A stretch of 64,000 nucleotides of DNA. Source: an uncultured Roseburia sp. Its GTDB lineage: Bacteria > Bacillota > Clostridia > Lachnospirales > Lachnospiraceae. Positions 1 through 64,000 of the stretch are shown in pieces (positions within the stretch are counted from its first letter, which is position 1; each line of letters opens with the position of its first letter). The translations under genes were made by a program, and so were the position numbers. Where the stretch lies: NCBI GenBank assembly GCA_947174805.1, contig CAMWKH010000005.1:1-64000 (forward strand), given 5' to 3'. Below the pieces are notes generated by a model, which was not told where the DNA came from, ran no database searches, and saw nothing but the letters and a program-made list of their open reading frames with translations.

Positions 1-391
1 ATCGCTTGCTGAACTGCGGAGCGCGACGAGCCGCTTTGAGGCCGTACTTCTTTCTCTCTTTCATTCTCGGATCACGTGTCAGATATCCGTTGGATTTTAA
101 CACCGGTCTGTAATCACCGTCCACCTGAAGCAAAGCTCTTGCAATGCCGTGGCGGATAGCTCCTGCCTGGCCTGTATAACCGCCGCCTTTTACATTTACC
201 AAAACATCAAACTTATCCACGTTTTCTGTGGCAACCAATGGCTGACGAACGATAACTTTTAATGTCTCTAAACCTAAATACTCATCAATATCTCTTTTAT
301 TAATTGTGATTTTTCCTGTTCCCGGTACTAAATATACTCTGGCAACAGATGATTTTCTTCTTCCTGTTCCGTAATACTTTGTATTAGCCAC
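1..391 (-). CDS. rpsI: 30S ribosomal protein S9
   Basis: Component of the small ribosomal subunit whose C-terminal tail reaches the P-site tRNA. The frame opens at a GTG (bases 391-389) 8 nt after a perfect AGGAGGT, giving N-terminus [17 protein letters not shown], and runs 130 codons to the family's diagnostic QFSKR tail. The last Arg codon is bases 4-2, and base 1 supplies the T of the stop codon, so the protein is complete and only two stop-codon bases fall outside the window. It is second gene of the rplM-rpsI pair. The GTG start is decided by the ribosome binding site and by the length typical of the family. Very secure. Confidence 0.97.
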
Positions 392-400
392 TTTTCTTTA

Positions 401-456
401 CCTCCTAATTATTGCCCGCAAAGTGCGCTTCAATTATGCTGTGCGGGTACTCCTAA
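401..456 (-). promoter_or_regulatory. Hairpin element before rpsI, repeated before rplM
   Basis: In RNA sense this intergenic stretch reads GGAGTACCCGCA, about 22 nt, then TTTGCGGGCAA, then the rpsI ribosome binding site. CCCGCA can pair with TGCGGG. Nearly the same block, with the same flanking GGAGTACC and TTTGCGGGCAA words, lies before rplM at 895-953. It may be a protein-binding or mRNA-stability element shared by the two genes. The function is inferred, not shown. Confidence 0.5.
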
Positions 457-459
457 CGG

Positions 460-888
460 TTAAAATGTTAAAACTTCTGGTTTTTGAGCTGCATGTTTGT
501 GGTCCGGTCCGGCATATACAAACAATTTTTTGTACATCTGTCTTCCCAAAGGTCCTTTGGGGAGCATACCCTTAACTGCCATCTCAACAACTCTGTCAGG
601 ATGCTTTGCCAACATTTCTTTTAATGTAGTCTCTTTCATTCCTCCTACATAATCAGAATGATGGTAGTAAATTTTCTGGTCTAATTTTTTGCCGGTGACT
701 TTTACCTTCTCGGCATTTACAACAATCACATAATCACCTGTGTCCATATGGGGGGTGAATATAGGTTTATTCTTTCCTCTCAATACTTTAGCAATCTCAG
801 ATGCTAAACGTCCTAATGTCATTCCATCAGCGTCAACTACATACCATTTTCTATCGATAGTAGCAGGACTTGCCATAAATGTTTTCAT
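460..888 (-). CDS. rplM: 50S ribosomal protein L13
   Basis: Large-subunit ribosomal protein, one of the early assembly proteins binding 23S rRNA. The 142-residue product matches the usual bacterial L13 length. It carries the conserved N-terminal [16 protein letters not shown] segment, GKNKP, and the [11 protein letters not shown] motif near residue 108. A GGAGGG ribosome binding site precedes the ATG by 6 nt. It is transcribed with rpsI from the promoter at 1084-1112. No oddities in the protein. Confidence 0.98.
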
Positions 889-1077
889 TGGTTTCCCTCC
901 TTAATATTTGCCCGCAAAGCGTGGTATAGGTTATGCCCTGCAGGTACTCCTTAATCAAAACTGAAAAAATCACTGTGGGCAAAAGAATCTCGTATGTCCG
1001 GACGCTATCCCTCTGCCAGTTTTATATCTAAAATGCTCGCCGGGGCTTTGGCTCACATTTTTATACTATCCACAGAC
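889..1077 (-). promoter_or_regulatory. Structured 5' leader of rplM-rpsI
   Basis: The expected transcript starts near 1077 and has about 190 nt of leader before rplM. AAAACTG (1018-1024 on the minus strand) can pair with CAGTTTT (957-963) and closes a structured domain. A second hairpin block at 895-953 is the near-copy of the element before rpsI. Autoregulatory L13 leaders are known in Firmicutes; I cannot confirm from sequence alone that this is the same RNA family. Confidence 0.5.
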
Positions 1078-1083
1078 TTTAAT

Positions 1084-1112
1084 AGTATAGTACACGTTTC
1101 CGCGTGTGTCAA
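1084..1112 (-). promoter_or_regulatory. Sigma-A promoter of rplM-rpsI
   Basis: On the minus strand TTGACA (1112-1107), a 17-nt spacer and TATACT (1089-1084). The -35 box is perfect and begins only 15 nt after the stop of the upstream GH3 gene, with no terminator between, so read-through from the upstream operon is likely as well. Confidence 0.85.
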
Positions 1113-1127
1113 GATTTTTTTACACTC

Positions 1128-2558
1128 TCAGCTTTCCATATTATATTTTACTTTCAGTATCCTTGTGACGGCTTCGTCCACCCGTGTTTCCTCCAACGTT
1201 CCCTCCTGGATTGCGGAAAGAACTCCCTGGTAGGCTTCCTTAAAATTGTCAGGCATCAGCACCATATCCGCTCCGGCCTGAATTGCCATAACAGCCGCTT
1301 TTCCACTGTCATACCGGGAGGTAATGGCGCCCATATTCATGGCATCCGTAATCACAATGCCCTGGTATCCCATTTCCCCACGGAGAATCTCTGTGATTAC
1401 TTTTTTGGAGAGGGATGAGGGCAGTTCACTGTCAGTTATCTTTGGAAGGGCAATATGGCTTACCATAACAAAGGGTACATTGCTGTCAATGCAGGACTGG
1501 AACGGTAAAAGCTCAGCAGCGGTGAGTTCCTCCAAGGTTTTGTCCAGGGAGACATAACCGCTGTGGGTATCCCCCGCTGAACTTCCATGTCCGGGAAAAT
1601 GCTTCACACAGGATAAAACATTTTCATCCCTTAACCCCTCCATCACAGATAAATCCATCAGTGCCACAAGCTCCGGCCTGCTGCCAAAAGAGCGGTCTCC
1701 AATCACCGTATTCTCTGAATTTGTCAGCACATCCGCCACCGGGGCAAAGTCCAGATTTATCCCCAAGTCATAAAGATATTTCCCAATGGTCTTGCCCGCC
1801 TGATAAGCCTCCTTCACATCTCCCTTCTCCCCGATAGAAGCCATATCCGGCACAGCGTCCACGGCAAAGGCAGAATTTTCCCCGATTCTTGTCACCCGGC
1901 CTCCCTCTTCGTCTGTGGCTAAAAACAGCGGAAGTTTTGAAATTGTTTTGGCATACTTTTGCACATTTTCCGTCATCTCCCGGGTCTGGTCTGGATTTAC
2001 AAAATTTTCTGAAAAATATATGATTCCTCCCACCGGATATTCTTCCAGTGCCTTCTTGGTAGCCTCCCCTGCCGCAGTAACCCTGCTGCTCTCCGTCAAT
2101 GCCTCCGGAGTTATCATAAACATCTGAGCCGCTTTTTCCTCCACTGTCATCTCGGCTAACATTTCCTCCACTGTCTTTGGATTTTTCCCGGACTTTTCAT
2201 CCAGCGCATCCTCCGTGGCATCTTCCTCTGTTTCCGTCTCAGTCTCCGTTTCCGTTTCTGTTTCCGTTTCGTCTTCTGACTCCGTCTCTGTTTCTGTCTC
2301 TGGCTCCCGGGTTTCTATCTCCTCCTCTGTGGGTATCTCCAGCACAAAATCCTTTAAGAGGTCCTGCTCCTTTTCCTTCTCTGTCTCCGGCGTCTGTTTT
2401 GCCGCCGCCTCCTGTACTTCCTCACTTTTTCCGTTGTTTTTCACGGCCGTCTTTACCACGATTGCAAATACGGACAAAAGCATCAGCGCAAACAAAAATA
2501 TTAACCCTGCAAAAAGCTGCTTATCTTTTCTTTTTCGTTCTTCTCTCTTATCACTCAT
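1128..2558 (-). CDS. nagZ: Membrane-anchored GH3 beta-N-acetylhexosaminidase
   Basis: Glycoside hydrolase family 3 enzyme of the NagZ type, expected to release N-acetylglucosamine from cell-wall fragments. Around residue 320 it has the family signature KHFPGHGSSAGDTH, containing the Asp-His catalytic dyad, and near residue 408 VITDAMNMGAI with the nucleophile Asp. Residues 18-37 form one membrane helix with no lipobox. A Glu/Thr-rich acidic linker (about 80-118, with a run of ET dipeptides) then projects the catalytic domain outside the cell. The ATG at 2558 overlaps the truA stop as ATGA; an in-frame GTG at 2564 is less likely. Last gene of the long operon. The fold assignment is secure; the exact substrate is inferred. 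Confidence 0.88.
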   Translation of the reverse strand: MSDKREERKRKDKQLFAGLIFLFALMLLSVFAIVVKTAVKNNGKSEEVQEAAAKQTPETEKEKEQDLLKDFVLEIPTEEEIETREPETETETESEDETETETETETETETEEDATEDALDEKSGKNPKTVEEMLAEMTVEEKAAQMFMITPEALTESSRVTAAGEATKKALEEYPVGGIIYFSENFVNPDQTREMTENVQKYAKTISKLPLFLATDEEGGRVTRIGENSAFAVDAVPDMASIGEKGDVKEAYQAGKTIGKYLYDLGINLDFAPVADVLTNSENTVIGDRSFGSRPELVALMDLSVMEGLRDENVLSCVKHFPGHGSSAGDTHSGYVSLDKTLEELTAAELLPFQSCIDSNVPFVMVSHIALPKITDSELPSSLSKKVITEILRGEMGYQGIVITDAMNMGAITSRYDSGKAAVMAIQAGADMVLMPDNFKEAYQGVLSAIQEGTLEETRVDEAVTRILKVKYNMES

Positions 2559-3310
2559 ACGCACACACTCTTTATCTGCTCATATTCTATTCCCAGCATG
2601 GTTAGGCCGTGGGCCGGAGCTGTAGGCCCTGCCGCACTGCGGTCCCTTGCCTGCAAAATCACATTCACAGCCTCCGGCTCCATCTTTCCTCCGCCCACCT
2701 GGATTAAAGTACCTGCAATAATTCTCACCATATTGTATAAAAAACCGCTTCCTGTAATTCTGATTTTTATAATGTCCCCCTGCCTGAAAACCTGCACATC
2801 ATAAATGGTGCGCACCGTAGTCTCCGCCACAGTTTTCACTGAACAGAAGCTCTTGAAGTCATGTTCTCCCACAAGGTAAAAAGAAGCTTCCCTCATTTTT
2901 TCCACATCCAGGCCATGGTGGTAAAAATAGGTGTCTAACCTCCGTGCGGGGTCAGGAAATTTTCGGTTTAAAATCCTGTACTCATAGGTCTTTTTGCTGT
3001 TTATGCGCCGGGGATGAAAATCCTTTGGCACCTGGCAGGAATCCTGCACTACAATATCCTCCGGGAGCCTTTGATTTAAGGCGTAAGAAATTTTTTCCGG
3101 AGGAATCCTTGTGTCTGTGTCGAACACCGCCACATTTCCCCTGGAATGCACCCCTGCGTCTGTGCGGCTGGCCCCGGCCACCTGGATTTTCTCCCCCAAA
3201 AGTTCCGATAAAGCCTGGTTTAACACGGATTCAATGGTTATATTGTTGGGCTGAAGCTGCCAGCCATGATACCTGGTTCCGTCATAGGCGACGATAAGTT
3301 TTACCCTCAT
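2555..3310 (-). CDS. truA: tRNA pseudouridine(38-40) synthase TruA
   Basis: Converts uridines 38-40 of the tRNA anticodon stem to pseudouridine. The 251-residue protein begins MRVKLIVAYDGTRYHGWQ and has the catalytic-Asp motif GASRTDAGVHSRGNVA near residue 48, then the C-terminal FLYNMVRIIAGTL segment. An ATG at 3316 lies directly against the GAGGA ribosome binding site, so the ATG at 3310, 6 nt further on, is the better start. The position between ecfT and the ribosomal genes is the classic Firmicute arrangement. Confidence 0.96.
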   Translation of the reverse strand: MRVKLIVAYDGTRYHGWQLQPNNITIESVLNQALSELLGEKIQVAGASRTDAGVHSRGNVAVFDTDTRIPPEKISYALNQRLPEDIVVQDSCQVPKDFHPRRINSKKTYEYRILNRKFPDPARRLDTYFYHHGLDVEKMREASFYLVGEHDFKSFCSVKTVAETTVRTIYDVQVFRQGDIIKIRITGSGFLYNMVRIIAGTLIQVGGGKMEPEAVNVILQARDRSAAGPTAPAHGLTMLGIEYEQIKSVCV

Positions 3311-3330
3311 ATTCATTCCTCACACGAAAA

Positions 3331-4134
3331 CTATAAGAATACCCTAAGGGCGATGATTCCTCCCAGATAGGAAAAGAGCAAAAGATATGCCCCGTAATCC
3401 ATTCTCCGGTAACTTAAAGGCCGCATTTTACTCCTGCCCTCTCCCCCCTCATAGCATCTTGCCTCCATAGCCATTGCAAGGTCATCTGCCCGCCGGAATG
3501 CGCTGATAAACAAAGGTACTAAAAGAGGAATCATGTTTTTTGCCCGGACAATTAAACTGCCCTCCTCAAAATCCGCTCCCCTGGCCATCTGGGCCTTCAT
3601 AATAATATCTGTCTCCTCTATTAAAATAGGGATAAATCTTAAAGCTATAGACATCATCATGGACACAGCATGTACCGGCACCCCTACCTTCGACAGGGGT
3701 TTTAACGCTTTTTCCAATCCGTCCGTAAGCTGGTTGGGGGTGGTGGTCAAAGTCATAACAGAGGTTCCCACAATAAGGTATGTCAAGCGGACTAACATAA
3801 AAGCCGCATTTTTTACCCCCTCCATGGTGATGGTAAGTATCCCGTAATGAAACAAAACCTGTTTCCCCGGGGTCAAAAACAAATTAAATACTGCCGTAAA
3901 CACCATGAGGATCACAATAGGTTTTAACCCCTTTACCATAAAACGAAAAGGCACCTGACATATCTTTATTAAAAAGAGTAAAAATATCGTAGCTAAAAGG
4001 AATCCAAAAATCCCCCGGAATACAAAAAGAGACACAATATACACAAGGGCCCCAAAGAGCTTTACTCTGGGGTCTAACTTATGCACCGGGGAATCCGCCG
4101 GGTAATATTGTCCTAACGTTATATCTCTAAGCAT
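3331..4134 (-). CDS. ecfT: ECF transporter transmembrane subunit EcfT
   Basis: Integral membrane component that couples the two ATPases to interchangeable vitamin- or metal-binding S components. The 267 residues contain several hydrophobic segments and, in the cytoplasmic coupling region, the two Ala-Arg-Gly-type motifs of EcfT: AQMARGADFEEG near residue 183 and AMEARCYEGGEGR near 224. The second reads ARC rather than ARG, a common variant. Ten bases after ecfA2 with its own GAGGA site. No S component is in the window, as expected for a group II ECF module that serves several. Confidence 0.95.
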   Translation of the reverse strand: MLRDITLGQYYPADSPVHKLDPRVKLFGALVYIVSLFVFRGIFGFLLATIFLLFLIKICQVPFRFMVKGLKPIVILMVFTAVFNLFLTPGKQVLFHYGILTITMEGVKNAAFMLVRLTYLIVGTSVMTLTTTPNQLTDGLEKALKPLSKVGVPVHAVSMMMSIALRFIPILIEETDIIMKAQMARGADFEEGSLIVRAKNMIPLLVPLFISAFRRADDLAMAMEARCYEGGEGRSKMRPLSYRRMDYGAYLLLFSYLGGIIALRVFL

Positions 4135-4144
4135 ACAAATTTCC

Positions 4145-4990
4145 TCACTGAAACAGTTTTAAAATACTCTGTTTTGCTTCCTCCACTGTAGTTGCATCCC
4201 AGTCCACAGCCATCCCACGGTTTTTAAGGTCATGCATGAGGTACGTTACCTCCGGGGCTTTTAAGCCGATTTTTTCCAACTGTTCATAATACTTAAAAAC
4301 TTCCCGGGGCGCACCATCTAAAAAAACCTGGCCGTCATCCATCACGATAATGCGCTGCACATATTTTGCCACATCCTCCATGCTGTGGGATACTAAAATA
4401 ATTGTCATGCCCTTTGCCCTATGCATCCCGGCAATTAAATCTAAAATCTCATCCCGGCCCTTTGGGTCAAGTCCCGCCGTAGGTTCATCCAGGATTAAAA
4501 CCTCCGGCTTCATGGCAAGAACCCCTGCGATGGCCACCCGGCGCTTCTGCCCTCCGGATAAGTCAAAAGGGGGCTGATAGTAAAGCTTTTCCGGCACCCC
4601 TGCCATGCGCAAAGCTTCAAAGGCCCGAAGCCCAGCCTCGTTTTTATCAAATCCCTGGTTTATGGGACCGAAACACACATCATTAAAAATGGTTGTTTCA
4701 AAAAGCTGATGCTCGGGATACTGAAACACAAGCCCCACCCTGGTGCGCAGTTCCTTTCTATCAAAATCTTCCTCAGAAATATCCCTTCCGTTAAAATAAA
4801 TTTCACCGGAAACAGCTTTCATCAACCCGTTTAAATGTTGGATTAAAGTAGATTTCCCGGAGCCTGTATGCCCGATTATTCCAATAAACTCCCCGTCATC
4901 AATTTTTAAAGTGACATTTTTCAAAGCCTGCATCTCGTAGGCTGTCCCCTCCCCATAGGTATAGCTTACATTATTTAGTATAATTGACAT
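4145..4990 (-). CDS. ecfA2: ECF transporter ATPase EcfA2
   Basis: Cytoplasmic ATP-binding subunit of the energy-coupling-factor vitamin transporter. In order: Walker [10 protein letters not shown] near residue 40, Q-loop [10 protein letters not shown], signature [13 protein letters not shown], Walker [13 protein letters not shown] and the switch His in LVSHSMEDV. Its first 20 bases overlap ecfA1, which suggests translational coupling. The C-terminal region after residue 230 is the usual EcfA dimer extension. Paralogue of ecfA1, not a recent duplicate. Confidence 0.95.
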
Positions 4991-5837
4991 AGCACCTCTC
5001 CAGTTCCTCCGCCAGCTCCTGCCTAGTTAAAATCCCGTCAGGAAGAGGCAGTCCCGCTTTTTTCAGTTCATAGGCCAAAAGGGTTGCCTGGGGCACATCC
5101 AGGCGGTGGCGCTTTAACTCTTCCACCTGTGAAAAAATCTCTTTCGGAAGTCCCTCCATCACCACTTTCCCCTCATCCATCACATAGATATAATCCGCAT
5201 CCACAGCTTCCTCCATATAGTGGGTAATGAGAATCACAGTGATTCCTTTTTTCCGGTTCAGTTCATGGACAGCGGAAAGCACCTCTCTCCTTCCGTTTGG
5301 GTCAAGCATGGCGGTTGGCTCGTCTAAGACAATGCACTTGGGCTCCATAGCCATAACCCCTGCAATGGCCACACGCTGTTTCTGTCCCCCGGATAATTTA
5401 TTTGGAGAATGCCTGCGGAACTTTAACATCCCAACGGAAGTAAGGCTCTCCTCCACCCTCTTCCAGATTTCCTCTGTGGGCACGCCTAAGTTTTCCGGCC
5501 CAAAACCCACATCCTCCTCCACCACGCTGGCGATAATCTGGTTGTCCGGATTCTGGAAAACCATCCCTGCCGTCCTCCGCACGTCCCTCACATTCTCCCT
5601 CTCCTTCGTGTCCTTTCCCTCCACCCAAAGAGTCCCTTCACTTGGAATTAAAAGAGCGTTTAACTGCTTAGCTAAGGTGGATTTCCCGGAACCGTTGTGT
5701 CCCAAAATTACAATAAAATCCCCCTCGTTTACATCCAGATCCACATGGTCAACGGCAGTCTGGATGGAATCTACGTTGCCCTCCTCATCCCGCCTGATAT
5801 ACTCAAATACTAATTTACTTGCCTTTATAATTCCCAT
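4971..5837 (-). CDS. ecfA1: ECF transporter ATPase EcfA1
   Basis: First ATPase of the EcfA1-A2-T module. It shows Walker [14 protein letters not shown] near residue 46, Q-loop VFQNPDNQI, signature [13 protein letters not shown], Walker [14 protein letters not shown] and the H-loop [15 protein letters not shown] site precedes the ATG. The three ecf genes are contiguous or overlapping, so the complex is probably made in fixed stoichiometry. The substrate depends on S components encoded elsewhere. Confidence 0.95.
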
Positions 5838-5869
5838 ACAATTACCTCATAGGGCTGCTTTGATGACAA

Positions 5870-6367
5870 CTACCACCTCAGCCTGTGCAGCTCCCCTTCC
5901 AGTTTCATGTCTCTAAAATCGTTCTGCCGCAGAGCTTCGTAAAGCATAATGGCAACGGAATTTGCCAGATTTAAGGAGCGGGTTTCCCCTATCATGGGAA
6001 TCCTCACACAGTTTTCCGGGTAATTTACAAGTATTTCCTCCGGGATTCCCGCGCTCTCTTTTCCAAACAAGAGATAACAATCCGGCTCATAGGACACCTG
6101 GGAATACACATGTTTTCCCTTTGTGGTAGCCATATAAATTTTTGCGTCTTTATTCCGGGAGAGAAAATCCTCCCAGTTTATATATCTGGTCACATCCAAA
6201 TCCTGCCAATAATCCATCCCCGCCCGTTTCAGTTCTTTTTCCGTAAGGCGAAACCCCAGGGGCTCGATGAGATGAAGCCTTGCTCCTGCTGCCACGCAGG
6301 TACGTCCTATGTTCCCGGTATTTGCAGGGATTTCCGGCTCAAATAATACAATATTAATTTTTGACAT
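5870..6367 (-). CDS. trmL: tRNA (cytidine/uridine 34)-2'-O-methyltransferase TrmL
   Basis: SPOUT-fold methyltransferase that methylates the wobble ribose of certain leucine tRNAs using S-adenosylmethionine. The 165-residue length is typical. It begins INIVLFEPEIPANTGNIGRTC and carries the knot-forming motifs LLFGKESAGIPEEIL (near 96), VRIPMIGETRSLNLANSVAI (near 117) and a C-terminal YEALRQ. The ribosome binding site is weak, and with only 4 bp from the aminotransferase gene the translation may be coupled. Confidence 0.93.
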   Translation of the reverse strand: MSKINIVLFEPEIPANTGNIGRTCVAAGARLHLIEPLGFRLTEKELKRAGMDYWQDLDVTRYINWEDFLSRNKDAKIYMATTKGKHVYSQVSYEPDCYLLFGKESAGIPEEILVNYPENCVRIPMIGETRSLNLANSVAIMLYEALRQNDFRDMKLEGELHRLRW

Positions 6368-6371
6368 AGTC

Positions 6372-7541
6372 TCACTGCTCTCTCTTTAATGTACGCACAA
6401 AATTCTCAATGCGCTCTAACGCCGCTTTTAAATCCTCCAGGGAATAGGCGTAGGAAATCCTAAGAAAACCTTCCCCGCTGGCCCCAAAGGCTGTTCCCGG
6501 CACAACCGCCACTTTCTCTTTCTCCAAAAGCTGTTTGGCAAACTCCTCCGAGGTCATGCCAAACTGTTTGATGCTGGGGAACATGTAAAATGCACCGTAA
6601 GGTTCAAAACATTCTATTCCCATTTCCCGAAGCCTGTGGAGCAGGTATCTCCTCCTGCCGTCATACTCCTGACGCATTTTCTCCACATCGGAATCCCCGT
6701 TTTTCAAAGCCTCAACCGCAGCATACTGGCTGGTGGTAGGTGCGCACATAATGGCAAACTGATGTATTTTTAACATCTGTTCCATAATCTCACGGGGCCC
6801 GCAGGCATAACCTAACCGCCAGCCCGTCATGGCATAGGACTTGGAAAAGCCGTTTATGGTTATGGTTCTCTCCTGCATTCCCGGCAGAGAAGCTATGGAT
6901 ATATGGGAAAAACCATAGGTCAGTTCGCTGTATATTTCATCGCTTATGACAAAGAGGTCATGTTCTATGACCACTTTTGCAATGGCTTCCAAATCTTCCT
7001 TTTCCATAACAGAGCCTGTGGGATTGTTGGGGAAAGGAAGGACTAAAATCTTTGTCTTGGGGGTGATGGCAGCCAGAACTTCCTCCGCTGTAAGACGGAA
7101 TTCGTTTTCCTCCTTAAGCTCAATGATCACGGGCTTTCCCCCTGCCAGAAGGGCACAGGGGGGGTAACACACAAAGCTCGGCTGGGGAATCAGCACTTCA
7201 TCCCCCGGGTCCAACATCGCCCGCATGGCAATGTCTATGGCCTCGCTGCCCCCCACGGTTACAATTATTTCATGGTTATAATCATACTCCAGATGAAATT
7301 TCCTTTCCATGTAACGGGAAATCTCTATTTTTAATTCTTTCAATCCCGCATTGGAAGTATAAAATGTCCTTCCTTTTTCCAGGGAGTAAATGCCTTCTTC
7401 CCGAATATGCCAGGGAGTGTCAAAATCCGGCTCCCCAACCCCTAAGGAGATGGCATCTTCCATCTCATTTACTATATCAAAAAATTTCCGGATACCGGAG
7501 GGTTCTATCTCTACAATCTGTTTGGAAAGTGGGTTTCTCAT
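6372..7541 (-). CDS. Class I/II PLP-dependent aminotransferase
   Basis: Fold-type I aminotransferase, probably acting on amino acids such as alanine, aspartate or aromatics. It has GVGEPDFDTP near residue 36, PNNPTG near 170, the aspartate of VISDEIY near 201 and the PLP lysine in NGFSKSYAMTGWRLGY near 233, with the C-terminal Arg motif FLRISYAYS. Its ATG overlaps the stop of the Lrp gene (ATGA). Aminotransferase plus Lrp/AsnC regulator pairs are common in Clostridia, which points to amino-acid-responsive control. Exact substrate unknown. Confidence 0.92.
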   Translation of the reverse strand: MRNPLSKQIVEIEPSGIRKFFDIVNEMEDAISLGVGEPDFDTPWHIREEGIYSLEKGRTFYTSNAGLKELKIEISRYMERKFHLEYDYNHEIIVTVGGSEAIDIAMRAMLDPGDEVLIPQPSFVCYPPCALLAGGKPVIIELKEENEFRLTAEEVLAAITPKTKILVLPFPNNPTGSVMEKEDLEAIAKVVIEHDLFVISDEIYSELTYGFSHISIASLPGMQERTITINGFSKSYAMTGWRLGYACGPREIMEQMLKIHQFAIMCAPTTSQYAAVEALKNGDSDVEKMRQEYDGRRRYLLHRLREMGIECFEPYGAFYMFPSIKQFGMTSEEFAKQLLEKEKVAVVPGTAFGASGEGFLRISYAYSLEDLKAALERIENFVRTLKREQ

Positions 7542-8020
7542 GGTGCAATCTTCATCCTTTCATCTTTTGGAGGCTCTGCCATTATCGTTCCATGATCTTT
7601 GTATTTTTTTAAGATAAAATTAGTTTTCGTGGACAAAACCGAATCTAAGGTTGACAATTTTTCTGACACAAACTGTGAAACTTCTCTTAAATTCTTTCCG
7701 TCCAAAACCACCATAAAATCAAAACTTCCGGAAATCAGATACACGGATTCCACTTCCGGGTAGTTATAAATTCTCTCCGCTACCTTGTCAAACCCCATGC
7801 CTCTCTGGGGAGTAACCCTGACTTCAATCATGGCCATTACCTTTTCCACCCCGGTTTTGTCCCAGTTAATCAGAGTGTGATACCCGCAGATAACGTGTTC
7901 CTTTTCCATAGCCGCAAGCTCATTTAAAATCGCAGCCTCATCTACGCCTAAAATAATCGCCAGCTCTTTCAAATCAATCCGGCTGTTTTTTTCAATCACT
8001 GTCAAAATTTTTTCTCTCAT
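7538..8020 (-). CDS. Lrp/AsnC-family transcriptional regulator
   Basis: DNA-binding regulator with an N-terminal winged helix (residues 1-50, with DLKELAIILGVDEAAILNEL) followed by a RAM effector domain (about 65-140, with VESVYLISGSFDFMVVLDG). The 160 residues fit the family. It is translated 6 bp after the AIR-synthase-like gene and overlaps the aminotransferase by 4 bp, so it probably responds to an amino acid handled by that enzyme. The target genes are not visible from the sequence. Confidence 0.92.
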   Translation of the reverse strand: MREKILTVIEKNSRIDLKELAIILGVDEAAILNELAAMEKEHVICGYHTLINWDKTGVEKVMAMIEVRVTPQRGMGFDKVAERIYNYPEVESVYLISGSFDFMVVLDGKNLREVSQFVSEKLSTLDSVLSTKTNFILKKYKDHGTIMAEPPKDERMKIAP

Positions 8021-8026
8021 ATCATT

Positions 8027-9016
8027 CTATCTCCCTATTGCCTGATAGAGCTCATCCACTTTAGGCGGCTCCAAAAATCTTCGTTCCTCTCCGTTTATTA
8101 ATACCCGGTCATTTCCCTCCGTGGCCTTTCCAATCACCTGGGCGGCAATTCCCTCTCTTTTTAAATCCATCACCAGACGGTTCCCGTCAAAAGATGCCAT
8201 AAGCATGGCGCCGCTCCCAATCAACCCGTATGGATTAATACCAAAAAATTCACAGATTTCAACTGTCTCCTGCTTTAGGGGAATTTTCTTTAACTCTATC
8301 TCCAATCCCACACCGGAAGCCTCCCCCATCTCCCACAATGCTCCGAAAATACCACCCTCCGTCACATCATGCATGGCGCACACACCGGACTTTACCGCAG
8401 CCTCCGCCTCGGGAAGCACAGATATCATTTTGTCAAAATCCTGCGCTTTTTTAACAAAATCCGGGGAAAATCTTGTCAAAAGTTCCTGCTCCTTTTCTTT
8501 TGCCAAAATTGCAGTGCCCTCAATCCCCGCCCATTTGGTGAGCACAATATCCATCCCAGGCTTAACCCCTGCGGTGGAAACAAGCTTTCCTGCCTTTGCT
8601 TTCCCAATTCCGGTGACGGTAATCACCGGCTGGTTTACCGCCCTTGTGACCTCCGTATGTCCTCCTGCAATCTGGACATTGGCCCTCTCACAGGTTTTTT
8701 CCACCTGCTGCATCATTTCCCTGATTTCCGGTTCCGTTATCTCCGGGGGAAGCAGGACGGTAAGCATAACCCCCAGGGATTCTGCCCCGGCGCTGGCAAG
8801 GTCATTTAAGGTCACTAAAATTGCCAGTTCCCCTATATCCTTTACCGTTCCGGTAATCGGGTCTGTGGACAAAACAAAAACCTCGTCTTCTAAAAGCTGT
8901 ATCGCTGCACAATCTTCCCCCACACCGGCGCCGAGAATAATCTCTTCCCTCTTCGTATGTATTTGTCTTAAAACGGAGCGCTTTAAAACGCTCTCCGGCA
9001 ATTTTCCTATCTTCAT
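8027..9016 (-). CDS. AIR synthase-related / HypE-like protein
   Basis: Member of the PurM/HypE/ThiL/SelD ATP-binding superfamily. It has the N-terminal GAGVGEDCAAI motif near residue 30, STDPITGT near 50, GGHTEVT near 118 and MHDVTEGGIFGAL near 215. It lacks the C-terminal Cys-containing tail used by true HypE for cyanide ligand synthesis, and no hyp genes are nearby, so a hydrogenase role is not supported. First gene of the nine-gene operon; it has an AGGAG site just after the hairpin at 9031-9073. Function unknown. Confidence 0.85.
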   Translation of the reverse strand: MKIGKLPESVLKRSVLRQIHTKREEIILGAGVGEDCAAIQLLEDEVFVLSTDPITGTVKDIGELAILVTLNDLASAGAESLGVMLTVLLPPEITEPEIREMMQQVEKTCERANVQIAGGHTEVTRAVNQPVITVTGIGKAKAGKLVSTAGVKPGMDIVLTKWAGIEGTAILAKEKEQELLTRFSPDFVKKAQDFDKMISVLPEAEAAVKSGVCAMHDVTEGGIFGALWEMGEASGVGLEIELKKIPLKQETVEICEFFGINPYGLIGSGAMLMASFDGNRLVMDLKREGIAAQVIGKATEGNDRVLINGEERRFLEPPKVDELYQAIGR

Positions 9017-9030
9017 GAAAACTCCTGTTG

Positions 9031-9073
9031 TATACAGTGCAAGGCTGTCCGCAAAAGACAGCCTTACTGTATA
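9031..9073 (-). terminator. Intercistronic hairpin after the VanW gene
   Basis: TATACAGT plus AAGGCTGTC pairs with GACAGCCTT plus ACTGTATA around a 7-nt loop. It is a strong stem, but on the minus strand no U-tract follows. Instead the AGGAG site of the next gene lies a few bases on. It may stabilise message ends or terminate weakly between the two genes. Confidence 0.55.
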
Positions 9074-9102
9074 TTTATATTTACTATTATTTCCTGGCAG
9101 AA

Positions 9103-10674
9103 TTAATCATCATCTCCGCCGTCATCATCCCCGCTATCATCGCTCTCATCCTGGACAACTGCTGCAGATAAATCCTCTTCGTCTGGCTCATCATCATGAT
9201 GATCTGGGGGCGGTGCCTCCTGCTGAGGAGGATTCTGAACCAATCCGGCTGCAACAGCCCTCACCGTGCCCTCGTCCCCTGTGGCGATAGCTGCATGAAT
9301 CTGGTTTGACGCCTCCGGATTGTCCGTACCCACGCCTACCACCAGGATTTTATTGGAAGGGTTATATCTGCTCTTATTAAACTCCGTGCGGCTCTGCTCC
9401 ACGCCGTTTACCGTAACCACTTTCCAGAGCCTTGCGGTATACCCTGTGTGGGAACTCTGGGCCTGGGCAATATACCCGATAGGATAGCCGCCGTTAGCCT
9501 GGAGAGTCACTCCCGGAGGAGTCTCGCTCAATGTCTCAGACTCATAGCTTACCACTCGGTTGGAAGGTCTTGTCTCCTCACCGAAAACGGTAAAATAAAT
9601 CTGTCCGTTTTCTGTATACCCTTCAATATAGATGGGAGCATCCGTATTGTTGGAAAACTTAAAATCTTTTGTTGTCCCTGCAATGGCCGCATCCATAGAA
9701 GGTTCCACATAATTTACAATCATGGAATGGTTGTAACGCTCATCTATCTGCAGTTCCGAAAGAATCACTGCGTTGTATAAGGTGGTGGACACCTGACAGA
9801 TACCGCCTCCATATGTCTGCACCGTGGTCCCGTTCTCATAGGAACCTGCCAGCTCATATCCGTTTTCCGCAGTCATTGGATTTAAAGCTTCCGCCACAGA
9901 GAGCTGCTCCCCCGGATATAAAAGCGTTCCGTCTATTTTGGAACATCCGTTTTTCACGTTTGTGGCACGTCCCGCTGAGGAGGAACTAAAATCCGTATGG
10001 AAGGTTCCAAGCACATCCTTTACCTTGGAAAGTTCTTCCCTGGTTCCCTGGGGCTCTGTCACTTCCACTGCCAGTTCAATGCTGGCGTTTTCCTGATCCC
10101 ACTCTTCTTCTACAAATTCGGCAATATTTTTCACCGAATCCGATACATTTACCTCAATGCCATTGGCCCCGTCAATAATACGAAAACTTCCGTTTTCCCT
10201 GGTAAGGCTGCAGTTCACTGCCTCCTGACCCAGATTTTCCTGGTTTGCGCCTAAAAGCCTCTCAACTTTCTCCTGATCTACGCCAAAGACTAGTTCAAAC
10301 ACTCTGGGCTCCTTTTCCAGATCCTTTTTATCTTTATACCTGGTGATAAGATTTCCTGTCTTTCCAATGTTCAAGGCCTCCTCCACCACTTCCTCATTTT
10401 CCACCTGAATCCCTAAATCCTGGGCGGAAACACGAATGCTGGTATCTCCTGTAGTCAGGGTAAAGACGGTATCCCTTAGCTGCCTCACATAGGAATCTAA
10501 CTCTTCCTGGGCCTCCTCTTTGGTCATGCCGCTGACATTTCTGTCCTCAATATAAACTGTTTCGGGAATCCTGGTATCCGATTCTCCTGCCTGCGCCGTA
10601 ACCATGGTATGTCCAAACACTCCTGCTGTAGCTGCCAGTGCAAAAGCAGGGAAAATCTTTAAAAATTTCTTCAT
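9103..10674 (-). CDS. VanW-domain exported protein
   Basis: Probable cell-wall-associated protein of unknown function. The start at 10674 (MKKFLKIFP) is chosen because an AGAGAGGA site lies 6 nt upstream; an in-frame start 18 codons earlier has no site. Residues 1-29 are a signal peptide or anchor. Next come a YoaR/PG-binding-4-like region (about 30-215), a VanW domain with the hallmark GGGICQVSTTLYNA near residue 312, a G5-like segment (about 395-460), and a very acidic tail ending in Asp-rich runs. VanW proteins occur in vancomycin-resistance clusters, but isolated copies like this one are widespread. Confidence 0.88.
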   Translation of the reverse strand: MKKFLKIFPAFALAATAGVFGHTMVTAQAGESDTRIPETVYIEDRNVSGMTKEEAQEELDSYVRQLRDTVFTLTTGDTSIRVSAQDLGIQVENEEVVEEALNIGKTGNLITRYKDKKDLEKEPRVFELVFGVDQEKVERLLGANQENLGQEAVNCSLTRENGSFRIIDGANGIEVNVSDSVKNIAEFVEEEWDQENASIELAVEVTEPQGTREELSKVKDVLGTFHTDFSSSSAGRATNVKNGCSKIDGTLLYPGEQLSVAEALNPMTAENGYELAGSYENGTTVQTYGGGICQVSTTLYNAVILSELQIDERYNHSMIVNYVEPSMDAAIAGTTKDFKFSNNTDAPIYIEGYTENGQIYFTVFGEETRPSNRVVSYESETLSETPPGVTLQANGGYPIGYIAQAQSSHTGYTARLWKVVTVNGVEQSRTEFNKSRYNPSNKILVVGVGTDNPEASNQIHAAIATGDEGTVRAVAAGLVQNPPQQEAPPPDHHDDEPDEEDLSAAVVQDESDDSGDDDGGDDD

Positions 10675-10730
10675 TCTTTTTCCTCTCTGAACTATCATGC
10701 AACCCCTATTTTTTCTTTGATACAACATGT

Positions 10731-10760
10731 ATTTTAAAACATCTCACACCTTATTTTCAA
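10731..10760 (-). promoter_or_regulatory. Candidate promoter of the VanW gene
   Basis: Minus-strand TTGAAA, an 18-nt spacer, then TAAAAT, about 55 nt upstream of the chosen start. Reasonable match but not a strong consensus. Confidence 0.4.
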
Positions 10761-10781
10761 GATGCATATCCACGAATATAA

Positions 10782-10810
10782 TTGACAGAAATTCTTTATT
10801 TCTGTATATT
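10782..10810 (+). promoter_or_regulatory. Plus-strand promoter with a dyad in its spacer
   Basis: TTGACA, a 17-nt spacer and TATATT. The spacer region contains the inverted repeat ACAGAAAT-tcttt-ATTTCTGT (10785-10805), which could be an operator. A transcript from here would run antisense through the 35-aa gene and reach the TPR-like gene at 10990 after about 170 nt of leader. Confidence 0.5.
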
Positions 10811-10829
10811 TGTACTATAATATTGTATT

Positions 10830-10937
10830 TTACAGGAAAACAGATAGAATAGTAGTCAAGACCATGCACACAATAAGGATGATTACAATCACCCCTGCAA
10901 TGGTACGGTTTCTTTTGGAATTAAAAAAATTAATCAT
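10830..10937 (-). CDS. 35-aa single-pass membrane peptide
   Basis: Small protein starting MINFFNSKRNRTIAG, followed by one strong hydrophobic helix (about residues 12-35) that runs to the C-terminus. The ATG follows a near-perfect GAGGTGA ribosome binding site by 5 nt, which is the main evidence that it is real. The arrangement of a positive N-terminus followed by a helix predicts N-in topology. It lies between the VanW gene and a divergent TPR-like gene and is overlapped by a possible antisense transcript. Family not recognised; conserved small membrane proteins of this kind are common in Lachnospiraceae. Confidence 0.65.
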   Translation of the reverse strand: MINFFNSKRNRTIAGVIVIILIVCMVLTTILSVFL

Positions 10938-10989
10938 ATTTATCACCTCATTGAATTGAAAACTATACGGTAACAGAAAGGATACAGCT

Positions 10990-11622
10990 ATGGACTTTTT
11001 AAAACACATCAGCATCCCTATCGGACTGCCTTTATTTCTCATTATAGGCTCCTTAATTGCCCACAGCCGCCACAAGCAAAAGTCATCCCAGTCCAAAACT
11101 ATGGAAGATTTCTTTGAGCGGGAACGCCTGGCCAACTCCACAAGGAAGCAGGATATCTCCCACCTGGACTATCTTGTTTGGGATTTATCCCTGGTCCCTC
11201 TTGGGATTTCCCAAGATTCCGTCCTAAAGGATTTGGAGGACAAGCTGCATCAGCTCTCCCATAAACAAATCCTGAACTTGTCCGATAAATCCAACACCGA
11301 CTTGAAAATGATGTACGGCCCGGCAAACCTGGACACGCTCTGGGCTTGTGACGACAATTACCATGAACTTTCCCAGACTCTTTTAGAGTACGCCAAACGT
11401 CTTACGGACCTGGGATTTCAAAAAGAGGCCGTCGCAGTCCTGGAATACGCCTCCTCCCTGCAAATCGATGTAAGCCAGATATACATTCTTCTGGCAAAAC
11501 TGTATCAAAATACAGGAACCCCGGAGAAAATCTCCAACATCTACACTGCATTGGAGGCTATGGATGAAAACTTCCGCTCCTATGTCTTAAAGCATCTGGA
11601 ATCTTCCCATGCTGGCGAATAA
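10990..11622 (+). CDS. Membrane-anchored TPR-like protein
   Basis: 210-residue protein with an N-terminal membrane helix (about residues 9-25) and a helical cytoplasmic part. Residues about 120-205 resemble tetratricopeptide repeats (SQTLLEYAKRLTDLGFQKEA, then YILLAKLYQNTG), suggesting a scaffolding role. An AAAGGA site precedes the ATG. Its last 65 bases overlap the 3' end of the convergent exonuclease gene. No enzymatic motif is visible. Function unknown. Confidence 0.7.
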   Translation: MDFLKHISIPIGLPLFLIIGSLIAHSRHKQKSSQSKTMEDFFERERLANSTRKQDISHLDYLVWDLSLVPLGISQDSVLKDLEDKLHQLSHKQILNLSDKSNTDLKMMYGPANLDTLWACDDNYHELSQTLLEYAKRLTDLGFQKEAVAVLEYASSLQIDVSQIYILLAKLYQNTGTPEKISNIYTALEAMDENFRSYVLKHLESSHAGE

Positions 11623-12304
11623 TCTGGTCTGCCAGCCGGGAGGCTTCACTCCTTGTAAGTTCTTCTATAGGCATATCAATAGTTATTTTATGATATTCTG
11701 CCAATTCCTTCAAGTAGTTTTTTTGAGAATTTGTAGCTTTTGTCTGTTTTTTTCCATGATAATCCAATTCTTTAGGTAAAAAAATCTCCTTATTTTGTCT
11801 TCCATATTCCTTTTTCAGAATCTCAAACAGCCTTTGGGCCGCCATGGCATCCACAAGGGCCCTGTGGCTATCTTCCCTCTCAATATGGTAAAACATACAC
11901 AGGGAATCCAGTGATTTCTTTTCAGGGAAAGATAAGCATTTCCTGGCAATCTTTAAGGTGTCCACTGCCCGTTTTTCCAATGGGATATTATGGTTTATCG
12001 CCCACTGTTTTACAAAACTGTAGTCGTAGATCACATTGTGCCCTACCCACACATACTCTCCTGCAAATTCTAAAAATTCCTGCATCACTTCATCTAAATC
12101 CCTGGCAAGTCCTGCCATCTCATTAGAAATCCCGGTCAGCTCTACAACGGTTTCGCTGACCGGGACTTTCGGATTCACCAGGTGGGAAAATGTCTCACGA
12201 ACTTTCCCACCCAGCACCTTTACTGCTCCGATTTCCAATATCCTGTCTCTCTTGGGATGTAATCCCGTCATCTCTAAATCTACTGCGATATAATCTGTAA
12301 CCAT
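11558..12304 (-). CDS. DnaQ-like 3'-5' exonuclease (DEDDh)
   Basis: Exonuclease of the DNA polymerase III epsilon / PolC proofreading type. It shows Exo I IAVDLEMTGL with the paired acidic residues, Exo II VGHNVIYDYSFVKQ near residue 92, and Exo III HRALVDAMAAQRLF near 152 with the DEDDh histidine. After about residue 185 a short C-terminal helical region follows that resembles nucleic-acid-binding extensions. It starts 3 nt after the CE2-like gene, so the two are probably co-transcribed. As a free-standing exonuclease it is likely to act in DNA or RNA processing rather than replication. Confidence 0.88.
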   Translation of the reverse strand: MVTDYIAVDLEMTGLHPKRDRILEIGAVKVLGGKVRETFSHLVNPKVPVSETVVELTGISNEMAGLARDLDEVMQEFLEFAGEYVWVGHNVIYDYSFVKQWAINHNIPLEKRAVDTLKIARKCLSFPEKKSLDSLCMFYHIEREDSHRALVDAMAAQRLFEILKKEYGRQNKEIFLPKELDYHGKKQTKATNSQKNYLKELAEYHKITIDMPIEELTRSEASRLADQIIRQHGKIPDALRHRSGSFHP

Positions 12305-12307
12305 ATG

Positions 12308-13678
12308 TTACTTTAAAACTGCCTTTCTTTTCGATGCTATTTTTTTTGCCAGATTCTTTCCCATAGCCTTGCCCCCCTCCGTATTTGGATGCAGGCCGTC
12401 CGTATAGGAAATCCCCCAGGATGACGTTTCCACAACCGTAACATATTTTAACCCTTTTGCAGCATCTTTGATATCCTGGGCATGCCTCTGCTTTAAGGGA
12501 ATCATGGCCATAATGTACGCCTTCGGGTGGTCACTGTGAAGCTTCGTCAAAACTTTCCTGTATTCACTGGTAAATACAGAACCGCTCACATCCACATCAT
12601 TTGTGCCGTGCTCCACCACAATCACATCCGCATCATACTTTTCCGCTTTCCTGCCGGAAGAAAATGATGTAATGGCATTATAACAGGTATTAAATGAACC
12701 TGTCTTAACAATACCAGAGCCGCCGTACCCGGCATAGTAAGGAATCATATCCAACTGTTCGGCGCAATACCAGGCATAACTGTGGGTAGCACTGGTCCCG
12801 GAGGGCAGAAGCGCCATGTTTAATGCCCTCACCCCCTCGGTGATACTGTCACCGTAAAAGGCAACCGTGGGATTTTGGGGCTGGATGGCCGTCACCACTC
12901 CTTCTTTCGTAACCGGTTTTATACTCTTGATACCCACACCGGATTCTCCCCAGCGGTTCTCCTGCTCTGCTATGGCATCCACAACAAGACGGACATAGTG
13001 GGTTTTTGTATTGCCCACGCTGATTTTACTGTTGTTTATCTTCTGGCGTTTCATGGATCCCCCGTCCACAGAGTAGGCAAAATAGGGAGTCGCCACACCG
13101 ATTTTCTGCACAAAATTTACATTGATATATTTGCTTCCTGTAACCTTAAAATAGATGGCGCTTCCCCCGGTGTTAGTAAAATAATATTTCCCCCCGGCGA
13201 TACTTTTCTTAAACCAGCGCCCTGTGCGGCCAAAATCGCCCTTGACGTCTTTGTAGGTGATACCGTCTTTTGCCGTGTAAGTTTTGTACTTTACACTTAC
13301 TTTACACTTATACGTCTTTCCCTGGTAGGCAGCTCTAATTTCCGCCGTCCCCTTTGCCCGGGCTGTCACCTTGCCCTTGTTATCCACAGTGGCAACCGTC
13401 TTTTTGCTGCTCTTCCACTTTACCTTTGTGGCGGATACGCCTTTCAGTTTCAAAGTGCTGGTGGTGGCGGGAGCCAAGGTAAGGCTGGTTTTGCTCAGTG
13501 AATACTCTGGCTGAGGTTCCGGCTCCCCCGGCGTGTCCGCAGGATCCGTAATCGTTCCCGTAATGGTGGTGGTATCCCCGGCAAAAGCCGTAAGGCTCTC
13601 CCCGGAAAATGCTGCGACTATAAATGCCAGCAAAAATACTACCGTGCGTTTTCCCCAATCTGATTTTTTTCCTCTCAT
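12308..13678 (-). CDS. Exported Big-2 / CE2-like SGNH esterase
   Basis: Probable secreted carbohydrate acetyl-esterase. Residues 1-33 are a signal peptide. Residues about 58-132 form a Big-2 immunoglobulin-like domain (WKSSKKTVATVDNKGKVTA). About 140-260 is a beta-sandwich as in carbohydrate esterase family 2, and 270-456 is an SGNH hydrolase domain. Catalytic residues visible are Ser278 in FYGDSITEG, Asn360 in EHGTNDVD, and Asp427/His430 in DGLHPN. An AGGAGA site precedes the ATG. It would deacetylate plant or mucin glycans outside the cell, which fits the nearby arabinan genes; the substrate is inferred. Confidence 0.85.
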   Translation of the reverse strand: MRGKKSDWGKRTVVFLLAFIVAAFSGESLTAFAGDTTTITGTITDPADTPGEPEPQPEYSLSKTSLTLAPATTSTLKLKGVSATKVKWKSSKKTVATVDNKGKVTARAKGTAEIRAAYQGKTYKCKVSVKYKTYTAKDGITYKDVKGDFGRTGRWFKKSIAGGKYYFTNTGGSAIYFKVTGSKYINVNFVQKIGVATPYFAYSVDGGSMKRQKINNSKISVGNTKTHYVRLVVDAIAEQENRWGESGVGIKSIKPVTKEGVVTAIQPQNPTVAFYGDSITEGVRALNMALLPSGTSATHSYAWYCAEQLDMIPYYAGYGGSGIVKTGSFNTCYNAITSFSSGRKAEKYDADVIVVEHGTNDVDVSGSVFTSEYRKVLTKLHSDHPKAYIMAMIPLKQRHAQDIKDAAKGLKYVTVVETSSWGISYTDGLHPNTEGGKAMGKNLAKKIASKRKAVLK

Positions 13679-13716
13679 ACTTTATTCTCCTATGTGCCAA
13701 ACTGATTATTTGTTCT

Positions 13717-13744
13717 ATTATAACACAACATCTTCCACATTCAA
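13717..13744 (-). promoter_or_regulatory. Promoter of the esterase-exonuclease pair
   Basis: Minus-strand TTGAAT, a 16-nt spacer and TATAAT, with TG one base before the -10 box (extended -10). About 40 nt upstream of the esterase start. Confidence 0.7.
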
Positions 13745-13789
13745 AATAATATATGAATTTTTTGTGATTTTTTCTTTTTTTCTTCCATA

Positions 13790-13808
13790 GTATGGTACAA
13801 TACCATAC
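13790..13808. promoter_or_regulatory. Perfect palindrome upstream of the acyltransferase
   Basis: GTATGGTA-CAA-TACCATAC, a perfect 8-bp inverted repeat with a 3-bp centre. On the plus strand it contains TACAAT, a plausible -10 box for the acyltransferase gene 28 bp downstream, although no good -35 box was found. A dimeric repressor site is the simplest reading. Confidence 0.5.
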
Positions 13809-13835
13809 AAAAGAATTTTCAAGGAGCAATCAATT

Positions 13836-14888
13836 ATGAAAGAACGCATCGATTCCTTTGATTTTATGAGGAGCATCACAGCATTTATTATTGTAATTTA
13901 CCATTTTGCCGGAATCTGCTACAGCACCCCTCAGTTTGCAGATTTCCCCCTGCTCTATGAACATGCCAACGGCGTCTGGGGTGAGAGCACAAGTGTGAAT
14001 ATATTCTTTATGCTCTCCGGGGCCTCTCTCATCTACAACCACGAGAGAATCCGGGCAAAAGATTTAAAAAAATATTATTTCAGCCGATTTAAGGGCATTT
14101 TTCCCATGTTTTACATGATATGGCTTTTTCTCTTTTATCAGCGGGCAGCAGAGCGGCACAATCTGTTTTACAATGGAAATCCCAAATCCATGGTTTTAAC
14201 CCTCTTTGGCATGGACGGGTATCTGTCCTACCGTTTCCCGGAAAATTACTACCGCATCGGGGAATGGTTTTTAGGGGCTTTGGTGCTTTTGTACCTCATA
14301 TACCCGGTGCTCACCTGGTGCATCAGCCATTGCCAGATTATCACCACCTTAGTTTTAGGCGCAGGCACACTTGCTCTCCACTGGTCTCCGTCTATCTTTA
14401 TGATTCAGAGGGAGCGGAATTTAATCACCTGTCTCTTTGCCTTCTGGCTGGGAATGATGTTTATGAAGCACCGGGAAATGTTAGATAAACTCTGGCTTGG
14501 AATATTATCAGGAATTTGCGCACTGTTTTTGCTTTTGGTGCATATTCCCATAGATTCCTTCCTGGTTGTGCAGGCCATCTACATTGCACTGTTTTTGGCA
14601 CTTTACACCATGGGAAAATATGTGATGCAAATAGGGGCTGTCACCGGATTTTTCCGCTATACCGGTAAAATATCCTACGCCATATTCTTACTGCAGCATG
14701 TGGTGATGAGCCAGGTCCTTCACATGTTTGATAATTATGAGCTTACTGTGCTCCATGAATTTGGGCTTTTAATTGTAACCTTCGTGGTCATCTACATCTT
14801 TGCAGGGATTTGTACCTATCTGAATCAGGCGTTTCTAAAGACGAAATTTTTCCAAAGCCTGCAGAAGTTTTTTATACCGGAAACATAG
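13836..14888 (+). CDS. Acyltransferase family 3 membrane protein
   Basis: Integral membrane O-acyltransferase of the kind that acetylates cell-surface polysaccharides, peptidoglycan or lipids. It begins RIDSFDFMRSITAFIIVIYHFAG, the family's first helix with the catalytic-type His. It has SVNIFFMLSGASLIYN near residue 50 and about ten hydrophobic segments over 350 residues. An AAGGAG site lies 9 nt before the ATG. Divergent from the CE2-like esterase, so the pair may set the balance of acetylation, but that link is only positional. Acceptor unknown. Confidence 0.85.
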   Translation: MKERIDSFDFMRSITAFIIVIYHFAGICYSTPQFADFPLLYEHANGVWGESTSVNIFFMLSGASLIYNHERIRAKDLKKYYFSRFKGIFPMFYMIWLFLFYQRAAERHNLFYNGNPKSMVLTLFGMDGYLSYRFPENYYRIGEWFLGALVLLYLIYPVLTWCISHCQIITTLVLGAGTLALHWSPSIFMIQRERNLITCLFAFWLGMMFMKHREMLDKLWLGILSGICALFLLLVHIPIDSFLVVQAIYIALFLALYTMGKYVMQIGAVTGFFRYTGKISYAIFLLQHVVMSQVLHMFDNYELTVLHEFGLLIVTFVVIYIFAGICTYLNQAFLKTKFFQSLQKFFIPET

Positions 14889-14917
14889 ATACATTTTTTA
14901 TAGAAAGGAGTCTTACC

Positions 14918-15175
14918 GTGAAATACACATACCACACAAAAGGAACCTGTTCCACCTTAATTGAACTGGAACTGGAGGGCAATGTTGTCCACAACGTAAA
15001 GTTTACAGGAGGGTGCAACGGCAACCTCCAGGCCATCCCAAGGCTAGTGGAGGGCATGACGGTGGAGGAAGTGGAACAGCGCATCAAAGGGATACAGTGC
15101 GGATTTAAAAGCACTTCCTGCGGCGACCAGCTTGCAAAGGCCTGCCGGGAAGCTTTAGAACAGAGCAATTCCTAA
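14918..15175 (+). CDS. TSCPD domain protein
   Basis: 85-residue protein that starts at a GTG preceded by AGAAAGGAG. A longer frame from 14810 would run back into the acyltransferase and has no site. It contains the conserved FTGGCNGNLQAI motif near residue 28 and GFKSTSCGDQLAKA near 66, the latter holding the TSCxxQ/D-type Cys signature of the TSCPD family, also found at the C-terminus of some ribonucleotide reductases. Two Cys residues suggest metal or redox chemistry. Function unknown. Confidence 0.88.
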   Translation: MKYTYHTKGTCSTLIELELEGNVVHNVKFTGGCNGNLQAIPRLVEGMTVEEVEQRIKGIQCGFKSTSCGDQLAKACREALEQSNS

Positions 15176-15210
15176 AAAAAGGAGCCTCTCAACTGAGAGA
15201 CTCCCTTTTT

Positions 15211-15212
<2 letters not shown>
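15176..15212. terminator. Bidirectional terminator
   Basis: GGAGCCTCTC-AACT-GAGAGACTCC stem (15181-15204, one bulged mismatch) flanked by an A-run on the left and a T-run on the right. It serves both the TSCPD gene (plus) and the GH51 gene (minus). Confidence 0.85.
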
Positions 15213-16746
<1,534 letters not shown>

Positions 16747-16748
16747 TT

Positions 16749-16800
16749 AAAAAATTGGGAATTGTTTTATCAGCATTTTCCTGTATCAAACAATTCCCAA
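16749..16800 (-). terminator. Intra-operon terminator between importer and GH51
   Basis: On the minus strand TTGGGAATTGTTT, a 20-nt loop, AAACAATTCCCAA, then TTTTTT. It is a strong intrinsic terminator lying between the last permease gene and GH51, and no separate GH51 promoter is visible in the remaining 26 bp, so GH51 may depend on read-through. Confidence 0.8.
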
Positions 16801-16837
16801 ACTTTACCTATATTATCTTTCCAAATCTGAATGATAA

Positions 16838-17707
16838 TTAACCTTTTACTGCACCCACTGTCATACCTTCAATAAAGTATCTCTGGAAGCACAGGAACAC
16901 TACGAAAATAGGGATAATTCCAAACATAGAGCCTGCAATCAGAAGGTCATAGTCATTTCCGTAAGGTGTCAGCAAAGTATTTAAACCGATAGGCAGTGTA
17001 AATTTATCTGCATCCCGGAACACCATCATGGGCCAGAGCATGTTATTCCATGCACCCATGGTACTTAAAATTGCCATGGAAGCAAATGCCGGTTTTGTGA
17101 TGGGAAGCATGATTTTTACGCAGATCCCATACTCTGTAGCGCCGTCAATTCTGGCCGCATCCAAAAGTTCTTTTGGCAGTCCAATCATATACTGCCGAAA
17201 AAAGAATATGGTGGAGGCCCCGCAGAGTCCCGGTAAAATAACTCCGGCTGCAGTATTCATTAACCCTAAGCTCATCATTTCCCGGTACAGGGGGAGCATT
17301 AAGATTTCAAAGGGAACCATCATGGTTGCGATTACCAAAAAGAACAGCAGGTTCTTTAACCTATACTCATACATGGAAAGTCCGTATGCCACAAAGTAAC
17401 AGATAATTAAAGTAAGCACTACGGTAACCAATGTCAGCACCATACTGTTTTTAAACCACATGAAATACTTTTGAGAAGATGCGTTTTTGGTAAACAACAG
17501 CTTCCAGTTGTCAAGATTCATGGTGGAGAAGTTTAAGTTGATGGACAAACCTCTTCGAAGCAGCTCCACGCCGGGTCTAAAAGATGCCAAAGCCCCTGCC
17601 AGAACCGGAAAGATTACTAAAAATCCCAGCACTGCAAACAGAAGTGTCGCCAATATAGAAGCAAACGGATTGCGTCTTACCATGCCGCCTTTATTCTTTT
17701 TTCCCAT
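16838..17707 (-). CDS. Sugar ABC transporter permease (MalG type)
   Basis: Second membrane subunit of a CUT1-family carbohydrate importer. Six hydrophobic segments over 289 residues, with the cytoplasmic EAA loop ELLDAARIDGATEYGICVKIMLPITKPA near residue 180 that docks to the ATPase. A GGAGAGG site precedes the ATG and the gene lies 1 bp after the MalF-type gene. No ATPase gene is in this operon; in Firmicutes a shared MsmK-type ATPase encoded elsewhere usually energises such importers. Its GH51 neighbours suggest arabino-oligosaccharides as substrate. Confidence 0.93.
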   Translation of the reverse strand: MGKKNKGGMVRRNPFASILATLLFAVLGFLVIFPVLAGALASFRPGVELLRRGLSINLNFSTMNLDNWKLLFTKNASSQKYFMWFKNSMVLTLVTVVLTLIICYFVAYGLSMYEYRLKNLLFFLVIATMMVPFEILMLPLYREMMSLGLMNTAAGVILPGLCGASTIFFFRQYMIGLPKELLDAARIDGATEYGICVKIMLPITKPAFASMAILSTMGAWNNMLWPMMVFRDADKFTLPIGLNTLLTPYGNDYDLLIAGSMFGIIPIFVVFLCFQRYFIEGMTVGAVKG

Positions 17708-17708
17708 A

Positions 17709-18605
17709 TTACCTCTCCTCCTTCTTGAATGTTCCGTTCAATATCAACTGTACAATATTGATTACCAGTGCAATGACAAGCAGCACAAGACCTACGGCGG
17801 ATGCGTAGCCAAGCTGGTTCTTCTCAATACCACGTTTGTACAGATAACCTACAATGGTCAGACCGATATTCTTCGGCGAAGTATTTCCTGCCCATAACAT
17901 GTAGGACTCTAAGAACATTGCCAGTCCTGCATACACGCTGATGGTCAACACATAAATCGTAGTGGGTTTCAAAAGAGGAATGGTTATGTAGCGGAATTTT
18001 TCCCATCCATTGGCGCCGTCAATCTCTGCAGATTCATAGAGGGATGTATCAATTCCCTTTAATCCGGAAAGAAAGTAAAGCATATTTACCCCGGTCCACC
18101 GCCAACAGGCCAAAAGCAGTAGTGCAAACATAGCCGTGGTGCCGTTTTTCAGCCATGCCATTGGCTCCTGTCCAAAGAATACAAGAAGCTTATTCATCTG
18201 GCTGGTAGGATACTCGGTAAACATCAACCGGAAAAGGATACCGGAAATAACAACGGATGTCAGGGAAGGAAGGTATAAAACCGCTTTCCAGAAACCAGAA
18301 GCCTTTACCAGATTACTGTCTATAAGAACTGCAAACAACATTGGAAACGGGATCAATAAGATCAGCGTCCAGACCATGTAGGTAAAGCTGTTCTTAATGG
18401 CAATGCGGAACGCCTTATCCCGAAAAAGCTTTGAATAGTTTTCCAACCCGATAAATTCCGTCTGCCCTGGCAAAATAGTCTGGAAACTCATAGTCACTGT
18501 GCTGATTAAAGGATAAATCCAAAACACTAAAAAACTGATGATAAATGGCAGGACAAACACATAGGGCGCCACTTTCTGGGAATATAAAAAATTCTTTGTT
18601 TTCAT
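17709..18605 (-). CDS. Sugar ABC transporter permease (MalF/UgpA type)
   Basis: First membrane subunit of the CUT1 importer, 298 residues with six hydrophobic segments. The EAA loop SLYESAEIDGANGWEKFRYITIPLLKPT is near residue 185. A strong GGAGAAGGAGAGG purine stretch lies before the ATG. Works with the MalG-type permease and the lipoprotein encoded at 18712-20169. Confidence 0.93.
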   Translation of the reverse strand: MKTKNFLYSQKVAPYVFVLPFIISFLVFWIYPLISTVTMSFQTILPGQTEFIGLENYSKLFRDKAFRIAIKNSFTYMVWTLILLIPFPMLFAVLIDSNLVKASGFWKAVLYLPSLTSVVISGILFRLMFTEYPTSQMNKLLVFFGQEPMAWLKNGTTAMFALLLLACWRWTGVNMLYFLSGLKGIDTSLYESAEIDGANGWEKFRYITIPLLKPTTIYVLTISVYAGLAMFLESYMLWAGNTSPKNIGLTIVGYLYKRGIEKNQLGYASAVGLVLLVIALVINIVQLILNGTFKKEER

Positions 18606-18639
18606 GCTTATTCCTCTCCTTCTCCTAAAATGAAGAACT

Positions 18640-18664
18640 GCCCGAGGAAGTATCCTTCCCGGGC
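18640..18664 (-). promoter_or_regulatory. Hairpin between binding-protein and permease genes
   Basis: GCCCGGGAAG-gatac-CTTCCTCGGGC forms a compact stem with one bulge and no U-tract. Such intercistronic stems after binding-protein genes commonly protect upstream mRNA, giving excess binding protein over permease. Role inferred. Confidence 0.6.
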
Positions 18665-18711
18665 AATTCCTTTCTTTCTTAACACCTATCTAATTTTAAG
18701 AAGTATCGATT

Positions 18712-20169
18712 TTACTGCTCTAAGTCTACTGCATCCTGAGCTTCCTGCAATGCCTCTGCCACATCCTGGCCGTCTTCCATAATCGCATTCAGCGAGTTTA
18801 CATTAATGTAATCCTGCAAAATAAATACATTAGAGTTTACAGTAACAGCGCCAATCTCTTCTTTAATCTCATTTAATACGTCAAAAGGATTTGTCTTGAA
18901 GAATGAAATATACTGATTGGATGTATCCTTTGTAATCTTCTCGTCAGCCCATACGGAAGTGTTGCATACGTCAAATCCAAGTTCTTCCCAGATACCTACG
19001 CAGCCTTCATAGGAGCATTTTGCATAGGAGATAAACTCTGCTGCCAGTGCCGGGTCTGCGGACTGGTTCGTTACTACCGTACCGGTTCCACCGATACCTA
19101 CGGAACGGGGCTGGCCTTCTTCAAATACCGGACAGGGAGCAATAGCCCATTTTCCTGGTGCATCCATTGTGTCAAGTTCGCCGTTAGAATAGGATAAGAA
19201 ACGGCTCATATACCAAAGTGCCTTGGGGAAAGAAGCGATCTTCTGATCCATGATGATCTGGCGTCCGCCCTCTGTGTCAAGCTGTCCGTCTGGGGAAACA
19301 ACTGCAAGACCGTCGTTGATCCATCCCTGCTGCATGGTAAGCATTTTCTCCCAGGATGCCGGAACAGTTACTTTTCCGTCTGCATCTGTGTAGTCCTCGC
19401 CATGCTCTGCCATTGCAACCCATAACCAGTCGGTTCCGCCTGTGTCAACGGATGTCATTGTCACTTCACCGTTGGAAGCTTCTTTTACTTTTTCTGCTGC
19501 TGCTGTATAATCATCCCATGTTTTGATGGTGGTATAGTCTACTCCAAATGACTGAAGAAGCTCATCATTGTAATACATTACAGTAGCTCCAACATGGGTA
19601 GGCGCTCCGTAGTAGGTGCCGTCTTTTGCGTAAATGTCAAAACGGGACTCTACCAGATCTGCCTGATAAGGCGCAAGTGCATCATTTAAAGCGTACAACT
19701 GGGGCTCACCCTGTAAAAAGTTGGGGAACTGGCCGCGCTCGATATCACATAAATCCGGTGCGCCGTCCCCTGTCTGTAATGCCATGATCAGCTTGTTGTG
19801 CATATCTGCGAAGGGATATGTAGTAAATGTAATCTGAATCTGTCTGTCCGGATTCTCCTCATTCCACTTCTCAAGCATTTTTGCGTAGAAGTTATTGTGA
19901 AGTTCCACGAATGACCACATTTCCATATGTGTTCCGGAATCCGGTCCTACAGTACTCACTGCATCCGCCTGAACTTCTGTACCCTCTTCGCCCAAATCCT
20001 CGCCTGCGGCATCATCTGCCGCTGCGTCATCACCTGCCGCTGCGTCGTCTGTAGCTGCATTGTCTGCAGATGTGTCTTTTGCGGTATCTCCGCTTCCGCC
20101 GCCGCATCCTGCGAACAGGGAAGTTGCCATTGCTGCACAAAGCACTGCACTTAAAACTTTTCTCTTCAT
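18712..20169 (-). CDS. Sugar-binding lipoprotein of ABC importer
   Basis: Extracellular solute-binding protein (family 1) of the CUT1 importer. The signal peptide ends at a lipobox LFAGC (Cys22), followed by a Gly/Ala/Asp-rich disordered linker (about 23-70) and the binding domain. This includes NKLIMALQTGDGAPDLCDIE near residue 132, typical of this family. The gene is led by a GGAGGAAAAGGAG stretch and a 17-bp-spaced promoter. First gene of the operon and divergent from the ArsR-type regulator. Arabino-oligosaccharides are the likely ligand by context. Confidence 0.93.
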   Translation of the reverse strand: MKRKVLSAVLCAAMATSLFAGCGGGSGDTAKDTSADNAATDDAAAGDDAAADDAAGEDLGEEGTEVQADAVSTVGPDSGTHMEMWSFVELHNNFYAKMLEKWNEENPDRQIQITFTTYPFADMHNKLIMALQTGDGAPDLCDIERGQFPNFLQGEPQLYALNDALAPYQADLVESRFDIYAKDGTYYGAPTHVGATVMYYNDELLQSFGVDYTTIKTWDDYTAAAEKVKEASNGEVTMTSVDTGGTDWLWVAMAEHGEDYTDADGKVTVPASWEKMLTMQQGWINDGLAVVSPDGQLDTEGGRQIIMDQKIASFPKALWYMSRFLSYSNGELDTMDAPGKWAIAPCPVFEEGQPRSVGIGGTGTVVTNQSADPALAAEFISYAKCSYEGCVGIWEELGFDVCNTSVWADEKITKDTSNQYISFFKTNPFDVLNEIKEEIGAVTVNSNVFILQDYINVNSLNAIMEDGQDVAEALQEAQDAVDLEQ

Positions 20170-20195
20170 ACTTTTTTCTCCTTTTCCTCCTGATT

Positions 20196-20220
20196 TTTAA
20201 CCAAAATAATTTAGTTAAAC
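20196..20220. promoter_or_regulatory. Candidate operator in the binding-protein leader
   Basis: TTTAAC-12 bp-GTTAAA inverted repeat. On the minus strand its right arm reads GTTTAACTAA, and CTTTAACTAA occurs just upstream of the GH43 promoter (24998-25007). A shared regulator site is possible; AT-rich context makes chance a real alternative. Confidence 0.3.
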
Positions 20221-20330
20221 CTTAAAAGAAACCCTCTTTAAAAAATTTGCACACAACCGAATTTTACCATAATTTGGTGAGTTCGTCAGATTGCACATTT
20301 TTTTTTTTTTTTTGATTTCTTTATGGTTAT

Positions 20331-20359
20331 ATTGTACAGTTATCTTTCTAAAATGTCAA
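20331..20359 (-). promoter_or_regulatory. Promoter of the arabinoside importer operon
   Basis: Minus-strand TTGACA, 17-nt spacer, TACAAT. Leader to the ATG is about 155 nt and contains a 16-base A-run (T-run on the plus strand at 20298-20313). Confidence 0.85.
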
Positions 20360-20489
20360 CAGTTATTTTATATTTTTTAGTTTTTTCTAAAATATTTTTG
20401 GTTTTTGTTTATATTTAGAATAGACATAGAAAATATTATATTTTTTATTGCCATTTAAACACTGATTCTAAAGCTAAATTGAAAACACT

Positions 20490-20518
20490 TTGACATTCCC
20501 TGTTGTTTTTCGTATAAT
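20490..20518 (+). promoter_or_regulatory. Full-consensus promoter of the regulator gene
   Basis: TTGACA, 17-nt spacer, TATAAT: an exact sigma-A consensus, unusual for a regulator gene. Constitutive expression or control by a downstream block is implied. Confidence 0.9.
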
Positions 20519-20572
20519 TAGTGTAGTTTCCCTTTCATTTGAAAGTCAGAAGAGAAAGAAGAGGTGAATCCT

Positions 20573-21496
20573 TTGCTGCACATCACTTCCCTAAGTGAAG
20601 GCCTGGAAATTTTCAAGGCCCTGGGCTCCGATGTACGAATCGAAATCCTTAATATTTTGCTGGAAGAAAATAACATCAACATGAACGAACTGGCTTCCAG
20701 ATTGAATATTACCAACGGCGCCTTGACCAACCATATTAAAAAATTGGAAAGTTGCGGACTAATCACCGCCTCCGGTGAAGCCGCAGGACATGGAAACCAG
20801 AAAATCTGTTCCATTATTCAGGATAAAATTTTGGTGGAACTGGAAAAATCCGAAGATTTTGAAAATGTCTACCGCACGGAAATTAAAATAGGACATTATT
20901 CCAATTATCAGATATGCCCTACCTGCGGCCTGGCCACAGACCACACTTTAATCGGAGAAGTGGATGACCCCAGGTATTTTGAGCATCCCAGCCGGTATAA
21001 TGCGGACATCCTCTGGTTTTCCAAAGGTTATGTGGAATATGTCATCCCTAATTTTATTCCAGGGCAAAACCGCATTAACCAGATTTATATATCCTGTGAA
21101 TTAAGTTCGGAAGCCCCGGGCATCAATGAGAACTGGCCCTCTGATATCCGTTTTTATCTCAATGACATATGTATTGGAACCTGGACTTCTCCCGGAGATT
21201 TCGGTGATGTCAAGGGGATTTTCACCCCGGAGTGGTGGCCCCCAAACTGGAACCAGTACGGGCTTTTAAAATTAATTATTATCAATAAAAAAGGAACTTT
21301 TATTGACGGACTAAAAATTTCTGATGTTACCATTAATGATTTTAATCTGGATTACCGCAGTTCCTTAAGGCTTAAAATGGCCATAGAGGAAGATGCGGAC
21401 CATGTGGGTGGTTTAACCTTATTTGGAAAAAGTTTTGGAAACTACGGTCAGGATATTCAGGTAAGGCTTTACTATTCCCCTATGAATGATACTTAA
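20573..21496 (+). CDS. ArsR-type regulator with beta-rich sensor domain
   Basis: Probable transcriptional regulator of the arabinoside genes. Residues about 8-85 form a winged helix of the ArsR type (KALGSDVRIEILNILLEENN, then LASRLNITNGALTNHIKKLESCGLI). Residues about 110-307 form a Trp/Asp/Gly-rich beta domain with CPTCG, NENWPSDIRFYLND and WTSPGDFGDVKG, resembling carbohydrate-binding sandwich folds rather than a metal sensor. A TTG at 20573 is chosen because AGAGGTGA ends 5 nt before it; the GTG at 20564 lies inside that site. Divergent from the importer operon, so sugar-responsive control is likely. The sensor fold is inferred from residue pattern only. Confidence 0.8.
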   Translation: MLHITSLSEGLEIFKALGSDVRIEILNILLEENNINMNELASRLNITNGALTNHIKKLESCGLITASGEAAGHGNQKICSIIQDKILVELEKSEDFENVYRTEIKIGHYSNYQICPTCGLATDHTLIGEVDDPRYFEHPSRYNADILWFSKGYVEYVIPNFIPGQNRINQIYISCELSSEAPGINENWPSDIRFYLNDICIGTWTSPGDFGDVKGIFTPEWWPPNWNQYGLLKLIIINKKGTFIDGLKISDVTINDFNLDYRSSLRLKMAIEEDADHVGGLTLFGKSFGNYGQDIQVRLYYSPMNDT

Positions 21497-21512
21497 TGGT
21501 GCACATAAAAAC

Positions 21513-21543
21513 AGACGGCATATCCAGTATGCCGTCTATTTTT
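21513..21543. terminator. Bidirectional terminator
   Basis: AGACGGCATA-TCCAG-TATGCCGTCT perfect 10-bp stem with a T-run on the plus side and an A-run (U on the minus transcript) on the other. Ends the regulator (plus) and the DUF6171/GH51 operon (minus). Confidence 0.9.
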
Positions 21544-21784
21544 ACCACTTTTTTGCCGGACAGCGGCTCACTTTCCCCGCCGCCCGAAGTTCTACATAGC
21601 ACCCGCACTTTAAGCAGGTGCCCGCATTTAAATCCTTGCAGGATTTACAGATGGAAAGCCTCTCCTCATAGAGCCCCTCCCCCGCTGCATCCTCTTTCTT
21701 AATTGCCGCCTTATATCGGGCAATCATGTTCTGGTCCGCCTGTGCCATTTCCCGCAGCAGACATCTTTTACAGCCAGAAGCCAT
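21542..21784 (-). CDS. Small Cys-rich protein (DUF6171-like)
   Basis: 80-residue protein with seven cysteines: CKRC near the N-terminus, then CKSC, CLKCGC and SRC in the C-terminal half, a zinc-ribbon-like arrangement. The middle is helical (ARYKAAIKKEDAAGEGLYEERLS). It starts 1 bp after the GH51 stop with AAGG as its binding site. From memory it resembles the unknown-function family DUF6171 of Lachnospiraceae; the name is not verified. Function unknown. Confidence 0.75.
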   Translation of the reverse strand: MASGCKRCLLREMAQADQNMIARYKAAIKKEDAAGEGLYEERLSICKSCKDLNAGTCLKCGCYVELRAAGKVSRCPAKKW

Positions 21785-21785
21785 A

Positions 21786-23294
21786 TCACTGCCTTGTCAG
21801 GCGGATTTCCACCACGGAGCCCGCCGGAAGGGTAAGCTCAAAACCTCTTCCCATCTCTTTATATTCTTTAAAATCCTTCTCCGTCACTTTTTCCGGTGCA
21901 TCAAAATCATTGTAATCATGCAAATCAGCCCCGGTTACAATCTTTGCTTCCAAAACTCGGTATCCCTCTCCCGCAAGGAGCATTTCCACCTTCTCCGGCT
22001 CTTCTATGGAAAGATTGTTCAAAGTTACGGTAATCACCCCGTCCTCTCCCAAAGATACAGACTCCGTCACTTTGGGCACTTTCCATTCTTCCGTGCCGAT
22101 ATACTCCGCATCTGTCAGTTCGCTGGCCAAAAGGCTGGCCCCCTGGTGATGACGGTACATATGCATGACATGGTATGTGGGAGTCTTCACCATTTTCTCC
22201 CCCTCGGTAAGAAGCACTGCCTGAAGCACGTTTACCATCTGGGCAAGGTTAGCCATCTTTACCCTGTCGCAGTGTTTGTTAAAGATATTTAATGTGATTC
22301 CTGCCACCAAAGCGTCCCTTACCGTATTCTGCTGATACAAAAATCCAGGATTTGTCCCCGGCTCACAGGTAAACCAGGTTCCCCACTCATCCACAATCAT
22401 TGCCACTTTCTTTTGTGGGTCATACATGTCCATAATCGCCCCGTGACGGGTAATTAATGTGTCCATAAACAGGGCTTTTCCCAGGGTCTTGTACCACGCC
22501 TCTGCGTCAAATTCCGTAGCGCTTCCCTTTATCTCCCAGCCCTCCGGGTGGACATAATAATGAAGGGACAGCCCGTTCATAAATCCATCAAACTGCTCTG
22601 CATGGGAGAATGCCGTCTCCATAACACCCTTGGTCCAGAAATAGTCCTCCACATTGGCCCCGCAGCAGATTTTCTTTATGGGTTTCTCTTCGTTATAATT
22701 GCGGACATAAGTCTGGTAACGCCTGTACTCATTGGCATAGTGCTCCGGGGTCATATTACCCCCGCATCCCCAGTTTTCGTTGCCCACGCCAAAATAGTCC
22801 ACGCTCCAGGCTTCTTCATGGCCGTTCTTTTTCCGCATATCCGCCATGGGGCTTACCCCGCTAAATGTCATGTATTCCACCCACTCCGACATTTCCTGCA
22901 CTGTTCCGCTGCCTAAGTTTCCGTTCACGTAAGTTTTACATCCTAACTGGCTGCACAGCTCCATATACTCATGAGTTCCAAAGCTGTTATCTTCCACAAC
23001 CCCTCCCCAATGGGTGTTCACCATTTTTTTCCTTCCCTCTTTGGGTCCGATGCCGTCTTTCCAGTGGTATTCGTCTGCAAAACATCCCCCCGGCCACCGC
23101 AGCACCGGTATCTTTAACTCCTTTAACGCTTCCACCACGTCAGTGCGCATCCCGTTTTTATTAGGGATAGGAGAATCCTCTCCCACATAAATTCCCTCAT
23201 AGATGCACCTTCCCAAATGCTCGGAAAAATGTCCGTAAATCTCCGGCTCAATTCTGCCCAGTTTCTTATTATCGTTAATTACCAATTTTGCCAT
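21786..23294 (-). CDS. GH51 alpha-L-arabinofuranosidase (second copy)
   Basis: Cytoplasmic retaining arabinofuranosidase. Acid/base Glu173 in [12 protein letters not shown] and nucleophile Glu303 in [23 protein letters not shown] near residue 66 matches the active-site RxPGGxF motif. The ATG at 23294 is chosen for its AGGAGG site; an in-frame start 13 codons earlier would overlap the GH43 gene and has no site. Translated after GH43 in the same operon, 31 bp apart. It is closer to the bacterial AbfA type (GNENWG) than the first GH51, which has GNEMDG. Likely acts on arabinan oligosaccharides. Confidence 0.94.
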
Positions 23295-23325
23295 ATTGTT
23301 TTCCTCCTGTCTTTTTTGCTGATTT

Positions 23326-24894
23326 TTATTCATATTTCACGCCCCAAAGGCTCTCATTGTCCCCTGCGGCAGAAAATGACATCACTTCTGTCCCCGCCTC
23401 GTCATTCATTTTACAGAACACGCCGCTGTAAGAAACACCCTCTATGGTAATATTCATATAATAGCTGTTATCCTTTGCCTCCCAGGTTCCCTCCACGTCC
23501 TTTCCGTAAACTTTTCCCCGTTTGGACAATACCAGTTTGTAAGGATTGGCAATTTTTTCGTTTATCTCTTTCCCCTGGTTTATTACAAAATACTCTCCCA
23601 CAAGTTCCTCTTTATCGTATCCTGTCTCCGATACCGTCTCACCTTCTGTGGCGTAGGGCAGCATACAGGGCCATCCCTCCTCGTTTGGAAACATTTGGTG
23701 CACTCTAGGCTCATGCTCCTCCCCTCTTTTCTCAAAGCGGGTGTGGAACACCACATATTCCCTGCCATCGTCATCTGCAAAGGCCGAGTTGTGCCCGGTT
23801 GCCATATAGGCCTGCTCCAAACTTGGCAGCATGTAATTGCCGGAAAGCTTCAGGCCAAATCCCGCATGGTCCTTATCCTTTGCCCAGGGCGTATTTCCGT
23901 TCATATCCACGTAATCTCCGTCCGGTGTTTTAGAGCGGAACACACGAATCTGATACCCTCCTTCTCTGGTAAGGGCACCGTAAGATACAAACAGATAATA
24001 GTAATCACTCTTTGCATCATACATAATATAAGGCCCTTCAATAGATTTGTGGCCGCCGCCCAAAAGACGTTTGCCATAATATGTATCCACATTATTCTCA
24101 GGGTCGTTTTCCGGGTGGATAGGAAGCCCCGTCTCAGCATCCAGCTCCAGGATAAAAATCCCACCGGACCAGGAACCATAGACCATCCACATCCTGTCCT
24201 CTTTATCATAAAATACCGTTGGGTCTATAGCATTGGGATATTGTTCAAAGTTATATTCCCTCAAGGGGGTGATATAATTTTCCTTTGCATAGTCCTCGCT
24301 CACATAGTCAAGTACGTCTGTCTCTGCCATCTGCTTTGCATTGGCAAATCCGGAATAGATAAAAGCTCCCTGCCACTCGTAAGGCCCCTGGGGAGTATCG
24401 GAAATGGCGTAGCAGAGGTTAGAAGCATTCCAGGTGGAAGTGGTACAAAAATACATGAAATATTTTCCCTGGGCTTTATTGTAAATCACATCCGGTGCCC
24501 ACACATGCCAGCTTCTGTCATCGGTGGGAATCAGGCTTTTCCGGCTTCCGGAATATGCAAATGCCTGGGAATTTTTCATCAAATCACCAAAAATAGGATT
24601 ATTAATAGAATACCCGTCTCCGATAGACTCCCAGTTTTTCAAATCATCTGTCACTGCTCCTGACATATGGGAACCAAATATGTAATATCTTCCATCCTCT
24701 CCTTTTATAATGGAAGGGTCATGGACACTGACTCCCGCATCTATGCTCTTTGCCGTAATGTCCTCATAGTTCACAGAAAAATCGCTGTCAATCTTTTCCG
24801 GGAAAATCTTGTCTGCATTCATAGCAACGGCCCCCGCACCCACTGCACATACAACTCCCGCTGCCAAAAGAATGATTATGTTTTTCTTTTTCAT
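23326..24894 (-). CDS. Exported GH43 endo-arabinanase-like protein
   Basis: Probable extracellular arabinan endo-1,5-alpha-L-arabinosidase. An N-terminal hydrophobic segment (about residues 5-25) without lipobox is a signal peptide or anchor. The five-bladed propeller follows, with catalytic Asp in VHDPSII, Asp in NAIDPTVFY and acid Glu in [13 protein letters not shown]-terminal beta-barrel (about 440-522) is typical of the longer GH43 arabinanases. The start at 24894 has AAGGAGA 5 nt upstream. First gene of the GH43-GH51-DUF6171 operon; it supplies oligosaccharides for the ABC importer. Confidence 0.92.
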
Positions 24895-24953
24895 AGCCTT
24901 CTCCTTTTTCCACAAAAAACTGTTGCTTTTTATTGATTTTTCATTACATTTAT

Positions 24954-24982
24954 ACTATAACAAATCCATTCTCACTTGGCAA
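24954..24982 (-). promoter_or_regulatory. Promoter of the GH43-GH51 operon
   Basis: Minus-strand TTGCCA, 17-nt spacer, TATAGT. Leader about 50 nt. Confidence 0.75.
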
Positions 24983-24989
24983 TAGATTT

Positions 24990-25031
24990 CTTTAATATTA
25001 GTTAAAGTAATTTATTTTTATCAAAACTAAT
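24990..25031. promoter_or_regulatory. Candidate operator upstream of the GH43 promoter
   Basis: CTTTAA-TATTAG-TTAAAG (24990-25007) and, overlapping it, ATTAGTT (24997-25003) paired with AACTAAT (25025-25031). It sits directly upstream of the -35 box. Its TTAGTTAAA half-site recurs in the importer leader (20211-20219), so a common regulator is possible. Confidence 0.35.
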
Positions 25032-25040
25032 CCATGAAGC

Positions 25041-25066
25041 ACAAAAAAATGGCCATCACGCCATTC
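25041..25066 (-). terminator. Terminator after the truncated dCTP-deaminase-like ORF
   Basis: Minus-strand AATGGC-GTGATG-GCCATT followed by a run of seven T. Classic intrinsic terminator. Confidence 0.85.
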
Positions 25067-25080
25067 TTTTATATTTAGTA

Positions 25081-25743
25081 CTAAAACAATCTAAGACTCA
25101 CGATTACCGTCAGAATTGCAAGTAACGCTAATATACCAATGTAAATCCAAACTGTTTTTTTATTTTCCGGCTTATTTATGAATATTAAAATCAATCCCAG
25201 CATTATCACGATACAAAGCGCCAATGTAAGATTCATAACCCATATATATCGAAAATCAACTGCTGCCTGTGTAAATGCCTGATAATTAATAGTAAGCAAG
25301 GCAAATATAGCAACCATTATTCCCATAATCGTGAGTACATTCGCATAAATTTTCTGAGACAATCCCTCAATGTCTTCCTTTGCCCTCTTTACTTCCTTTC
25401 TGGTTTCCTTTTCGTAATCTTCCTTATAATTTCCCAACCCTTTATAACGGTCTTCATCCTGAAAAGCCGCTTTAGGCTGCGCACTATAGGGAACATCTGG
25501 AATCTGAGTTAACTGTTCAAAAATAATCTGGGCAATCCGCATCCCCTGAGCCAAAAGAATTATTTGAGAAGATATGTTTTGTACTCTCAAAAAAGCATAT
25601 GTCACATGCCCTGGCTGATAATGTGGACCGTCCACTTTCAATCCCTGACGCATTCTTGAATTCTTTTCAGCAATTCTCCCTAAAATTTGATTCGGGATAC
25701 TTAATTTTTCCTCAGTTTTAATGAAAACGGGCAAGCGAAATGC
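25081..25743 (-). pseudogene. 5'-truncated dCTP-deaminase-fold / membrane fusion
   Basis: The first ~110 residues of the open frame match the C-terminal half of the dCTP deaminase/dUTPase trimeric fold: PGHVTYAFLRVQN, LAQGMRIAQIIFEQL, then RYKGLGNY. A charged helix (about 105-130) and three membrane helices (about 130-217) follow. The N-terminal half of the enzyme, roughly 70 residues, is missing. The frame opens only inside the terminator hairpin of the upstream gene, has no ribosome binding site, and its first usable start is a TTG at 25734. It is best read as a decayed remnant of a longer membrane-bound gene. It could still be expressed from an internal ATG, but no supporting site was seen. 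Confidence 0.6.
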
Positions 25744-25751
25744 TTACCCGT
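25722..25751 (-). terminator. Terminator of the LRR surface-protein gene
   Basis: Minus-strand ACGGGTAAGC-ATTTC-GCTTGCCCGT stem (one T-G pair) followed by TTTTC. Located 12 bp after the LRR gene stop. Confidence 0.75.
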
Positions 25752-25762
25752 TCTTCATCAAT

Positions 25763-27652
25763 TTATTTTTCACAATGTAATTTTTTACTGTAGGCGAAAC
25801 ATGCCCCGCCCACTAAGAGAATAGCTCCAAAAAGGAAATAAATTCCATAATCTTCCACACCAGTTTTTGGCGTAGCGTCCTTGATATGAGGAGCAGCTGC
25901 AGTCACGGTAGGCGCTCCGGTACCAGAAACTGTAGTGGTTCCGTTACCCCAGGCTTTTCCGTCACCCTTGTTATCACCGCCATCTCCTGGATCTTCGGTG
26001 GGATTCTCTCCCGGATCTTCGGTGGGATTATTTCCTGGATCCTCGGTGGGATCCTCTCCCGGATCCTCCGTAGGCTGTTTCTGATCCAGGGCCTCAAAAA
26101 TATAATTATTTTCGTCCGCCCAGACTTCTGCCTGAGAACCGGTATATCCGTATACAATATCCGGCGTCCAATTACTCTGGACTCCAATAGAAGTAACACC
26201 TTTTGGTATAGTAACTGCCTGGATATTGCTTCCTGTAAATGCATCCGCCGCAATACTTGTAACAGAGTCAGGCAGTTTCACATTTGTAATATAGTTACAG
26301 CCGGCAAAAGCTCCTGCGGCAATACTTGTCACACCCTTGGGAATTGTGGTGGCCGTCTTTCCTGCAGGACACAGTATAAACTGAGAACCATCGGAAGAAT
26401 ACAGACATCCATCACTGGAAGAATAATTGGGATTTCCGTCTGCCACTGTAATATTTGTCAAATTCTCATCAGCATCAAATGCATTTAAATCCAGGCTTAC
26501 AAGGGATGCTGGAAGTGTAACACTTGAGAGATTACTGCATCCGGAAAATGCTCCGGCATAAATACTCGTAATACCCTCTGGAATATCTATCTGGGACAGG
26601 CTGATACAGTTATAAAACTGTCCCTGTGCAATAGTTCCCACCGCACCGTTTATGGTGACAGAGGATAGACCTGTACAATTTGCAAATGCAGATACACCGA
26701 TGTCCGTTACACTGGCGGGAATCGTTACAGATTCCAGATTGCTGCACCCGTTAAAAGCAGAACTTCCAATACTCTGAATTGTATTTGGCAGTGTAATGCT
26801 GATAACACTGGTATTTCCGTAAAATGCATTTTCTGAAATGGATGTGACGCCGTCAGGAATAGACACATATCCTCCTGGTCCGGAGTAACCTGTAATCGTT
26901 GTTCCATCCATAATAAAAGCGTCTGCACCGTCATTTACCTCAAAGACATCCACCGCATCTCCTACCGGTGTGACAGTCTTTGTGGACACCGTGTTCCACA
27001 CAGGATCTAACAATCCCAAATCGTCCACCTCTGACAGATCTAAGGTTTCCGTGTCCTCCGGTACCTGGGCTGTCTCTGTGGAAGGCTGTCCTGCTGCCGG
27101 TGTTTCGGGAGCAGGCTGGGGTGTTTCCGGGGCAGGCTGACTCTCTGCCGGAACTTCAGGTGTAGGTGTTTCCGGGTTTCCAGGCTGTGTTCCCTCTGCC
27201 GGTGTCTCACTGTCTTTTACCGTGTCATCCTGGTCAGATTTATCCGGCACATTTGGAGTTTCTGTGTCTGCCGGTGTCTCAGACTCTGCCGGAACTTCCG
27301 GTTCTACTGGTGTCTCAGACTCTGCCGGAACTTCCGGTTCTGCCGGTGTCTCAGACTCTGCCGGGGTTTCCGGCTCCGTCGGTGTCTCTGATTCTGCCGG
27401 AACTTCCGGTTCTGCTGGTGTCTCCGGCTCTGCCGGAACTTCCGGTTCTGCCGGGGGTTCCTGCTCCGCCGGGGGTGCCGGCTCCGCTGGTGCTTCCGGC
27501 TCTGCCGGTGTCTGCTGCTCTTCTGCAACTTCTACGGCTGCTTCGCCCTTTTCGTCTCCGTCTGCTTTTACCAGATTTGGTAAAATCATGGCCAAAGCCA
27601 GCGTCAACACTGCTGCGATGGCACTTGCACGTACCGCTAGACTTTTTTTCAT
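25763..27652 (-). CDS. LRR surface protein with sortase signal
   Basis: Wall-attached protein. An AAGGAGG site sits 6 nt before the ATG at 27652; an in-frame GTG two codons earlier abuts the site and is rejected. Residues 1-30 are a signal peptide. About 40-200 is a Pro/Glu/Thr repeat stalk (units like PAESETPAEPEV). About 230-510 is BspA-type leucine-rich repeats (ITLPNTIQSIGSSAFNGC, IPEGITSIYAGAFSGCSNL). Then come a DPTEDPGENPTEDPG linker and a C-terminal TPKTG, membrane helix and KK tail. TPKTG departs from LPxTG at position 1, and the class B sortase encoded just upstream is the likely partner. Probably an adhesin. Confidence 0.87.
   Translation of the reverse strand: MKKSLAVRASAIAAVLTLALAMILPNLVKADGDEKGEAAVEVAEEQQTPAEPEAPAEPAPPAEQEPPAEPEVPAEPETPAEPEVPAESETPTEPETPAESETPAEPEVPAESETPVEPEVPAESETPADTETPNVPDKSDQDDTVKDSETPAEGTQPGNPETPTPEVPAESQPAPETPQPAPETPAAGQPSTETAQVPEDTETLDLSEVDDLGLLDPVWNTVSTKTVTPVGDAVDVFEVNDGADAFIMDGTTITGYSGPGGYVSIPDGVTSISENAFYGNTSVISITLPNTIQSIGSSAFNGCSNLESVTIPASVTDIGVSAFANCTGLSSVTINGAVGTIAQGQFYNCISLSQIDIPEGITSIYAGAFSGCSNLSSVTLPASLVSLDLNAFDADENLTNITVADGNPNYSSSDGCLYSSDGSQFILCPAGKTATTIPKGVTSIAAGAFAGCNYITNVKLPDSVTSIAADAFTGSNIQAVTIPKGVTSIGVQSNWTPDIVYGYTGSQAEVWADENNYIFEALDQKQPTEDPGEDPTEDPGNNPTEDPGENPTEDPGDGGDNKGDGKAWGNGTTTVSGTGAPTVTAAAPHIKDATPKTGVEDYGIYFLFGAILLVGGACFAYSKKLHCEK
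27170..27520 (-). repeat. Tandem Pro-Glu-Thr coding repeat
   Basis: Near-identical units of 18 to 36 bp (such as GCCGGAACTTCCGGTTCTG on the plus strand) encode the PAE/PEV stalk of the LRR protein. Such arrays change length readily by slippage or recombination, so the stalk length may vary between strains. Confidence 0.7.
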
Positions 27653-27684
27653 TTTCACCCTCCTTAAGCATTATAGTTTTCAGG

Positions 27685-28830
27685 CTATTGTATCTTTTTC
27701 GCCACAACAAAGAGTCTTCCGTCTTCTATGTAGCTGTTACAGGTAGATAATGTGAGGAATTTGTCATCCTCCGTCACCTCCTGTTTACTGTCGTAAACAG
27801 CGCACGCCCTGATAGTCTCAAAGTATGCTTCAAATTCTTCCGGGGACTTTGGCTGTATAAAATTGTAATATTTGTACTCCGGCTCATCCTGATATCCAAC
27901 CTTGGTGAGACAAACGTATATTACCTCATAAGTCCCTTTTTCATATATGCTGTCAAATTGTATCTGCTTATGCTTTGCCACAAAACCGTCATCCAAATAC
28001 TGTTTCAGGCTTCCAAACATGGCGCCGCTTCTCATGTTATGTCCGTAGACAATCAGATTCATGCTCTGGGTCACATCATCCCGGGAATCCAAAAACAATG
28101 TCCCGTTAATGTCTTCCTCCCCGTCTATGTTATTGTGGAGATAAAAATCGTCTACCGTCTGCATGACTGGCAAATCAATGGATGTTCCCTCTATCTTTAC
28201 CCATCCGATTAAATCCGGATACTTTTTGTGCAATTCTTTATATTCCGGCAAAATTTCCAAAGGCTTATCTATCTCCTGCATCTGAAGCTTAGACTCATCT
28301 CCCTGGGCCGAATTTTTTCTGGAGTCCTCCTGGTCGATTCGCTCCATAAACCAGCCCATTACCTGGTTATCCTTTTTTAAACTCTGCACTTCTTCTAATT
28401 TTCTTGTCGCCCTGTTCTCGGCAAATACGGACAGGCCGTACACCCCGAAACAAACCAGGGCAAGCACCACACAGACAACTCCCGCCAGCTTAAAGATGCT
28501 CTCTTTTTCCAACGGTCCGCCTGGGGTTTCCCTTTCAATCAAACTTGAAACATTCAACTTCGGCCAAAAACTTTTCTTTGAACCCTGTTTGATTAATTCC
28601 ATAGAATTATCTGCCACTCTGTCGGATATATCACAAAAAAAGGCATCTCCCAGTTCACTGTCAAAGGTGACATCTCCATTGCGGAGCAGCTGGTAGAGGA
28701 CCAGAGTGTCCTCTGCATCCTCTATGTCCAGCTGTTCTACAAGGTCTCTTATTTTTTTTAAATCTTTCAGGGCATTTTCCCATTCTTCCTTGGAATCAAA
28801 TTCATGCCTGCCAATTTTGTACTTTTCCAT
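27685..28830 (-). CDS. srtB: Class B sortase with cytoplasmic N-terminal region
   Basis: Membrane transpeptidase that anchors proteins to the wall. Residues 1-110 are charged and probably cytoplasmic, 114-137 form a membrane helix, and the sortase domain runs from about 190 to 381. Catalytic residues visible are His264 in VYGHNM, Cys364 in LSTCN and Arg372 in DGRLFVVAKK. Tyr-Lys-rich EYKYYNF fits the class B beta6-beta7 region. The 110-residue N-terminal extension is longer than usual for SrtB. It lies between the giant repeat protein and the LRR protein, 12 and 32 bp from them, so all three are one operon and at least the LRR protein is a likely substrate. Confidence 0.92.
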   Translation of the reverse strand: MEKYKIGRHEFDSKEEWENALKDLKKIRDLVEQLDIEDAEDTLVLYQLLRNGDVTFDSELGDAFFCDISDRVADNSMELIKQGSKKSFWPKLNVSSLIERETPGGPLEKESIFKLAGVVCVVLALVCFGVYGLSVFAENRATRKLEEVQSLKKDNQVMGWFMERIDQEDSRKNSAQGDESKLQMQEIDKPLEILPEYKELHKKYPDLIGWVKIEGTSIDLPVMQTVDDFYLHNNIDGEEDINGTLFLDSRDDVTQSMNLIVYGHNMRSGAMFGSLKQYLDDGFVAKHKQIQFDSIYEKGTYEVIYVCLTKVGYQDEPEYKYYNFIQPKSPEEFEAYFETIRACAVYDSKQEVTEDDKFLTLSTCNSYIEDGRLFVVAKKIQ

Positions 28831-28842
28831 AAAGGCAATCCC

Positions 28843-31800
28843 TTATTTCACTTTTACCTGCTTTGGAGAAGAATAACTGCTGTAAAGCTTTTTCCCATTA
28901 ACAGTTTTGTATGCTCTGACTTTAAAATAGTACTTCTTGTTCTTTGAAAGCTTCTTATTTGTGTAACTTGTAGTATTTGCTTTCTTAATAGTGGTCACTT
29001 TCTTGTAACCGCTGGATTTCTTGGTGCTCCTGTAAACTTCATATCCGGTAACGCCTTTTATCTTAGCCCAGCTTATTTTCGCCTGCTTGCTTCCCGCTTT
29101 TACCTTTACTTTAGAAGGCGTGGGCGGGGTTGTGGTAACTTTTACGGTATTGGCAAAATCACCAAAATAGGTAGCCCCGTCGGATACCACATATGGGCGC
29201 ACCCTGTAGCTGTAGTTCTTCATAGAACTGAGCTTCTTGTGGGTAAAGGATGTAGATGATGTTGTTCCCACAAGTCTGTTTTTGTCGTTATAAACGGCAT
29301 AACCCTGAGCGCTGTCCACTGCAGTCCAGGAAAGTTTCACACTGTTGCTGGTTGCAGAAGCCTTTGTATTTGTCATAGGCTTCACTTCAATATTGTAACG
29401 GATTGTTTTCACTCCGCCGTAATTTCCTAAACCGGAAATCTGAATGGTGGCCGTTCCAGGATTTGTATTATTTATATAACTGATGGCGTAATCCTGATTT
29501 TCAACCAATGTCCTGCCGCCGTCTGTCACTACCAGATTCTGGGTGGTGGCCTGCCGGTTATACAGCTTTGTCTCCACAGTGCCGAAACCGCATCGGGTCA
29601 CATTCTTTGCCACAATATCAAAGGTTCTTTCAATCCTTCCGGTGTATGCACCCATGGCAGTTACTGTCACAGTGGCAGCTCCCACATTCACGTTATTGGA
29701 AAATACCACCGTATAATCCACGCCCTCTCTTAAAATATCATTGCCATATACAACAGCAATCTGAGGTACAATGGGGCTTCCGGTATAAGTAAAGGCATCT
29801 GCTATAGACCGAACCTGGGCATTTGCCAAATCCCTTCCGATTTCAAAGGTCGCCGTCTTCTCCCCTGTATACTTGCTTAAGGGAGCCGCCGTGATGGTAA
29901 CCGTGGCGATTCCTCTGTCCACGTTATTCTGGTAATTTGCAATAAAGTCTACGCCCTCCACAAGCTTATGGCCTCCAAGGGTCACTACAAGGGGCGGGGT
30001 CACCGGCTGACCGGTATAAGGCTGGGCCGGTATCGGCGCAATTTCAGCCATGGATAAATCTGCACTTATGGTAAATTCACGGATAAGTTTTCCGCCGTAA
30101 TTGTTTCTGCCCTCCACGGTAATCTTTGCCGTTCCCGGATAGATATTGTCCGTGTAAGTAATGGTGCAGTCTTCCGGTTTCAAAACATAATCCCCTGTTC
30201 CGGCTGCCACTGCAAATCCGGCATTATTTCTTGCCGTATCCGTAATGGTAAAGGTGGGACGTATGGCTGTTCCCGTAAATTTCTGTTCCTCAATAACGGA
30301 AGGATCAAATTTCACGGTAACATCTGTAACATCCTTCGGCGTAATAACAAAGTCTTTTTTCAGCCGGCCTGTGTAGTTGCCTGCCTCCACTGCCCAGATT
30401 TCAATAGAAACCTTTCCTGCATTTACCAGATTCTCCGGTATCGTCGCCAAATATCCGTTGGGTTTTCCCACAGGCTGATTTCCAACCGGAACCACCAGTT
30501 CCAAATCAAGGTCAATTTCTTCATCTCTTGCGGTAATGTCAGGCTTTAATGCACTTCCCGTAAATGCCTTATCCGGAATTGTAAAGTTCACCTTGCTAAG
30601 ATCTCTCTGCCTGATGGTGTAGCGCAAATCTCCCATACGCCCTGCGTACTTTCCGATTCCCTTCACATAGGCTTTATAGTCTCCTGCGTTTATACATTCA
30701 CCGTCTCCGTTGTCAGATACAGGCTCATAGACAACCTCATAATCGTTGCCTTCTGTAAGGCCGTAATGAATCCCGCTCTCATTTAATGTAACGGCAACCT
30801 TGGGTTTCTGAGCCGCATTGTTAAACTCTAAAGAAGGTTCTCCGTCTTTCCATTCAACACTGTGAACATAGTCATTGATGTCTGCCCCGATGTCAAATTC
30901 CACATCCCTGACACCGGTAAAGTTATTCTTACCTGTAAGCTCTAAATGTCCCTTTTCACCTATCACAGTATTGTTATAATACCTGTAGGTATAGGCAATT
31001 TCCCTAACGGAACCTTCCGGGTCTCCCTCGCCTTCGGCGTAAACCCTGGTTTTTGTGCCGTCTTCCTTGATCCAGTAAACCGTAAACTCCGGCTCAGCAT
31101 TGGGCTTTGCAACGGTAACGACACCGGAATCCACCTGCACCTCCACATCGGCGGAAGTAATGTCGATAGGAAGAATGTCAAAGGTCAGTTCCGTTCCCTG
31201 TTCAAAGTTATTGATACCTTGTATATCAATGGTTCCAAGGCCTACATCATGGTTTTCTCCATAATTAATGGTATAATCTGTGCCTGCGGCCAGAGTAGTT
31301 CCGTCACAGGTAATCGTAACCTTGGGCAAAATAGACTGCCCGGTATACTTGTATTGATTTCCCCCTTCCAGGGCAATATCAACACCGCTGCTCAAAATAG
31401 ATCTCCTGCGGATCACAAAGGGCCTTGTCACACTGCCCTCATAGTTCCCTTTAAAACGGATCAGCGCTTTTGCGTCCTCCGTAATATTGGTAAATCCAGA
31501 GGTAACCTCATAGTCCACACCTGATGTCAATACGGTTCCGTTATATTCTATGGACACCTGAGGAATTACTTCCTTGCCTGTGTAGGTGTAAATCCAGTTT
31601 CTCTCATCTAAAACCTTCAAAAGAGAACTGTCCTCATCAATATGGATTGGATTAATGGTAAAGTTCAAATCTCTGCTGCCTGTAAAGTTCGGCTCGCTTC
31701 CTCCTGACTTCACATCCCCCGGTCCTACCGTAATCGTTGCTGTTCCCGCATTGATATTGTTTTGGTAGGTGTAGGTAAAATCTCCGTCCTCCTGGGAAAG

Positions 31801-34800
31801 GAGAATCTTTGAAATAATACCGTCTTTATCCCGCATCCAGTTGACGGAAGGCTCCGGCCGGTGTTCCCTGCCGAAATATTGATACTTATACTGCGCCGTA
31901 TCTTTTAAGATTCCTTCCTCATCCATCACAATTTCCGTTGCGTTTGCGGCACTTAAATCAATTGGAGTAATGGTAAATTCTTTCGTAATATCTCCCACAT
32001 AGGGATGATTTGTCTCCAAACCGTAAATTCGGAAAGTTTTCTTTCCAGCATTGATATACTCCGGATTATCCTCATCAATGGCAACCTTGTAATCCACGCC
32101 CTCTTCCAAAGGCTGCGTATACTTCTGGTCTCTAACTACAATCTGCGGGATAATTGTATCCCCCGTATACTTATAGCTGTCCTTCCGCAATTCTACGCTG
32201 ATACCATTTGCCTCTGAGAAACTATTACCTACTTTATAAGTAATCTCATTCTGATATGCACCTGTAAAGTTTCCGTCAGGATTTGCGGTGACTCTCACCT
32301 CATAATATGGCTTTGTCTCATCATTGATAGCGCTGCAGTTTTCTTCCCAAGTACAGATATAATCCAAATCCGGCCTCAGCAGCACACCGCCATAGTAAAG
32401 CTTTGGCACCGGTTTCACATTCTCCCCGGTGTATGCAAAGGATCCCAGATTCTCCACCGTAGCGTCATTGATATCTCGGGGAACAATCTTGTAGTCTATT
32501 TCAAAATCCCCGCTGTCCGCATAGGCGTTCATTCCATGGATAATGATGGTTTTTCCCTCGCCTACATTAATACAGTCTTCGGGATACTCGCACCAGTAAT
32601 CCGCCTTAATGTCATTGGGCCCTTTTCCTGCTAATAAAGGCTCATTTGCATGATTTCCAAAATAAATCTTAAGTTCCGGCTGAATTCTCTTTCCTGTATA
32701 CTGGAAACAATCTAACCTGTTGTTATCATTGGGGAAATCCGGTTTTGCAAACTCAATGGTGGCCCAGTTTAAGGTTCCTTTAATCTTAAAGGTTTTGATA
32801 ATTCGCTCCGTACTTTTATAATTTTTATTACCAGTAAGGACAAGCTGTGCTTCTCCCGGCCTGTCATTATTTCGCCATTCTAAAGTATAATCAGCAGCTT
32901 CTCCTGCCTGCACATCCTTTGGTGACTTTAACTTATAACAGGATGAAATGTTTTGTGAACCGCCGTCTTTCTTATAACTTCCGTCCAGATTACGCTTCAA
33001 ATCCACCAGTGTATAACCCGGTGTAATGGGCTGCCCCTCATAATTGTACTCGGTCTGCTGACCGTTCCAAGCAAAATAAATATCTCCGGGATCCGTCTCA
33101 TCATCAGCATCCTTAAAGGATTTAGCCACGATAGTAACGGAAATCTTGGGCTTCTCCCCGGGAACAGAATACATAAAGTTCCCCCTGAAGTCCACGGTGG
33201 CATCCTTATTATCCCCCACATCTACCAAGTCCCCTGAAAGTTCCATAATGTAATCCTTTCCGGGTATCAGGGTATAGGGCTGTTTTCCCGGCCTGTTGTA
33301 TACAATCTTCAAATCCGGCTCTACCTGGCTGCCTGTAAATTCTGCCGTCACATTCCTTGGTATTGTGACAGAGCCTCCCAATGAGTTTGCCGCATCCTTG
33401 TTTGTAATTACAAAATCAACAATCTTTTGCCCGCCGTACTCTCCGGCGCCTGTAACTATGGCCTTCGCATTTTTGTGGTTCTGTGGATCTGAAAAATCAC
33501 TGATATCCACATTATTTTCATAGGAGAGGGTATAATCCACATTGGGCCTCAGGGTCTTACCTTCCAGTTTCACAACTGCATCCGGGGTAATGGGATCCGC
33601 CTGATAAATATAGTATCCATTGCTGTCCACCGCATATCCCGATGTGGAAAGTGTCACCTCTGCCGCAGCAATACTCTTTCCTATTCCAAAATATTCTGTT
33701 CTTGTACCTCTATAGTTCTTATTATCTCCCGCACTCGCCGTAATCACCACATATGGTTTTTTCCCTGCAGCGATATCCGCCGGCTTATTATCAAATACCT
33801 CGTAGGTATAATCTGTTCCGCCGGTGAGTGTCATACCGTTGTAAGTGATAGTCACTTTTGGCTCCAGTGCGCCGTCTCCGGCTGCCTGGTTCGGTATGGA
33901 AACTGACACATCGGAATCCGCAATATTTTTCTTGGCAATACTAAAATTAAATCGGTCTTCCGCCAGAGTCCCGGAAAATTCATTGCTGATAAATTGAATC
34001 TGGAATCTTACCGTCTCTCCTGTACAGTTTGTAAACTGGTCATTTGTGTAACCATCAGCCGCTATTACCTTGTAATCCACGCCTCTTACAAGAAGCTTTC
34101 CTGTATCTGTTTTTCGAACCACAAGGTCAAATGCCGGATCCTCCAGCACACTCTTTCCTGTGTATACAAAAGTCTGCCCGGAAGAGAAAGTAACTGTCAC
34201 GTCAGACTGTACAATCTCCTGTTTTTCCAAGAGTACGTCAAAGGATATCTCTCCTTCATAATTTCCTCTTCCGATAAATGTAAGCTTACCATTATCCGGA
34301 TCATCCGGCCCTGCACCTGCGCTTACAAATTTGCAGTCCACCATATAGTCTGTACCTTTGGAAAGCTGCTTATTCCTGTCTGTATCCTTAAGAGATACGG
34401 AACTGTAATCATAGGAACCGTTATTCCCCGGAATGGCATCCGGTGCTTTCGGATAATTATATTCATAATTTGTCCTGTTCAGCTGTTTTGGATAAATCGT
34501 GAAATAAACCGTCTTCATGTTGCCGGATGCGCCACCAACCCCGGCAAAATTACCGCCTGGTTTGGCGAAAATCATAACCTGGGGCGCCTTGGCTTCCCCG
34601 CTGGTCTCTTTGGAACCGGCATTAATATTGTTCTGGTATCTGACAGTATAATCTACGTCTTTCGTAAGGGTTGCGCCATTGTAGCTGACTGTCACATTGG
34701 GCTCAATCTTTTCACCTGTAAAATCAAACTCCGTATTGTCCAGCGTAACATCCACATTGGCGATGGAATTTGTGGCAATGGTGAAAGTTAGTTCCCGGCT

Positions 34801-37800
34801 TCCCCTATAGTACCCATTTGCTGTTCCTGTAACAGTTACGGTTGCATCCCCCACAGCCGTATTGTTTTTATAATTTCCCAGTGTGTAAGCGGAACTGTCA
34901 ATCGCTTTGTTCCCTCCGCCTTTAAGCACATCCTGAAGGCTTACATCCTCGGGCTTAAGCTCTATGGCAGATCCCGTATAATATTGCTGGGGAATGGGGT
35001 TTGCCAACTCGATGGTATCCGCATAATCCTTCGCGGAATCTAAATCTTTATAGATAACAAATTCCGCCTTGTTGCTTCCGGTATAATTTCCCTTTCCGGT
35101 AATAACCACCGTCGCTTTTCCAGCCTCTTCATTATCCTGATAGCTCAAAGTATAATCCGTATCTTTTGTCAATACAATCGAAGTATCGCTTGCAAGTTTT
35201 ACCACAGGTTCCGGCGTTGCCGCCGCATCTTTACTGTATTCTGCGTCGCCGACAGGGTCAATGACCACATTGCTTCCGCTGATATCGCAGGGCCTTACTT
35301 CAATTGTCGCATAGTAGCTGCCTGTATAGTTCCCCCCTGCTTTTGCATCCCAAAAGACCATAACCTGATTGTTGCCTACTTCCTGCATGGTAATCTCAAA
35401 ATTGTCCTGGCAGAATTGCTGCAACGCCGAGTCTGTACCGGAAGCTTCAGAGAATACAATGTCATTGTGCTTTACATATGCGCCAAGATCCGCTACAGTG
35501 AGAGGTTTCCCCGCATAGACTGGTGTCTCGCATCCAAACTCCAGCACATTCCCCGTTTCCTGCTGAGGCTGACTCAAATCTCTTTCTTCAATTATATATT
35601 CCAAATCTGTCGTGCCTGCAAAGTTTCCAGTTCCTGTAACGGTGATGGTCGCCGTACCTGCATGATCGTCATTATTATATGTAACAGTGTAGTCTTTATC
35701 CTTAGCCAGCGTATAGTTAAATCTTCCGCTTTCGCTGTTTCCGGAATATTTCCCTGTGATACTAGGTTTAATAGAAGTGTCTAACGCTCCGTTAGTCATT
35801 TTTACATTAAAGAGCGCAGACCGCTCATAATCGTATACCAAGGAAGCTACATCCACAGGCGTGATTTCAAATGTAAGCTCCGCCATACCTCCGTATGAGC
35901 CGTCATCCGCACCTGTGATTTTAATGCTGGCCGTTCCAACTGTTTTGTTATTGCTGTATGCCAGAATATATTCTGATTTTGGCACTTCCGTACCGGCGGC
36001 ATCGGTGATAACAATCTCCGGTTTCACCTCGTTTCCGCCCAGATAAGGCGTACCGCTGGTCTCCACGTCAGGATTCTTAAAACCAATATTCATGGTGGCG
36101 ATATCAATTCCCGCTGTGGTCTGCACCGTTTTTGTCCCTGCAAAGTTCCCCTGGCCCTGTACAACAACATCCCAGACAGAAGGATCCAAGGTAGCGTTTA
36201 TTGTAACAGTATAATCTGTTCCCTTTGTGAGCACCTTCCCATCAAAAGTCACTTCCATCTTTATATTGCTGGCATCAAATCCCGAAACCTGCTTCGGCAC
36301 GCTTATTTTCACGTCGCTGTCAGCAACATTCACTGGGGATACATCATATTTCTGCGCTATTTTAACAGGATTGCCCGAAGAATCATCAGAAGCATAGGCA
36401 CCTTTTCCTGTGATAATAACATACTTATTTCCTGCGTCGGCGGTAGCCGCAACAGTTCCTGTCTCATCATTATAATATCCCTCAACGGTATAATCCCTGT
36501 CTTTTACCAGAGTTGTTGCCCCGTCCTTTACCACAATCTTCGGCTCGATCACCTTGCCTGTATAGCGGTAGTGGAAGTTATACAACGAAGATGCATCTGT
36601 CACCTTGATATCCGGATCGTTGATACTCTTTTTTATAGGAATGGAAATCCTTTTTACATCCTTATAGTTCCCCTGTCCAGTAATCTCAATATAAGCAGAA
36701 GCCCCTGCCACATTCAGCTTTCTTCCGGTAATGGTATAATCTTTCTCCGGCACAAGTTCATTGACCTGTGAAGTATATGGTGCATAAATAATCTTTATGT
36801 TTTTATTCTTTAAGTCATCTAATATCTTTGCCTGAAGGACGTCTTCCCCTGTTGCTGAAGCATTCCCAGAAGATGCCTGGAAATCATCAATTTCATCCTG
36901 GGTAGGAAGGGTATAAGAAACATTCTCCAGTCCCTCCAAGGTGACTCCGTTCAGAGAAGCAGGATCAATCCTAAATTCTACTTCCTTTGTTCCCAGATAT
37001 CCGTTTGCCAAAACTCCTGTAAGAACAACTTTTGCCGTCCCCGCATTGGTATTATTGTCATAGTCACTATTGAAATGTGTTCCTTCCACAAGCTTTGTGC
37101 TTCCGTCTGAAACCTCTACCTTAGGCCGTGCCGGCAATCCAGTATAAGGCTGGTTTGCTATACTGCTCACGGTAATATCCCTGCTGTCCATATCCTTGCA
37201 GACACGAAGTGTATGGGATGCGCTAATATTAGGGTCAGCCTTTAAAGTTGCGGTGATGGTTACCCTTCCCACCCCAGCGCCGCTAACCTGTCCGTTTTGG
37301 TTCACCGAAGCCACGCTGGTATCGGAAGAGGTCCATTCTACCTCTCTTTGGCCTGCAGTACTGGGAGTAAACACAAGCTGTAAGCCGGCCTGTTCCCCAA
37401 CTTTTATAGCCTCCGGAGAATCCCCTGCGAAACTGATTCCTGTAGGCAGTTCCTGGGAAGCCGCTTCCTGGGTCGTGATACGGATACATGCCGCTTTACC
37501 TCCCAGATTCCCCGCATTGGAACTGCTGCTGCCCTGTTCCCCGTTGCGCTGTGCCGCCAGAAAACAGATATTGTCCTTACCGGATATCTGCCCGCCGTTT
37601 TTATCCCTCCACACGGCATTGCTGAGAGTTAATTCAACACTTATCTCATCTCCCGCTCCCGCCTGTATGGTATCCCCTGTCAAATTTGTGCCAGGAATCT
37701 CAGCCCAGCCGCTTGGACTCTGCCGATATTTGCCTGAATCCGTGGCTGTTTTTCCCCCGCTTGAAACAGTAAGGATATAATCCGCTTCATGGATATGGTC

Positions 37801-38073
37801 TCCGCCCTCTCCATTGTTCACGCCAAATGAAATGAGCCCCACTTCCTGCACATGCATGCCGCTCACATCATTTCCGTCCATCACAAAGGTATTGGTGATG
37901 GTGGCTGTCTGGGCGCCGGTATCAATCACTTCCGTAAAATTGCCATTCTCAAGCTGATAAGAATGTCCCCCGCCCCCTGTGGAAGCTGCCCACAGGCTAA
38001 AATCCGGGGTGCTCCCGATCATACAGCAGACTAATACCCAAGCTAACACTCTCTTCACAACGTCCTTGTACAT
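28843..38073 (-). CDS. Giant repeat surface protein (3076 aa)
   Basis: Secreted protein with a signal peptide (about residues 1-30) and an N-terminal lectin-like or cohesin-like region (about 30-210). A Big-2 domain follows (about 215-300, VEWTSSDTSVASVNQNGQV). Then there are about 29 beta-sandwich repeats of 75-95 residues, each with YTG..I.P.V...G..L..G.DYTV.Y.NN...G.A...ITG.GNY.G...FxI. Two fibronectin-III domains (about 2880-3076) close it. The repeats resemble the MBG/YDG groups of bacterial Ig-like domains. An AAGGGAG site precedes the ATG. It ends in KQVKVK with no sortase signal, helix or wall-binding domain, so its retention on the cell is unexplained. Probably an adhesin or matrix protein. 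Confidence 0.85.
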   Translation of the reverse strand: MYKDVVKRVLAWVLVCCMIGSTPDFSLWAASTGGGGHSYQLENGNFTEVIDTGAQTATITNTFVMDGNDVSGMHVQEVGLISFGVNNGEGGDHIHEADYILTVSSGGKTATDSGKYRQSPSGWAEIPGTNLTGDTIQAGAGDEISVELTLSNAVWRDKNGGQISGKDNICFLAAQRNGEQGSSSSNAGNLGGKAACIRITTQEAASQELPTGISFAGDSPEAIKVGEQAGLQLVFTPSTAGQREVEWTSSDTSVASVNQNGQVSGAGVGRVTITATLKADPNISASHTLRVCKDMDSRDITVSSIANQPYTGLPARPKVEVSDGSTKLVEGTHFNSDYDNNTNAGTAKVVLTGVLANGYLGTKEVEFRIDPASLNGVTLEGLENVSYTLPTQDEIDDFQASSGNASATGEDVLQAKILDDLKNKNIKIIYAPYTSQVNELVPEKDYTITGRKLNVAGASAYIEITGQGNYKDVKRISIPIKKSINDPDIKVTDASSLYNFHYRYTGKVIEPKIVVKDGATTLVKDRDYTVEGYYNDETGTVAATADAGNKYVIITGKGAYASDDSSGNPVKIAQKYDVSPVNVADSDVKISVPKQVSGFDASNIKMEVTFDGKVLTKGTDYTVTINATLDPSVWDVVVQGQGNFAGTKTVQTTAGIDIATMNIGFKNPDVETSGTPYLGGNEVKPEIVITDAAGTEVPKSEYILAYSNNKTVGTASIKITGADDGSYGGMAELTFEITPVDVASLVYDYERSALFNVKMTNGALDTSIKPSITGKYSGNSESGRFNYTLAKDKDYTVTYNNDDHAGTATITVTGTGNFAGTTDLEYIIEERDLSQPQQETGNVLEFGCETPVYAGKPLTVADLGAYVKHNDIVFSEASGTDSALQQFCQDNFEITMQEVGNNQVMVFWDAKAGGNYTGSYYATIEVRPCDISGSNVVIDPVGDAEYSKDAAATPEPVVKLASDTSIVLTKDTDYTLSYQDNEEAGKATVVITGKGNYTGSNKAEFVIYKDLDSAKDYADTIELANPIPQQYYTGSAIELKPEDVSLQDVLKGGGNKAIDSSAYTLGNYKNNTAVGDATVTVTGTANGYYRGSRELTFTIATNSIANVDVTLDNTEFDFTGEKIEPNVTVSYNGATLTKDVDYTVRYQNNINAGSKETSGEAKAPQVMIFAKPGGNFAGVGGASGNMKTVYFTIYPKQLNRTNYEYNYPKAPDAIPGNNGSYDYSSVSLKDTDRNKQLSKGTDYMVDCKFVSAGAGPDDPDNGKLTFIGRGNYEGEISFDVLLEKQEIVQSDVTVTFSSGQTFVYTGKSVLEDPAFDLVVRKTDTGKLLVRGVDYKVIAADGYTNDQFTNCTGETVRFQIQFISNEFSGTLAEDRFNFSIAKKNIADSDVSVSIPNQAAGDGALEPKVTITYNGMTLTGGTDYTYEVFDNKPADIAAGKKPYVVITASAGDNKNYRGTRTEYFGIGKSIAAAEVTLSTSGYAVDSNGYYIYQADPITPDAVVKLEGKTLRPNVDYTLSYENNVDISDFSDPQNHKNAKAIVTGAGEYGGQKIVDFVITNKDAANSLGGSVTIPRNVTAEFTGSQVEPDLKIVYNRPGKQPYTLIPGKDYIMELSGDLVDVGDNKDATVDFRGNFMYSVPGEKPKISVTIVAKSFKDADDETDPGDIYFAWNGQQTEYNYEGQPITPGYTLVDLKRNLDGSYKKDGGSQNISSCYKLKSPKDVQAGEAADYTLEWRNNDRPGEAQLVLTGNKNYKSTERIIKTFKIKGTLNWATIEFAKPDFPNDNNRLDCFQYTGKRIQPELKIYFGNHANEPLLAGKGPNDIKADYWCEYPEDCINVGEGKTIIIHGMNAYADSGDFEIDYKIVPRDINDATVENLGSFAYTGENVKPVPKLYYGGVLLRPDLDYICTWEENCSAINDETKPYYEVRVTANPDGNFTGAYQNEITYKVGNSFSEANGISVELRKDSYKYTGDTIIPQIVVRDQKYTQPLEEGVDYKVAIDEDNPEYINAGKKTFRIYGLETNHPYVGDITKEFTITPIDLSAANATEIVMDEEGILKDTAQYKYQYFGREHRPEPSVNWMRDKDGIISKILLSQEDGDFTYTYQNNINAGTATITVGPGDVKSGGSEPNFTGSRDLNFTINPIHIDEDSSLLKVLDERNWIYTYTGKEVIPQVSIEYNGTVLTSGVDYEVTSGFTNITEDAKALIRFKGNYEGSVTRPFVIRRRSILSSGVDIALEGGNQYKYTGQSILPKVTITCDGTTLAAGTDYTINYGENHDVGLGTIDIQGINNFEQGTELTFDILPIDITSADVEVQVDSGVVTVAKPNAEPEFTVYWIKEDGTKTRVYAEGEGDPEGSVREIAYTYRYYNNTVIGEKGHLELTGKNNFTGVRDVEFDIGADINDYVHSVEWKDGEPSLEFNNAAQKPKVAVTLNESGIHYGLTEGNDYEVVYEPVSDNGDGECINAGDYKAYVKGIGKYAGRMGDLRYTIRQRDLSKVNFTIPDKAFTGSALKPDITARDEEIDLDLELVVPVGNQPVGKPNGYLATIPENLVNAGKVSIEIWAVEAGNYTGRLKKDFVITPKDVTDVTVKFDPSVIEEQKFTGTAIRPTFTITDTARNNAGFAVAAGTGDYVLKPEDCTITYTDNIYPGTAKITVEGRNNYGGKLIREFTISADLSMAEIAPIPAQPYTGQPVTPPLVVTLGGHKLVEGVDFIANYQNNVDRGIATVTITAAPLSKYTGEKTATFEIGRDLANAQVRSIADAFTYTGSPIVPQIAVVYGNDILREGVDYTVVFSNNVNVGAATVTVTAMGAYTGRIERTFDIVAKNVTRCGFGTVETKLYNRQATTQNLVVTDGGRTLVENQDYAISYINNTNPGTATIQISGLGNYGGVKTIRYNIEVKPMTNTKASATSNSVKLSWTAVDSAQGYAVYNDKNRLVGTTSSTSFTHKKLSSMKNYSYRVRPYVVSDGATYFGDFANTVKVTTTPPTPSKVKVKAGSKQAKISWAKIKGVTGYEVYRSTKKSSGYKKVTTIKKANTTSYTNKKLSKNKKYYFKVRAYKTVNGKKLYSSYSSPKQVKVK

Positions 38074-38239
38074 AATTATCGCTCCCTTTTCCTTCCTTAA
38101 GACTATCTAAATTTAGTGGAAAACCACTTTAACGACACGAAAAGCAGGTATCATCCATGGCTGCGGCATAAACGTACCTGGTTACACTTATGTCATATAT
38201 ATCGTATAAAACCCACAAAAATATAATAGTGCCAAAGTA
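38074..38239 (-). other. Leader region of the surface-protein operon
   Basis: Contains AGTGG-TTTT-CCACT (38115-38128) and a longer stem AGGTA...TACCT (38146-38179). No confident sigma-A promoter was found here; TTGGCA-18-TTTTAT is the nearest. Checked for c-di-GMP riboswitch signatures because clostridial adhesins often carry them; none recognised. Confidence 0.35.
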
Positions 38240-39583
38240 CTACCTTCCCATTTTTTTATAAAAATGGATATAAAACGGCACGCAGACAAAAAATGTCGCC
38301 ACATCCGCTATGGGCTGCGCCACTTCTATTCCTATTATACCAAAGAATTTTGGAAAAAGAAAGATGACAGGCAAAAAAAACACACCCTGACGGCAGGCTG
38401 CAAGAAATGTGCTGATTCCAGATTTCCCCACCGCCTGGAACACCATATTGCACACAATTCCCAACGGCATAAAAGGCATTGCCGCACTCTGCAGCCGCAG
38501 CGCTCTCACTCCGATTTCCGCTACTTCCTTTTCTCCGGTGCCAAACCACTCCATAAGCCAAGGTGCAAAAACATATAAGAGCGCCCCCATCCCCACCATG
38601 CCAAGACTTCCCGCTGTCAGGGTGAAGGTGCAGGAAGTTTTTACCCGCTCCTGTTTCCCCGCCCCATAATTATACCCTGCCACAGGTTGGAATCCCTGGC
38701 CAAAACCAATCAAGGCACAGAATACTACCATGAAAATTTTACCCACAATGGACATAGCCGCCACCACCGAATCCCCCTGCACCGCTGCGGCGCGGTTTAG
38801 GGCCACCGCCGCCACACTGGCAAGGCCCTGACGGAAAAAGGATGGCATACCGTTTATCAAAAACACTTTATATATAGAAAGTTTTCTTCCTACATTCCCG
38901 GGGGAAAAACAGATTACCGTTTTTTTCAGAAGATAAAAAGACAAAAGAACCGCAAATCCGACGATCTGGCCCAGGGCAGTGGCCAGGGCGGCACCCTGAA
39001 TCCCCATGTTAAAGTAAAAGATAAACAGCGGATCTAAGGCTACATTAATCACTCCCCCTGCTCCAATTCCAATCATGGAATATTTGGTTTTCGCCTCTGC
39101 CCGCAAAAGATTATTCAGCACAAAGGAAGCCATCATCACCGGGGACGCATACAGTATTATTCTGGCATAGTCCAGGGCAAAAGGAAGTATTGTTTTGGTA
39201 GCCCCTAAAAATATCAGTAAATCTTCAAGGAATAAAAGGGAGAGAATGGAAAACACTGCTCCTGAAAGGATAGCGGCCATCAGGGCGGAACTGGCCACCT
39301 TCTTTGCTTCCTCCTCTTTCTTTTTCCCCAGCAGACGGGAAATGGTGCTTCCCGCCCCCATCCCCAGAGTGAAACCTATGGCCTGTATCATTGCCATAAG
39401 GGAAAACACAATGCCGATGGCCCCGGAAGCCGCTGTTCCCAGCTTTGTGACAAAATAGGTATCTACCAGATTATATGCAGAAGTAATCAACATGCTAATC
39501 ACTGTGGGCACGGCAAGAACCGTAACAAGCCTTGGGACAGGTGTCTCCGTCATCTTTTTGTACTGGGTGTCATTACTATTCAT
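38240..39583 (-). CDS. MATE-family efflux protein
   Basis: Cation-coupled drug/metabolite exporter of the MATE (MatE) superfamily with twelve hydrophobic segments over 447 residues. Characteristic early motifs are PTVISMLITSAYNLVDTYFV and GMGAGSTISRLLGKK. In the second half the repeated MATE fold shows GFGQGFQPVAGYNYGA. The start at 39583 (MNSNDTQYKK) has an AAAGGAG site 7 nt upstream; an in-frame ATG six codons earlier has none. Substrate unknown. It stands alone between the surface locus and the thiazole genes. Confidence 0.93.
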   Translation of the reverse strand: MNSNDTQYKKMTETPVPRLVTVLAVPTVISMLITSAYNLVDTYFVTKLGTAASGAIGIVFSLMAMIQAIGFTLGMGAGSTISRLLGKKKEEEAKKVASSALMAAILSGAVFSILSLLFLEDLLIFLGATKTILPFALDYARIILYASPVMMASFVLNNLLRAEAKTKYSMIGIGAGGVINVALDPLFIFYFNMGIQGAALATALGQIVGFAVLLSFYLLKKTVICFSPGNVGRKLSIYKVFLINGMPSFFRQGLASVAAVALNRAAAVQGDSVVAAMSIVGKIFMVVFCALIGFGQGFQPVAGYNYGAGKQERVKTSCTFTLTAGSLGMVGMGALLYVFAPWLMEWFGTGEKEVAEIGVRALRLQSAAMPFMPLGIVCNMVFQAVGKSGISTFLAACRQGVFFLPVIFLFPKFFGIIGIEVAQPIADVATFFVCVPFYIHFYKKMGR

Positions 39584-39663
39584 AAGGTTTCTCCTTTCCA
39601 TCCCTTGCCGTCATATTTTAACCCATTTCACCAAATTTTATGAAAAGCAGTAAAATTCCCCAG

Positions 39664-40257
39664 TCAGAACGTATCCAACTCAAAGTCCTCCCCCATGCAT
39701 TCCGACATCATGCAGTATCCCGCCGCCCCAGCCTCTAGCACCTGCTGCCTGTTGTTTAGATGTATCCCTCCAAGACCATACACAGGAATTTTTGAGTCCC
39801 GGCAGACTTGGCGCAAAACTTCAATGCCTTTGGGGGCAATCCCTTTTTTACAATCCGTTTCAAACACATGCCCAAAGGTCACATAAGCCGCCCCCAAAGC
39901 CTCCGCCTCTTTTACCTGCGCCATGGAATGAGTGGAAACCCCCACTTTCTTAAAGTTTTTCAAATATGTTTTGTACTGGCAGGCCCTGTCCAAAGGCAGA
40001 TGAATGTACTTTGCCCCCTGTTCCGCCGCCTCTTTTACAAAAAAATGCCAGATAAGGTGTGCATGATATTTGAAAGAAATCTCCTGCACCTTAAGAGCCA
40101 GGGATACATATTCTTCTGGAGATACATCTTTTTCCCTGAGTATCAGTTTTTTCACCCCCGCCTGATATACTTTCTCTATCTGCCGTAAAAAATCCCCCCT
40201 CACCAGTTTTCTGTTTGTTACGGCGATTATATTTTCATCAAACATAGACATAATCAC
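39664..40257 (-). CDS. tenI: Thiazole tautomerase TenI-like
   Basis: TIM-barrel protein of the ThiE/TenI superfamily. It carries the TenI-type motif YVTFGHVFETDCKKG with the tautomerase His130, and a C-terminal phosphate loop VYGLGGI...GAAGYCMMS. It lacks the INDR motif of thiamine phosphate synthase, reading LIWHFFVKEAA there, so TenI (aromatising the thiazole made by ThiG) is more likely than ThiE. It overlaps thiH by 20 bp. Starts at 40257 (GTG), 40251 or 40245 (both ATG) are all possible, none with a clear ribosome site; coupling to thiH is likely. Confidence 0.82.
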   Translation of the reverse strand: MIMSMFDENIIAVTNRKLVRGDFLRQIEKVYQAGVKKLILREKDVSPEEYVSLALKVQEISFKYHAHLIWHFFVKEAAEQGAKYIHLPLDRACQYKTYLKNFKKVGVSTHSMAQVKEAEALGAAYVTFGHVFETDCKKGIAPKGIEVLRQVCRDSKIPVYGLGGIHLNNRQQVLEAGAAGYCMMSECMGEDFELDTF

Positions 40258-41395
40258 TCATCACCGGCTGCATCCCCGCCTGTTCTATGGCGTGAAACAC
40301 TTCCTCCACGCTCCTGCCGTCGGAAATTTCAAACTGTTCATCCCCTTTTGAATCTTCCCCCTCCAAATGTTCCCCGATTCCCACGGAAACTCCTGCAGAA
40401 ATTTTCGTAGCGGCAATGCCAATCAGGTTATCCCGCACCCTTTCACATTCCCTGGTGGATATAGTAATGCTGGCAAAGGGCATAAAAATCCGGTAAGCAC
40501 ACACCACCTGCAAAAGCTGGGCTTCATGGACGTCTCCTGGATTTATTTTTTCATTTGTGAGAATAGGGCGGAGCCTTGGGCAGGAGAAGGCGATTTCCGC
40601 ATGGGGATATTTCTGCTGCAGGAGATAGGCATGATACCCGGCTGCCAGGGCGTCTTTCCTGAAATCGGAAAGGCCCAAAAGCGCCCCAAAACCAACGCCC
40701 CGCATTCCTCCCCGAATGGCCCTCTCCTGAGCATTGATGCGGTAAGGAAAGCTTCTTTTATGGCCCGAAAGATGCAGCCTTTCATATTTGTCCGAATCGT
40801 ATGTCTCCTGAAACACGGTCACATAATCAGCGCCGCACCCGTGGAGATAGGCATATTCCTCTGTATTTACAGGATAAATCTCAAGACCGATTACTTTAAA
40901 ATATTTCCTTGCCATTTTAACCGCCTCGCCGATATATTCCACATCCGACATTTTCCGGCTCTCCCCAGTGAGAATCAAAATTTCTTCCAGGCCGGATGCG
41001 GATACAGCCTTCATTTCCTCCTCAACCTCCTGAGGCTTTAACCTGGCACGCTTTATGTTGTTGTGACAGTTAAACCCGCAGTAAATACAATAATTTTCGC
41101 AGTAATTTGCTATGTAAAGAGGCGTAAACATATAAACGGAATTGCCAAAATGCTTTCTCGTCTCCCCCCGGGCCTTCTGGGCCATCTCCTCCAAAAACTT
41201 CTCCGCCGCAGGGGATAAAAGAGCCTCAAACTCTTCCATTCCGCAGTTTTCCTTCGCCAGCGCCGCTTTTACCTCTTTTTCCGTATAAGCATGATAATCA
41301 TAGGCTTCCATCCTTTTTATCACTTTCCGGGGGATATCCGTATCAATCCGCTCCATCCCCTCCTGATAAGCCATGTGGTCTGTCCTTTTTTCCAT
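40238..41395 (-). CDS. thiH: 2-iminoacetate synthase ThiH
   Basis: Radical-SAM enzyme that splits tyrosine to dehydroglycine for thiazole synthesis, the anaerobic alternative to glycine oxidase ThiO. The iron-sulfur cluster cysteines are Cys99, Cys103 and Cys106 in NYCENYCIYCGF. The 385 residues and the ITISTRECERVRDN segment near the C-terminus fit ThiH. It starts 1 bp after the thiSG stop. Its presence agrees with an anaerobic host. Confidence 0.95.
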   Translation of the reverse strand: MEKRTDHMAYQEGMERIDTDIPRKVIKRMEAYDYHAYTEKEVKAALAKENCGMEEFEALLSPAAEKFLEEMAQKARGETRKHFGNSVYMFTPLYIANYCENYCIYCGFNCHNNIKRARLKPQEVEEEMKAVSASGLEEILILTGESRKMSDVEYIGEAVKMARKYFKVIGLEIYPVNTEEYAYLHGCGADYVTVFQETYDSDKYERLHLSGHKRSFPYRINAQERAIRGGMRGVGFGALLGLSDFRKDALAAGYHAYLLQQKYPHAEIAFSCPRLRPILTNEKINPGDVHEAQLLQVVCAYRIFMPFASITISTRECERVRDNLIGIAATKISAGVSVGIGEHLEGEDSKGDEQFEISDGRSVEEVFHAIEQAGMQPVMSDYVYV

Positions 41396-41396
41396 C

Positions 41397-42368
41397 TTAA
41401 TTTTCCTCCCTTAAAAATCCTGTCAGGGGAGAAGAAGGGGACGCCCCTTTGAAAAGCACTCTCCCCATCCCTGCAAGATACGCTTTCCTCCCCGCTTCGA
41501 CAGCCTGCCGCATAGCCTCCGCCATAAGGGGGATATCCCCCGCCGTGGCAACAGCCGTGTTGCTCATCACCGCAGCAGCCCCCATCTCCATAGCCTCACA
41601 TGCCTGAGACGGACAGCCGATTCCTGCATCCACAATAATAGGCAAATCTATCTCATCAATTAGAATCTGAATAAATTCTTTGGTGCAGAGCCCTTTGTTA
41701 GAGCCGATTGGCGCCCCAAGGGGCATAATGCAGGCCGCTCCCCCATCCCTCAAATCTCTTGCCGCGTTTAAATCCGGGTACATATAGGGCATTACCACAA
41801 ATCCCTCCTTGGAGAGAATTTCCGTGGCCCGAATCGTCTCCTGATTGTCCGGTAAAAGATATTTTGAATCCCGCATAATCTCAATTTTCACAAAATCGCC
41901 ACAGCCAATTTCTCTGGAAAGCCTTGCAATCCGCACCGCCTCCTCCGCATTCCTTGCTCCTGAGGTATTGGGCAGAAGCGTGACGCCCTCGGGGATATAA
42001 TCCATGATATTTGCAATGCCTCCCTGATTTGCCCTGCGAAGAGCCAAAGTTATAATCTGTGCCCCTGCCTGCTCCACCGCTGCGGAAATCAACTCCAGGG
42101 AATATTTGCCGGAACCCAAAATAAATCTGGAGGAAAATTCATGCTCCCCTAAACGCCAGGTATCTTTTTCCTCCCCGCCTCCCATAAACGTAAGGATTTC
42201 CACCACATCCCCCTCTTTCAGCTGATAGGCCTCATAGCTCTCCTTTGCAATGATCTCCCCATTGACCTCCACCGCCACCAGTTCAGGCCGATGGTTCTTT
42301 TCCCTTAAAAGGCCTGCCACGTGTTCTGCCCTTGTGCCATAGGATTTTCCGTTTAATGTAATGTTCAT
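41397..42368 (-). CDS. thiSG: ThiS-ThiG fusion: sulfur carrier and thiazole synthase
   Basis: One uninterrupted 323-codon frame. Residues 1-65 are a complete ThiS ([10 protein letters not shown]...[11 protein letters not shown]) whose C-terminal Gly-Gly is normally the thiocarboxylate carrier. Residues 68-323 are a full ThiG with Schiff-base Lys161 in DFVKIEIM and phosphate motifs [11 protein letters not shown] and AVMSNTAV. The ribosome-site-like GGGGAGGAAAAAG lies exactly where a separate thiG would start, but no ATG, GTG or TTG follows it. ThiS must have a free C-terminus to be adenylated by ThiF, so cleavage or another sulfur route would be needed. ThiF is not in the window. Confidence 0.9.
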
Positions 42369-42403
42369 GTCTTCTCCTCTCTAATGCTTTCTGTTTTTGA
42401 AAC

Positions 42404-42458
42404 AAAAAAAGGTTCGCGAAAAGATACACCCGCGGTGGTGTACCCCTTCGTGAACCTT
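42404..42458 (-). promoter_or_regulatory. Terminator-bearing leader of thiSG
   Basis: In RNA sense AAGGTTCACGAA-GGGGTACACC-ACCGC-GGGTGTATC-TTTTCGCGAACCTT followed by TTTTTTG. This long near-perfect hairpin with a U-tract lies between the thiSG promoter and its start, so it should stop most transcription unless relieved. The TPP-riboswitch words CTGAGA and ACCTGATC are absent. I recall a candidate RNA motif named after thiS in comparative-genomics surveys but cannot confirm a match. Confidence 0.65.
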
Positions 42459-42499
42459 ATCGTTTCACTCTGATTACCATATTTAGTTTCTGCACAAAA

Positions 42500-42528
42500 A
42501 TAATATCACAGTGCTGAAAAAATGGCAA
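42500..42528 (-). promoter_or_regulatory. Promoter of thiSG-thiH-tenI
   Basis: Minus-strand TTGCCA, 17-nt spacer, TATTAT. It lies between the helD stop and the leader hairpin, which shows that the hairpin is part of the thi transcript and not merely the helD terminator. Confidence 0.7.
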
Positions 42529-42557
42529 GAACTTAATCTTAAGTTTCTCTACCGAAA

Positions 42558-44606
42558 TTATGGCTCCACGCCATAAAGCCTCAAAACGTGCAGCGCCCTG
42601 GTGGAATTAATATACAACGCCTGTCTGTGAAGCGGCGTGACATAATCCTGGACATCCGGCACAAACACCCCGTCAAATTCCAGCCCCTTTGCCAGATAAA
42701 AGGGCATCACGGAAATTCCCCGGTTAAATTTCATAGAATCTTTCGTCAGAAGATACAAATCCAGTTTTAGGTCTTCCTTTTTTAATCTGTCATAGGCTTC
42801 TTTTGCCCTGTCCGCATCCAGGCAAAGCACCGAGAGCGTATCAAACTCCCCGCTGCCAGCCAAATCTTCCGCCAGTTTTACAAACATTTCATCCCGGTCC
42901 GAAAAAGACAGGGTCAACGGTTCTTCCCCATGCCTGGCCACGCTCCAAGTATCTTCCTCCCCCACCAGTTTATTGGCAAAAGAGGTTATTTCCGTTGTGG
43001 AGCGGTAACTTTTACTTAATTCTAAGATATGCACATCTCTTCCAAAAATTTTGGGCAGAAATTTCAGCACATCCTGATAAGTCCCGGCCATAGTCTGCAC
43101 CTTATCTCCCAAAATTGTCATGGGACAGTGAAACATTTTTTCCAGGAGAACATACTGCAGGTAGGTATAGTCCTGCATTTCGTCAATAATCAGATGTTTT
43201 ACCTCCCGCCCCGGCTTCTGCTCAAACAGTGCATAATCCAGATAAATCATAGGATATACATCCTCATACCGTAAAATTTTCTTCTCCCTGTCCAGGGGCT
43301 CTCTTCCAGATTCCTCCAGGAAACGGTTATATAATTCCGCCAGATTTTTTGTCTCATACATGGCGTCAAACCCCTGCAAAATCTCCTCACGCTCTTCCTG
43401 ATCCAAATCTTTTCCCTTCAAAGTTTCAAAGTCGTCAATAAAGTATTCCCCTATTTTTTTCATTCGGGATAAAATGGGGACATCCGCCATTTTTTCATAG
43501 AAATATTTTGCTATTTCCTCCTCTTTCATTTCACTTTTCTTATATTGAAAATCGGAAAAATTTACAATTTCCCACTCCAATGCCAGCACAAAGCCGTTCA
43601 GCTCCTCTATATACTCCTTGGTCTGCTTATAATCTGCTTCCCCGGTGGAGGGAATCAGGTTTTTTTCAAGAAAATATTCCTCCGGCATTTCTTTGTGCAG
43701 CGATTTTTCCAACTCGTCATACCTGTCTTCCGCCTCCCCATACCGCCGGAGTTTTCTGTATGCAAAATCATCAAAAGTCATTTCGCAAATATTTTCTTCC
43801 CCAAGCTCCGGCAATATTCTTGAAATATAGTCTGCAAATATGTTGTTGGGGGATAAAATCAATACCTGTGCAGCGTTAAGGCTTCCTCGGTTATGGTACA
43901 AAAGATAGGCAATCCTGTGCAGCGCCACAGAAGTTTTTCCGCTCCCGGCACACCCCTGGACCGCAAGAATCCTGTGAGCCTTGTCTCTTACAATGCTGTT
44001 TTGCTCTCTCTGAATCGTTGTGACAATATTTTTAAGTTTGGCATCCGCATGTTCACACAGTGCCTGCTGTAAAATTTCGTCGTCGATATTCATTTCATTT
44101 TCCAGCACATATACCAGCCTGCCGTTTTTAATCTTGTACTGTTTCTTTTTGGTAATCTCCCCTTTTATCATACCGGCAGGAGCCTGAAACTGAGCCTCCC
44201 CCTGGTCATAGTCATAAAAAAGCCCTGACACCGGGGCACGCCAGTCAAAAACGTAAGGATTGTCCGCCCGGCCTCTCGCCAGGTTTGCTATGCCAATATA
44301 ATACACCTCCGGGGTATCCTCCCCCTCATAGCAGAAATCCACCCTGCCGAAATAAGGGGAATAAAGCATTTTCTCATAACGGCAGCGTTCCTTCACATAG
44401 TCTCCCTGCTCCTTAAGCCTGGCCTTTACCGCATTGGTGTTGTCAAATAGCTCGTATCCATACTCGTCAAACTCATTATAATTTTCCCAAAAATATTGAT
44501 GCATGTTCTCAATATCTTTCTCATTCCCCGCCATTTTTTCATCTATCCTGGCAATTTTATCGTGAAGCACTTCTATCACAGATTCCAAATAGGCTTCTTC
44601 CCTCAT
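42558..44606 (-). CDS. helD: HelD-like RNA polymerase-associated helicase
   Basis: UvrD/Rep-type superfamily 1 ATPase. An N-terminal coiled coil (about residues 5-85) is followed by the HelD-specific region with FDWRAPVSGLFYD near 123. Walker A VQGCAGSGKTSVALHR is near 216, Walker B HLIIDEMQDYT near 490, and LSKSYRSTTEI and YLAKGLEFDGV are further motifs. In Bacillus, HelD removes stalled RNA polymerase from DNA and helps recycle it. At 682 residues it is shorter than Bacillus HelD. An AGGAGG site precedes the ATG, and a long structured leader lies upstream. Confidence 0.9.
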   Translation of the reverse strand: MREEAYLESVIEVLHDKIARIDEKMAGNEKDIENMHQYFWENYNEFDEYGYELFDNTNAVKARLKEQGDYVKERCRYEKMLYSPYFGRVDFCYEGEDTPEVYYIGIANLARGRADNPYVFDWRAPVSGLFYDYDQGEAQFQAPAGMIKGEITKKKQYKIKNGRLVYVLENEMNIDDEILQQALCEHADAKLKNIVTTIQREQNSIVRDKAHRILAVQGCAGSGKTSVALHRIAYLLYHNRGSLNAAQVLILSPNNIFADYISRILPELGEENICEMTFDDFAYRKLRRYGEAEDRYDELEKSLHKEMPEEYFLEKNLIPSTGEADYKQTKEYIEELNGFVLALEWEIVNFSDFQYKKSEMKEEEIAKYFYEKMADVPILSRMKKIGEYFIDDFETLKGKDLDQEEREEILQGFDAMYETKNLAELYNRFLEESGREPLDREKKILRYEDVYPMIYLDYALFEQKPGREVKHLIIDEMQDYTYLQYVLLEKMFHCPMTILGDKVQTMAGTYQDVLKFLPKIFGRDVHILELSKSYRSTTEITSFANKLVGEEDTWSVARHGEEPLTLSFSDRDEMFVKLAEDLAGSGEFDTLSVLCLDADRAKEAYDRLKKEDLKLDLYLLTKDSMKFNRGISVMPFYLAKGLEFDGVFVPDVQDYVTPLHRQALYINSTRALHVLRLYGVEP

Positions 44607-44631
44607 CTTATCCTCCTGCTTTTGATAAGTC

Positions 44632-44763
44632 TTAAGGAAACGCTGATGAAAGCGTTTCCTGCGCCGGATTTGCGCTGCGAAGCAGCATTTTCCGCTGCAA
44701 ATCCGTGCGCATCCACCGGAGGTTCTGAGGAAGCGATGATTTAATCAGCGCTTCCTCAGAATA
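44632..44763. repeat. Three-hairpin inverted-repeat element in the helD leader
   Basis: Three adjacent stems: AGGAAACGCT/AGCGTTTCCT (44635-44660), GCGC..GGATTTGC/GCAAATCC..GCGC with an inner GCTGC-GAA-GCAGC (44661-44710), and a perfect 13-bp TTCTGAGGAAGCG/CGCTTCCTCAGAA (44723-44761). The outer hairpins share arms: AGGAARCGCTGAT on one end can pair with its counterpart at the other, giving an alternative closed fold. It lies entirely in the predicted helD 5' untranslated region. It could be a small mobile (MITE-like) element or a regulatory RNA. Confidence 0.6.
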
Positions 44764-44791
44764 TTATACCCACAATTCTTGTACAAATCAA
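44763..44791 (-). promoter_or_regulatory. Promoter of helD
   Basis: Minus-strand TTGATT, 17-nt spacer, TATAAT. Start expected near 44756, giving a leader of about 150 nt that contains the three-hairpin element. Overlaps the divergent promoter at 44779-44807. Confidence 0.7.
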
Positions 44792-44807
44792 ATACAACGT
44801 GTATACT
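44779..44807 (+). promoter_or_regulatory. Promoter of the DUF4422 gene
   Basis: TTGTAC, 17-nt spacer, TATACT. Its -35 region interleaves with the divergent helD -35, so the two promoters may compete. Confidence 0.65.
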
Positions 44808-44843
44808 TAAAAGAAAAAAACTGTAAAACGAAAGAGGTCTTTT

Positions 44844-45929
44844 ATGTCCACAGAAATATACACAATTACCCACAAACCTTTTACCCCTCCAAACGACCCC
44901 ATGTATATTCCCTTACATGTGGGCCGGGCCAAAAGCGTTGACCTTGGATTTTTAGGGGATGACACCGGGGAATCCATTTCAGCAGACAATCCATATTTTT
45001 GCGAGCTCACCGGCATGTACTGGATTTGGAAGAACCGGTGCAGCGCAGACTATATCGGCATATGCCATTACAGGCGTTATCTCATAAACGAAAAAGGCCG
45101 TCTCTTTACCCAGGCTGAACTACAGGACATTTTATCCAGATACGACATTGTCACCACAAAACTCCTTACATTAACCTGCTCCTACGAACAGGGATTTTCG
45201 GAAAACCACCACGGGAAAGATTTAAAAACCACGGCAGAGGTGATTCAGGAAAAATATCCGGAATATTACGAAACCTACCAAAAACTGGTAACAGGCCCCC
45301 ACACCTATTTTGGGAATATTTTTATCACTTCCAGAGAACTTTATTCCCAGTATTGCCAGTGGCTTTTTGACATTCTTTTTGAGGTAAAAAAGCGTACGGA
45401 TTTCACTGGATATAACAGTTACCAAAAACGGCTCTTTGGCTTTATATCCGAATTCCTTCAAACAGTGTGGATACAAAAAAACGGATGGAAAACCCGGGAA
45501 TGCATGGTGGGAATGTCCGGCGAAAAAATTGAGACAAGACAGTTAAAAGAAAAACTGGGAGAATTTTTTGCCGCCCGGGACTATGAAGGGGCAAAACAAT
45601 ATTTTTTAGACTGCTACAGCAAACGCCCGGATGTGCTAATGGAGGCTTCTGATATCACAGGAGAGCTACGGCTGTGCATGCAGATTATCTCCACCTGCAG
45701 TTTCGAGGATGAGGCAAAGGGCACATGTATTTTAGATTATATTAAGGATTACCATGGCCTGATTTCCCATTTCCATAATTTAAACCAGGCAGTCGCCCAC
45801 GAAATGGCAGGAAAAGCCTCCCCGGGAGAGAAGCTTTTCCTGTCCCACAGGAATCTGGCAAGCCCTCAGGCCGTACAGATTGCCAAAATGCTGTTAGCCC
45901 AGAAAGACCAGGAGATATCAGTCAAATAG
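44844..45929 (+). CDS. DUF4422 glycosyltransferase
   Basis: Protein of the DUF4422 family, linked to capsular or exopolysaccharide synthesis. Recognised by SADNPYFCELTGMYWIWKN (about residues 48-66) and YIGICHYRRYL (near 70), then PHTYFGNIFI and a C-terminal helical region (about 240-361) longer than the core domain. GAGG precedes the ATG by 7 nt. There are no neighbouring polysaccharide genes, so its acceptor is unknown. Its end overlaps the convergent cysteine-synthase-like gene by 12 bp. Confidence 0.85.
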   Translation: MSTEIYTITHKPFTPPNDPMYIPLHVGRAKSVDLGFLGDDTGESISADNPYFCELTGMYWIWKNRCSADYIGICHYRRYLINEKGRLFTQAELQDILSRYDIVTTKLLTLTCSYEQGFSENHHGKDLKTTAEVIQEKYPEYYETYQKLVTGPHTYFGNIFITSRELYSQYCQWLFDILFEVKKRTDFTGYNSYQKRLFGFISEFLQTVWIQKNGWKTRECMVGMSGEKIETRQLKEKLGEFFAARDYEGAKQYFLDCYSKRPDVLMEASDITGELRLCMQIISTCSFEDEAKGTCILDYIKDYHGLISHFHNLNQAVAHEMAGKASPGEKLFLSHRNLASPQAVQIAKMLLAQKDQEISVK

Positions 45930-46844
45930 CGGGGTGGAAAAATACCTCTCCGCTGTATCAGGTAAAACAGTAACCACCGTTTTTCCCCTCCCCAGCTTTT
46001 TTGCAAGGCGAAGAGCCGCCGCCACATTTGTCCCGCTGGAAATACCGCACATAATCCCCTCTTTTGAAGCCAAATCCTTTGCCGTCTGCAAGGCTTCCAC
46101 ATCTGAGATAATACAAATTTCCTGGTAAATCTGCTGGTTCAAAATCTCAGGAATCACACCGTCCCCGATTCCCATCTGCACATGGGTCCCAATGGAGCCT
46201 CCTGAGAGAATCGCCGCATCCTCCGGCTCCACCGCCCAGATTTCCATCCCCGGATTTTTTTCCTTTAACACTTCCCCAATCCCCGTTATGGTTCCCCCGG
46301 TTCCGATGCCGGAACAAAATCCATGAATTTCTCCATCCACCTGTTCCAATATCTCCTGACCTGTCTGTATCCTGTGAATCTGGGGATTTGCAGGATTTTC
46401 AAACTGCTGAGGGACAAATACGTTTCCGTCTTCTTCTGCCATGGCAAGGGCAGTATGTAAACATTCCTCAATACATTTCCCGATATTCCCGGAATCATGA
46501 ACCAAAATCACTTCCGCTCCATAATGTCCGATTAATTTTCTCCGCTCCTCACTGACAGAATCCGGCATAATAATTTTCACCGGATAACCTTTCACCGCCC
46601 CCACCAGAGCCAGGCCAATTCCCTGATTTCCGCTGGTAGGTTCCACAATAACGGTATTTGGGGTTATTTTCCCCTGCTTTTCTGCATTCTCTATCATATT
46701 GTAAGCCGTCCTGGTCTTTATGGAGCCTCCCACATTTAAGCCCTCAAACTTCACCAACACCTGTGCCATATCCTCTGTCACCATATGGTTTAACCGAATC
46801 ATAGGCGTTTGCCCCATAGCTTCCAGGATATTGTTACAAACCAT
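45918..46844 (-). CDS. Cysteine synthase-like PLP enzyme (variant motifs)
   Basis: Fold-type II beta-synthase resembling O-acetylserine sulfhydrylase CysK. The PLP lysine lies in GGSIKTRTAYNMI near residue 43, where CysK usually has SVKDR, and the substrate loop reads TSGNQGIG rather than TSGNTG. The phosphate loop GTGGTITG near 178 and CGISSGTN near 262 are conserved. The start at 46844 follows GGAGGG by 7 nt; an in-frame ATG five codons earlier overlaps that site. The motif changes suggest a subfamily that may use another nucleophile or amino acid; cysteine synthesis remains possible. Confidence 0.85.
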   Translation of the reverse strand: MVCNNILEAMGQTPMIRLNHMVTEDMAQVLVKFEGLNVGGSIKTRTAYNMIENAEKQGKITPNTVIVEPTSGNQGIGLALVGAVKGYPVKIIMPDSVSEERRKLIGHYGAEVILVHDSGNIGKCIEECLHTALAMAEEDGNVFVPQQFENPANPQIHRIQTGQEILEQVDGEIHGFCSGIGTGGTITGIGEVLKEKNPGMEIWAVEPEDAAILSGGSIGTHVQMGIGDGVIPEILNQQIYQEICIISDVEALQTAKDLASKEGIMCGISSGTNVAAALRLAKKLGRGKTVVTVLPDTAERYFSTPLFD

Positions 46845-46902
46845 AACTTTTCCCTCCATTTAAGATACATTTTCACATTTTCCTGCACCTTAGCACACAA
46901 AA

Positions 46903-46937
46903 CAGCAGAGCGTATCTTCTTCTGATTCGCTCTGCTG
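46903..46937 (-). terminator. Terminator of the YjfB-like gene
   Basis: CAGCAGAGCG and CGCTCTGCTG form a perfect 10-bp stem around a 15-nt loop, followed on the minus strand by TTTTG. Confidence 0.8.
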
Positions 46938-46960
46938 ACATCAGCTCATATGCACTTTCG

Positions 46961-47152
46961 TTAAATCCTACAATCTATGTTGCTCCCAAGGTGAGGTGTA
47001 ACGGAATTTTCCATAGCAGATGCATCCAAAATCTCCACCATGCCTTCTCCTAACGTCTCTGTTAAATCTAAACTCTTGCTGAGCATTAACACTCCTACAT
47101 CATTCTGTGTTTTTGTTTGAGCTAATGCTGTTGATAAACTGGCTATGTCCAA
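46961..47152 (-). CDS. YjfB-family putative motility protein
   Basis: 63-residue protein starting at a TTG (47152) 8 nt after GGAGGGGG; longer frames upstream have no site. The sequence begins DIASLSTALAQTKTQNDVGVLML and ends HLGSNIDCRI, matching the small YjfB family, which is associated with flagellar or swimming genes in Firmicutes. No other motility gene is in the window. It has its own promoter and terminator, so it forms a monocistronic unit. Confidence 0.8.
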   Translation of the reverse strand: MDIASLSTALAQTKTQNDVGVLMLSKSLDLTETLGEGMVEILDASAMENSVTPHLGSNIDCRI

Positions 47153-47224
47153 TGGAAGCACCCCCTCCGTCACGAAAGAAACTTGGTTAATAGTTTCATC
47201 TATGTGATTTGTTTTGTTATATGA

Positions 47225-47253
47225 ATTATACAACAGTTTCCAAAAAAATGCAA
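47225..47253 (-). promoter_or_regulatory. Promoter of the YjfB-like gene
   Basis: Minus-strand TTGCAT, 17-nt spacer, TATAAT. It lies immediately after the GH127 stop codon, with no terminator in between. Confidence 0.75.
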
Positions 47254-47256
47254 TAC

Positions 47257-49200
47257 CTAATTCAAATATTTTACCCACACTGCCATTTCCCCAGTTTTCC
47301 GGTTTCCCCAATGGCAGTAGGGCACAAATTTCATCCGGGTATCTTCTAAGGCAACAGGGGCCAGGCGGTAAAGGCTCTCATTTTCCCAGTCCCCCTTCAC
47401 AATACGTTTCCCAGAAGCGGTAATTTCCGTCACGCCTCCCAGCAAATCTTCCCGGAAATTTTCCGTAAGCCCTGCTTTTACATCCACAAAAATACCCGAA
47501 AGATTTTCTCCGTTATCCGCTTCCTCCAGACAATATACCAAAGGCCCTTTCACCACGGCTGTTTTCCCTGCGTCCGCCCGCACATTAGGATTTGCATAGA
47601 CAAAATGGGCCTCCATAGTAAACTCCATGGTAATCACCTGATGGTTCCAGCTTTCATGAAAATGTGCGTATCCCCTTTTTATCTCAGGCGCCGCCGTTTT
47701 TCCATCCAGGGTAAATACGGGATTTTTTGCATATTTTGGCATGCGGATAAAGATACTTCCCTCCGCCGTTTCATTTGCGGAAACCGCAAATCTTACTCTC
47801 CCCTCCCAAGGCATGGCGCTCTCCATTTTTAGATTCACTTTTTTTCCTTTAAACTCCGTGGAAATATCTGCCCCGGCTAAAAGATTTATGAAAAGGGAAT
47901 CCTCCCCCGTAAAACAGATATACTCCCCCAGGGATGCCAGAGTCCTTGCAATATTGGGAGGGCAGCAGGCGCAGCCGAACCACTTCTGGCGCACAGGTTT
48001 CACATGCTCCATAGACGTTTTTTCCATACAGGCATTTGGCCACACTTCCAAGGGATTCACATAAAAAAAGCTTTTTCCGTCCATGGCAATTCCCGCCAAA
48101 ACCGTATTTATAAGGGCAGTCTCCATGGTTTCAATATATTTGGCATCCCCGGTAATCTGAGCCATCCTCCGGCAGAACAGGGCCAGACCGATGGAGGCGC
48201 AGCTCTCCGCATAGTTGCTGGCATTGGGCAGGTCGTAGTCCGTGGTAAAACGCTCTAAAATACCGGAACTTCCGATTCCTCCGGTGATATACATCCGCTT
48301 CTCCACGATATTTTTGTACAGAGTCTCACAGGCGTCAAAGAGACTTTTATCCTGAAAGGCAAAGGCCAAATCCGCCATAGCACAGTAGAGATATACCCCC
48401 CGGACAGCATGTCCCTCCGCCGTTTTCTGCTGCCGCACCGGGAGATGGGACTGGCCGTAAGGGGGATGGTAAGGATTTGCATCATGCCATACGTCCACAT
48501 ACCAGTCTCTTTCGCTCTCCTCCTCCAAATAGTTGGGTTTTGTGCCTCTGCGTTCCACAAAGTCTTTTGCCATGGAAAGATATTTTTCTTCCCCTGTAAC
48601 CTCGTAAAGTTTTACCAGGGCAAGCTCAATCTCCTCATGGCCCGGCACCGCATTTTCATATTTTTCCCTGTGGAATACCTCGCAGATTAAATCAGCCGTT
48701 CTCTTCATAATATTTAAAAACGCATCTTTACCTGTGACTTTATAATACGCCACGGCAGCTTCTATCATATGTCCTGCGGTATAAAGCTCATGGCCTTCTT
48801 TTAAATTGCAAAACTGCCTCCCCGGCTCTAAAATTGTAAAATAAGTATCCAGATACCCGTTCTCCTCCTGGGCTTTTCCAATCAAGCCGATTGCTTCGTC
48901 CGCCAGCTTTTCCAACTCTTCATTTTTCTCATAGGAAAGGGAATAGGCAGCTGCCTCCAGCCATTTTGCCAAATCCGTATCCTGAAATACAAAACCTTCA
49001 AATGTCCCTTCTTCCAAACCTGCTGCCACTTTAAAATTGGCAATGCAGTGGCTTTTCTCCGCATCTTTTACTTCATCATTCAGCGCACTCCACTGGTAGG
49101 GGATTATCTCTTTTGTCACCAGAGAGATATATTTGCCCCAGAAACTGTCATTTACCCCGATTTTGTTCAAACAAATTGTCTGTAGTTTTTTCTTCTCCAT
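47257..49200 (-). CDS. GH127 beta-L-arabinofuranosidase
   Basis: Cytoplasmic zinc-dependent retaining enzyme like Bifidobacterium HypBA1, releasing beta-L-arabinofuranose from hydroxyproline-linked plant glycans. Metal and catalytic residues visible are Glu332 and Cys334 in NYAESCAS, and Cys410, Cys412 and Cys413 in WFGCACCPP, one of the latter being the nucleophile. The 647-residue length fits. The ATG at 49200 follows GGGAG; an in-frame ATG seven codons earlier has no site. It is divergent from the GH27 gene. No transporter is adjacent, so oligosaccharides probably enter through other systems such as the importer at 16.8-20.2 kb. Confidence 0.92.
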   Translation of the reverse strand: MEKKKLQTICLNKIGVNDSFWGKYISLVTKEIIPYQWSALNDEVKDAEKSHCIANFKVAAGLEEGTFEGFVFQDTDLAKWLEAAAYSLSYEKNEELEKLADEAIGLIGKAQEENGYLDTYFTILEPGRQFCNLKEGHELYTAGHMIEAAVAYYKVTGKDAFLNIMKRTADLICEVFHREKYENAVPGHEEIELALVKLYEVTGEEKYLSMAKDFVERRGTKPNYLEEESERDWYVDVWHDANPYHPPYGQSHLPVRQQKTAEGHAVRGVYLYCAMADLAFAFQDKSLFDACETLYKNIVEKRMYITGGIGSSGILERFTTDYDLPNASNYAESCASIGLALFCRRMAQITGDAKYIETMETALINTVLAGIAMDGKSFFYVNPLEVWPNACMEKTSMEHVKPVRQKWFGCACCPPNIARTLASLGEYICFTGEDSLFINLLAGADISTEFKGKKVNLKMESAMPWEGRVRFAVSANETAEGSIFIRMPKYAKNPVFTLDGKTAAPEIKRGYAHFHESWNHQVITMEFTMEAHFVYANPNVRADAGKTAVVKGPLVYCLEEADNGENLSGIFVDVKAGLTENFREDLLGGVTEITASGKRIVKGDWENESLYRLAPVALEDTRMKFVPYCHWGNRKTGEMAVWVKYLN

Positions 49201-49273
49201 TTGTAAAATCTCCCATATCATTTATTTTTGTAATGAAAAATACCGTATATTCCGGCTGATTCACTCTACTCAC

Positions 49274-49302
49274 ATTGTAAAATCCTATTATGTGTAAGTC
49301 AA
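49274..49302 (-). promoter_or_regulatory. Promoter of GH127
   Basis: Minus-strand TTGACT, 17-nt spacer, TACAAT. Confidence 0.8.
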
Positions 49303-49341
49303 TAGAATTTGCTCTCTGCTGCTGATTTTTTCACCCTATCC

Positions 49342-49350
49342 TGTTATAAT
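49342..49350 (+). promoter_or_regulatory. Extended -10 promoter of GH27
   Basis: TGTTATAAT (TGnTATAAT) 32 bp upstream of the start, without a good -35 box, which suggests an activator-dependent or weak promoter. Confidence 0.55.
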
Positions 49351-49382
49351 ATTCTTAACAAAAAACAGAAAGGATGATTCCC

Positions 49383-50687
49383 ATGAATAAAAACAAATTT
49401 GCCCCCACCCCTCCTATGGGATGGAACAGTTTCGACTACTATGACACCACGGTAAATGAGGCTCAGGTTTGCGCCAATGCAGATTACATGGCCGCCCACT
49501 TAAAGGATTACGGCTGGGAATATATCGTCGTGGATATCCAGTGGTACGCCAAAGGCGCCGGAAGCCGACGGGAGGAATACCAGTATATTCCTTTTTCAGA
49601 ACTTCACATGGACCAATACTCCAGGCTTCTTCCCGATGAAAACCGGTTCCCCTCCTCCAAAGACGGCGCAGGTTTTAAACCTCTTGCCGATTATATCCAC
49701 AGCCTTGGGCTGAAATTCGGCATCCACATGATGCGGGGCGTCCCAAGGGCTGCAGCCCACAGCCACTGCAGGGTAATGGGCACTGACTTAACCGCAGACG
49801 AAATCGCAGACCCCTATTCCATCAGCCGCTGGAACCCGGATATGTACGGCGTAAAAAACACTCCCCAGGGGCAGCTTTACTATGATTCTCTGCTGGAACT
49901 TTACGCCTCCTGGGGAGTGGATTTTATCAAATGTGACGATATCTGCAACACGAATATGTACCCCCATAATCCTTATTCCGCCAGGCACGAAATAGAAATG
50001 CTCCACAAAGCCATAGAGAAAACAGGACGGTCCATTGTACTCTCCCTCTCCCCCGGCCCGGCTCTTATCCAGGAGGCGTGGCACTATGAAACTTACGCCA
50101 ATATGTGGCGGATTACCGATGATTTCTGGGATAACTGGGATTTATTAAAAGACATGTTCCATCGCTGCGAACTGTGGCAGGACCATGTAAAGCCCGGCTG
50201 CTACCCGGACTGCGACATGCTGCCTTTGGGACATATCGGCCATGGATTTAAAGACGACCGTGAAACGAATTTTACCAGAGAAGAACAGCGCTCTATGATG
50301 ACACTGTGGTGCCTTTTCGGCTCTCCTTTAATGCTGGGGGCTGAAATGACCCTGCTGGACGACTGGACCCTTTCCCTTCTCACCAACCGAAAAGTTTTAG
50401 ACATGCTGACCCCCTGGTGCCGCCCCCATCTTTTAAAATCGGAGGAAGATTGTGTTATCTGGACTGCCTGGAATGAAAAGACAAATTCCAGGTACCTTGC
50501 CCTTTTTAATTTAAAAGACCAGGAGGATATGATTTCCTGTGACCTTAATACAGCAGGGGAAGAATTTGAAAATAGTTCTCTGACAGAGCTTTGGACAGGG
50601 GAGCAGGCCGCATTCCAGAACGGAAAATTGGCCTGCTCCCTAAAAGCCCACGGCTGTAAAGTGTTTGGTTGTTTCACGCTTCCCTAA
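49383..50687 (+). CDS. GH27 alpha-galactosidase / beta-L-arabinopyranosidase
   Basis: Clan D glycosidase with N-terminal TPPMGWNSFD, catalytic nucleophile Asp185 in VDFIKCDDI and the likely acid/base Asp in MWRITDDFWDNW near 248. No signal peptide, so cytoplasmic. The ATG at 49383 has AAAGGA 8 nt upstream; the ATG three codons earlier overlaps it. GH27 covers alpha-galactosidase and beta-L-arabinopyranosidase activities; the arabinose-rich neighbourhood favours the second, but the sequence alone does not decide. Confidence 0.9.
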   Translation: MNKNKFAPTPPMGWNSFDYYDTTVNEAQVCANADYMAAHLKDYGWEYIVVDIQWYAKGAGSRREEYQYIPFSELHMDQYSRLLPDENRFPSSKDGAGFKPLADYIHSLGLKFGIHMMRGVPRAAAHSHCRVMGTDLTADEIADPYSISRWNPDMYGVKNTPQGQLYYDSLLELYASWGVDFIKCDDICNTNMYPHNPYSARHEIEMLHKAIEKTGRSIVLSLSPGPALIQEAWHYETYANMWRITDDFWDNWDLLKDMFHRCELWQDHVKPGCYPDCDMLPLGHIGHGFKDDRETNFTREEQRSMMTLWCLFGSPLMLGAEMTLLDDWTLSLLTNRKVLDMLTPWCRPHLLKSEEDCVIWTAWNEKTNSRYLALFNLKDQEDMISCDLNTAGEEFENSSLTELWTGEQAAFQNGKLACSLKAHGCKVFGCFTLP

Positions 50688-50760
50688 AATCAGTACCGGG
50701 GTACAGATTCCTAAGGGGAGCAGAGTAAAATATCATGTAGGTTCCTTTTACACCGACATC

Positions 50761-51711
50761 TTAATCATAGGAAAATACCGGCCTGTCATTCTCGTCCCAC
50801 CGCACTTTCATTAAATGGGCATGGCGGTTTGGATTGTAAAGGGGATTCCCCTCTATTTTAGCCTCTAACCTGGCATGGTACACCATAATGTCATTGCCGT
50901 CCTCATCCACGGTAAAGGAATTGTGCCCCGGCCCATAGACTCCTTTCGACTCATCTGTCCTTAACACGGGATAGCGGTCTTTTTTCCAGGAAAGAGGGTC
51001 TAATAAATCTGCACCGCTCTTTGCCGAGAGCATACCGATACAGTAATCCGCACCTGTCTCGCTGGCGGAAAAAGTAAGGTATATATTGTCTCCCCGGCGG
51101 ATAATCCCCGGCCCTTCATTCACCCAAAATCCCACTCTCTCCCAGTCGTAATCCGGGGTAGTCAAAAGCACCTGAACTGTCTTTAATGTGTAGGGATTTT
51201 CCAACTCCGCTATGTAAAGATTGGAAATCTGCTTGCCCACTCCCACTTTTTCCGCCCATACATAATAAAGCCTTCCTTTATCCTCAAACACAGTGCCGTC
51301 CAGGGAAAATGCCTCGAAGGAAAACTCATCCTCTAAAGCCCGCTGCATCTTACCTTTCTCCACCCAGGCATCTTCGATTGGGTCTTGTCCCTGACATTCC
51401 AACACATAGGGGCGGATTTCCCACACATCATCCTTTTCCCCCCCTGCATAGTAGATATACCATTTGCCCATGACATAGTGGAGTTCCGGCGCCCAGATGT
51501 GCTCACTCATAGGCCCGCTCTCATGTTTGTTCCAAATCGTCACTTCCTCCGCATCCGGCAGTTCAGAAAGGCTCTTGGCCCGGCGCAGTACGATTTTATC
51601 ATATTCCGGGACAGATGCGGTGAAATAATACCACCCGTCTGTGTGGCGGTAAACATAGGGATCTGCACGCTGCAAAATCCAAGGTTCGTTGTACTTTAAT
51701 GTTTTGTCCAT
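50761..51711 (-). CDS. Cytoplasmic GH43 arabinofuranosidase/arabinanase
   Basis: Single-domain five-bladed-propeller glycosidase of 316 residues with no signal peptide. Catalytic Asp lies in QRADPYVYRHTDGWYYFTAS, the middle Asp in FSLDGTVFED and acid Glu in FWVNEGPGII. It ends with the typical GPGHNSFTVDEDG and RHAHLMKVRW segments, as in exo-acting GH43 arabinanases. It is convergent with GH27 across a 73-bp gap where no clear terminator was seen. Probably trims imported arabino-oligosaccharides. Confidence 0.9.
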   Translation of the reverse strand: MDKTLKYNEPWILQRADPYVYRHTDGWYYFTASVPEYDKIVLRRAKSLSELPDAEEVTIWNKHESGPMSEHIWAPELHYVMGKWYIYYAGGEKDDVWEIRPYVLECQGQDPIEDAWVEKGKMQRALEDEFSFEAFSLDGTVFEDKGRLYYVWAEKVGVGKQISNLYIAELENPYTLKTVQVLLTTPDYDWERVGFWVNEGPGIIRRGDNIYLTFSASETGADYCIGMLSAKSGADLLDPLSWKKDRYPVLRTDESKGVYGPGHNSFTVDEDGNDIMVYHARLEAKIEGNPLYNPNRHAHLMKVRWDENDRPVFSYD

Positions 51712-51764
51712 GTCTCATTCCTACTTTACTGATTTTTATTTTAAAATATTTTAATTCTGTCTAA

Positions 51765-51793
51765 ATTATAAATGGAAATGAATATTTTGGCAA
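51765..51793 (-). promoter_or_regulatory. Promoter of the cytoplasmic GH43
   Basis: Minus-strand TTGCCA, 17-nt spacer, TATAAT. Confidence 0.8.
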
Positions 51794-51818
51794 CCTCTTT
51801 ATAAAAAAATTAGATTCG

Positions 51819-52598
51819 TTAGATTTCTTTCGCCTGTTTCGCATGATCTATCAAAATTTCCTGGATTCCCGGAAGCTCCCCAAGGCCTTTTAAGACACAC
51901 CGCACCTCATAGCCTTCCTGGACAAATCTTGTATGCCAGGAATCCTCCGACTTCCCTGACAAATCATTTTTTGCGTGGTCCCCCGCCACTATCATAAAGG
52001 GCGCAAGACATACACGGGTGTATTCTCCCTGCTTTAACAGGCGGAATATAGAGTTGAGGCTGGGGTAAGCTTCCACTGTGCCCAGGAACATATTTTTGTA
52101 TCCCATGTCTTTCATCTCATAGTCTAAAGCCGCATAAATGGCGTTGGCATAATGGGTTGTTCCGTGTCCCATTAAAACCAGCGCCTCCTTCTCCCTTAAG
52201 TCTCTATATTCCTCTGCCACAGCCTGTATCACCCCCCGGTTATCCTCCCCGGTGGAAAGCAGCGCATCCCCAATCTTAAGGGAAGAAAACCAAGCCCTGC
52301 AGGCTTTGGCATCCTCTATCATTTTATCGTTCTCCACCCCGTTTATCACATGGGTGGGCTGGATAACCACATCTTCTACGCCATCCCCCCGCATCCTTTC
52401 CAGAGCCCTGCGCACCGTCATTACAGAAAGCCCCTCCTGCTCTTTCAGTTTTCGGATTATCATACCGCTGGTAAATGCCCGGTAAACGCTGTAATCAGGA
52501 AAGGTTTCCTCTATACGCCTCTCTATGGCTTCAATGGTCAATCTCCTTGTATCCTGGTGCGTAGTTCCAAAACTTACCACCAAAATTCCTTTTTTCAT
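51819..52598 (-). CDS. cbiK: Anaerobic cobalt chelatase CbiK
   Basis: Sirohydrochlorin cobaltochelatase of the oxygen-independent cobalamin pathway. The metal-binding His145 in LMGHGTTHYAN and His208 in VAGDHAKND are both present, the first at the same number as in the Salmonella enzyme. It begins ILVVSFGTTHQDTR. No signal peptide, so cytoplasmic. A GGGGGAA site precedes the ATG. It stands alone here; other cobalamin genes must lie elsewhere, and no cobalamin riboswitch was recognised upstream. It may serve cobalamin or sirohaem supply. Confidence 0.93.
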   Translation of the reverse strand: MKKGILVVSFGTTHQDTRRLTIEAIERRIEETFPDYSVYRAFTSGMIIRKLKEQEGLSVMTVRRALERMRGDGVEDVVIQPTHVINGVENDKMIEDAKACRAWFSSLKIGDALLSTGEDNRGVIQAVAEEYRDLREKEALVLMGHGTTHYANAIYAALDYEMKDMGYKNMFLGTVEAYPSLNSIFRLLKQGEYTRVCLAPFMIVAGDHAKNDLSGKSEDSWHTRFVQEGYEVRCVLKGLGELPGIQEILIDHAKQAKEI

Positions 52599-52625
52599 GG
52601 ATATTCCCCCATAAGTTTATCAAAT

Positions 52626-52654
52626 ATTATACTGCTCCTGTAAAGAGTCAACAA
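52626..52654 (-). promoter_or_regulatory. Candidate promoter of cbiK
   Basis: Minus-strand TTGTTG, 17-nt spacer, TATAAT, 28 bp from the start. Good -10 box, poor -35 box. Confidence 0.5.
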
Positions 52655-52721
52655 TATGGATTATAACATGATGAAATTCATTTTACAAGCAAGCCATATT
52701 TTGTCCAAAACCTGTGTATTC

Positions 52722-52750
52722 TTGACATAAAATGAAAAATTTACTATTAT
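52722..52750 (+). promoter_or_regulatory. Promoter of the hybrid histidine kinase operon
   Basis: TTGACA, 17-nt spacer, TATTAT. The 90-nt leader can form GAAACC/GGTTTC and CAGG/CCTG stems; the ribosome site before the start is weak (TGGTGG). Confidence 0.8.
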
Positions 52751-52848
52751 AAGTATATAGCAATATGAAAACAGAAACCATGGACAGTACCTGCTCCTTC
52801 AGGTTTCTTGCCTGTGGGAATAAAAGATTCAGACTGGTGGCTTAATAT

Positions 52849-55695
52849 ATGTTTACCTTTATCATTACATTGGAGTTTTTTAGTATTGGGCTGATTTTAA
52901 CCGCCCTGCTTCTTCTGCTCAATGGAGACGGAGCCCACGAACAAAAATTGTTAATTTTCTGTATGTGCAGTTCACTGATACAGAATGTAGGATATCTATT
53001 GGAGCTGACTTCTCCCACAGTGGAAGCCGCCTTGATAGCGGTTACAGTGGAAAATGTCGGCTCTGCTTTTGTGGCACTGTGCTATTGCTGGTTTATCTAC
53101 AACTATTGTTATGCTGTTCCGCCAAAAACACTTTTAAGATTTCTTGGGGTCCTGAATATCTTCTTTTTTCCCACGATAATTTTTAACTGGAACGGACTAT
53201 TTTATCAGGACATCCAGTGGATGGCTGCGGCGGAAGGTTTTCACTATATCCGTATCACTTATGGCCCGCTGTACACGGTTTTTATGATCAGCCGCGTGGT
53301 CATTCCCTTTGCCCTTTGCATATACACCCTGAGCCGCGCCATATACCTGCGCTCGGACCAGGAGGTCAACCGTCAGTACTGGACGATTCTTGTCATCTCC
53401 ACTTTGCCTGTATTCATTCTGGCAGCATATGTATTTAAATTAACAAATATTTATGATCTCACCCCTATGACCCTGGGCATCTGCATGTCCATAGTGGTGA
53501 TTTTAGTGTGGAGCCGGCGAAACTATGATTTCCGCCATCTGGCCGCAGAAAAAGTCCTGGAAAGTTTAGGGGACGGGGTCATCGCACTGGACGACCATGA
53601 CCGGCTGGTAAGTTACAACAAGGCGGCTGCTAAAATTTTTACCCATCTGCCCTCCCATAAACTGGGAGAAAATATTCGGGTACTGGAGGATTTCCGGGAG
53701 GAAATGCTTGAAAAAGATGCGCCTCAGCGCTTTTCCCTCAACGACCGCCAATATGAAAGCCACAGTAAGCTGATAACAGATGAATACGACCGGAAGCAGG
53801 GCTGTGTAATTTTGATTTTAGACACCACGGATACCATAGCCTACATAAACGAAATTAAACGTGTGCGGCACCAGGCGGAAAAAGCCAGCATTGCCAAAAG
53901 TGAGTTTCTGGCAAATATGTCCCACGAAATCCGCACCCCTATGAATGCAATCATCGGGTTGAATGACATAATTATGGAAAAATCCAGTGATTCCCAGATT
54001 TATGACCACGCCAAAGATGTGCAGTCGGCGGCCAAAAACCTATTGACCATTATCAATGACATTTTGGATTTATCCAAGGTAGAGGCAGGAAAAATGGAAC
54101 TTGTGCCCACAAATTACCATTTAAAAACACTGGTAAACGAGGTGGCGGGCATGATGGATATGGCGGCCTCCCAGCGGGGACTGATTTTGAAATGTGAATG
54201 CGATGACACCCTTCCATGCTGCTACTGGGGTGATGAGGGACGAATCAAACAGATACTGATAAATATTTTAAACAATGCCATCAAATTTACCAAAAAAGGA
54301 TATGTCCATGCCAGCGTTACCGGAGCCCCCGGTAAAAATCAGGATGAGGAGTTCATCACCTTCCGTGTGCAGGACAGCGGATGCGGAATACAGGAAAAAG
54401 ACCTTGAAAAAATTTTCGAGGACTTTAAACAGGTGGATTCCAAGCGCAACCGAAGTGTTGAGGGCACCGGCCTGGGCCTGGCTATCGTCCGGCATTTAGT
54501 GGAACTAATGGACGGAAATATCTCCGTGGAAAGCGTCTACGGCAAGGGAACTGTGTTTAAAATCACGATTCCCCAAAAGATTGCAGACAGGCGTCCCATT
54601 TCCCAGATGCCCTGCCTCCCTGCAAAAACCCAGGATTTTATTGAAACTTTTACCGCCCCTGACGTAAAAGTGCTTGTTGTGGATGACAATGTCATTAACC
54701 GGAAAGTTGCCCGGGGCTTTTTGCAGGGCTACTGTTTTGATTTAACGGAAGCCGAAAGCGGGCCTCAGGCTATTGAACTGGTACGTCAGACCCAGTATGA
54801 CATTATATTTATGGATCACATGATGCCCATGATGGACGGCATTGAGGCGGTGGAAATTATCCGCAGGGATTGTGGAGAAAACGGGACGTCCCCCACGATT
54901 GTGGCATTGACCGCCAACGCTATGGAAGGGATGCGGGAGCGCTTTTTAGACTGCGGTTTTCAAGATTTTATCCCAAAACCCCTGGAAAGAAAGGCATTAA
55001 ATCATCTTCTGCTGCGCTGGATACCAAAGGAACGCCGGCAGCCTGGAGATACCGCCAGTAATTCTCCCCCCTTAAATCCCCACAGCTTCCGGATTGAGGG
55101 AGTGGACTTAAAGGCGGCCATGGAGTATTTTTCCGGTGACGAAACAGGATTTATTGAATTACTGGAACTCTACTATACAGACGGCAAACGCAAAATAGGC
55201 CTCCTGCACGGATTTTCACAGTCAGACTTAACACGCTATCAGGTAGAGGTACACGGGCTGAAAAGCGTCTCAGCCAATATCGGTGCCCTGCATGTTTCCG
55301 CCCTGGCCCGTGCCCAGGAAAATGCTGCCGCACAGGGGGACACAAAATTTATTGCAGAAGAGCTGCCCAATCTCTTAGCAGAATATGAAAAACTTTTAAA
55401 CAATATCGGACAGTTTTTAACTCAACACCAAAAGAACACCATAAAAGAGGAAAAGCTTCCCTGCCCCTCCCCCCGAAAATTGCAGGAACAGGCAGATAAA
55501 GCTTTAAGCCTGCTGGAAGATTTTCAATCAAAAGAATGTGCAGAGATAGTGGAGAACATGCTGCTTTACGCCCTGCCAGATGACACAGAGGACATTCTCA
55601 GGCAGATACAAACGCAGCTTAAGCTATATGAGGATGACGAAGCCGAAGAGCTGCTGCGCCAGCTTTCAGGCAGACTTGGAAAGGAGAAATCGTGA
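52849..55695 (+). CDS. 7TM hybrid histidine kinase with REC and HPt
   Basis: Membrane sensor kinase of 948 residues. Seven hydrophobic segments (about 1-220) resemble the histidine-kinase 7TM receptor module, then a PAS domain (about 230-335). HisKA follows with phospho-acceptor His359 in FLANMSHEIRTPMN, then HATPase (NILNNAIKFT and GTGLGLAIVRHLV), a receiver domain (about 610-735, VLVVDDNVINRK with acceptor Asp in IIFMDHMMPMMDG) and an HPt domain with EVHGLKSVSANIG near 802. All phosphorelay parts are in one chain except the final receiver, probably supplied by the next gene, which overlaps by 4 bp. Ligand unknown. Confidence 0.93.
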   Translation: MFTFIITLEFFSIGLILTALLLLLNGDGAHEQKLLIFCMCSSLIQNVGYLLELTSPTVEAALIAVTVENVGSAFVALCYCWFIYNYCYAVPPKTLLRFLGVLNIFFFPTIIFNWNGLFYQDIQWMAAAEGFHYIRITYGPLYTVFMISRVVIPFALCIYTLSRAIYLRSDQEVNRQYWTILVISTLPVFILAAYVFKLTNIYDLTPMTLGICMSIVVILVWSRRNYDFRHLAAEKVLESLGDGVIALDDHDRLVSYNKAAAKIFTHLPSHKLGENIRVLEDFREEMLEKDAPQRFSLNDRQYESHSKLITDEYDRKQGCVILILDTTDTIAYINEIKRVRHQAEKASIAKSEFLANMSHEIRTPMNAIIGLNDIIMEKSSDSQIYDHAKDVQSAAKNLLTIINDILDLSKVEAGKMELVPTNYHLKTLVNEVAGMMDMAASQRGLILKCECDDTLPCCYWGDEGRIKQILINILNNAIKFTKKGYVHASVTGAPGKNQDEEFITFRVQDSGCGIQEKDLEKIFEDFKQVDSKRNRSVEGTGLGLAIVRHLVELMDGNISVESVYGKGTVFKITIPQKIADRRPISQMPCLPAKTQDFIETFTAPDVKVLVVDDNVINRKVARGFLQGYCFDLTEAESGPQAIELVRQTQYDIIFMDHMMPMMDGIEAVEIIRRDCGENGTSPTIVALTANAMEGMRERFLDCGFQDFIPKPLERKALNHLLLRWIPKERRQPGDTASNSPPLNPHSFRIEGVDLKAAMEYFSGDETGFIELLELYYTDGKRKIGLLHGFSQSDLTRYQVEVHGLKSVSANIGALHVSALARAQENAAAQGDTKFIAEELPNLLAEYEKLLNNIGQFLTQHQKNTIKEEKLPCPSPRKLQEQADKALSLLEDFQSKECAEIVENMLLYALPDDTEDILRQIQTQLKLYEDDEAEELLRQLSGRLGKEKS

Positions 55696-56120
55696 CAATG
55701 ACGCAAACAAGTGGCAATAATTCCAAAAAACGGATTCTAGCAGTGGATGATGCGGCAATCACTCTGTCCAGGATAGCGGATACCCTTCAGAATGATTATG
55801 AGGTAATTACGGCAAATTCAGGGCCCAGGGCCTTAAAATACCTGGAAAAACAGAAACCTGACCTTATCTTGTTAGACATTAAAATGTCCCCTATGGACGG
55901 ACTTAAGACCTTAAAAGAGATACGCTCTATCAAAGACCGGGCCGACATTCCGGTGATTATGCTTACCGGCATGGAGGACAAAAAGTCTGTCCTTGACTCC
56001 GCCAAACTGGGAATTTGCGATTATGTGCTGAAACCTTTCGTGGAGGATGATTTGCTGTTCCGCATCCGCCGGGTCTTTGAATCGGGGGGAAATGCTTTGG
56101 GACAGGGATTTGTTAGATAA
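55692..56120 (+). CDS. Stand-alone receiver protein
   Basis: 142-residue response regulator with only a REC domain: acidic pair in ILAVDDAAIT, phospho-acceptor Asp in LILLDIKMSPMDG near 62, Thr in VIMLTGMED and Lys in YVLKPF. No output domain. The GTG start overlaps the kinase stop and follows AAGGAG by 5 nt. CheY-like, so it probably acts by protein binding (motor, enzyme or another kinase) as the last step of the relay. Confidence 0.93.
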   Translation: MTMTQTSGNNSKKRILAVDDAAITLSRIADTLQNDYEVITANSGPRALKYLEKQKPDLILLDIKMSPMDGLKTLKEIRSIKDRADIPVIMLTGMEDKKSVLDSAKLGICDYVLKPFVEDDLLFRIRRVFESGGNALGQGFVR

Positions 56121-56128
56121 ATTTATTA

Positions 56129-56154
56129 ATGCGGAGCAGGTAACTGCTCCGCAT
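56129..56154. terminator. Bidirectional terminator
   Basis: ATGCGGAGCAG-GTAA-CTGCTCCGCAT perfect 11-bp stem between the convergent receiver gene and the 220-aa gene. U-tracts on both sides are short. Confidence 0.75.
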
Positions 56155-56162
56155 TTACAAAC

Positions 56163-56825
56163 CTATTCACTTTCTTTCTCTTTTGTCATTTCAAGGAAAT
56201 TATCAAGCATGGCATCCTGCAGCTGATTACAAATCCTTTTGACAGTCTCCTGGGCATCCGCCCTTCCAAATGACAGCCCGGTTCCGCCTAAAATTTTTCC
56301 TGCTCCCCACATACGGCGTATCTGTTCTTCTGTGGAGGGCTTTTGCCTTGACATTGTGATATGGTGTAATATCCTGCCATTATCATCATAAAAAGTAACC
56401 TGGGTATACATCATACCTAATGATCTTGTATCATTTTCAATAGAAGGATACATTTTCTCTGTGCGCTTAATCAAAGAAATCATCCCCTGCTCATATTCCG
56501 GATCTTCCTGCATCTTACGGATCACAGAAATATCTAGGTTAATGCTGCAATGTCCCACTCCGCCAAAATTCTCTCCGATTTGATTCATACTACCGTTATA
56601 GCCAAGACATATTTTATCGGGATTTTTTCTGGATGTTTCTTCATCTTCTAACCGAAAAGATATATTGGGAAACTGCTCACAAAACTTCTTATAATAACTT
56701 AATGGGTCAGACGGCACAGATTCTTCTTTCTTTTCTGTTTTTGCGGAAAAAACAGCCTGGTTTTTATCTGCCTTTTTCCCGTAAAAATTGTAATCTATAT
56801 TTCTGTTTAAGACTCCTACTTCCAT
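56163..56825 (-). CDS. Unknown 220-aa protein (DUF6033-like), copy 1
   Basis: Soluble protein with no signal peptide or membrane helix. Residues 42-175 hold the best-defined part: LSYYKKFCEQFPNISFRLEDEE, then CLGYNGSMNQIGENFGG, HCSINLDISVIRKMQ and TEEQIRRMWGAGKI. The C-terminus is helical and charged. A GGAGGG site precedes the ATG. It differs from copy 2 mainly in the first 35 residues and at SFGRADAQE. From memory it resembles the Lachnospiraceae family DUF6033; this is unverified and no function is known. It always follows the peptide gene here, so it may act with the peptide. Confidence 0.8.
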   Translation of the reverse strand: MEVGVLNRNIDYNFYGKKADKNQAVFSAKTEKKEESVPSDPLSYYKKFCEQFPNISFRLEDEETSRKNPDKICLGYNGSMNQIGENFGGVGHCSINLDISVIRKMQEDPEYEQGMISLIKRTEKMYPSIENDTRSLGMMYTQVTFYDDNGRILHHITMSRQKPSTEEQIRRMWGAGKILGGTGLSFGRADAQETVKRICNQLQDAMLDNFLEMTKEKESE

Positions 56826-56874
56826 ATTTCATTCCCTCCTGAATTACAAGATTTTTTATCTTATTTCGTTTTTT

Positions 56875-57027
56875 TTACTGAATGGTCTGAATAGGAATTA
56901 AAGAAATATTCTGTATAGACCCTGTCTGGAGTGCTGAAACCTTTACAATCATTGCTGTTGCACAAAAAATAATGCAAGTCATAATGCATAACATGATTGA
57001 CATTGTTCTCTTGATTCTTAATTTCAT
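56875..57027 (-). CDS. 50-aa secreted-peptide precursor, copy 1
   Basis: Short frame: basic start MKLRIKRT, a hydrophobic core (about residues 9-28) and a likely signal-peptidase site after VKVSA, leaving an 18-residue product LQTGSIQNISLIPIQTIQ. It stops with TAA before the 220-aa gene. The start lacks a strong ribosome site. Preservation of the same peptide in copy 2 (changes C22Y, V30G, I46F) supports a real gene. It could be a signalling peptide, a bacteriocin-like peptide or a transporter accessory; the cleavage site and role are inferred. Confidence 0.6.
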   Translation of the reverse strand: MKLRIKRTMSIMLCIMTCIIFCATAMIVKVSALQTGSIQNISLIPIQTIQ

Positions 57028-57154
57028 ACTGGTTCATCTTTTCTTCAAATTTTACTATTTACCTATACATACTACAAATAGCACTGAAAATGGATATCCA
57101 GGCAAAATTAACAAGATAAATGGTAAAATTACACAATCCTCCCCCTGTTTTCCA

Positions 57155-59062
57155 TCACTCATCCCTGATAATCTCCATCTTTGTACTCATAAAACTTATC
57201 CACTGGGCAAGCATACAGCACCCCAGCACAAACAATGTGGAAATCAGGCTTGTAATCAAAACTATCGGGACAGACAAAGGATAATGTTTGTTTAACATCA
57301 GGAAAAACACCGCCTCTCCCAACACCATAGTTACAAACACCACCGAAAAAGATGCAAGCCACGCAATCATCAGGTATTCCAAATATACCACCCAAAAGGC
57401 CTTTTTCCGGGACGCCCCGTAGACCTGATACAAATAAAGCTCCTTTTTCCTTTCCAGCAGATCACTTCTGACCATAGAATAGAAAAATACCCCTGTCACC
57501 AAAATCAGCATTGCGCCTGCCGCCACAACAACGCTTAGATAGTCCGACATCAGCTCAATCAGGGCGTCTGCCAGCTGGGAAGCTGTACCCACGGTGCACT
57601 CCTCATCTTCTAATAATGAAATCAGATTTTTCTCTTCCCTCCGGCTCAAATCCAGCAAAAACACGGTATTCCAGGTATCGTCCAGCTCCAGGTTAAAATC
57701 CTGCCTGTTTATTTTTATATTGTAAGGCATCAAAGACAACCACTGTCTCTCCTGAATATTTTCCCAGTAGGTTAAATCCCTGCCAAAAATACCGCTGTCT
57801 GTTCCAAGTTTTAGGCTGCATACAGAAGCAAACCTGTTTTCGGCGGCAAAACAGCCTTCTGGAATCTGAAAATGTCTGTTGCCGTCTGTCTGTCTCTCCA
57901 GAATAAAGGCCCAAAAATAGTCATCTGCCGAAATACCCTTCAGTTCTAAATAATTCATGCATTTAAAATATCCCATGGTGTATAAGCAGCCATTGTTCTC
58001 CAAAATACTCTGTATAGTTCTGCCTTCATCCAAACCACGGACTTCAACCAATGTAGAATACCCCAGGTTATCGCGGTAAGAATCCCGCAGGATTCCACTG
58101 AAATTAAACATAACATTCATTACAAAACAGATAATCACCGCCCCCACCGATATGGTGGCTGCCAGCACCGCGTCCCGCCTGCTCCTGGTACATAAAAAAC
58201 GGTAACTGATATGGGAAATTTTGTCCAGATTTTTCCCGCCCCCATTTCTATGCTTCATTTTCCTATGAAACATAAGATAAAACACCCCGGAGAGAAGGGA
58301 AAGTACAACAAAACATACAAGCAGTATGATATGAATAAAACTTCTGTTTTCAAAAAACAAAGCCACCGCCAAAAGGTATAACAGGACAATTTCCAATGTG
58401 ACAAAAGACCGGTAGGTTTCTTTTTCCTTTTCTGCTTTCCTGCCGTACAACATGACAGCAATAGGCTTCTCATAAATATAAAGACCGGAAATAAAACTTC
58501 CAAAAAAAGATATGACAGCCAAAAGCAGGATCACCACCAGAAGTACTTTTAGCATTTCCAGAGAAAACAGATTCAAAGCAACCTGGGTACTGCACAGCTT
58601 TTTTGACAGATGACGGAAGAGAAAAAAACCTCCCGCATCCCCAATTATCCCACCTAAAACGCCAAAAGAAATTCCTTCCGCCAGTGCTCTGAAAAAAACA
58701 TCTTTTTTCTGCATTCCAAAAATCCGAAGCATGGCATGGCTTTTCTCCATAGAGATATTCTGGAAAAACAGTATGCTGGTACATCCCCAAATCACAATCA
58801 AAATACTGCACAGGGAAAACACTGTCAAAACCTTTTCCATGGTATCCAAAATGGCAAACCTTCCCTCTTCCACAAAATTTTCCGGCCTTTGATACTCCTC
58901 TGCAATCTTTTGCATCTGTACCTGAAAATAATCCTCATTGCTGTTTTGAATCAGAAAAGTACAGGAAAGGATTGCCCCTGCAAATGCAAAAATAAAAACA
59001 AGCACAAGAAATCTCATTTTCTGATTCCTGTAAAATTTTAAGAAAAAAGCCAGTTTTCCCAT
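57155..59062 (-). CDS. FtsX-like ABC permease A
   Basis: 635-residue membrane protein with two FtsX-type permease regions: helices near 20-40, 85-105, 140-165 and 195-215, with GMQKKDVFFRALAEGISFG after the second. A large extracytoplasmic domain (about 310-510) follows, then the C-terminal helices with DLLERKKELYLYQVYGASRKKAF. The start at 59062 has GGAGGT 6 nt upstream; a frame 40 codons longer runs through the operator region and is rejected. Paralogue of permease B but clearly diverged. It has no ATPase gene beside it and may share the one at 60372-61031. Such permeases export or sense peptides, lipids or lantibiotics. Confidence 0.88.
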   Translation of the reverse strand: MGKLAFFLKFYRNQKMRFLVLVFIFAFAGAILSCTFLIQNSNEDYFQVQMQKIAEEYQRPENFVEEGRFAILDTMEKVLTVFSLCSILIVIWGCTSILFFQNISMEKSHAMLRIFGMQKKDVFFRALAEGISFGVLGGIIGDAGGFFLFRHLSKKLCSTQVALNLFSLEMLKVLLVVILLLAVISFFGSFISGLYIYEKPIAVMLYGRKAEKEKETYRSFVTLEIVLLYLLAVALFFENRSFIHIILLVCFVVLSLLSGVFYLMFHRKMKHRNGGGKNLDKISHISYRFLCTRSRRDAVLAATISVGAVIICFVMNVMFNFSGILRDSYRDNLGYSTLVEVRGLDEGRTIQSILENNGCLYTMGYFKCMNYLELKGISADDYFWAFILERQTDGNRHFQIPEGCFAAENRFASVCSLKLGTDSGIFGRDLTYWENIQERQWLSLMPYNIKINRQDFNLELDDTWNTVFLLDLSRREEKNLISLLEDEECTVGTASQLADALIELMSDYLSVVVAAGAMLILVTGVFFYSMVRSDLLERKKELYLYQVYGASRKKAFWVVYLEYLMIAWLASFSVVFVTMVLGEAVFFLMLNKHYPLSVPIVLITSLISTLFVLGCCMLAQWISFMSTKMEIIRDE

Positions 59063-59149
59063 ACAGCTACCTCCGCTTATTTGATAATAGTAAGTAACTG
59101 TATTGTAGAAAACCGGCTGTATATATTCCAGGGATTTAGGGTTGCGTTT

Positions 59150-59178
59150 TGTCAATTTGGGCGGGACTCTGTCAATTT
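59150..59178 (-). promoter_or_regulatory. Direct repeat AAATTGACA before permease A
   Basis: Two exact AAATTGACA copies (59178-59170 and 59158-59150) 20 bp apart, about two helical turns, just downstream of the predicted start. One further copy lies before permease B (63028-63036). A possible repressor or response-regulator site. Confidence 0.5.
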
Positions 59179-59201
59179 CCACGGGCGGAGGCGATTTTTC
59201 T

Positions 59202-59229
59202 ATTATAGCATTTACTACAGCATATACAA
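59202..59229 (-). promoter_or_regulatory. Promoter of permease A
   Basis: Minus-strand TTGTAT, 16-nt spacer, TATAAT. Confidence 0.65.
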
Positions 59230-59253
59230 CAGTGCATTGCAGATAAAAGAAGA

Positions 59254-59287
59254 ATCCCTCGACTGTACGACATTACAGTCGGGGGAT
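59254..59287 (-). terminator. Terminator after module copy 2
   Basis: Minus-strand ATCCCCCGACTGT, 8-nt loop, ACAGTCGAGGGAT with one mismatch, then TCTTCTTTT. Separates the permease B operon from permease A. Confidence 0.8.
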
Positions 59288-59352
59288 TTATTCTTTGCCT
59301 GCATGGATTTCTCCACATTTCTTTGCCTAATGGAATTATAGCATATGTAAAT

Positions 59353-60015
59353 TTATTCACTTTCTTTCTCTTTTGTCATTTCAAGGAAATTATCCAGCAT
59401 GGCATCCTGCAGCTGATTACAAATCCTTTTTACTGTCTCCTGGGCATCCGTCCCTCCAAAAGACAGCCCGGTTCCGCCTAAAATTTTTCCCGCTCCCCAC
59501 ATACGGCGTATCTGTTCTTCTGTGGAGGGCTTTTGCCTTGACATTGTGATATGGTGTAATATCCTGCCATTATCATCATAAAAAGTAACCTGGGTATACA
59601 TCATACCTAATGATCTTGTATCATTTTCAATAGAAGGATACATTTTCTCTGTGCGCTTAATCAAAGAAATCATCCCCTGCTCATATTCCGGATCTTCCTG
59701 CATCTTACGGATCACAGAAATATCTAGGTTAATGCTGCAATGTCCCACTCCGCCAAAATTCTCTCCGATTTGATTCATACTACCGTTATAGCCAAGACAT
59801 ATTTTATCGGGATTTTTTCTGGATGTTTCTTCATCTTCTAACCGAAAAGATATATTGGGAAACTGCTCACAAAACTTCTTATAATAACTTAATGGGTCAG
59901 ACGGCACAGATTCATCTTTTTTATCTGTTTTTGCGGAAAAAACAGACTGGTTTTTATCTGCCTTTTTCCCGTATATACTGTAATTTATATTTCTGTTTAA
60001 GGCTCCCACTTCCAT
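59353..60015 (-). CDS. Unknown 220-aa protein (DUF6033-like), copy 2
   Basis: Same length as copy 1, with N-terminal changes V5A, D11N, N13S, F14I, A24S, E31D and E34D and a C-terminal RA to GT change; residues 36 to about 175 are identical. GGAGGG precedes the ATG. Here the frame of the preceding peptide gene runs 62 bases into it. No motif gives a function. Confidence 0.8.
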   Translation of the reverse strand: MEVGALNRNINYSIYGKKADKNQSVFSAKTDKKDESVPSDPLSYYKKFCEQFPNISFRLEDEETSRKNPDKICLGYNGSMNQIGENFGGVGHCSINLDISVIRKMQEDPEYEQGMISLIKRTEKMYPSIENDTRSLGMMYTQVTFYDDNGRILHHITMSRQKPSTEEQIRRMWGAGKILGGTGLSFGGTDAQETVKRICNQLQDAMLDNFLEMTKEKESE

Positions 60016-60217
60016 ATTTCATTCCCTCCTGAATAGCAAATTTTTTTATCTTATTTCGTTTTTTTAACTGAATGGTCTGAAAAGGAATTAAAGAAATATT
60101 CTGTATAGACCCTGTCTGGAGTGCTGAACCCTTTACAATCATTGCTGTTGCATAAAAAATAATGCAAGTCATAATGCACAACATGATTGACATTGTTCTC
60201 TTGATTCTTAATTTCAT
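59954..60217 (-). CDS. Secreted-peptide precursor, copy 2, stop lost
   Basis: Residues 1-50 match the copy 1 peptide (likely product LQTGSIQNISLIPFQTIQ), but the TAA stop has become TTA by one base change. Translation would continue 37 more residues, through a Lys-rich stretch and into the start of the 220-aa gene in another frame. This could inactivate the peptide, create a longer one or couple translation of the next gene. Recent decay is the simplest view. Confidence 0.5.
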   Translation of the reverse strand: MKLRIKRTMSIMLCIMTCIIFYATAMIVKGSALQTGSIQNISLIPFQTIQLKKRNKIKKFAIQEGMKYGSGSLKQKYKLQYIREKGR

Positions 60218-60371
60218 ACTGGTTCATCTTTTCTTCAAATTTTACTATTTACCTATACATACTACAAATAGCACTGAAAATGGATATCCAGGCAAAATTA
60301 ACAAGATAAATGGTAAAAATAGATATATAACCAGATTCAGAATTTCCTGCTTTCCCCTTTTCCTCCAAATT

Positions 60372-61031
60372 TTACTGCACAATCCGGCCATTCTCCATCT
60401 TAATAATTCTATCGCACTGGTTTGCAATCCCCATATCGTGGGTGACCAACAGCACTGTCAACCCCTGGTCATGGGCGCATTTTACCAAAAATTTTATCAC
60501 GCTGTTTCCGGTCTGGGAATCCAGCGCCCCGGTAGGCTCATCCGCATAGAGAATATTAGGTTTATTAATCAATGCCCGGACAATAGCCGTCCTCTGCTGT
60601 TCTCCGCCGGACATCTGTTTAGGGTAAAGCCTGCGCTGTTTCTCAAGCCCTACGCTTTTCATCATTTTTTTCACCCTGCCGCTCTCGGCTTTTTTATCGG
60701 AAAAAACCAGGGGCATCCGGATATTTTCCTCACAGGTCAGTTCGGGAATCAGGTGATAATTCTGAAACAGAATCCCGATATTTTCATTGCGGAACTTTTC
60801 CTGCTCCTTCCTGTCCATGTCGTAGTAATCCTTTTTGTCCAGATATACTTTTCCCCCGGAGGGCTCATCAATCCCGCTTAAGATAGAGAGCAGGGTGCTC
60901 TTCCCGCACCCGCTTTTCCCTACAATGGCTGTTATAGTATTTTTATCCAATTCAAAAGAAATATCCCTTAAAATGTGTTCCGTTTTATCCCCAACCTCAA
61001 TACTCTTACTGATATGTTCTGCTTTAATCAT
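60372..61031 (-). CDS. ABC ATPase of FtsX-type transporter (MacB/LolD class)
   Basis: 219-residue ATPase with Walker A VGKSGCGKSTLLS near residue 37, Q-loop LFQNYHL, signature MSGGEQQRTAIVRAL near 141, Walker B ILYADEPTGALD and H-loop LLVTHDMGIA. This class powers FtsX-like permeases and works by mechanotransmission rather than a classic channel. It lies 23 bp after permease B, so the order is permease then ATPase, the reverse of bceAB. A single ATPase may serve both permeases. Confidence 0.93.
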   Translation of the reverse strand: MIKAEHISKSIEVGDKTEHILRDISFELDKNTITAIVGKSGCGKSTLLSILSGIDEPSGGKVYLDKKDYYDMDRKEQEKFRNENIGILFQNYHLIPELTCEENIRMPLVFSDKKAESGRVKKMMKSVGLEKQRRLYPKQMSGGEQQRTAIVRALINKPNILYADEPTGALDSQTGNSVIKFLVKCAHDQGLTVLLVTHDMGIANQCDRIIKMENGRIVQ

Positions 61032-61054
61032 ATGAAACTCCTTTCTGTCACCTG

Positions 61055-62956
61055 TTATTCGTCACGAATAATTTCCATTTTTTCACCTATAAAGTTTATC
61101 CATTGGGCAATATAACAGCAGGCCAGCACGAAAAAAGTCACCATGATACTGGTTATCAAAATCACCGGAATTGACATAGGGTAATGTTTATTTAAAAGAA
61201 AGGAAAAAATGCCCTCACCTGCTATCATAGCCACCAAAACCACACTAAAAGACGCAATCCAAGCAATCATGAGATATTCCAAAAATACAACCCAAAAAGC
61301 TTTTCTTCTGGAAGCCCCATATATCTGATATAAATACATCTCTCTCTTTCTTGCCAAAAGGTCGCTGCGCACCATTGAATAAAAAAAAGTTCCCGTTACC
61401 AGAATGAGCATAATCCCTACAGCTGAAATGACACTTAAATAATCCGACAATAATTCCACTATCATATCTACAAACGATGATGCTGTTTCTATGGAACAAA
61501 CTTCCCCCTCTAACAGTAATTCTATATCTTTTTCTTCTTCTCTGCTGATATCCAAAAGAAATACTGTTTCCCAAGTATCATCTAATGGCAGTTCCCAATC
61601 ACTTCTATTGACTTTAAAATTGTAAGTTACCGGAGTAAATACCTGCTTCTCACTTACAAATTCAGAGCAAATTAACTCTCTTCCTAAAACATTTGTTTTT
61701 TCTCCTCTCTCTAAACCACACAAATATGCAAAATAATTTTCTGCAATAAAAGTTCCTTCCGGAATCCTAAAACGATTATTGCCATCCGTCTGTTTCCCTA
61801 TCAGCATTGCGTCAAAGGCATCTGATTCTCCACTGGCAGTAGATACACCTATATCAGCATACTTCATATTTTTACAATAAACAGTTGTATAGAAATATCT
61901 GTTTTTATCTAACAGTTCCCCTATCCACTCTCCGCTCTGGATACCCGAAACCTCTACTGCAGTTGAAAAACCCACATTATCACTGTAAGAAGCCCGCAGT
62001 ACCCCTCCAAAATCCAATATAAAATTAAGTGCAATACATATGATAATTGCCCCTACCGACACCGTAGCTGCCAGAAGTGCATCTCTTTTGTTTCTAGTAC
62101 ACAAAAAACGCCAGCTTATGCCTGAAACTTTATCTAAAACCTTATTTCTTTCATTGCGTTTTTTTCTCCTTCCAGAAAACACGAGATAGAATACTGCAAA
62201 CAGCATACCAAGTATCACTCCGCAGATAACAAGCATAATATTCATATATTTCCAGTTTTTTAAAAACAGCACAGTCATAGCAGCATATAACAGCACGAAT
62301 TCAAGTATTCCATAATAGAAACACGTCTTTTTTTCTCTATTTGTATCCCTCCCGTAAAACATTGTCACAACGGGAGTTTCATAGATAAAAAGCCCTGAGA
62401 CAAAACTCCCAAAAAATGCAATCAATGTAAGAATTCCCATAACTATAAGCAATATCCCTGCTGTTTCCATAGAAAATATAGAAATATATTCTTCTATATT
62501 ACACAATTTTCTGGACAAATGGACAAACAATCCATACCCGCCTACACAACCCAAAAAACTTCCTGACAGCCCGAAGGAAATCCCTTCTACACATGCCCGG
62601 ATAAAAACATCTTTCTTTTGCATTCCGAAAATCCTAAGCATGGCAAAGCTTTTCTGCATGGAAATATTCTGAAAGAAAAGAATACTGGTGCATCCCCAGA
62701 CAACAATAAGAACACTGCCCAAAGAAAAAATCGTCATTACTTTTTCCATAATTATAAAAACTCCATCAAAGCCTTCATCGATTACGTTCTTATCATTCAA
62801 TACCTTCATCTGCACATTTGCATAATCATCATTGTTACTTTGCACCAAAAGGGAACAGGAAAGGATTGCCCCTGCAAATGTAAAAATGAAAATCAGAATT
62901 AGAAACCGAATCTTCTGAGTTCTGTAAAACTTTAGAAAAAATGCCAATTTACTCAC
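61055..62956 (-). CDS. FtsX-like ABC permease B
   Basis: 633-residue paralogue of permease A with the same topology: N-terminal helices, GMQKKDVFIRACVEGISFG, a large extracytoplasmic domain (about 310-505) and the C-terminal DLLARKREMYLYQIYGASRRKAF. The GTG start (62956) follows GGAGGT by 7 nt and gives MSKLAFFLKFY, aligned with MGKLAFFLKFY of permease A; an in-frame ATG five codons earlier overlaps the site. The extracytoplasmic domains differ most between the paralogues, which suggests different ligands. Confidence 0.88.
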   Translation of the reverse strand: MSKLAFFLKFYRTQKIRFLILIFIFTFAGAILSCSLLVQSNNDDYANVQMKVLNDKNVIDEGFDGVFIIMEKVMTIFSLGSVLIVVWGCTSILFFQNISMQKSFAMLRIFGMQKKDVFIRACVEGISFGLSGSFLGCVGGYGLFVHLSRKLCNIEEYISIFSMETAGILLIVMGILTLIAFFGSFVSGLFIYETPVVTMFYGRDTNREKKTCFYYGILEFVLLYAAMTVLFLKNWKYMNIMLVICGVILGMLFAVFYLVFSGRRKKRNERNKVLDKVSGISWRFLCTRNKRDALLAATVSVGAIIICIALNFILDFGGVLRASYSDNVGFSTAVEVSGIQSGEWIGELLDKNRYFYTTVYCKNMKYADIGVSTASGESDAFDAMLIGKQTDGNNRFRIPEGTFIAENYFAYLCGLERGEKTNVLGRELICSEFVSEKQVFTPVTYNFKVNRSDWELPLDDTWETVFLLDISREEEKDIELLLEGEVCSIETASSFVDMIVELLSDYLSVISAVGIMLILVTGTFFYSMVRSDLLARKREMYLYQIYGASRRKAFWVVFLEYLMIAWIASFSVVLVAMIAGEGIFSFLLNKHYPMSIPVILITSIMVTFFVLACCYIAQWINFIGEKMEIIRDE

Positions 62957-63027
62957 ACTGTCTACCTCCATGTCTCAAAAACATATAACGGAAACTCTTT
63001 AAAATCCAGCGGTTACCGTTTGCATTT

Positions 63028-63036
63028 TGTCAATTT
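63028..63036 (-). promoter_or_regulatory. Single AAATTGACA site before permease B
   Basis: AAATTGACAAAATGCAA here matches AAATTGACAAAACGCAA before permease A. The second repeat copy is missing. No clear promoter was identified for permease B. Confidence 0.35.
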
Positions 63037-63055
63037 TAACGGACGGATACGGAAT

Positions 63056-64000
63056 TTATTTTATACCAGACAAATTCCGATATATCTGGCAGGATTTTTC
63101 CAAATCCTCCCCCCTTCCTTCCGCTACCACCCTTCCCTCTTCTAAAACCAAAATCTCGTCGGACGGTTCAATTTCTGACAACCGATGGGTAACAAAAATA
63201 ACGATTTTATGTATACTTCTCAATATTTTCATTATTTGCTGTTCATTCTCGCCATCCAAATCTGATGTCACCTCATCTAATAAATAGATATCTGCATTTA
63301 AAACCAACCCTCGCGCAATAGCCAAACACTGAATCTGCCCTCCGGAAAAATGCGTTCCATCCTCTCCCAATTCCGTATCATACTGCTTTGGCAAACTCAT
63401 AATATGCTCATGCATGCCAACCATCTGACATACCCTGGATACCTCGTCAAAACTTATCTGCCCATCTATCAACCTGAAGTTTTCTATGATACTCATATTA
63501 AAAAAAAAGGGCTTCTGCCTGATATACACTATTTTACTGTACAAATTCTCCGCTTCCAACTCCCTGATATCAATATCATTAATCAAAATGCTCCCCTCAT
63601 CCGGTGCATAATAGTTCATCAGCATATCTAACAGGGTGCTTTTCCCGCTTCCGTTATGTCCCACAATCACCTGAAATGAAGGCACTGTATACCGAAAATT
63701 AACATTCTTTAACACATCCTTTTCCATACCTTTATACTTAAATTTTAAGTTTTTTACCTCCAGGGATTGAACAGGTACATCCATTTCATTCTTAAAAAAC
63801 TGTGGTTTATGCAAATCTTCCTGCAAAAAACACATGATTTTATCCACAGATACAATAATCACTGCAAACTGCGCCTGAAACGTAATTAATTCCTGAACTA
63901 AAACAGAAAATCTCGAAGCATACGAATTAAAAGAATAGTACATTCCCACTGTCAGTTTTCCTATAATAATCTGCCAACAAGAAATCAGCAATATAATAAC
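63056..64000 (-). CDS. ABC exporter (membrane-ATPase fusion), partial
   Basis: C-terminal part of a peptide- or lantibiotic-exporter-type ABC protein. The frame stays open to the window edge, so the N-terminal membrane helices lie outside. The last transmembrane segment (LTVGMYYSFNSYASRFS region) is followed by the ATPase: Walker [14 protein letters not shown], signature FSGGQIQCLAIARG (FSGGQ for LSGGQ), Walker B IYLLDEVTSDLD and H-loop FVTHRLSEIE. Its gene ends just before the permease B leader. The neighbouring peptide genes make it a candidate exporter, although those peptides already carry signal sequences. Confidence 0.88.
   Translation of the reverse strand, partial: VIILLISCWQIIIGKLTVGMYYSFNSYASRFSVLVQELITFQAQFAVIIVSVDKIMCFLQEDLHKPQFFKNEMDVPVQSLEVKNLKFKYKGMEKDVLKNVNFRYTVPSFQVIVGHNGSGKSTLLDMLMNYYAPDEGSILINDIDIRELEAENLYSKIVYIRQKPFFFNMSIIENFRLIDGQISFDEVSRVCQMVGMHEHIMSLPKQYDTELGEDGTHFSGGQIQCLAIARGLVLNADIYLLDEVTSDLDGENEQQIMKILRSIHKIVIFVTHRLSEIEPSDEILVLEEGRVVAEGRGEDLEKSCQIYRNLSGIK

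Follow-up and report, generated by a model that had tools for sequence, protein, structure and literature searches.

Is a tight, one-strand cluster of genes necessarily a single system? The question is raised by positions 56163-64000 of the 64,000-nt stretch of DNA analyzed here (the window), in which a preliminary description had recognized five gene types on one strand and proposed that they form an undescribed five-part system. The genes themselves were confirmed, with two 220-aa open reading frames (ORFs), two FtsX permeases, one ABC ATPase and a partial ABC exporter, all encoded on the minus strand. From position 64000 downward, the order is exporter, FtsX permease (61055-62956), ATPase, unit 2, FtsX permease (57155-59062) and unit 1, the two units being copies of one duplicated segment. 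The conserved single system, on the other hand, was not borne out by neighbor surveys and by the different histories of the pieces. Our best overall explanation, which we hold to be probable, is that the region combines three unrelated pieces into a patchwork and is not one system; it comprises a remnant gene pair, BceAB-like permeases and a decayed CXXX-repeat RiPP cluster.

Organization of the locus

The features of the region are listed below by position in the window.

56151..57131, minus: duplicated unit, copy 1 (leader, 58-aa frame and DUF6033 gene), 981 bp; 97% identical to 59341-60321
56163..56825, minus: DUF6033 protein, 220 aa (unit 1); Pfam PF19498, 44.3 bits vs cut-off of 25
56861..57037, minus: 58-aa frame, copy 1, putative remnant or short form of the secreted Cys-rich family; tblastn 9e-6, profile, six-frame scan
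56875..57027, minus: 50-aa ORF, read earlier as signal-peptide precursor; lengths 50/87/64 in three copies
57155..59062, minus: FtsX-type permease, 635 aa (ORF open to 59182); PF02687 in both halves, start from homologues
59141..59159, minus: promoter-proximal motif CAAATTGACAAAACGCAAC, upstream of the 635-aa permease; motif search in 15 genomes
59219..59245, minus: 96% identical 27-bp repeat of the upstream cobalamin gene's 3′ end (contig C5:65696-65722); rearrangement scar
59341..60321, minus: duplicated unit, copy 2; 97% identity to copy 1
59353..60015, minus: DUF6033 protein, 220 aa (unit 2); PF19498, 43.9 bits, 96% identical to unit 1
60051..60227, minus: 58-aa frame, copy 2; match to the secreted Cys-rich family as for copy 1
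60372..61031, minus: ABC ATPase of LolD/MacB type (219 aa), pairing with the 633-aa permease; PF00005 5e-37
61055..62956, minus: FtsX-type permease, 633 aa (638 aa from an upstream ATG at 62971); PF02687 twice
63019..63037, minus: motif AAAATTGACAAAATGCAAA, upstream of the 633-aa permease; motif search in 15 genomes
63056..64000, minus: ABC exporter, C-terminal part (543 aa readable, on to C5:64687); N-terminal frameshift at an A9 run

The contig (C5) runs past the window, and beyond the exporter come a small modification gene of the CXXX-repeat type, the truncated gene of a CXXX maturase and then cobalamin genes. Elsewhere in the window, on the minus strand at 25763-38073, a 3076-aa protein with a Big_2 domain is encoded with a sortase and a BspA-type leucine-rich-repeat protein adjacent, likely a surface-protein locus.

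The duplicated unit and its short reading frames

It had been stated that the peptide and 220-aa genes always travel together. However, the two units (56151-57131 and 59341-60321) have sharp ends and are 97% identical over 981 bp, and their DUF6033 proteins are 96% identical to each other. The statement had therefore been based on a single duplicated segment, which provides no independent evidence that the genes within it belong together.

The 50-aa ORF also did not prove to be a signal-peptide precursor. Its frame reads 50 aa in unit 1, 87 aa in unit 2 and 64 aa in the third copy (L024), the stop codon being lost in the other copies, and no homologue was found outside the unit copies. Since its length is not kept and it has no relatives, we rejected the 50-aa peptide as a conserved precursor; the ORF is probably an out-of-frame reading. 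The overlapping 58-aa frame (56861-57037) keeps its length in the three copies (58, 58 and 56 aa). Between the two window copies, it shows 3 synonymous and 2 non-synonymous (conservative) changes, and the 50-aa frame shows 1 synonymous and 3 non-synonymous changes plus the loss of the stop codon. Furthermore, the 58-aa product matches the C-terminus of a secreted Cys-rich family (LHYFLCNSNDCKGFSTPDRVYTEYF vs KYYFICSSASCSNLSFNDRKYEVYY; tblastn 9e-6) over a short segment of 38 residues, and its profile score exceeded those of all 2000 shuffles. Because the 58-aa ORF contains neither a signal peptide nor the first Cys pairs, it is most simply read as a truncated remnant of a secreted Cys-rich gene.

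Rearrangement, transfer and the decayed RiPP cluster

Comparison with Roseburia sp. 1XD42-69 (G001; L024/L066) revealed a block of about 5.5 kb, from C5:60103 to about 65575, that is 100% identical, whereas identity in the flanking genes falls to about 70-95%, with a mean of around 83%. Because complete identity stands in a background of about 83%, the block with the ATPase, permease, exporter and RiPP genes was recently transferred horizontally between species. G001 has neither the second permease nor unit 1, and the DUF6033 gene that is left there breaks off after about codon 138. A third, partial copy of the unit leader (97 bp; L025 10553-10648, L066 14682-14779) coincides exactly with the point at which the maturase gene is broken. 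The 27-bp copy of the cobalamin gene end, which resembles a target-site or rearrangement scar and has its counterpart at L025 10696-10722, lies between the units. Both the leader copy and the 27-bp repeat are scars of repeated rearrangement. Searches of phages and plasmids with the 220-aa gene, and of plasmids with the permease, gave no matches.

The gene described earlier as a partial peptide-type ABC exporter was confirmed as such, the window holding the C-terminal 314 aa of an MsbA/peptide-type exporter that runs off its end. The readable part extends to C5:64687 and is identical in G001; the reading frame of the N-terminus is broken at nine consecutive A's (L025 9650-9790), where transcriptional slippage or phase variation could restore the frame, or the gene could be a pseudogene. 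As in CXXX-repeat clusters, both TIGR04116 (60.4 bits, cut-off 50) and TIGR04119 (152.9 bits, cut-off 150) are matched next to the exporter. In contrast to such clusters, however, the maturase matched by TIGR04119 is truncated, a 155-aa fragment that scores above the cut-off but covers profile positions 55-209 with the N-terminal part missing, and the start of the exporter is frameshifted. We therefore read this piece as the decayed remains of a CXXX-repeat RiPP cluster, in which the maturase is truncated and the exporter frameshifted, accompanied by a small modification protein.

DUF6033 is restricted to flagellated genomes

The 220-aa proteins match Pfam DUF6033 (PF19498) over residues 40-169, score above the cut-off and form a divergent, agr-linked clade of that family. 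Within the genus, 13 of 15 genomes carry DUF6033, at as many as 24 copies per genome; across the bacterial family, it was detected in 136 of the 397 genomes sampled. In the literature searched, there was no text naming the family, and the same was true for "CXXX repeat peptide"; nor does any DUF figure in a revision of motility genes in Roseburia/Eubacterium. The AlphaFold model of DUF6033 (3 sequences) was too poor to interpret (pLDDT 46), a fold search with this model yielded no matches, and neither did a PDB sequence search with single proteins.

Flagellar genes were present in all 136 DUF6033-positive genomes of the 397-genome sample. FlhA was detected in 134 of these, as opposed to 209 of 397 overall, and in all 15 genomes of the own genus. 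The two FlhA-less genomes (G248 and G285) each have four flagellin-domain matches, and FlhA is therefore probably missing from their assemblies rather than from the genomes. In a set of 329 genomes, containing almost one genome per genus and constituting the sole phylogenetic correction of the test, FlhA was found in 98% of the DUF6033 genomes vs 28% of the rest; Cas1, used as a control in the same set, showed no flagellar link (49% vs 53%, p=0.50). Within the N-terminal 40 residues of 91 DUF6033 proteins, Ser, Thr, Asn and Gln together account for 35%, compared with 20.5% for the remaining genes at these loci, and a hydrophobic stretch fit for a Sec signal was seen in none of the 91. These N-termini resemble flagellar export cargo, from which we infer that the proteins are exported. 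The likeliest role of DUF6033 would be that of a cargo of, or an accessory to, the flagellar export apparatus.

The perfect co-occurrence with flagella fits export and regulation alike, and at one locus (L108) FliS is encoded among four DUF6033 genes. Both observations would suit an intracellular regulator or chaperone linked to flagella or motility, which is not exported and whose N-terminus is a flexible linker. L108 is, however, the only locus with FliS; besides this case, flagellar families are not regular neighbors, and none is among the commonest 25 immediate neighbors of DUF6033. Up to 24 divergent copies per genome, as well as N-termini rich in Ser, Thr, Asn and Gln and poor in hydrophobic residues, fit exported cargo better than a single regulator, and we regard the intracellular role as possible but rather unlikely. 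A cargo of, or an accessory to, flagellar export thus stays our preferred reading of DUF6033.

Several families without a significant Pfam match but with polar, tail-like N-termini (L023 9003-9890, L060 7955-10023, L061 2081-5270, L101 4906-5883 and L153 4448-5881) recur near DUF6033, agr or FtsX permeases and are possibly further exported proteins of a similar kind.

The closest relatives lie beside agr genes and a secreted Cys-rich partner

In a tree, the window DUF6033 proteins group with those of L023, L024, L067, L068, L069 and L070 (support of 0.64-1.0, with one near-zero internal node), a clade of five genomes once the window genome and G001 are left out. AgrB and a GHKL kinase are encoded beside DUF6033 in four of these five genomes (L023, L067, L068 and L069), accompanied by a LytTR regulator at L067-L069. 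AgrD was recognized (TIGR04223) in L023 and L068, which thereby resemble known agr loci (AgrB, AgrD, AgrC, AgrA), and none was recognized in L067 and L069. The window itself differs, as no agr genes were found at its locus or in the 21 kb read upstream of the window. The signaling circuit that had been considered plausible thus finds a partial counterpart in the agr genes of the closest relatives but none in the window. Since the enrichment of GHKL kinases next to all DUF6033 genes was weak (p=0.07), we claim the agr link for the clade of the window only.

A secreted Cys-rich protein of ~120 aa with several Cys pairs adjoins DUF6033 in L067 (8023-8406), L068 (7740-8111) and L069 (about 10786-11139), so that the pair stands beside agr-type genes in three other genera. 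The genes in L067 and L068 encode proteins of 127 aa and 123 aa, respectively, and lie upstream of DUF6033. When a profile of the three proteins was run over all loci in six frames, it matched the three genes themselves and, beyond them, only the sequence preceding DUF6033 in the window and in G001. In genome G007 (L023), agr and DUF6033 are present; the same scan recognized no secreted partner there, and the DUF6033 homology starts about 15 bp before the start codon, with no partner upstream. The 220-aa protein therefore does have a secreted partner at its closest relatives, as had been proposed, but that partner is a different, Cys-rich protein of ~120 aa and not the 50-aa peptide.

Taken together, the arrangement behind the unit is probably an agr-linked pair, in which a gene for a Sec-secreted, Cys-rich (zinc-ribbon-like) protein is followed by the DUF6033 gene. 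In the intact relatives, DUF6033 would be made under agr quorum control. The unit in the window is probably a truncated, tandem-duplicated remnant of this pair, with DUF6033 intact and only the C-terminal end of the secreted gene left.

Two agr-type loci stand in tandem at about 1000-6994 of L023, in one genome. A GHKL kinase, mostly with a LytTR regulator, is also encoded near non-core DUF6033 paralogues in L150, L151, L153, L154, L155, L145, L146, L124, L125 and L130.

FtsX-type permeases and their upstream motif

The two FtsX permeases are 57% identical, with PF02687 in both halves of each, and their starts were revised to near 59062 and 62956, beside good ribosome-binding sites. The permease had been described together with its ATPase; this pairing stands for the 633-aa permease but not for the 635-aa permease, which has no adjacent ATPase. 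Full-length relatives were found in four genomes of the genus and hardly at all in the rest of the bacterial family, and elsewhere they occur with or without an ATPase and without DUF6033.

In the 638-aa reading, hydropathy analysis revealed ten hydrophobic segments with a gap of ~190 aa between the 7th and 8th (318 to 512). The large extracellular domain of BceB is located between TM7 and TM8. The layout of ten segments with a large loop is that described for BceB (PMC7038271), the structure of which is available (PMC10314905), and a permease of ~640 aa with one large external loop and a separate ATPase is likewise a feature of BceAB (PMC7038271, PMC10314905). Unlike BceAB, the window permeases have no BceRS-type two-component system beside them and have a private promoter motif. 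A hybrid kinase and a receiver are encoded nearby at 52849-56120, but convergently, and both also occur in G001, where the second permease is missing.

A conserved stretch, CCGTYAAAATTGACAAArYGCAACC, precedes most relatives of these permeases. Its 19-mer AAAATTGACANARYGCAAC, with at most one mismatch, occurs 8 times in 15 genomes, each time upstream of this permease subfamily or its ATPase-permease genes, while the reversed control pattern gave two chance matches. We read the motif as a putative dedicated operator just upstream of a weak promoter. The permease genes would be switched on by a regulator binding this motif, and the permeases may work like BceAB, a likeness in function and not membership of that group, by pulling a cell-wall-active peptide off its lipid target and so protecting the cell. 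The earlier comparison with FtsX-type peptide transport thus finds support in the BceB-like topology, but the five-gene self-sensing or immunity system built on it does not.

Alternative explanations for the cluster

Several observations could make the FtsX/ATPase genes lipoprotein or membrane-stress transporters of the Lol/YbbAP type instead of peptide resistance genes. The ATPase scores best with LolD (TIGR02211, 220 bits, under its cut-off), a PDB profile search gave only weak LolC and YbbP matches and no sequence match to BceB, and YbbP ranked first in a fold search. The same fold search placed BceB next, its query being an AlphaFold model (4 sequences) too poor to interpret (pLDDT 49), and ten segments with a single large loop following the seventh make up a BceB-like topology. 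Moreover, Lol is a Gram-negative pathway, and a Lol/YbbAP role seems to us a minority prospect. We also considered it unlikely that the FtsX/ATPase pair served the adjacent CXXX-repeat RiPP as its immunity module and was kept after the RiPP decayed. The two are adjacent on the same strand and were co-transferred in one 100% identical block; however, no CXXX maturase match was seen at the further FtsX loci of the genus that were read (L023 and L059-L065), and the subfamily occurs without the RiPP. BceAB-like protection remains our preferred role for the permeases.

Finally, the genes could form one integrated system, in which the FtsX and ABC genes export and sense a locally encoded secreted peptide and confer resistance to it, with DUF6033 as its partner. 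Tight clustering on one strand, the position of both units downstream of FtsX/ATPase genes and the combination of DUF6033 with two FtsX copies in L023 speak for such a system. Nevertheless, the peptide frame has not been conserved, the FtsX genes are preceded by a promoter motif of their own, and the exporter cluster is decayed. DUF6033 is widespread in the bacterial family and the FtsX relatives are nearly confined to the genus, each being found elsewhere without the other; in a neighbor survey of ~90 DUF6033 ORFs, this FtsX lay within 5 kb only in the window and its two nearest relatives. Both outcomes that the preliminary description had named as contradicting its proposal, namely DUF6033 occurring mostly apart from FtsX and a peptide frame that is not kept, were thus observed. 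Because of these surveys and the separate histories of the pieces, we rejected the cluster as one operon or system and consider an integrated system very improbable. Anti-phage defense was rejected as well, as PADLOC gave no match for DUF6033 or FtsX, and the ATPases matched generic ATPase profiles only.

Implications

The patchwork reading of the window carries a caution, namely, that a striking five-gene cluster may arise where mobile, duplicated and decaying pieces meet. The feature deserving attention is the 220-aa gene and not the cluster, as it belongs to a flagellum-restricted, multicopy family with cargo-like N-termini. New here are the link of DUF6033 to the flagellum and the agr-linked pair of a secreted Cys-rich protein and DUF6033. 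To our knowledge, little beyond flagellin is known as a product of flagellar export in gut commensals. As a tentative idea, DUF6033 might be a large multicopy family exported via the flagellar apparatus of these bacteria, one clade of which is deployed by agr with a Sec-secreted Cys-rich protein; the two would form a secreted pair using two routes and serving signaling or competition, of which the window carries a duplicated remnant. The agr-linked pair is a compact locus for testing the quorum control of such proteins. If the flagellum link is true, a common uncharacterized family, present in about one-third of the sampled genomes and in up to 24 copies, would gain a testable function.
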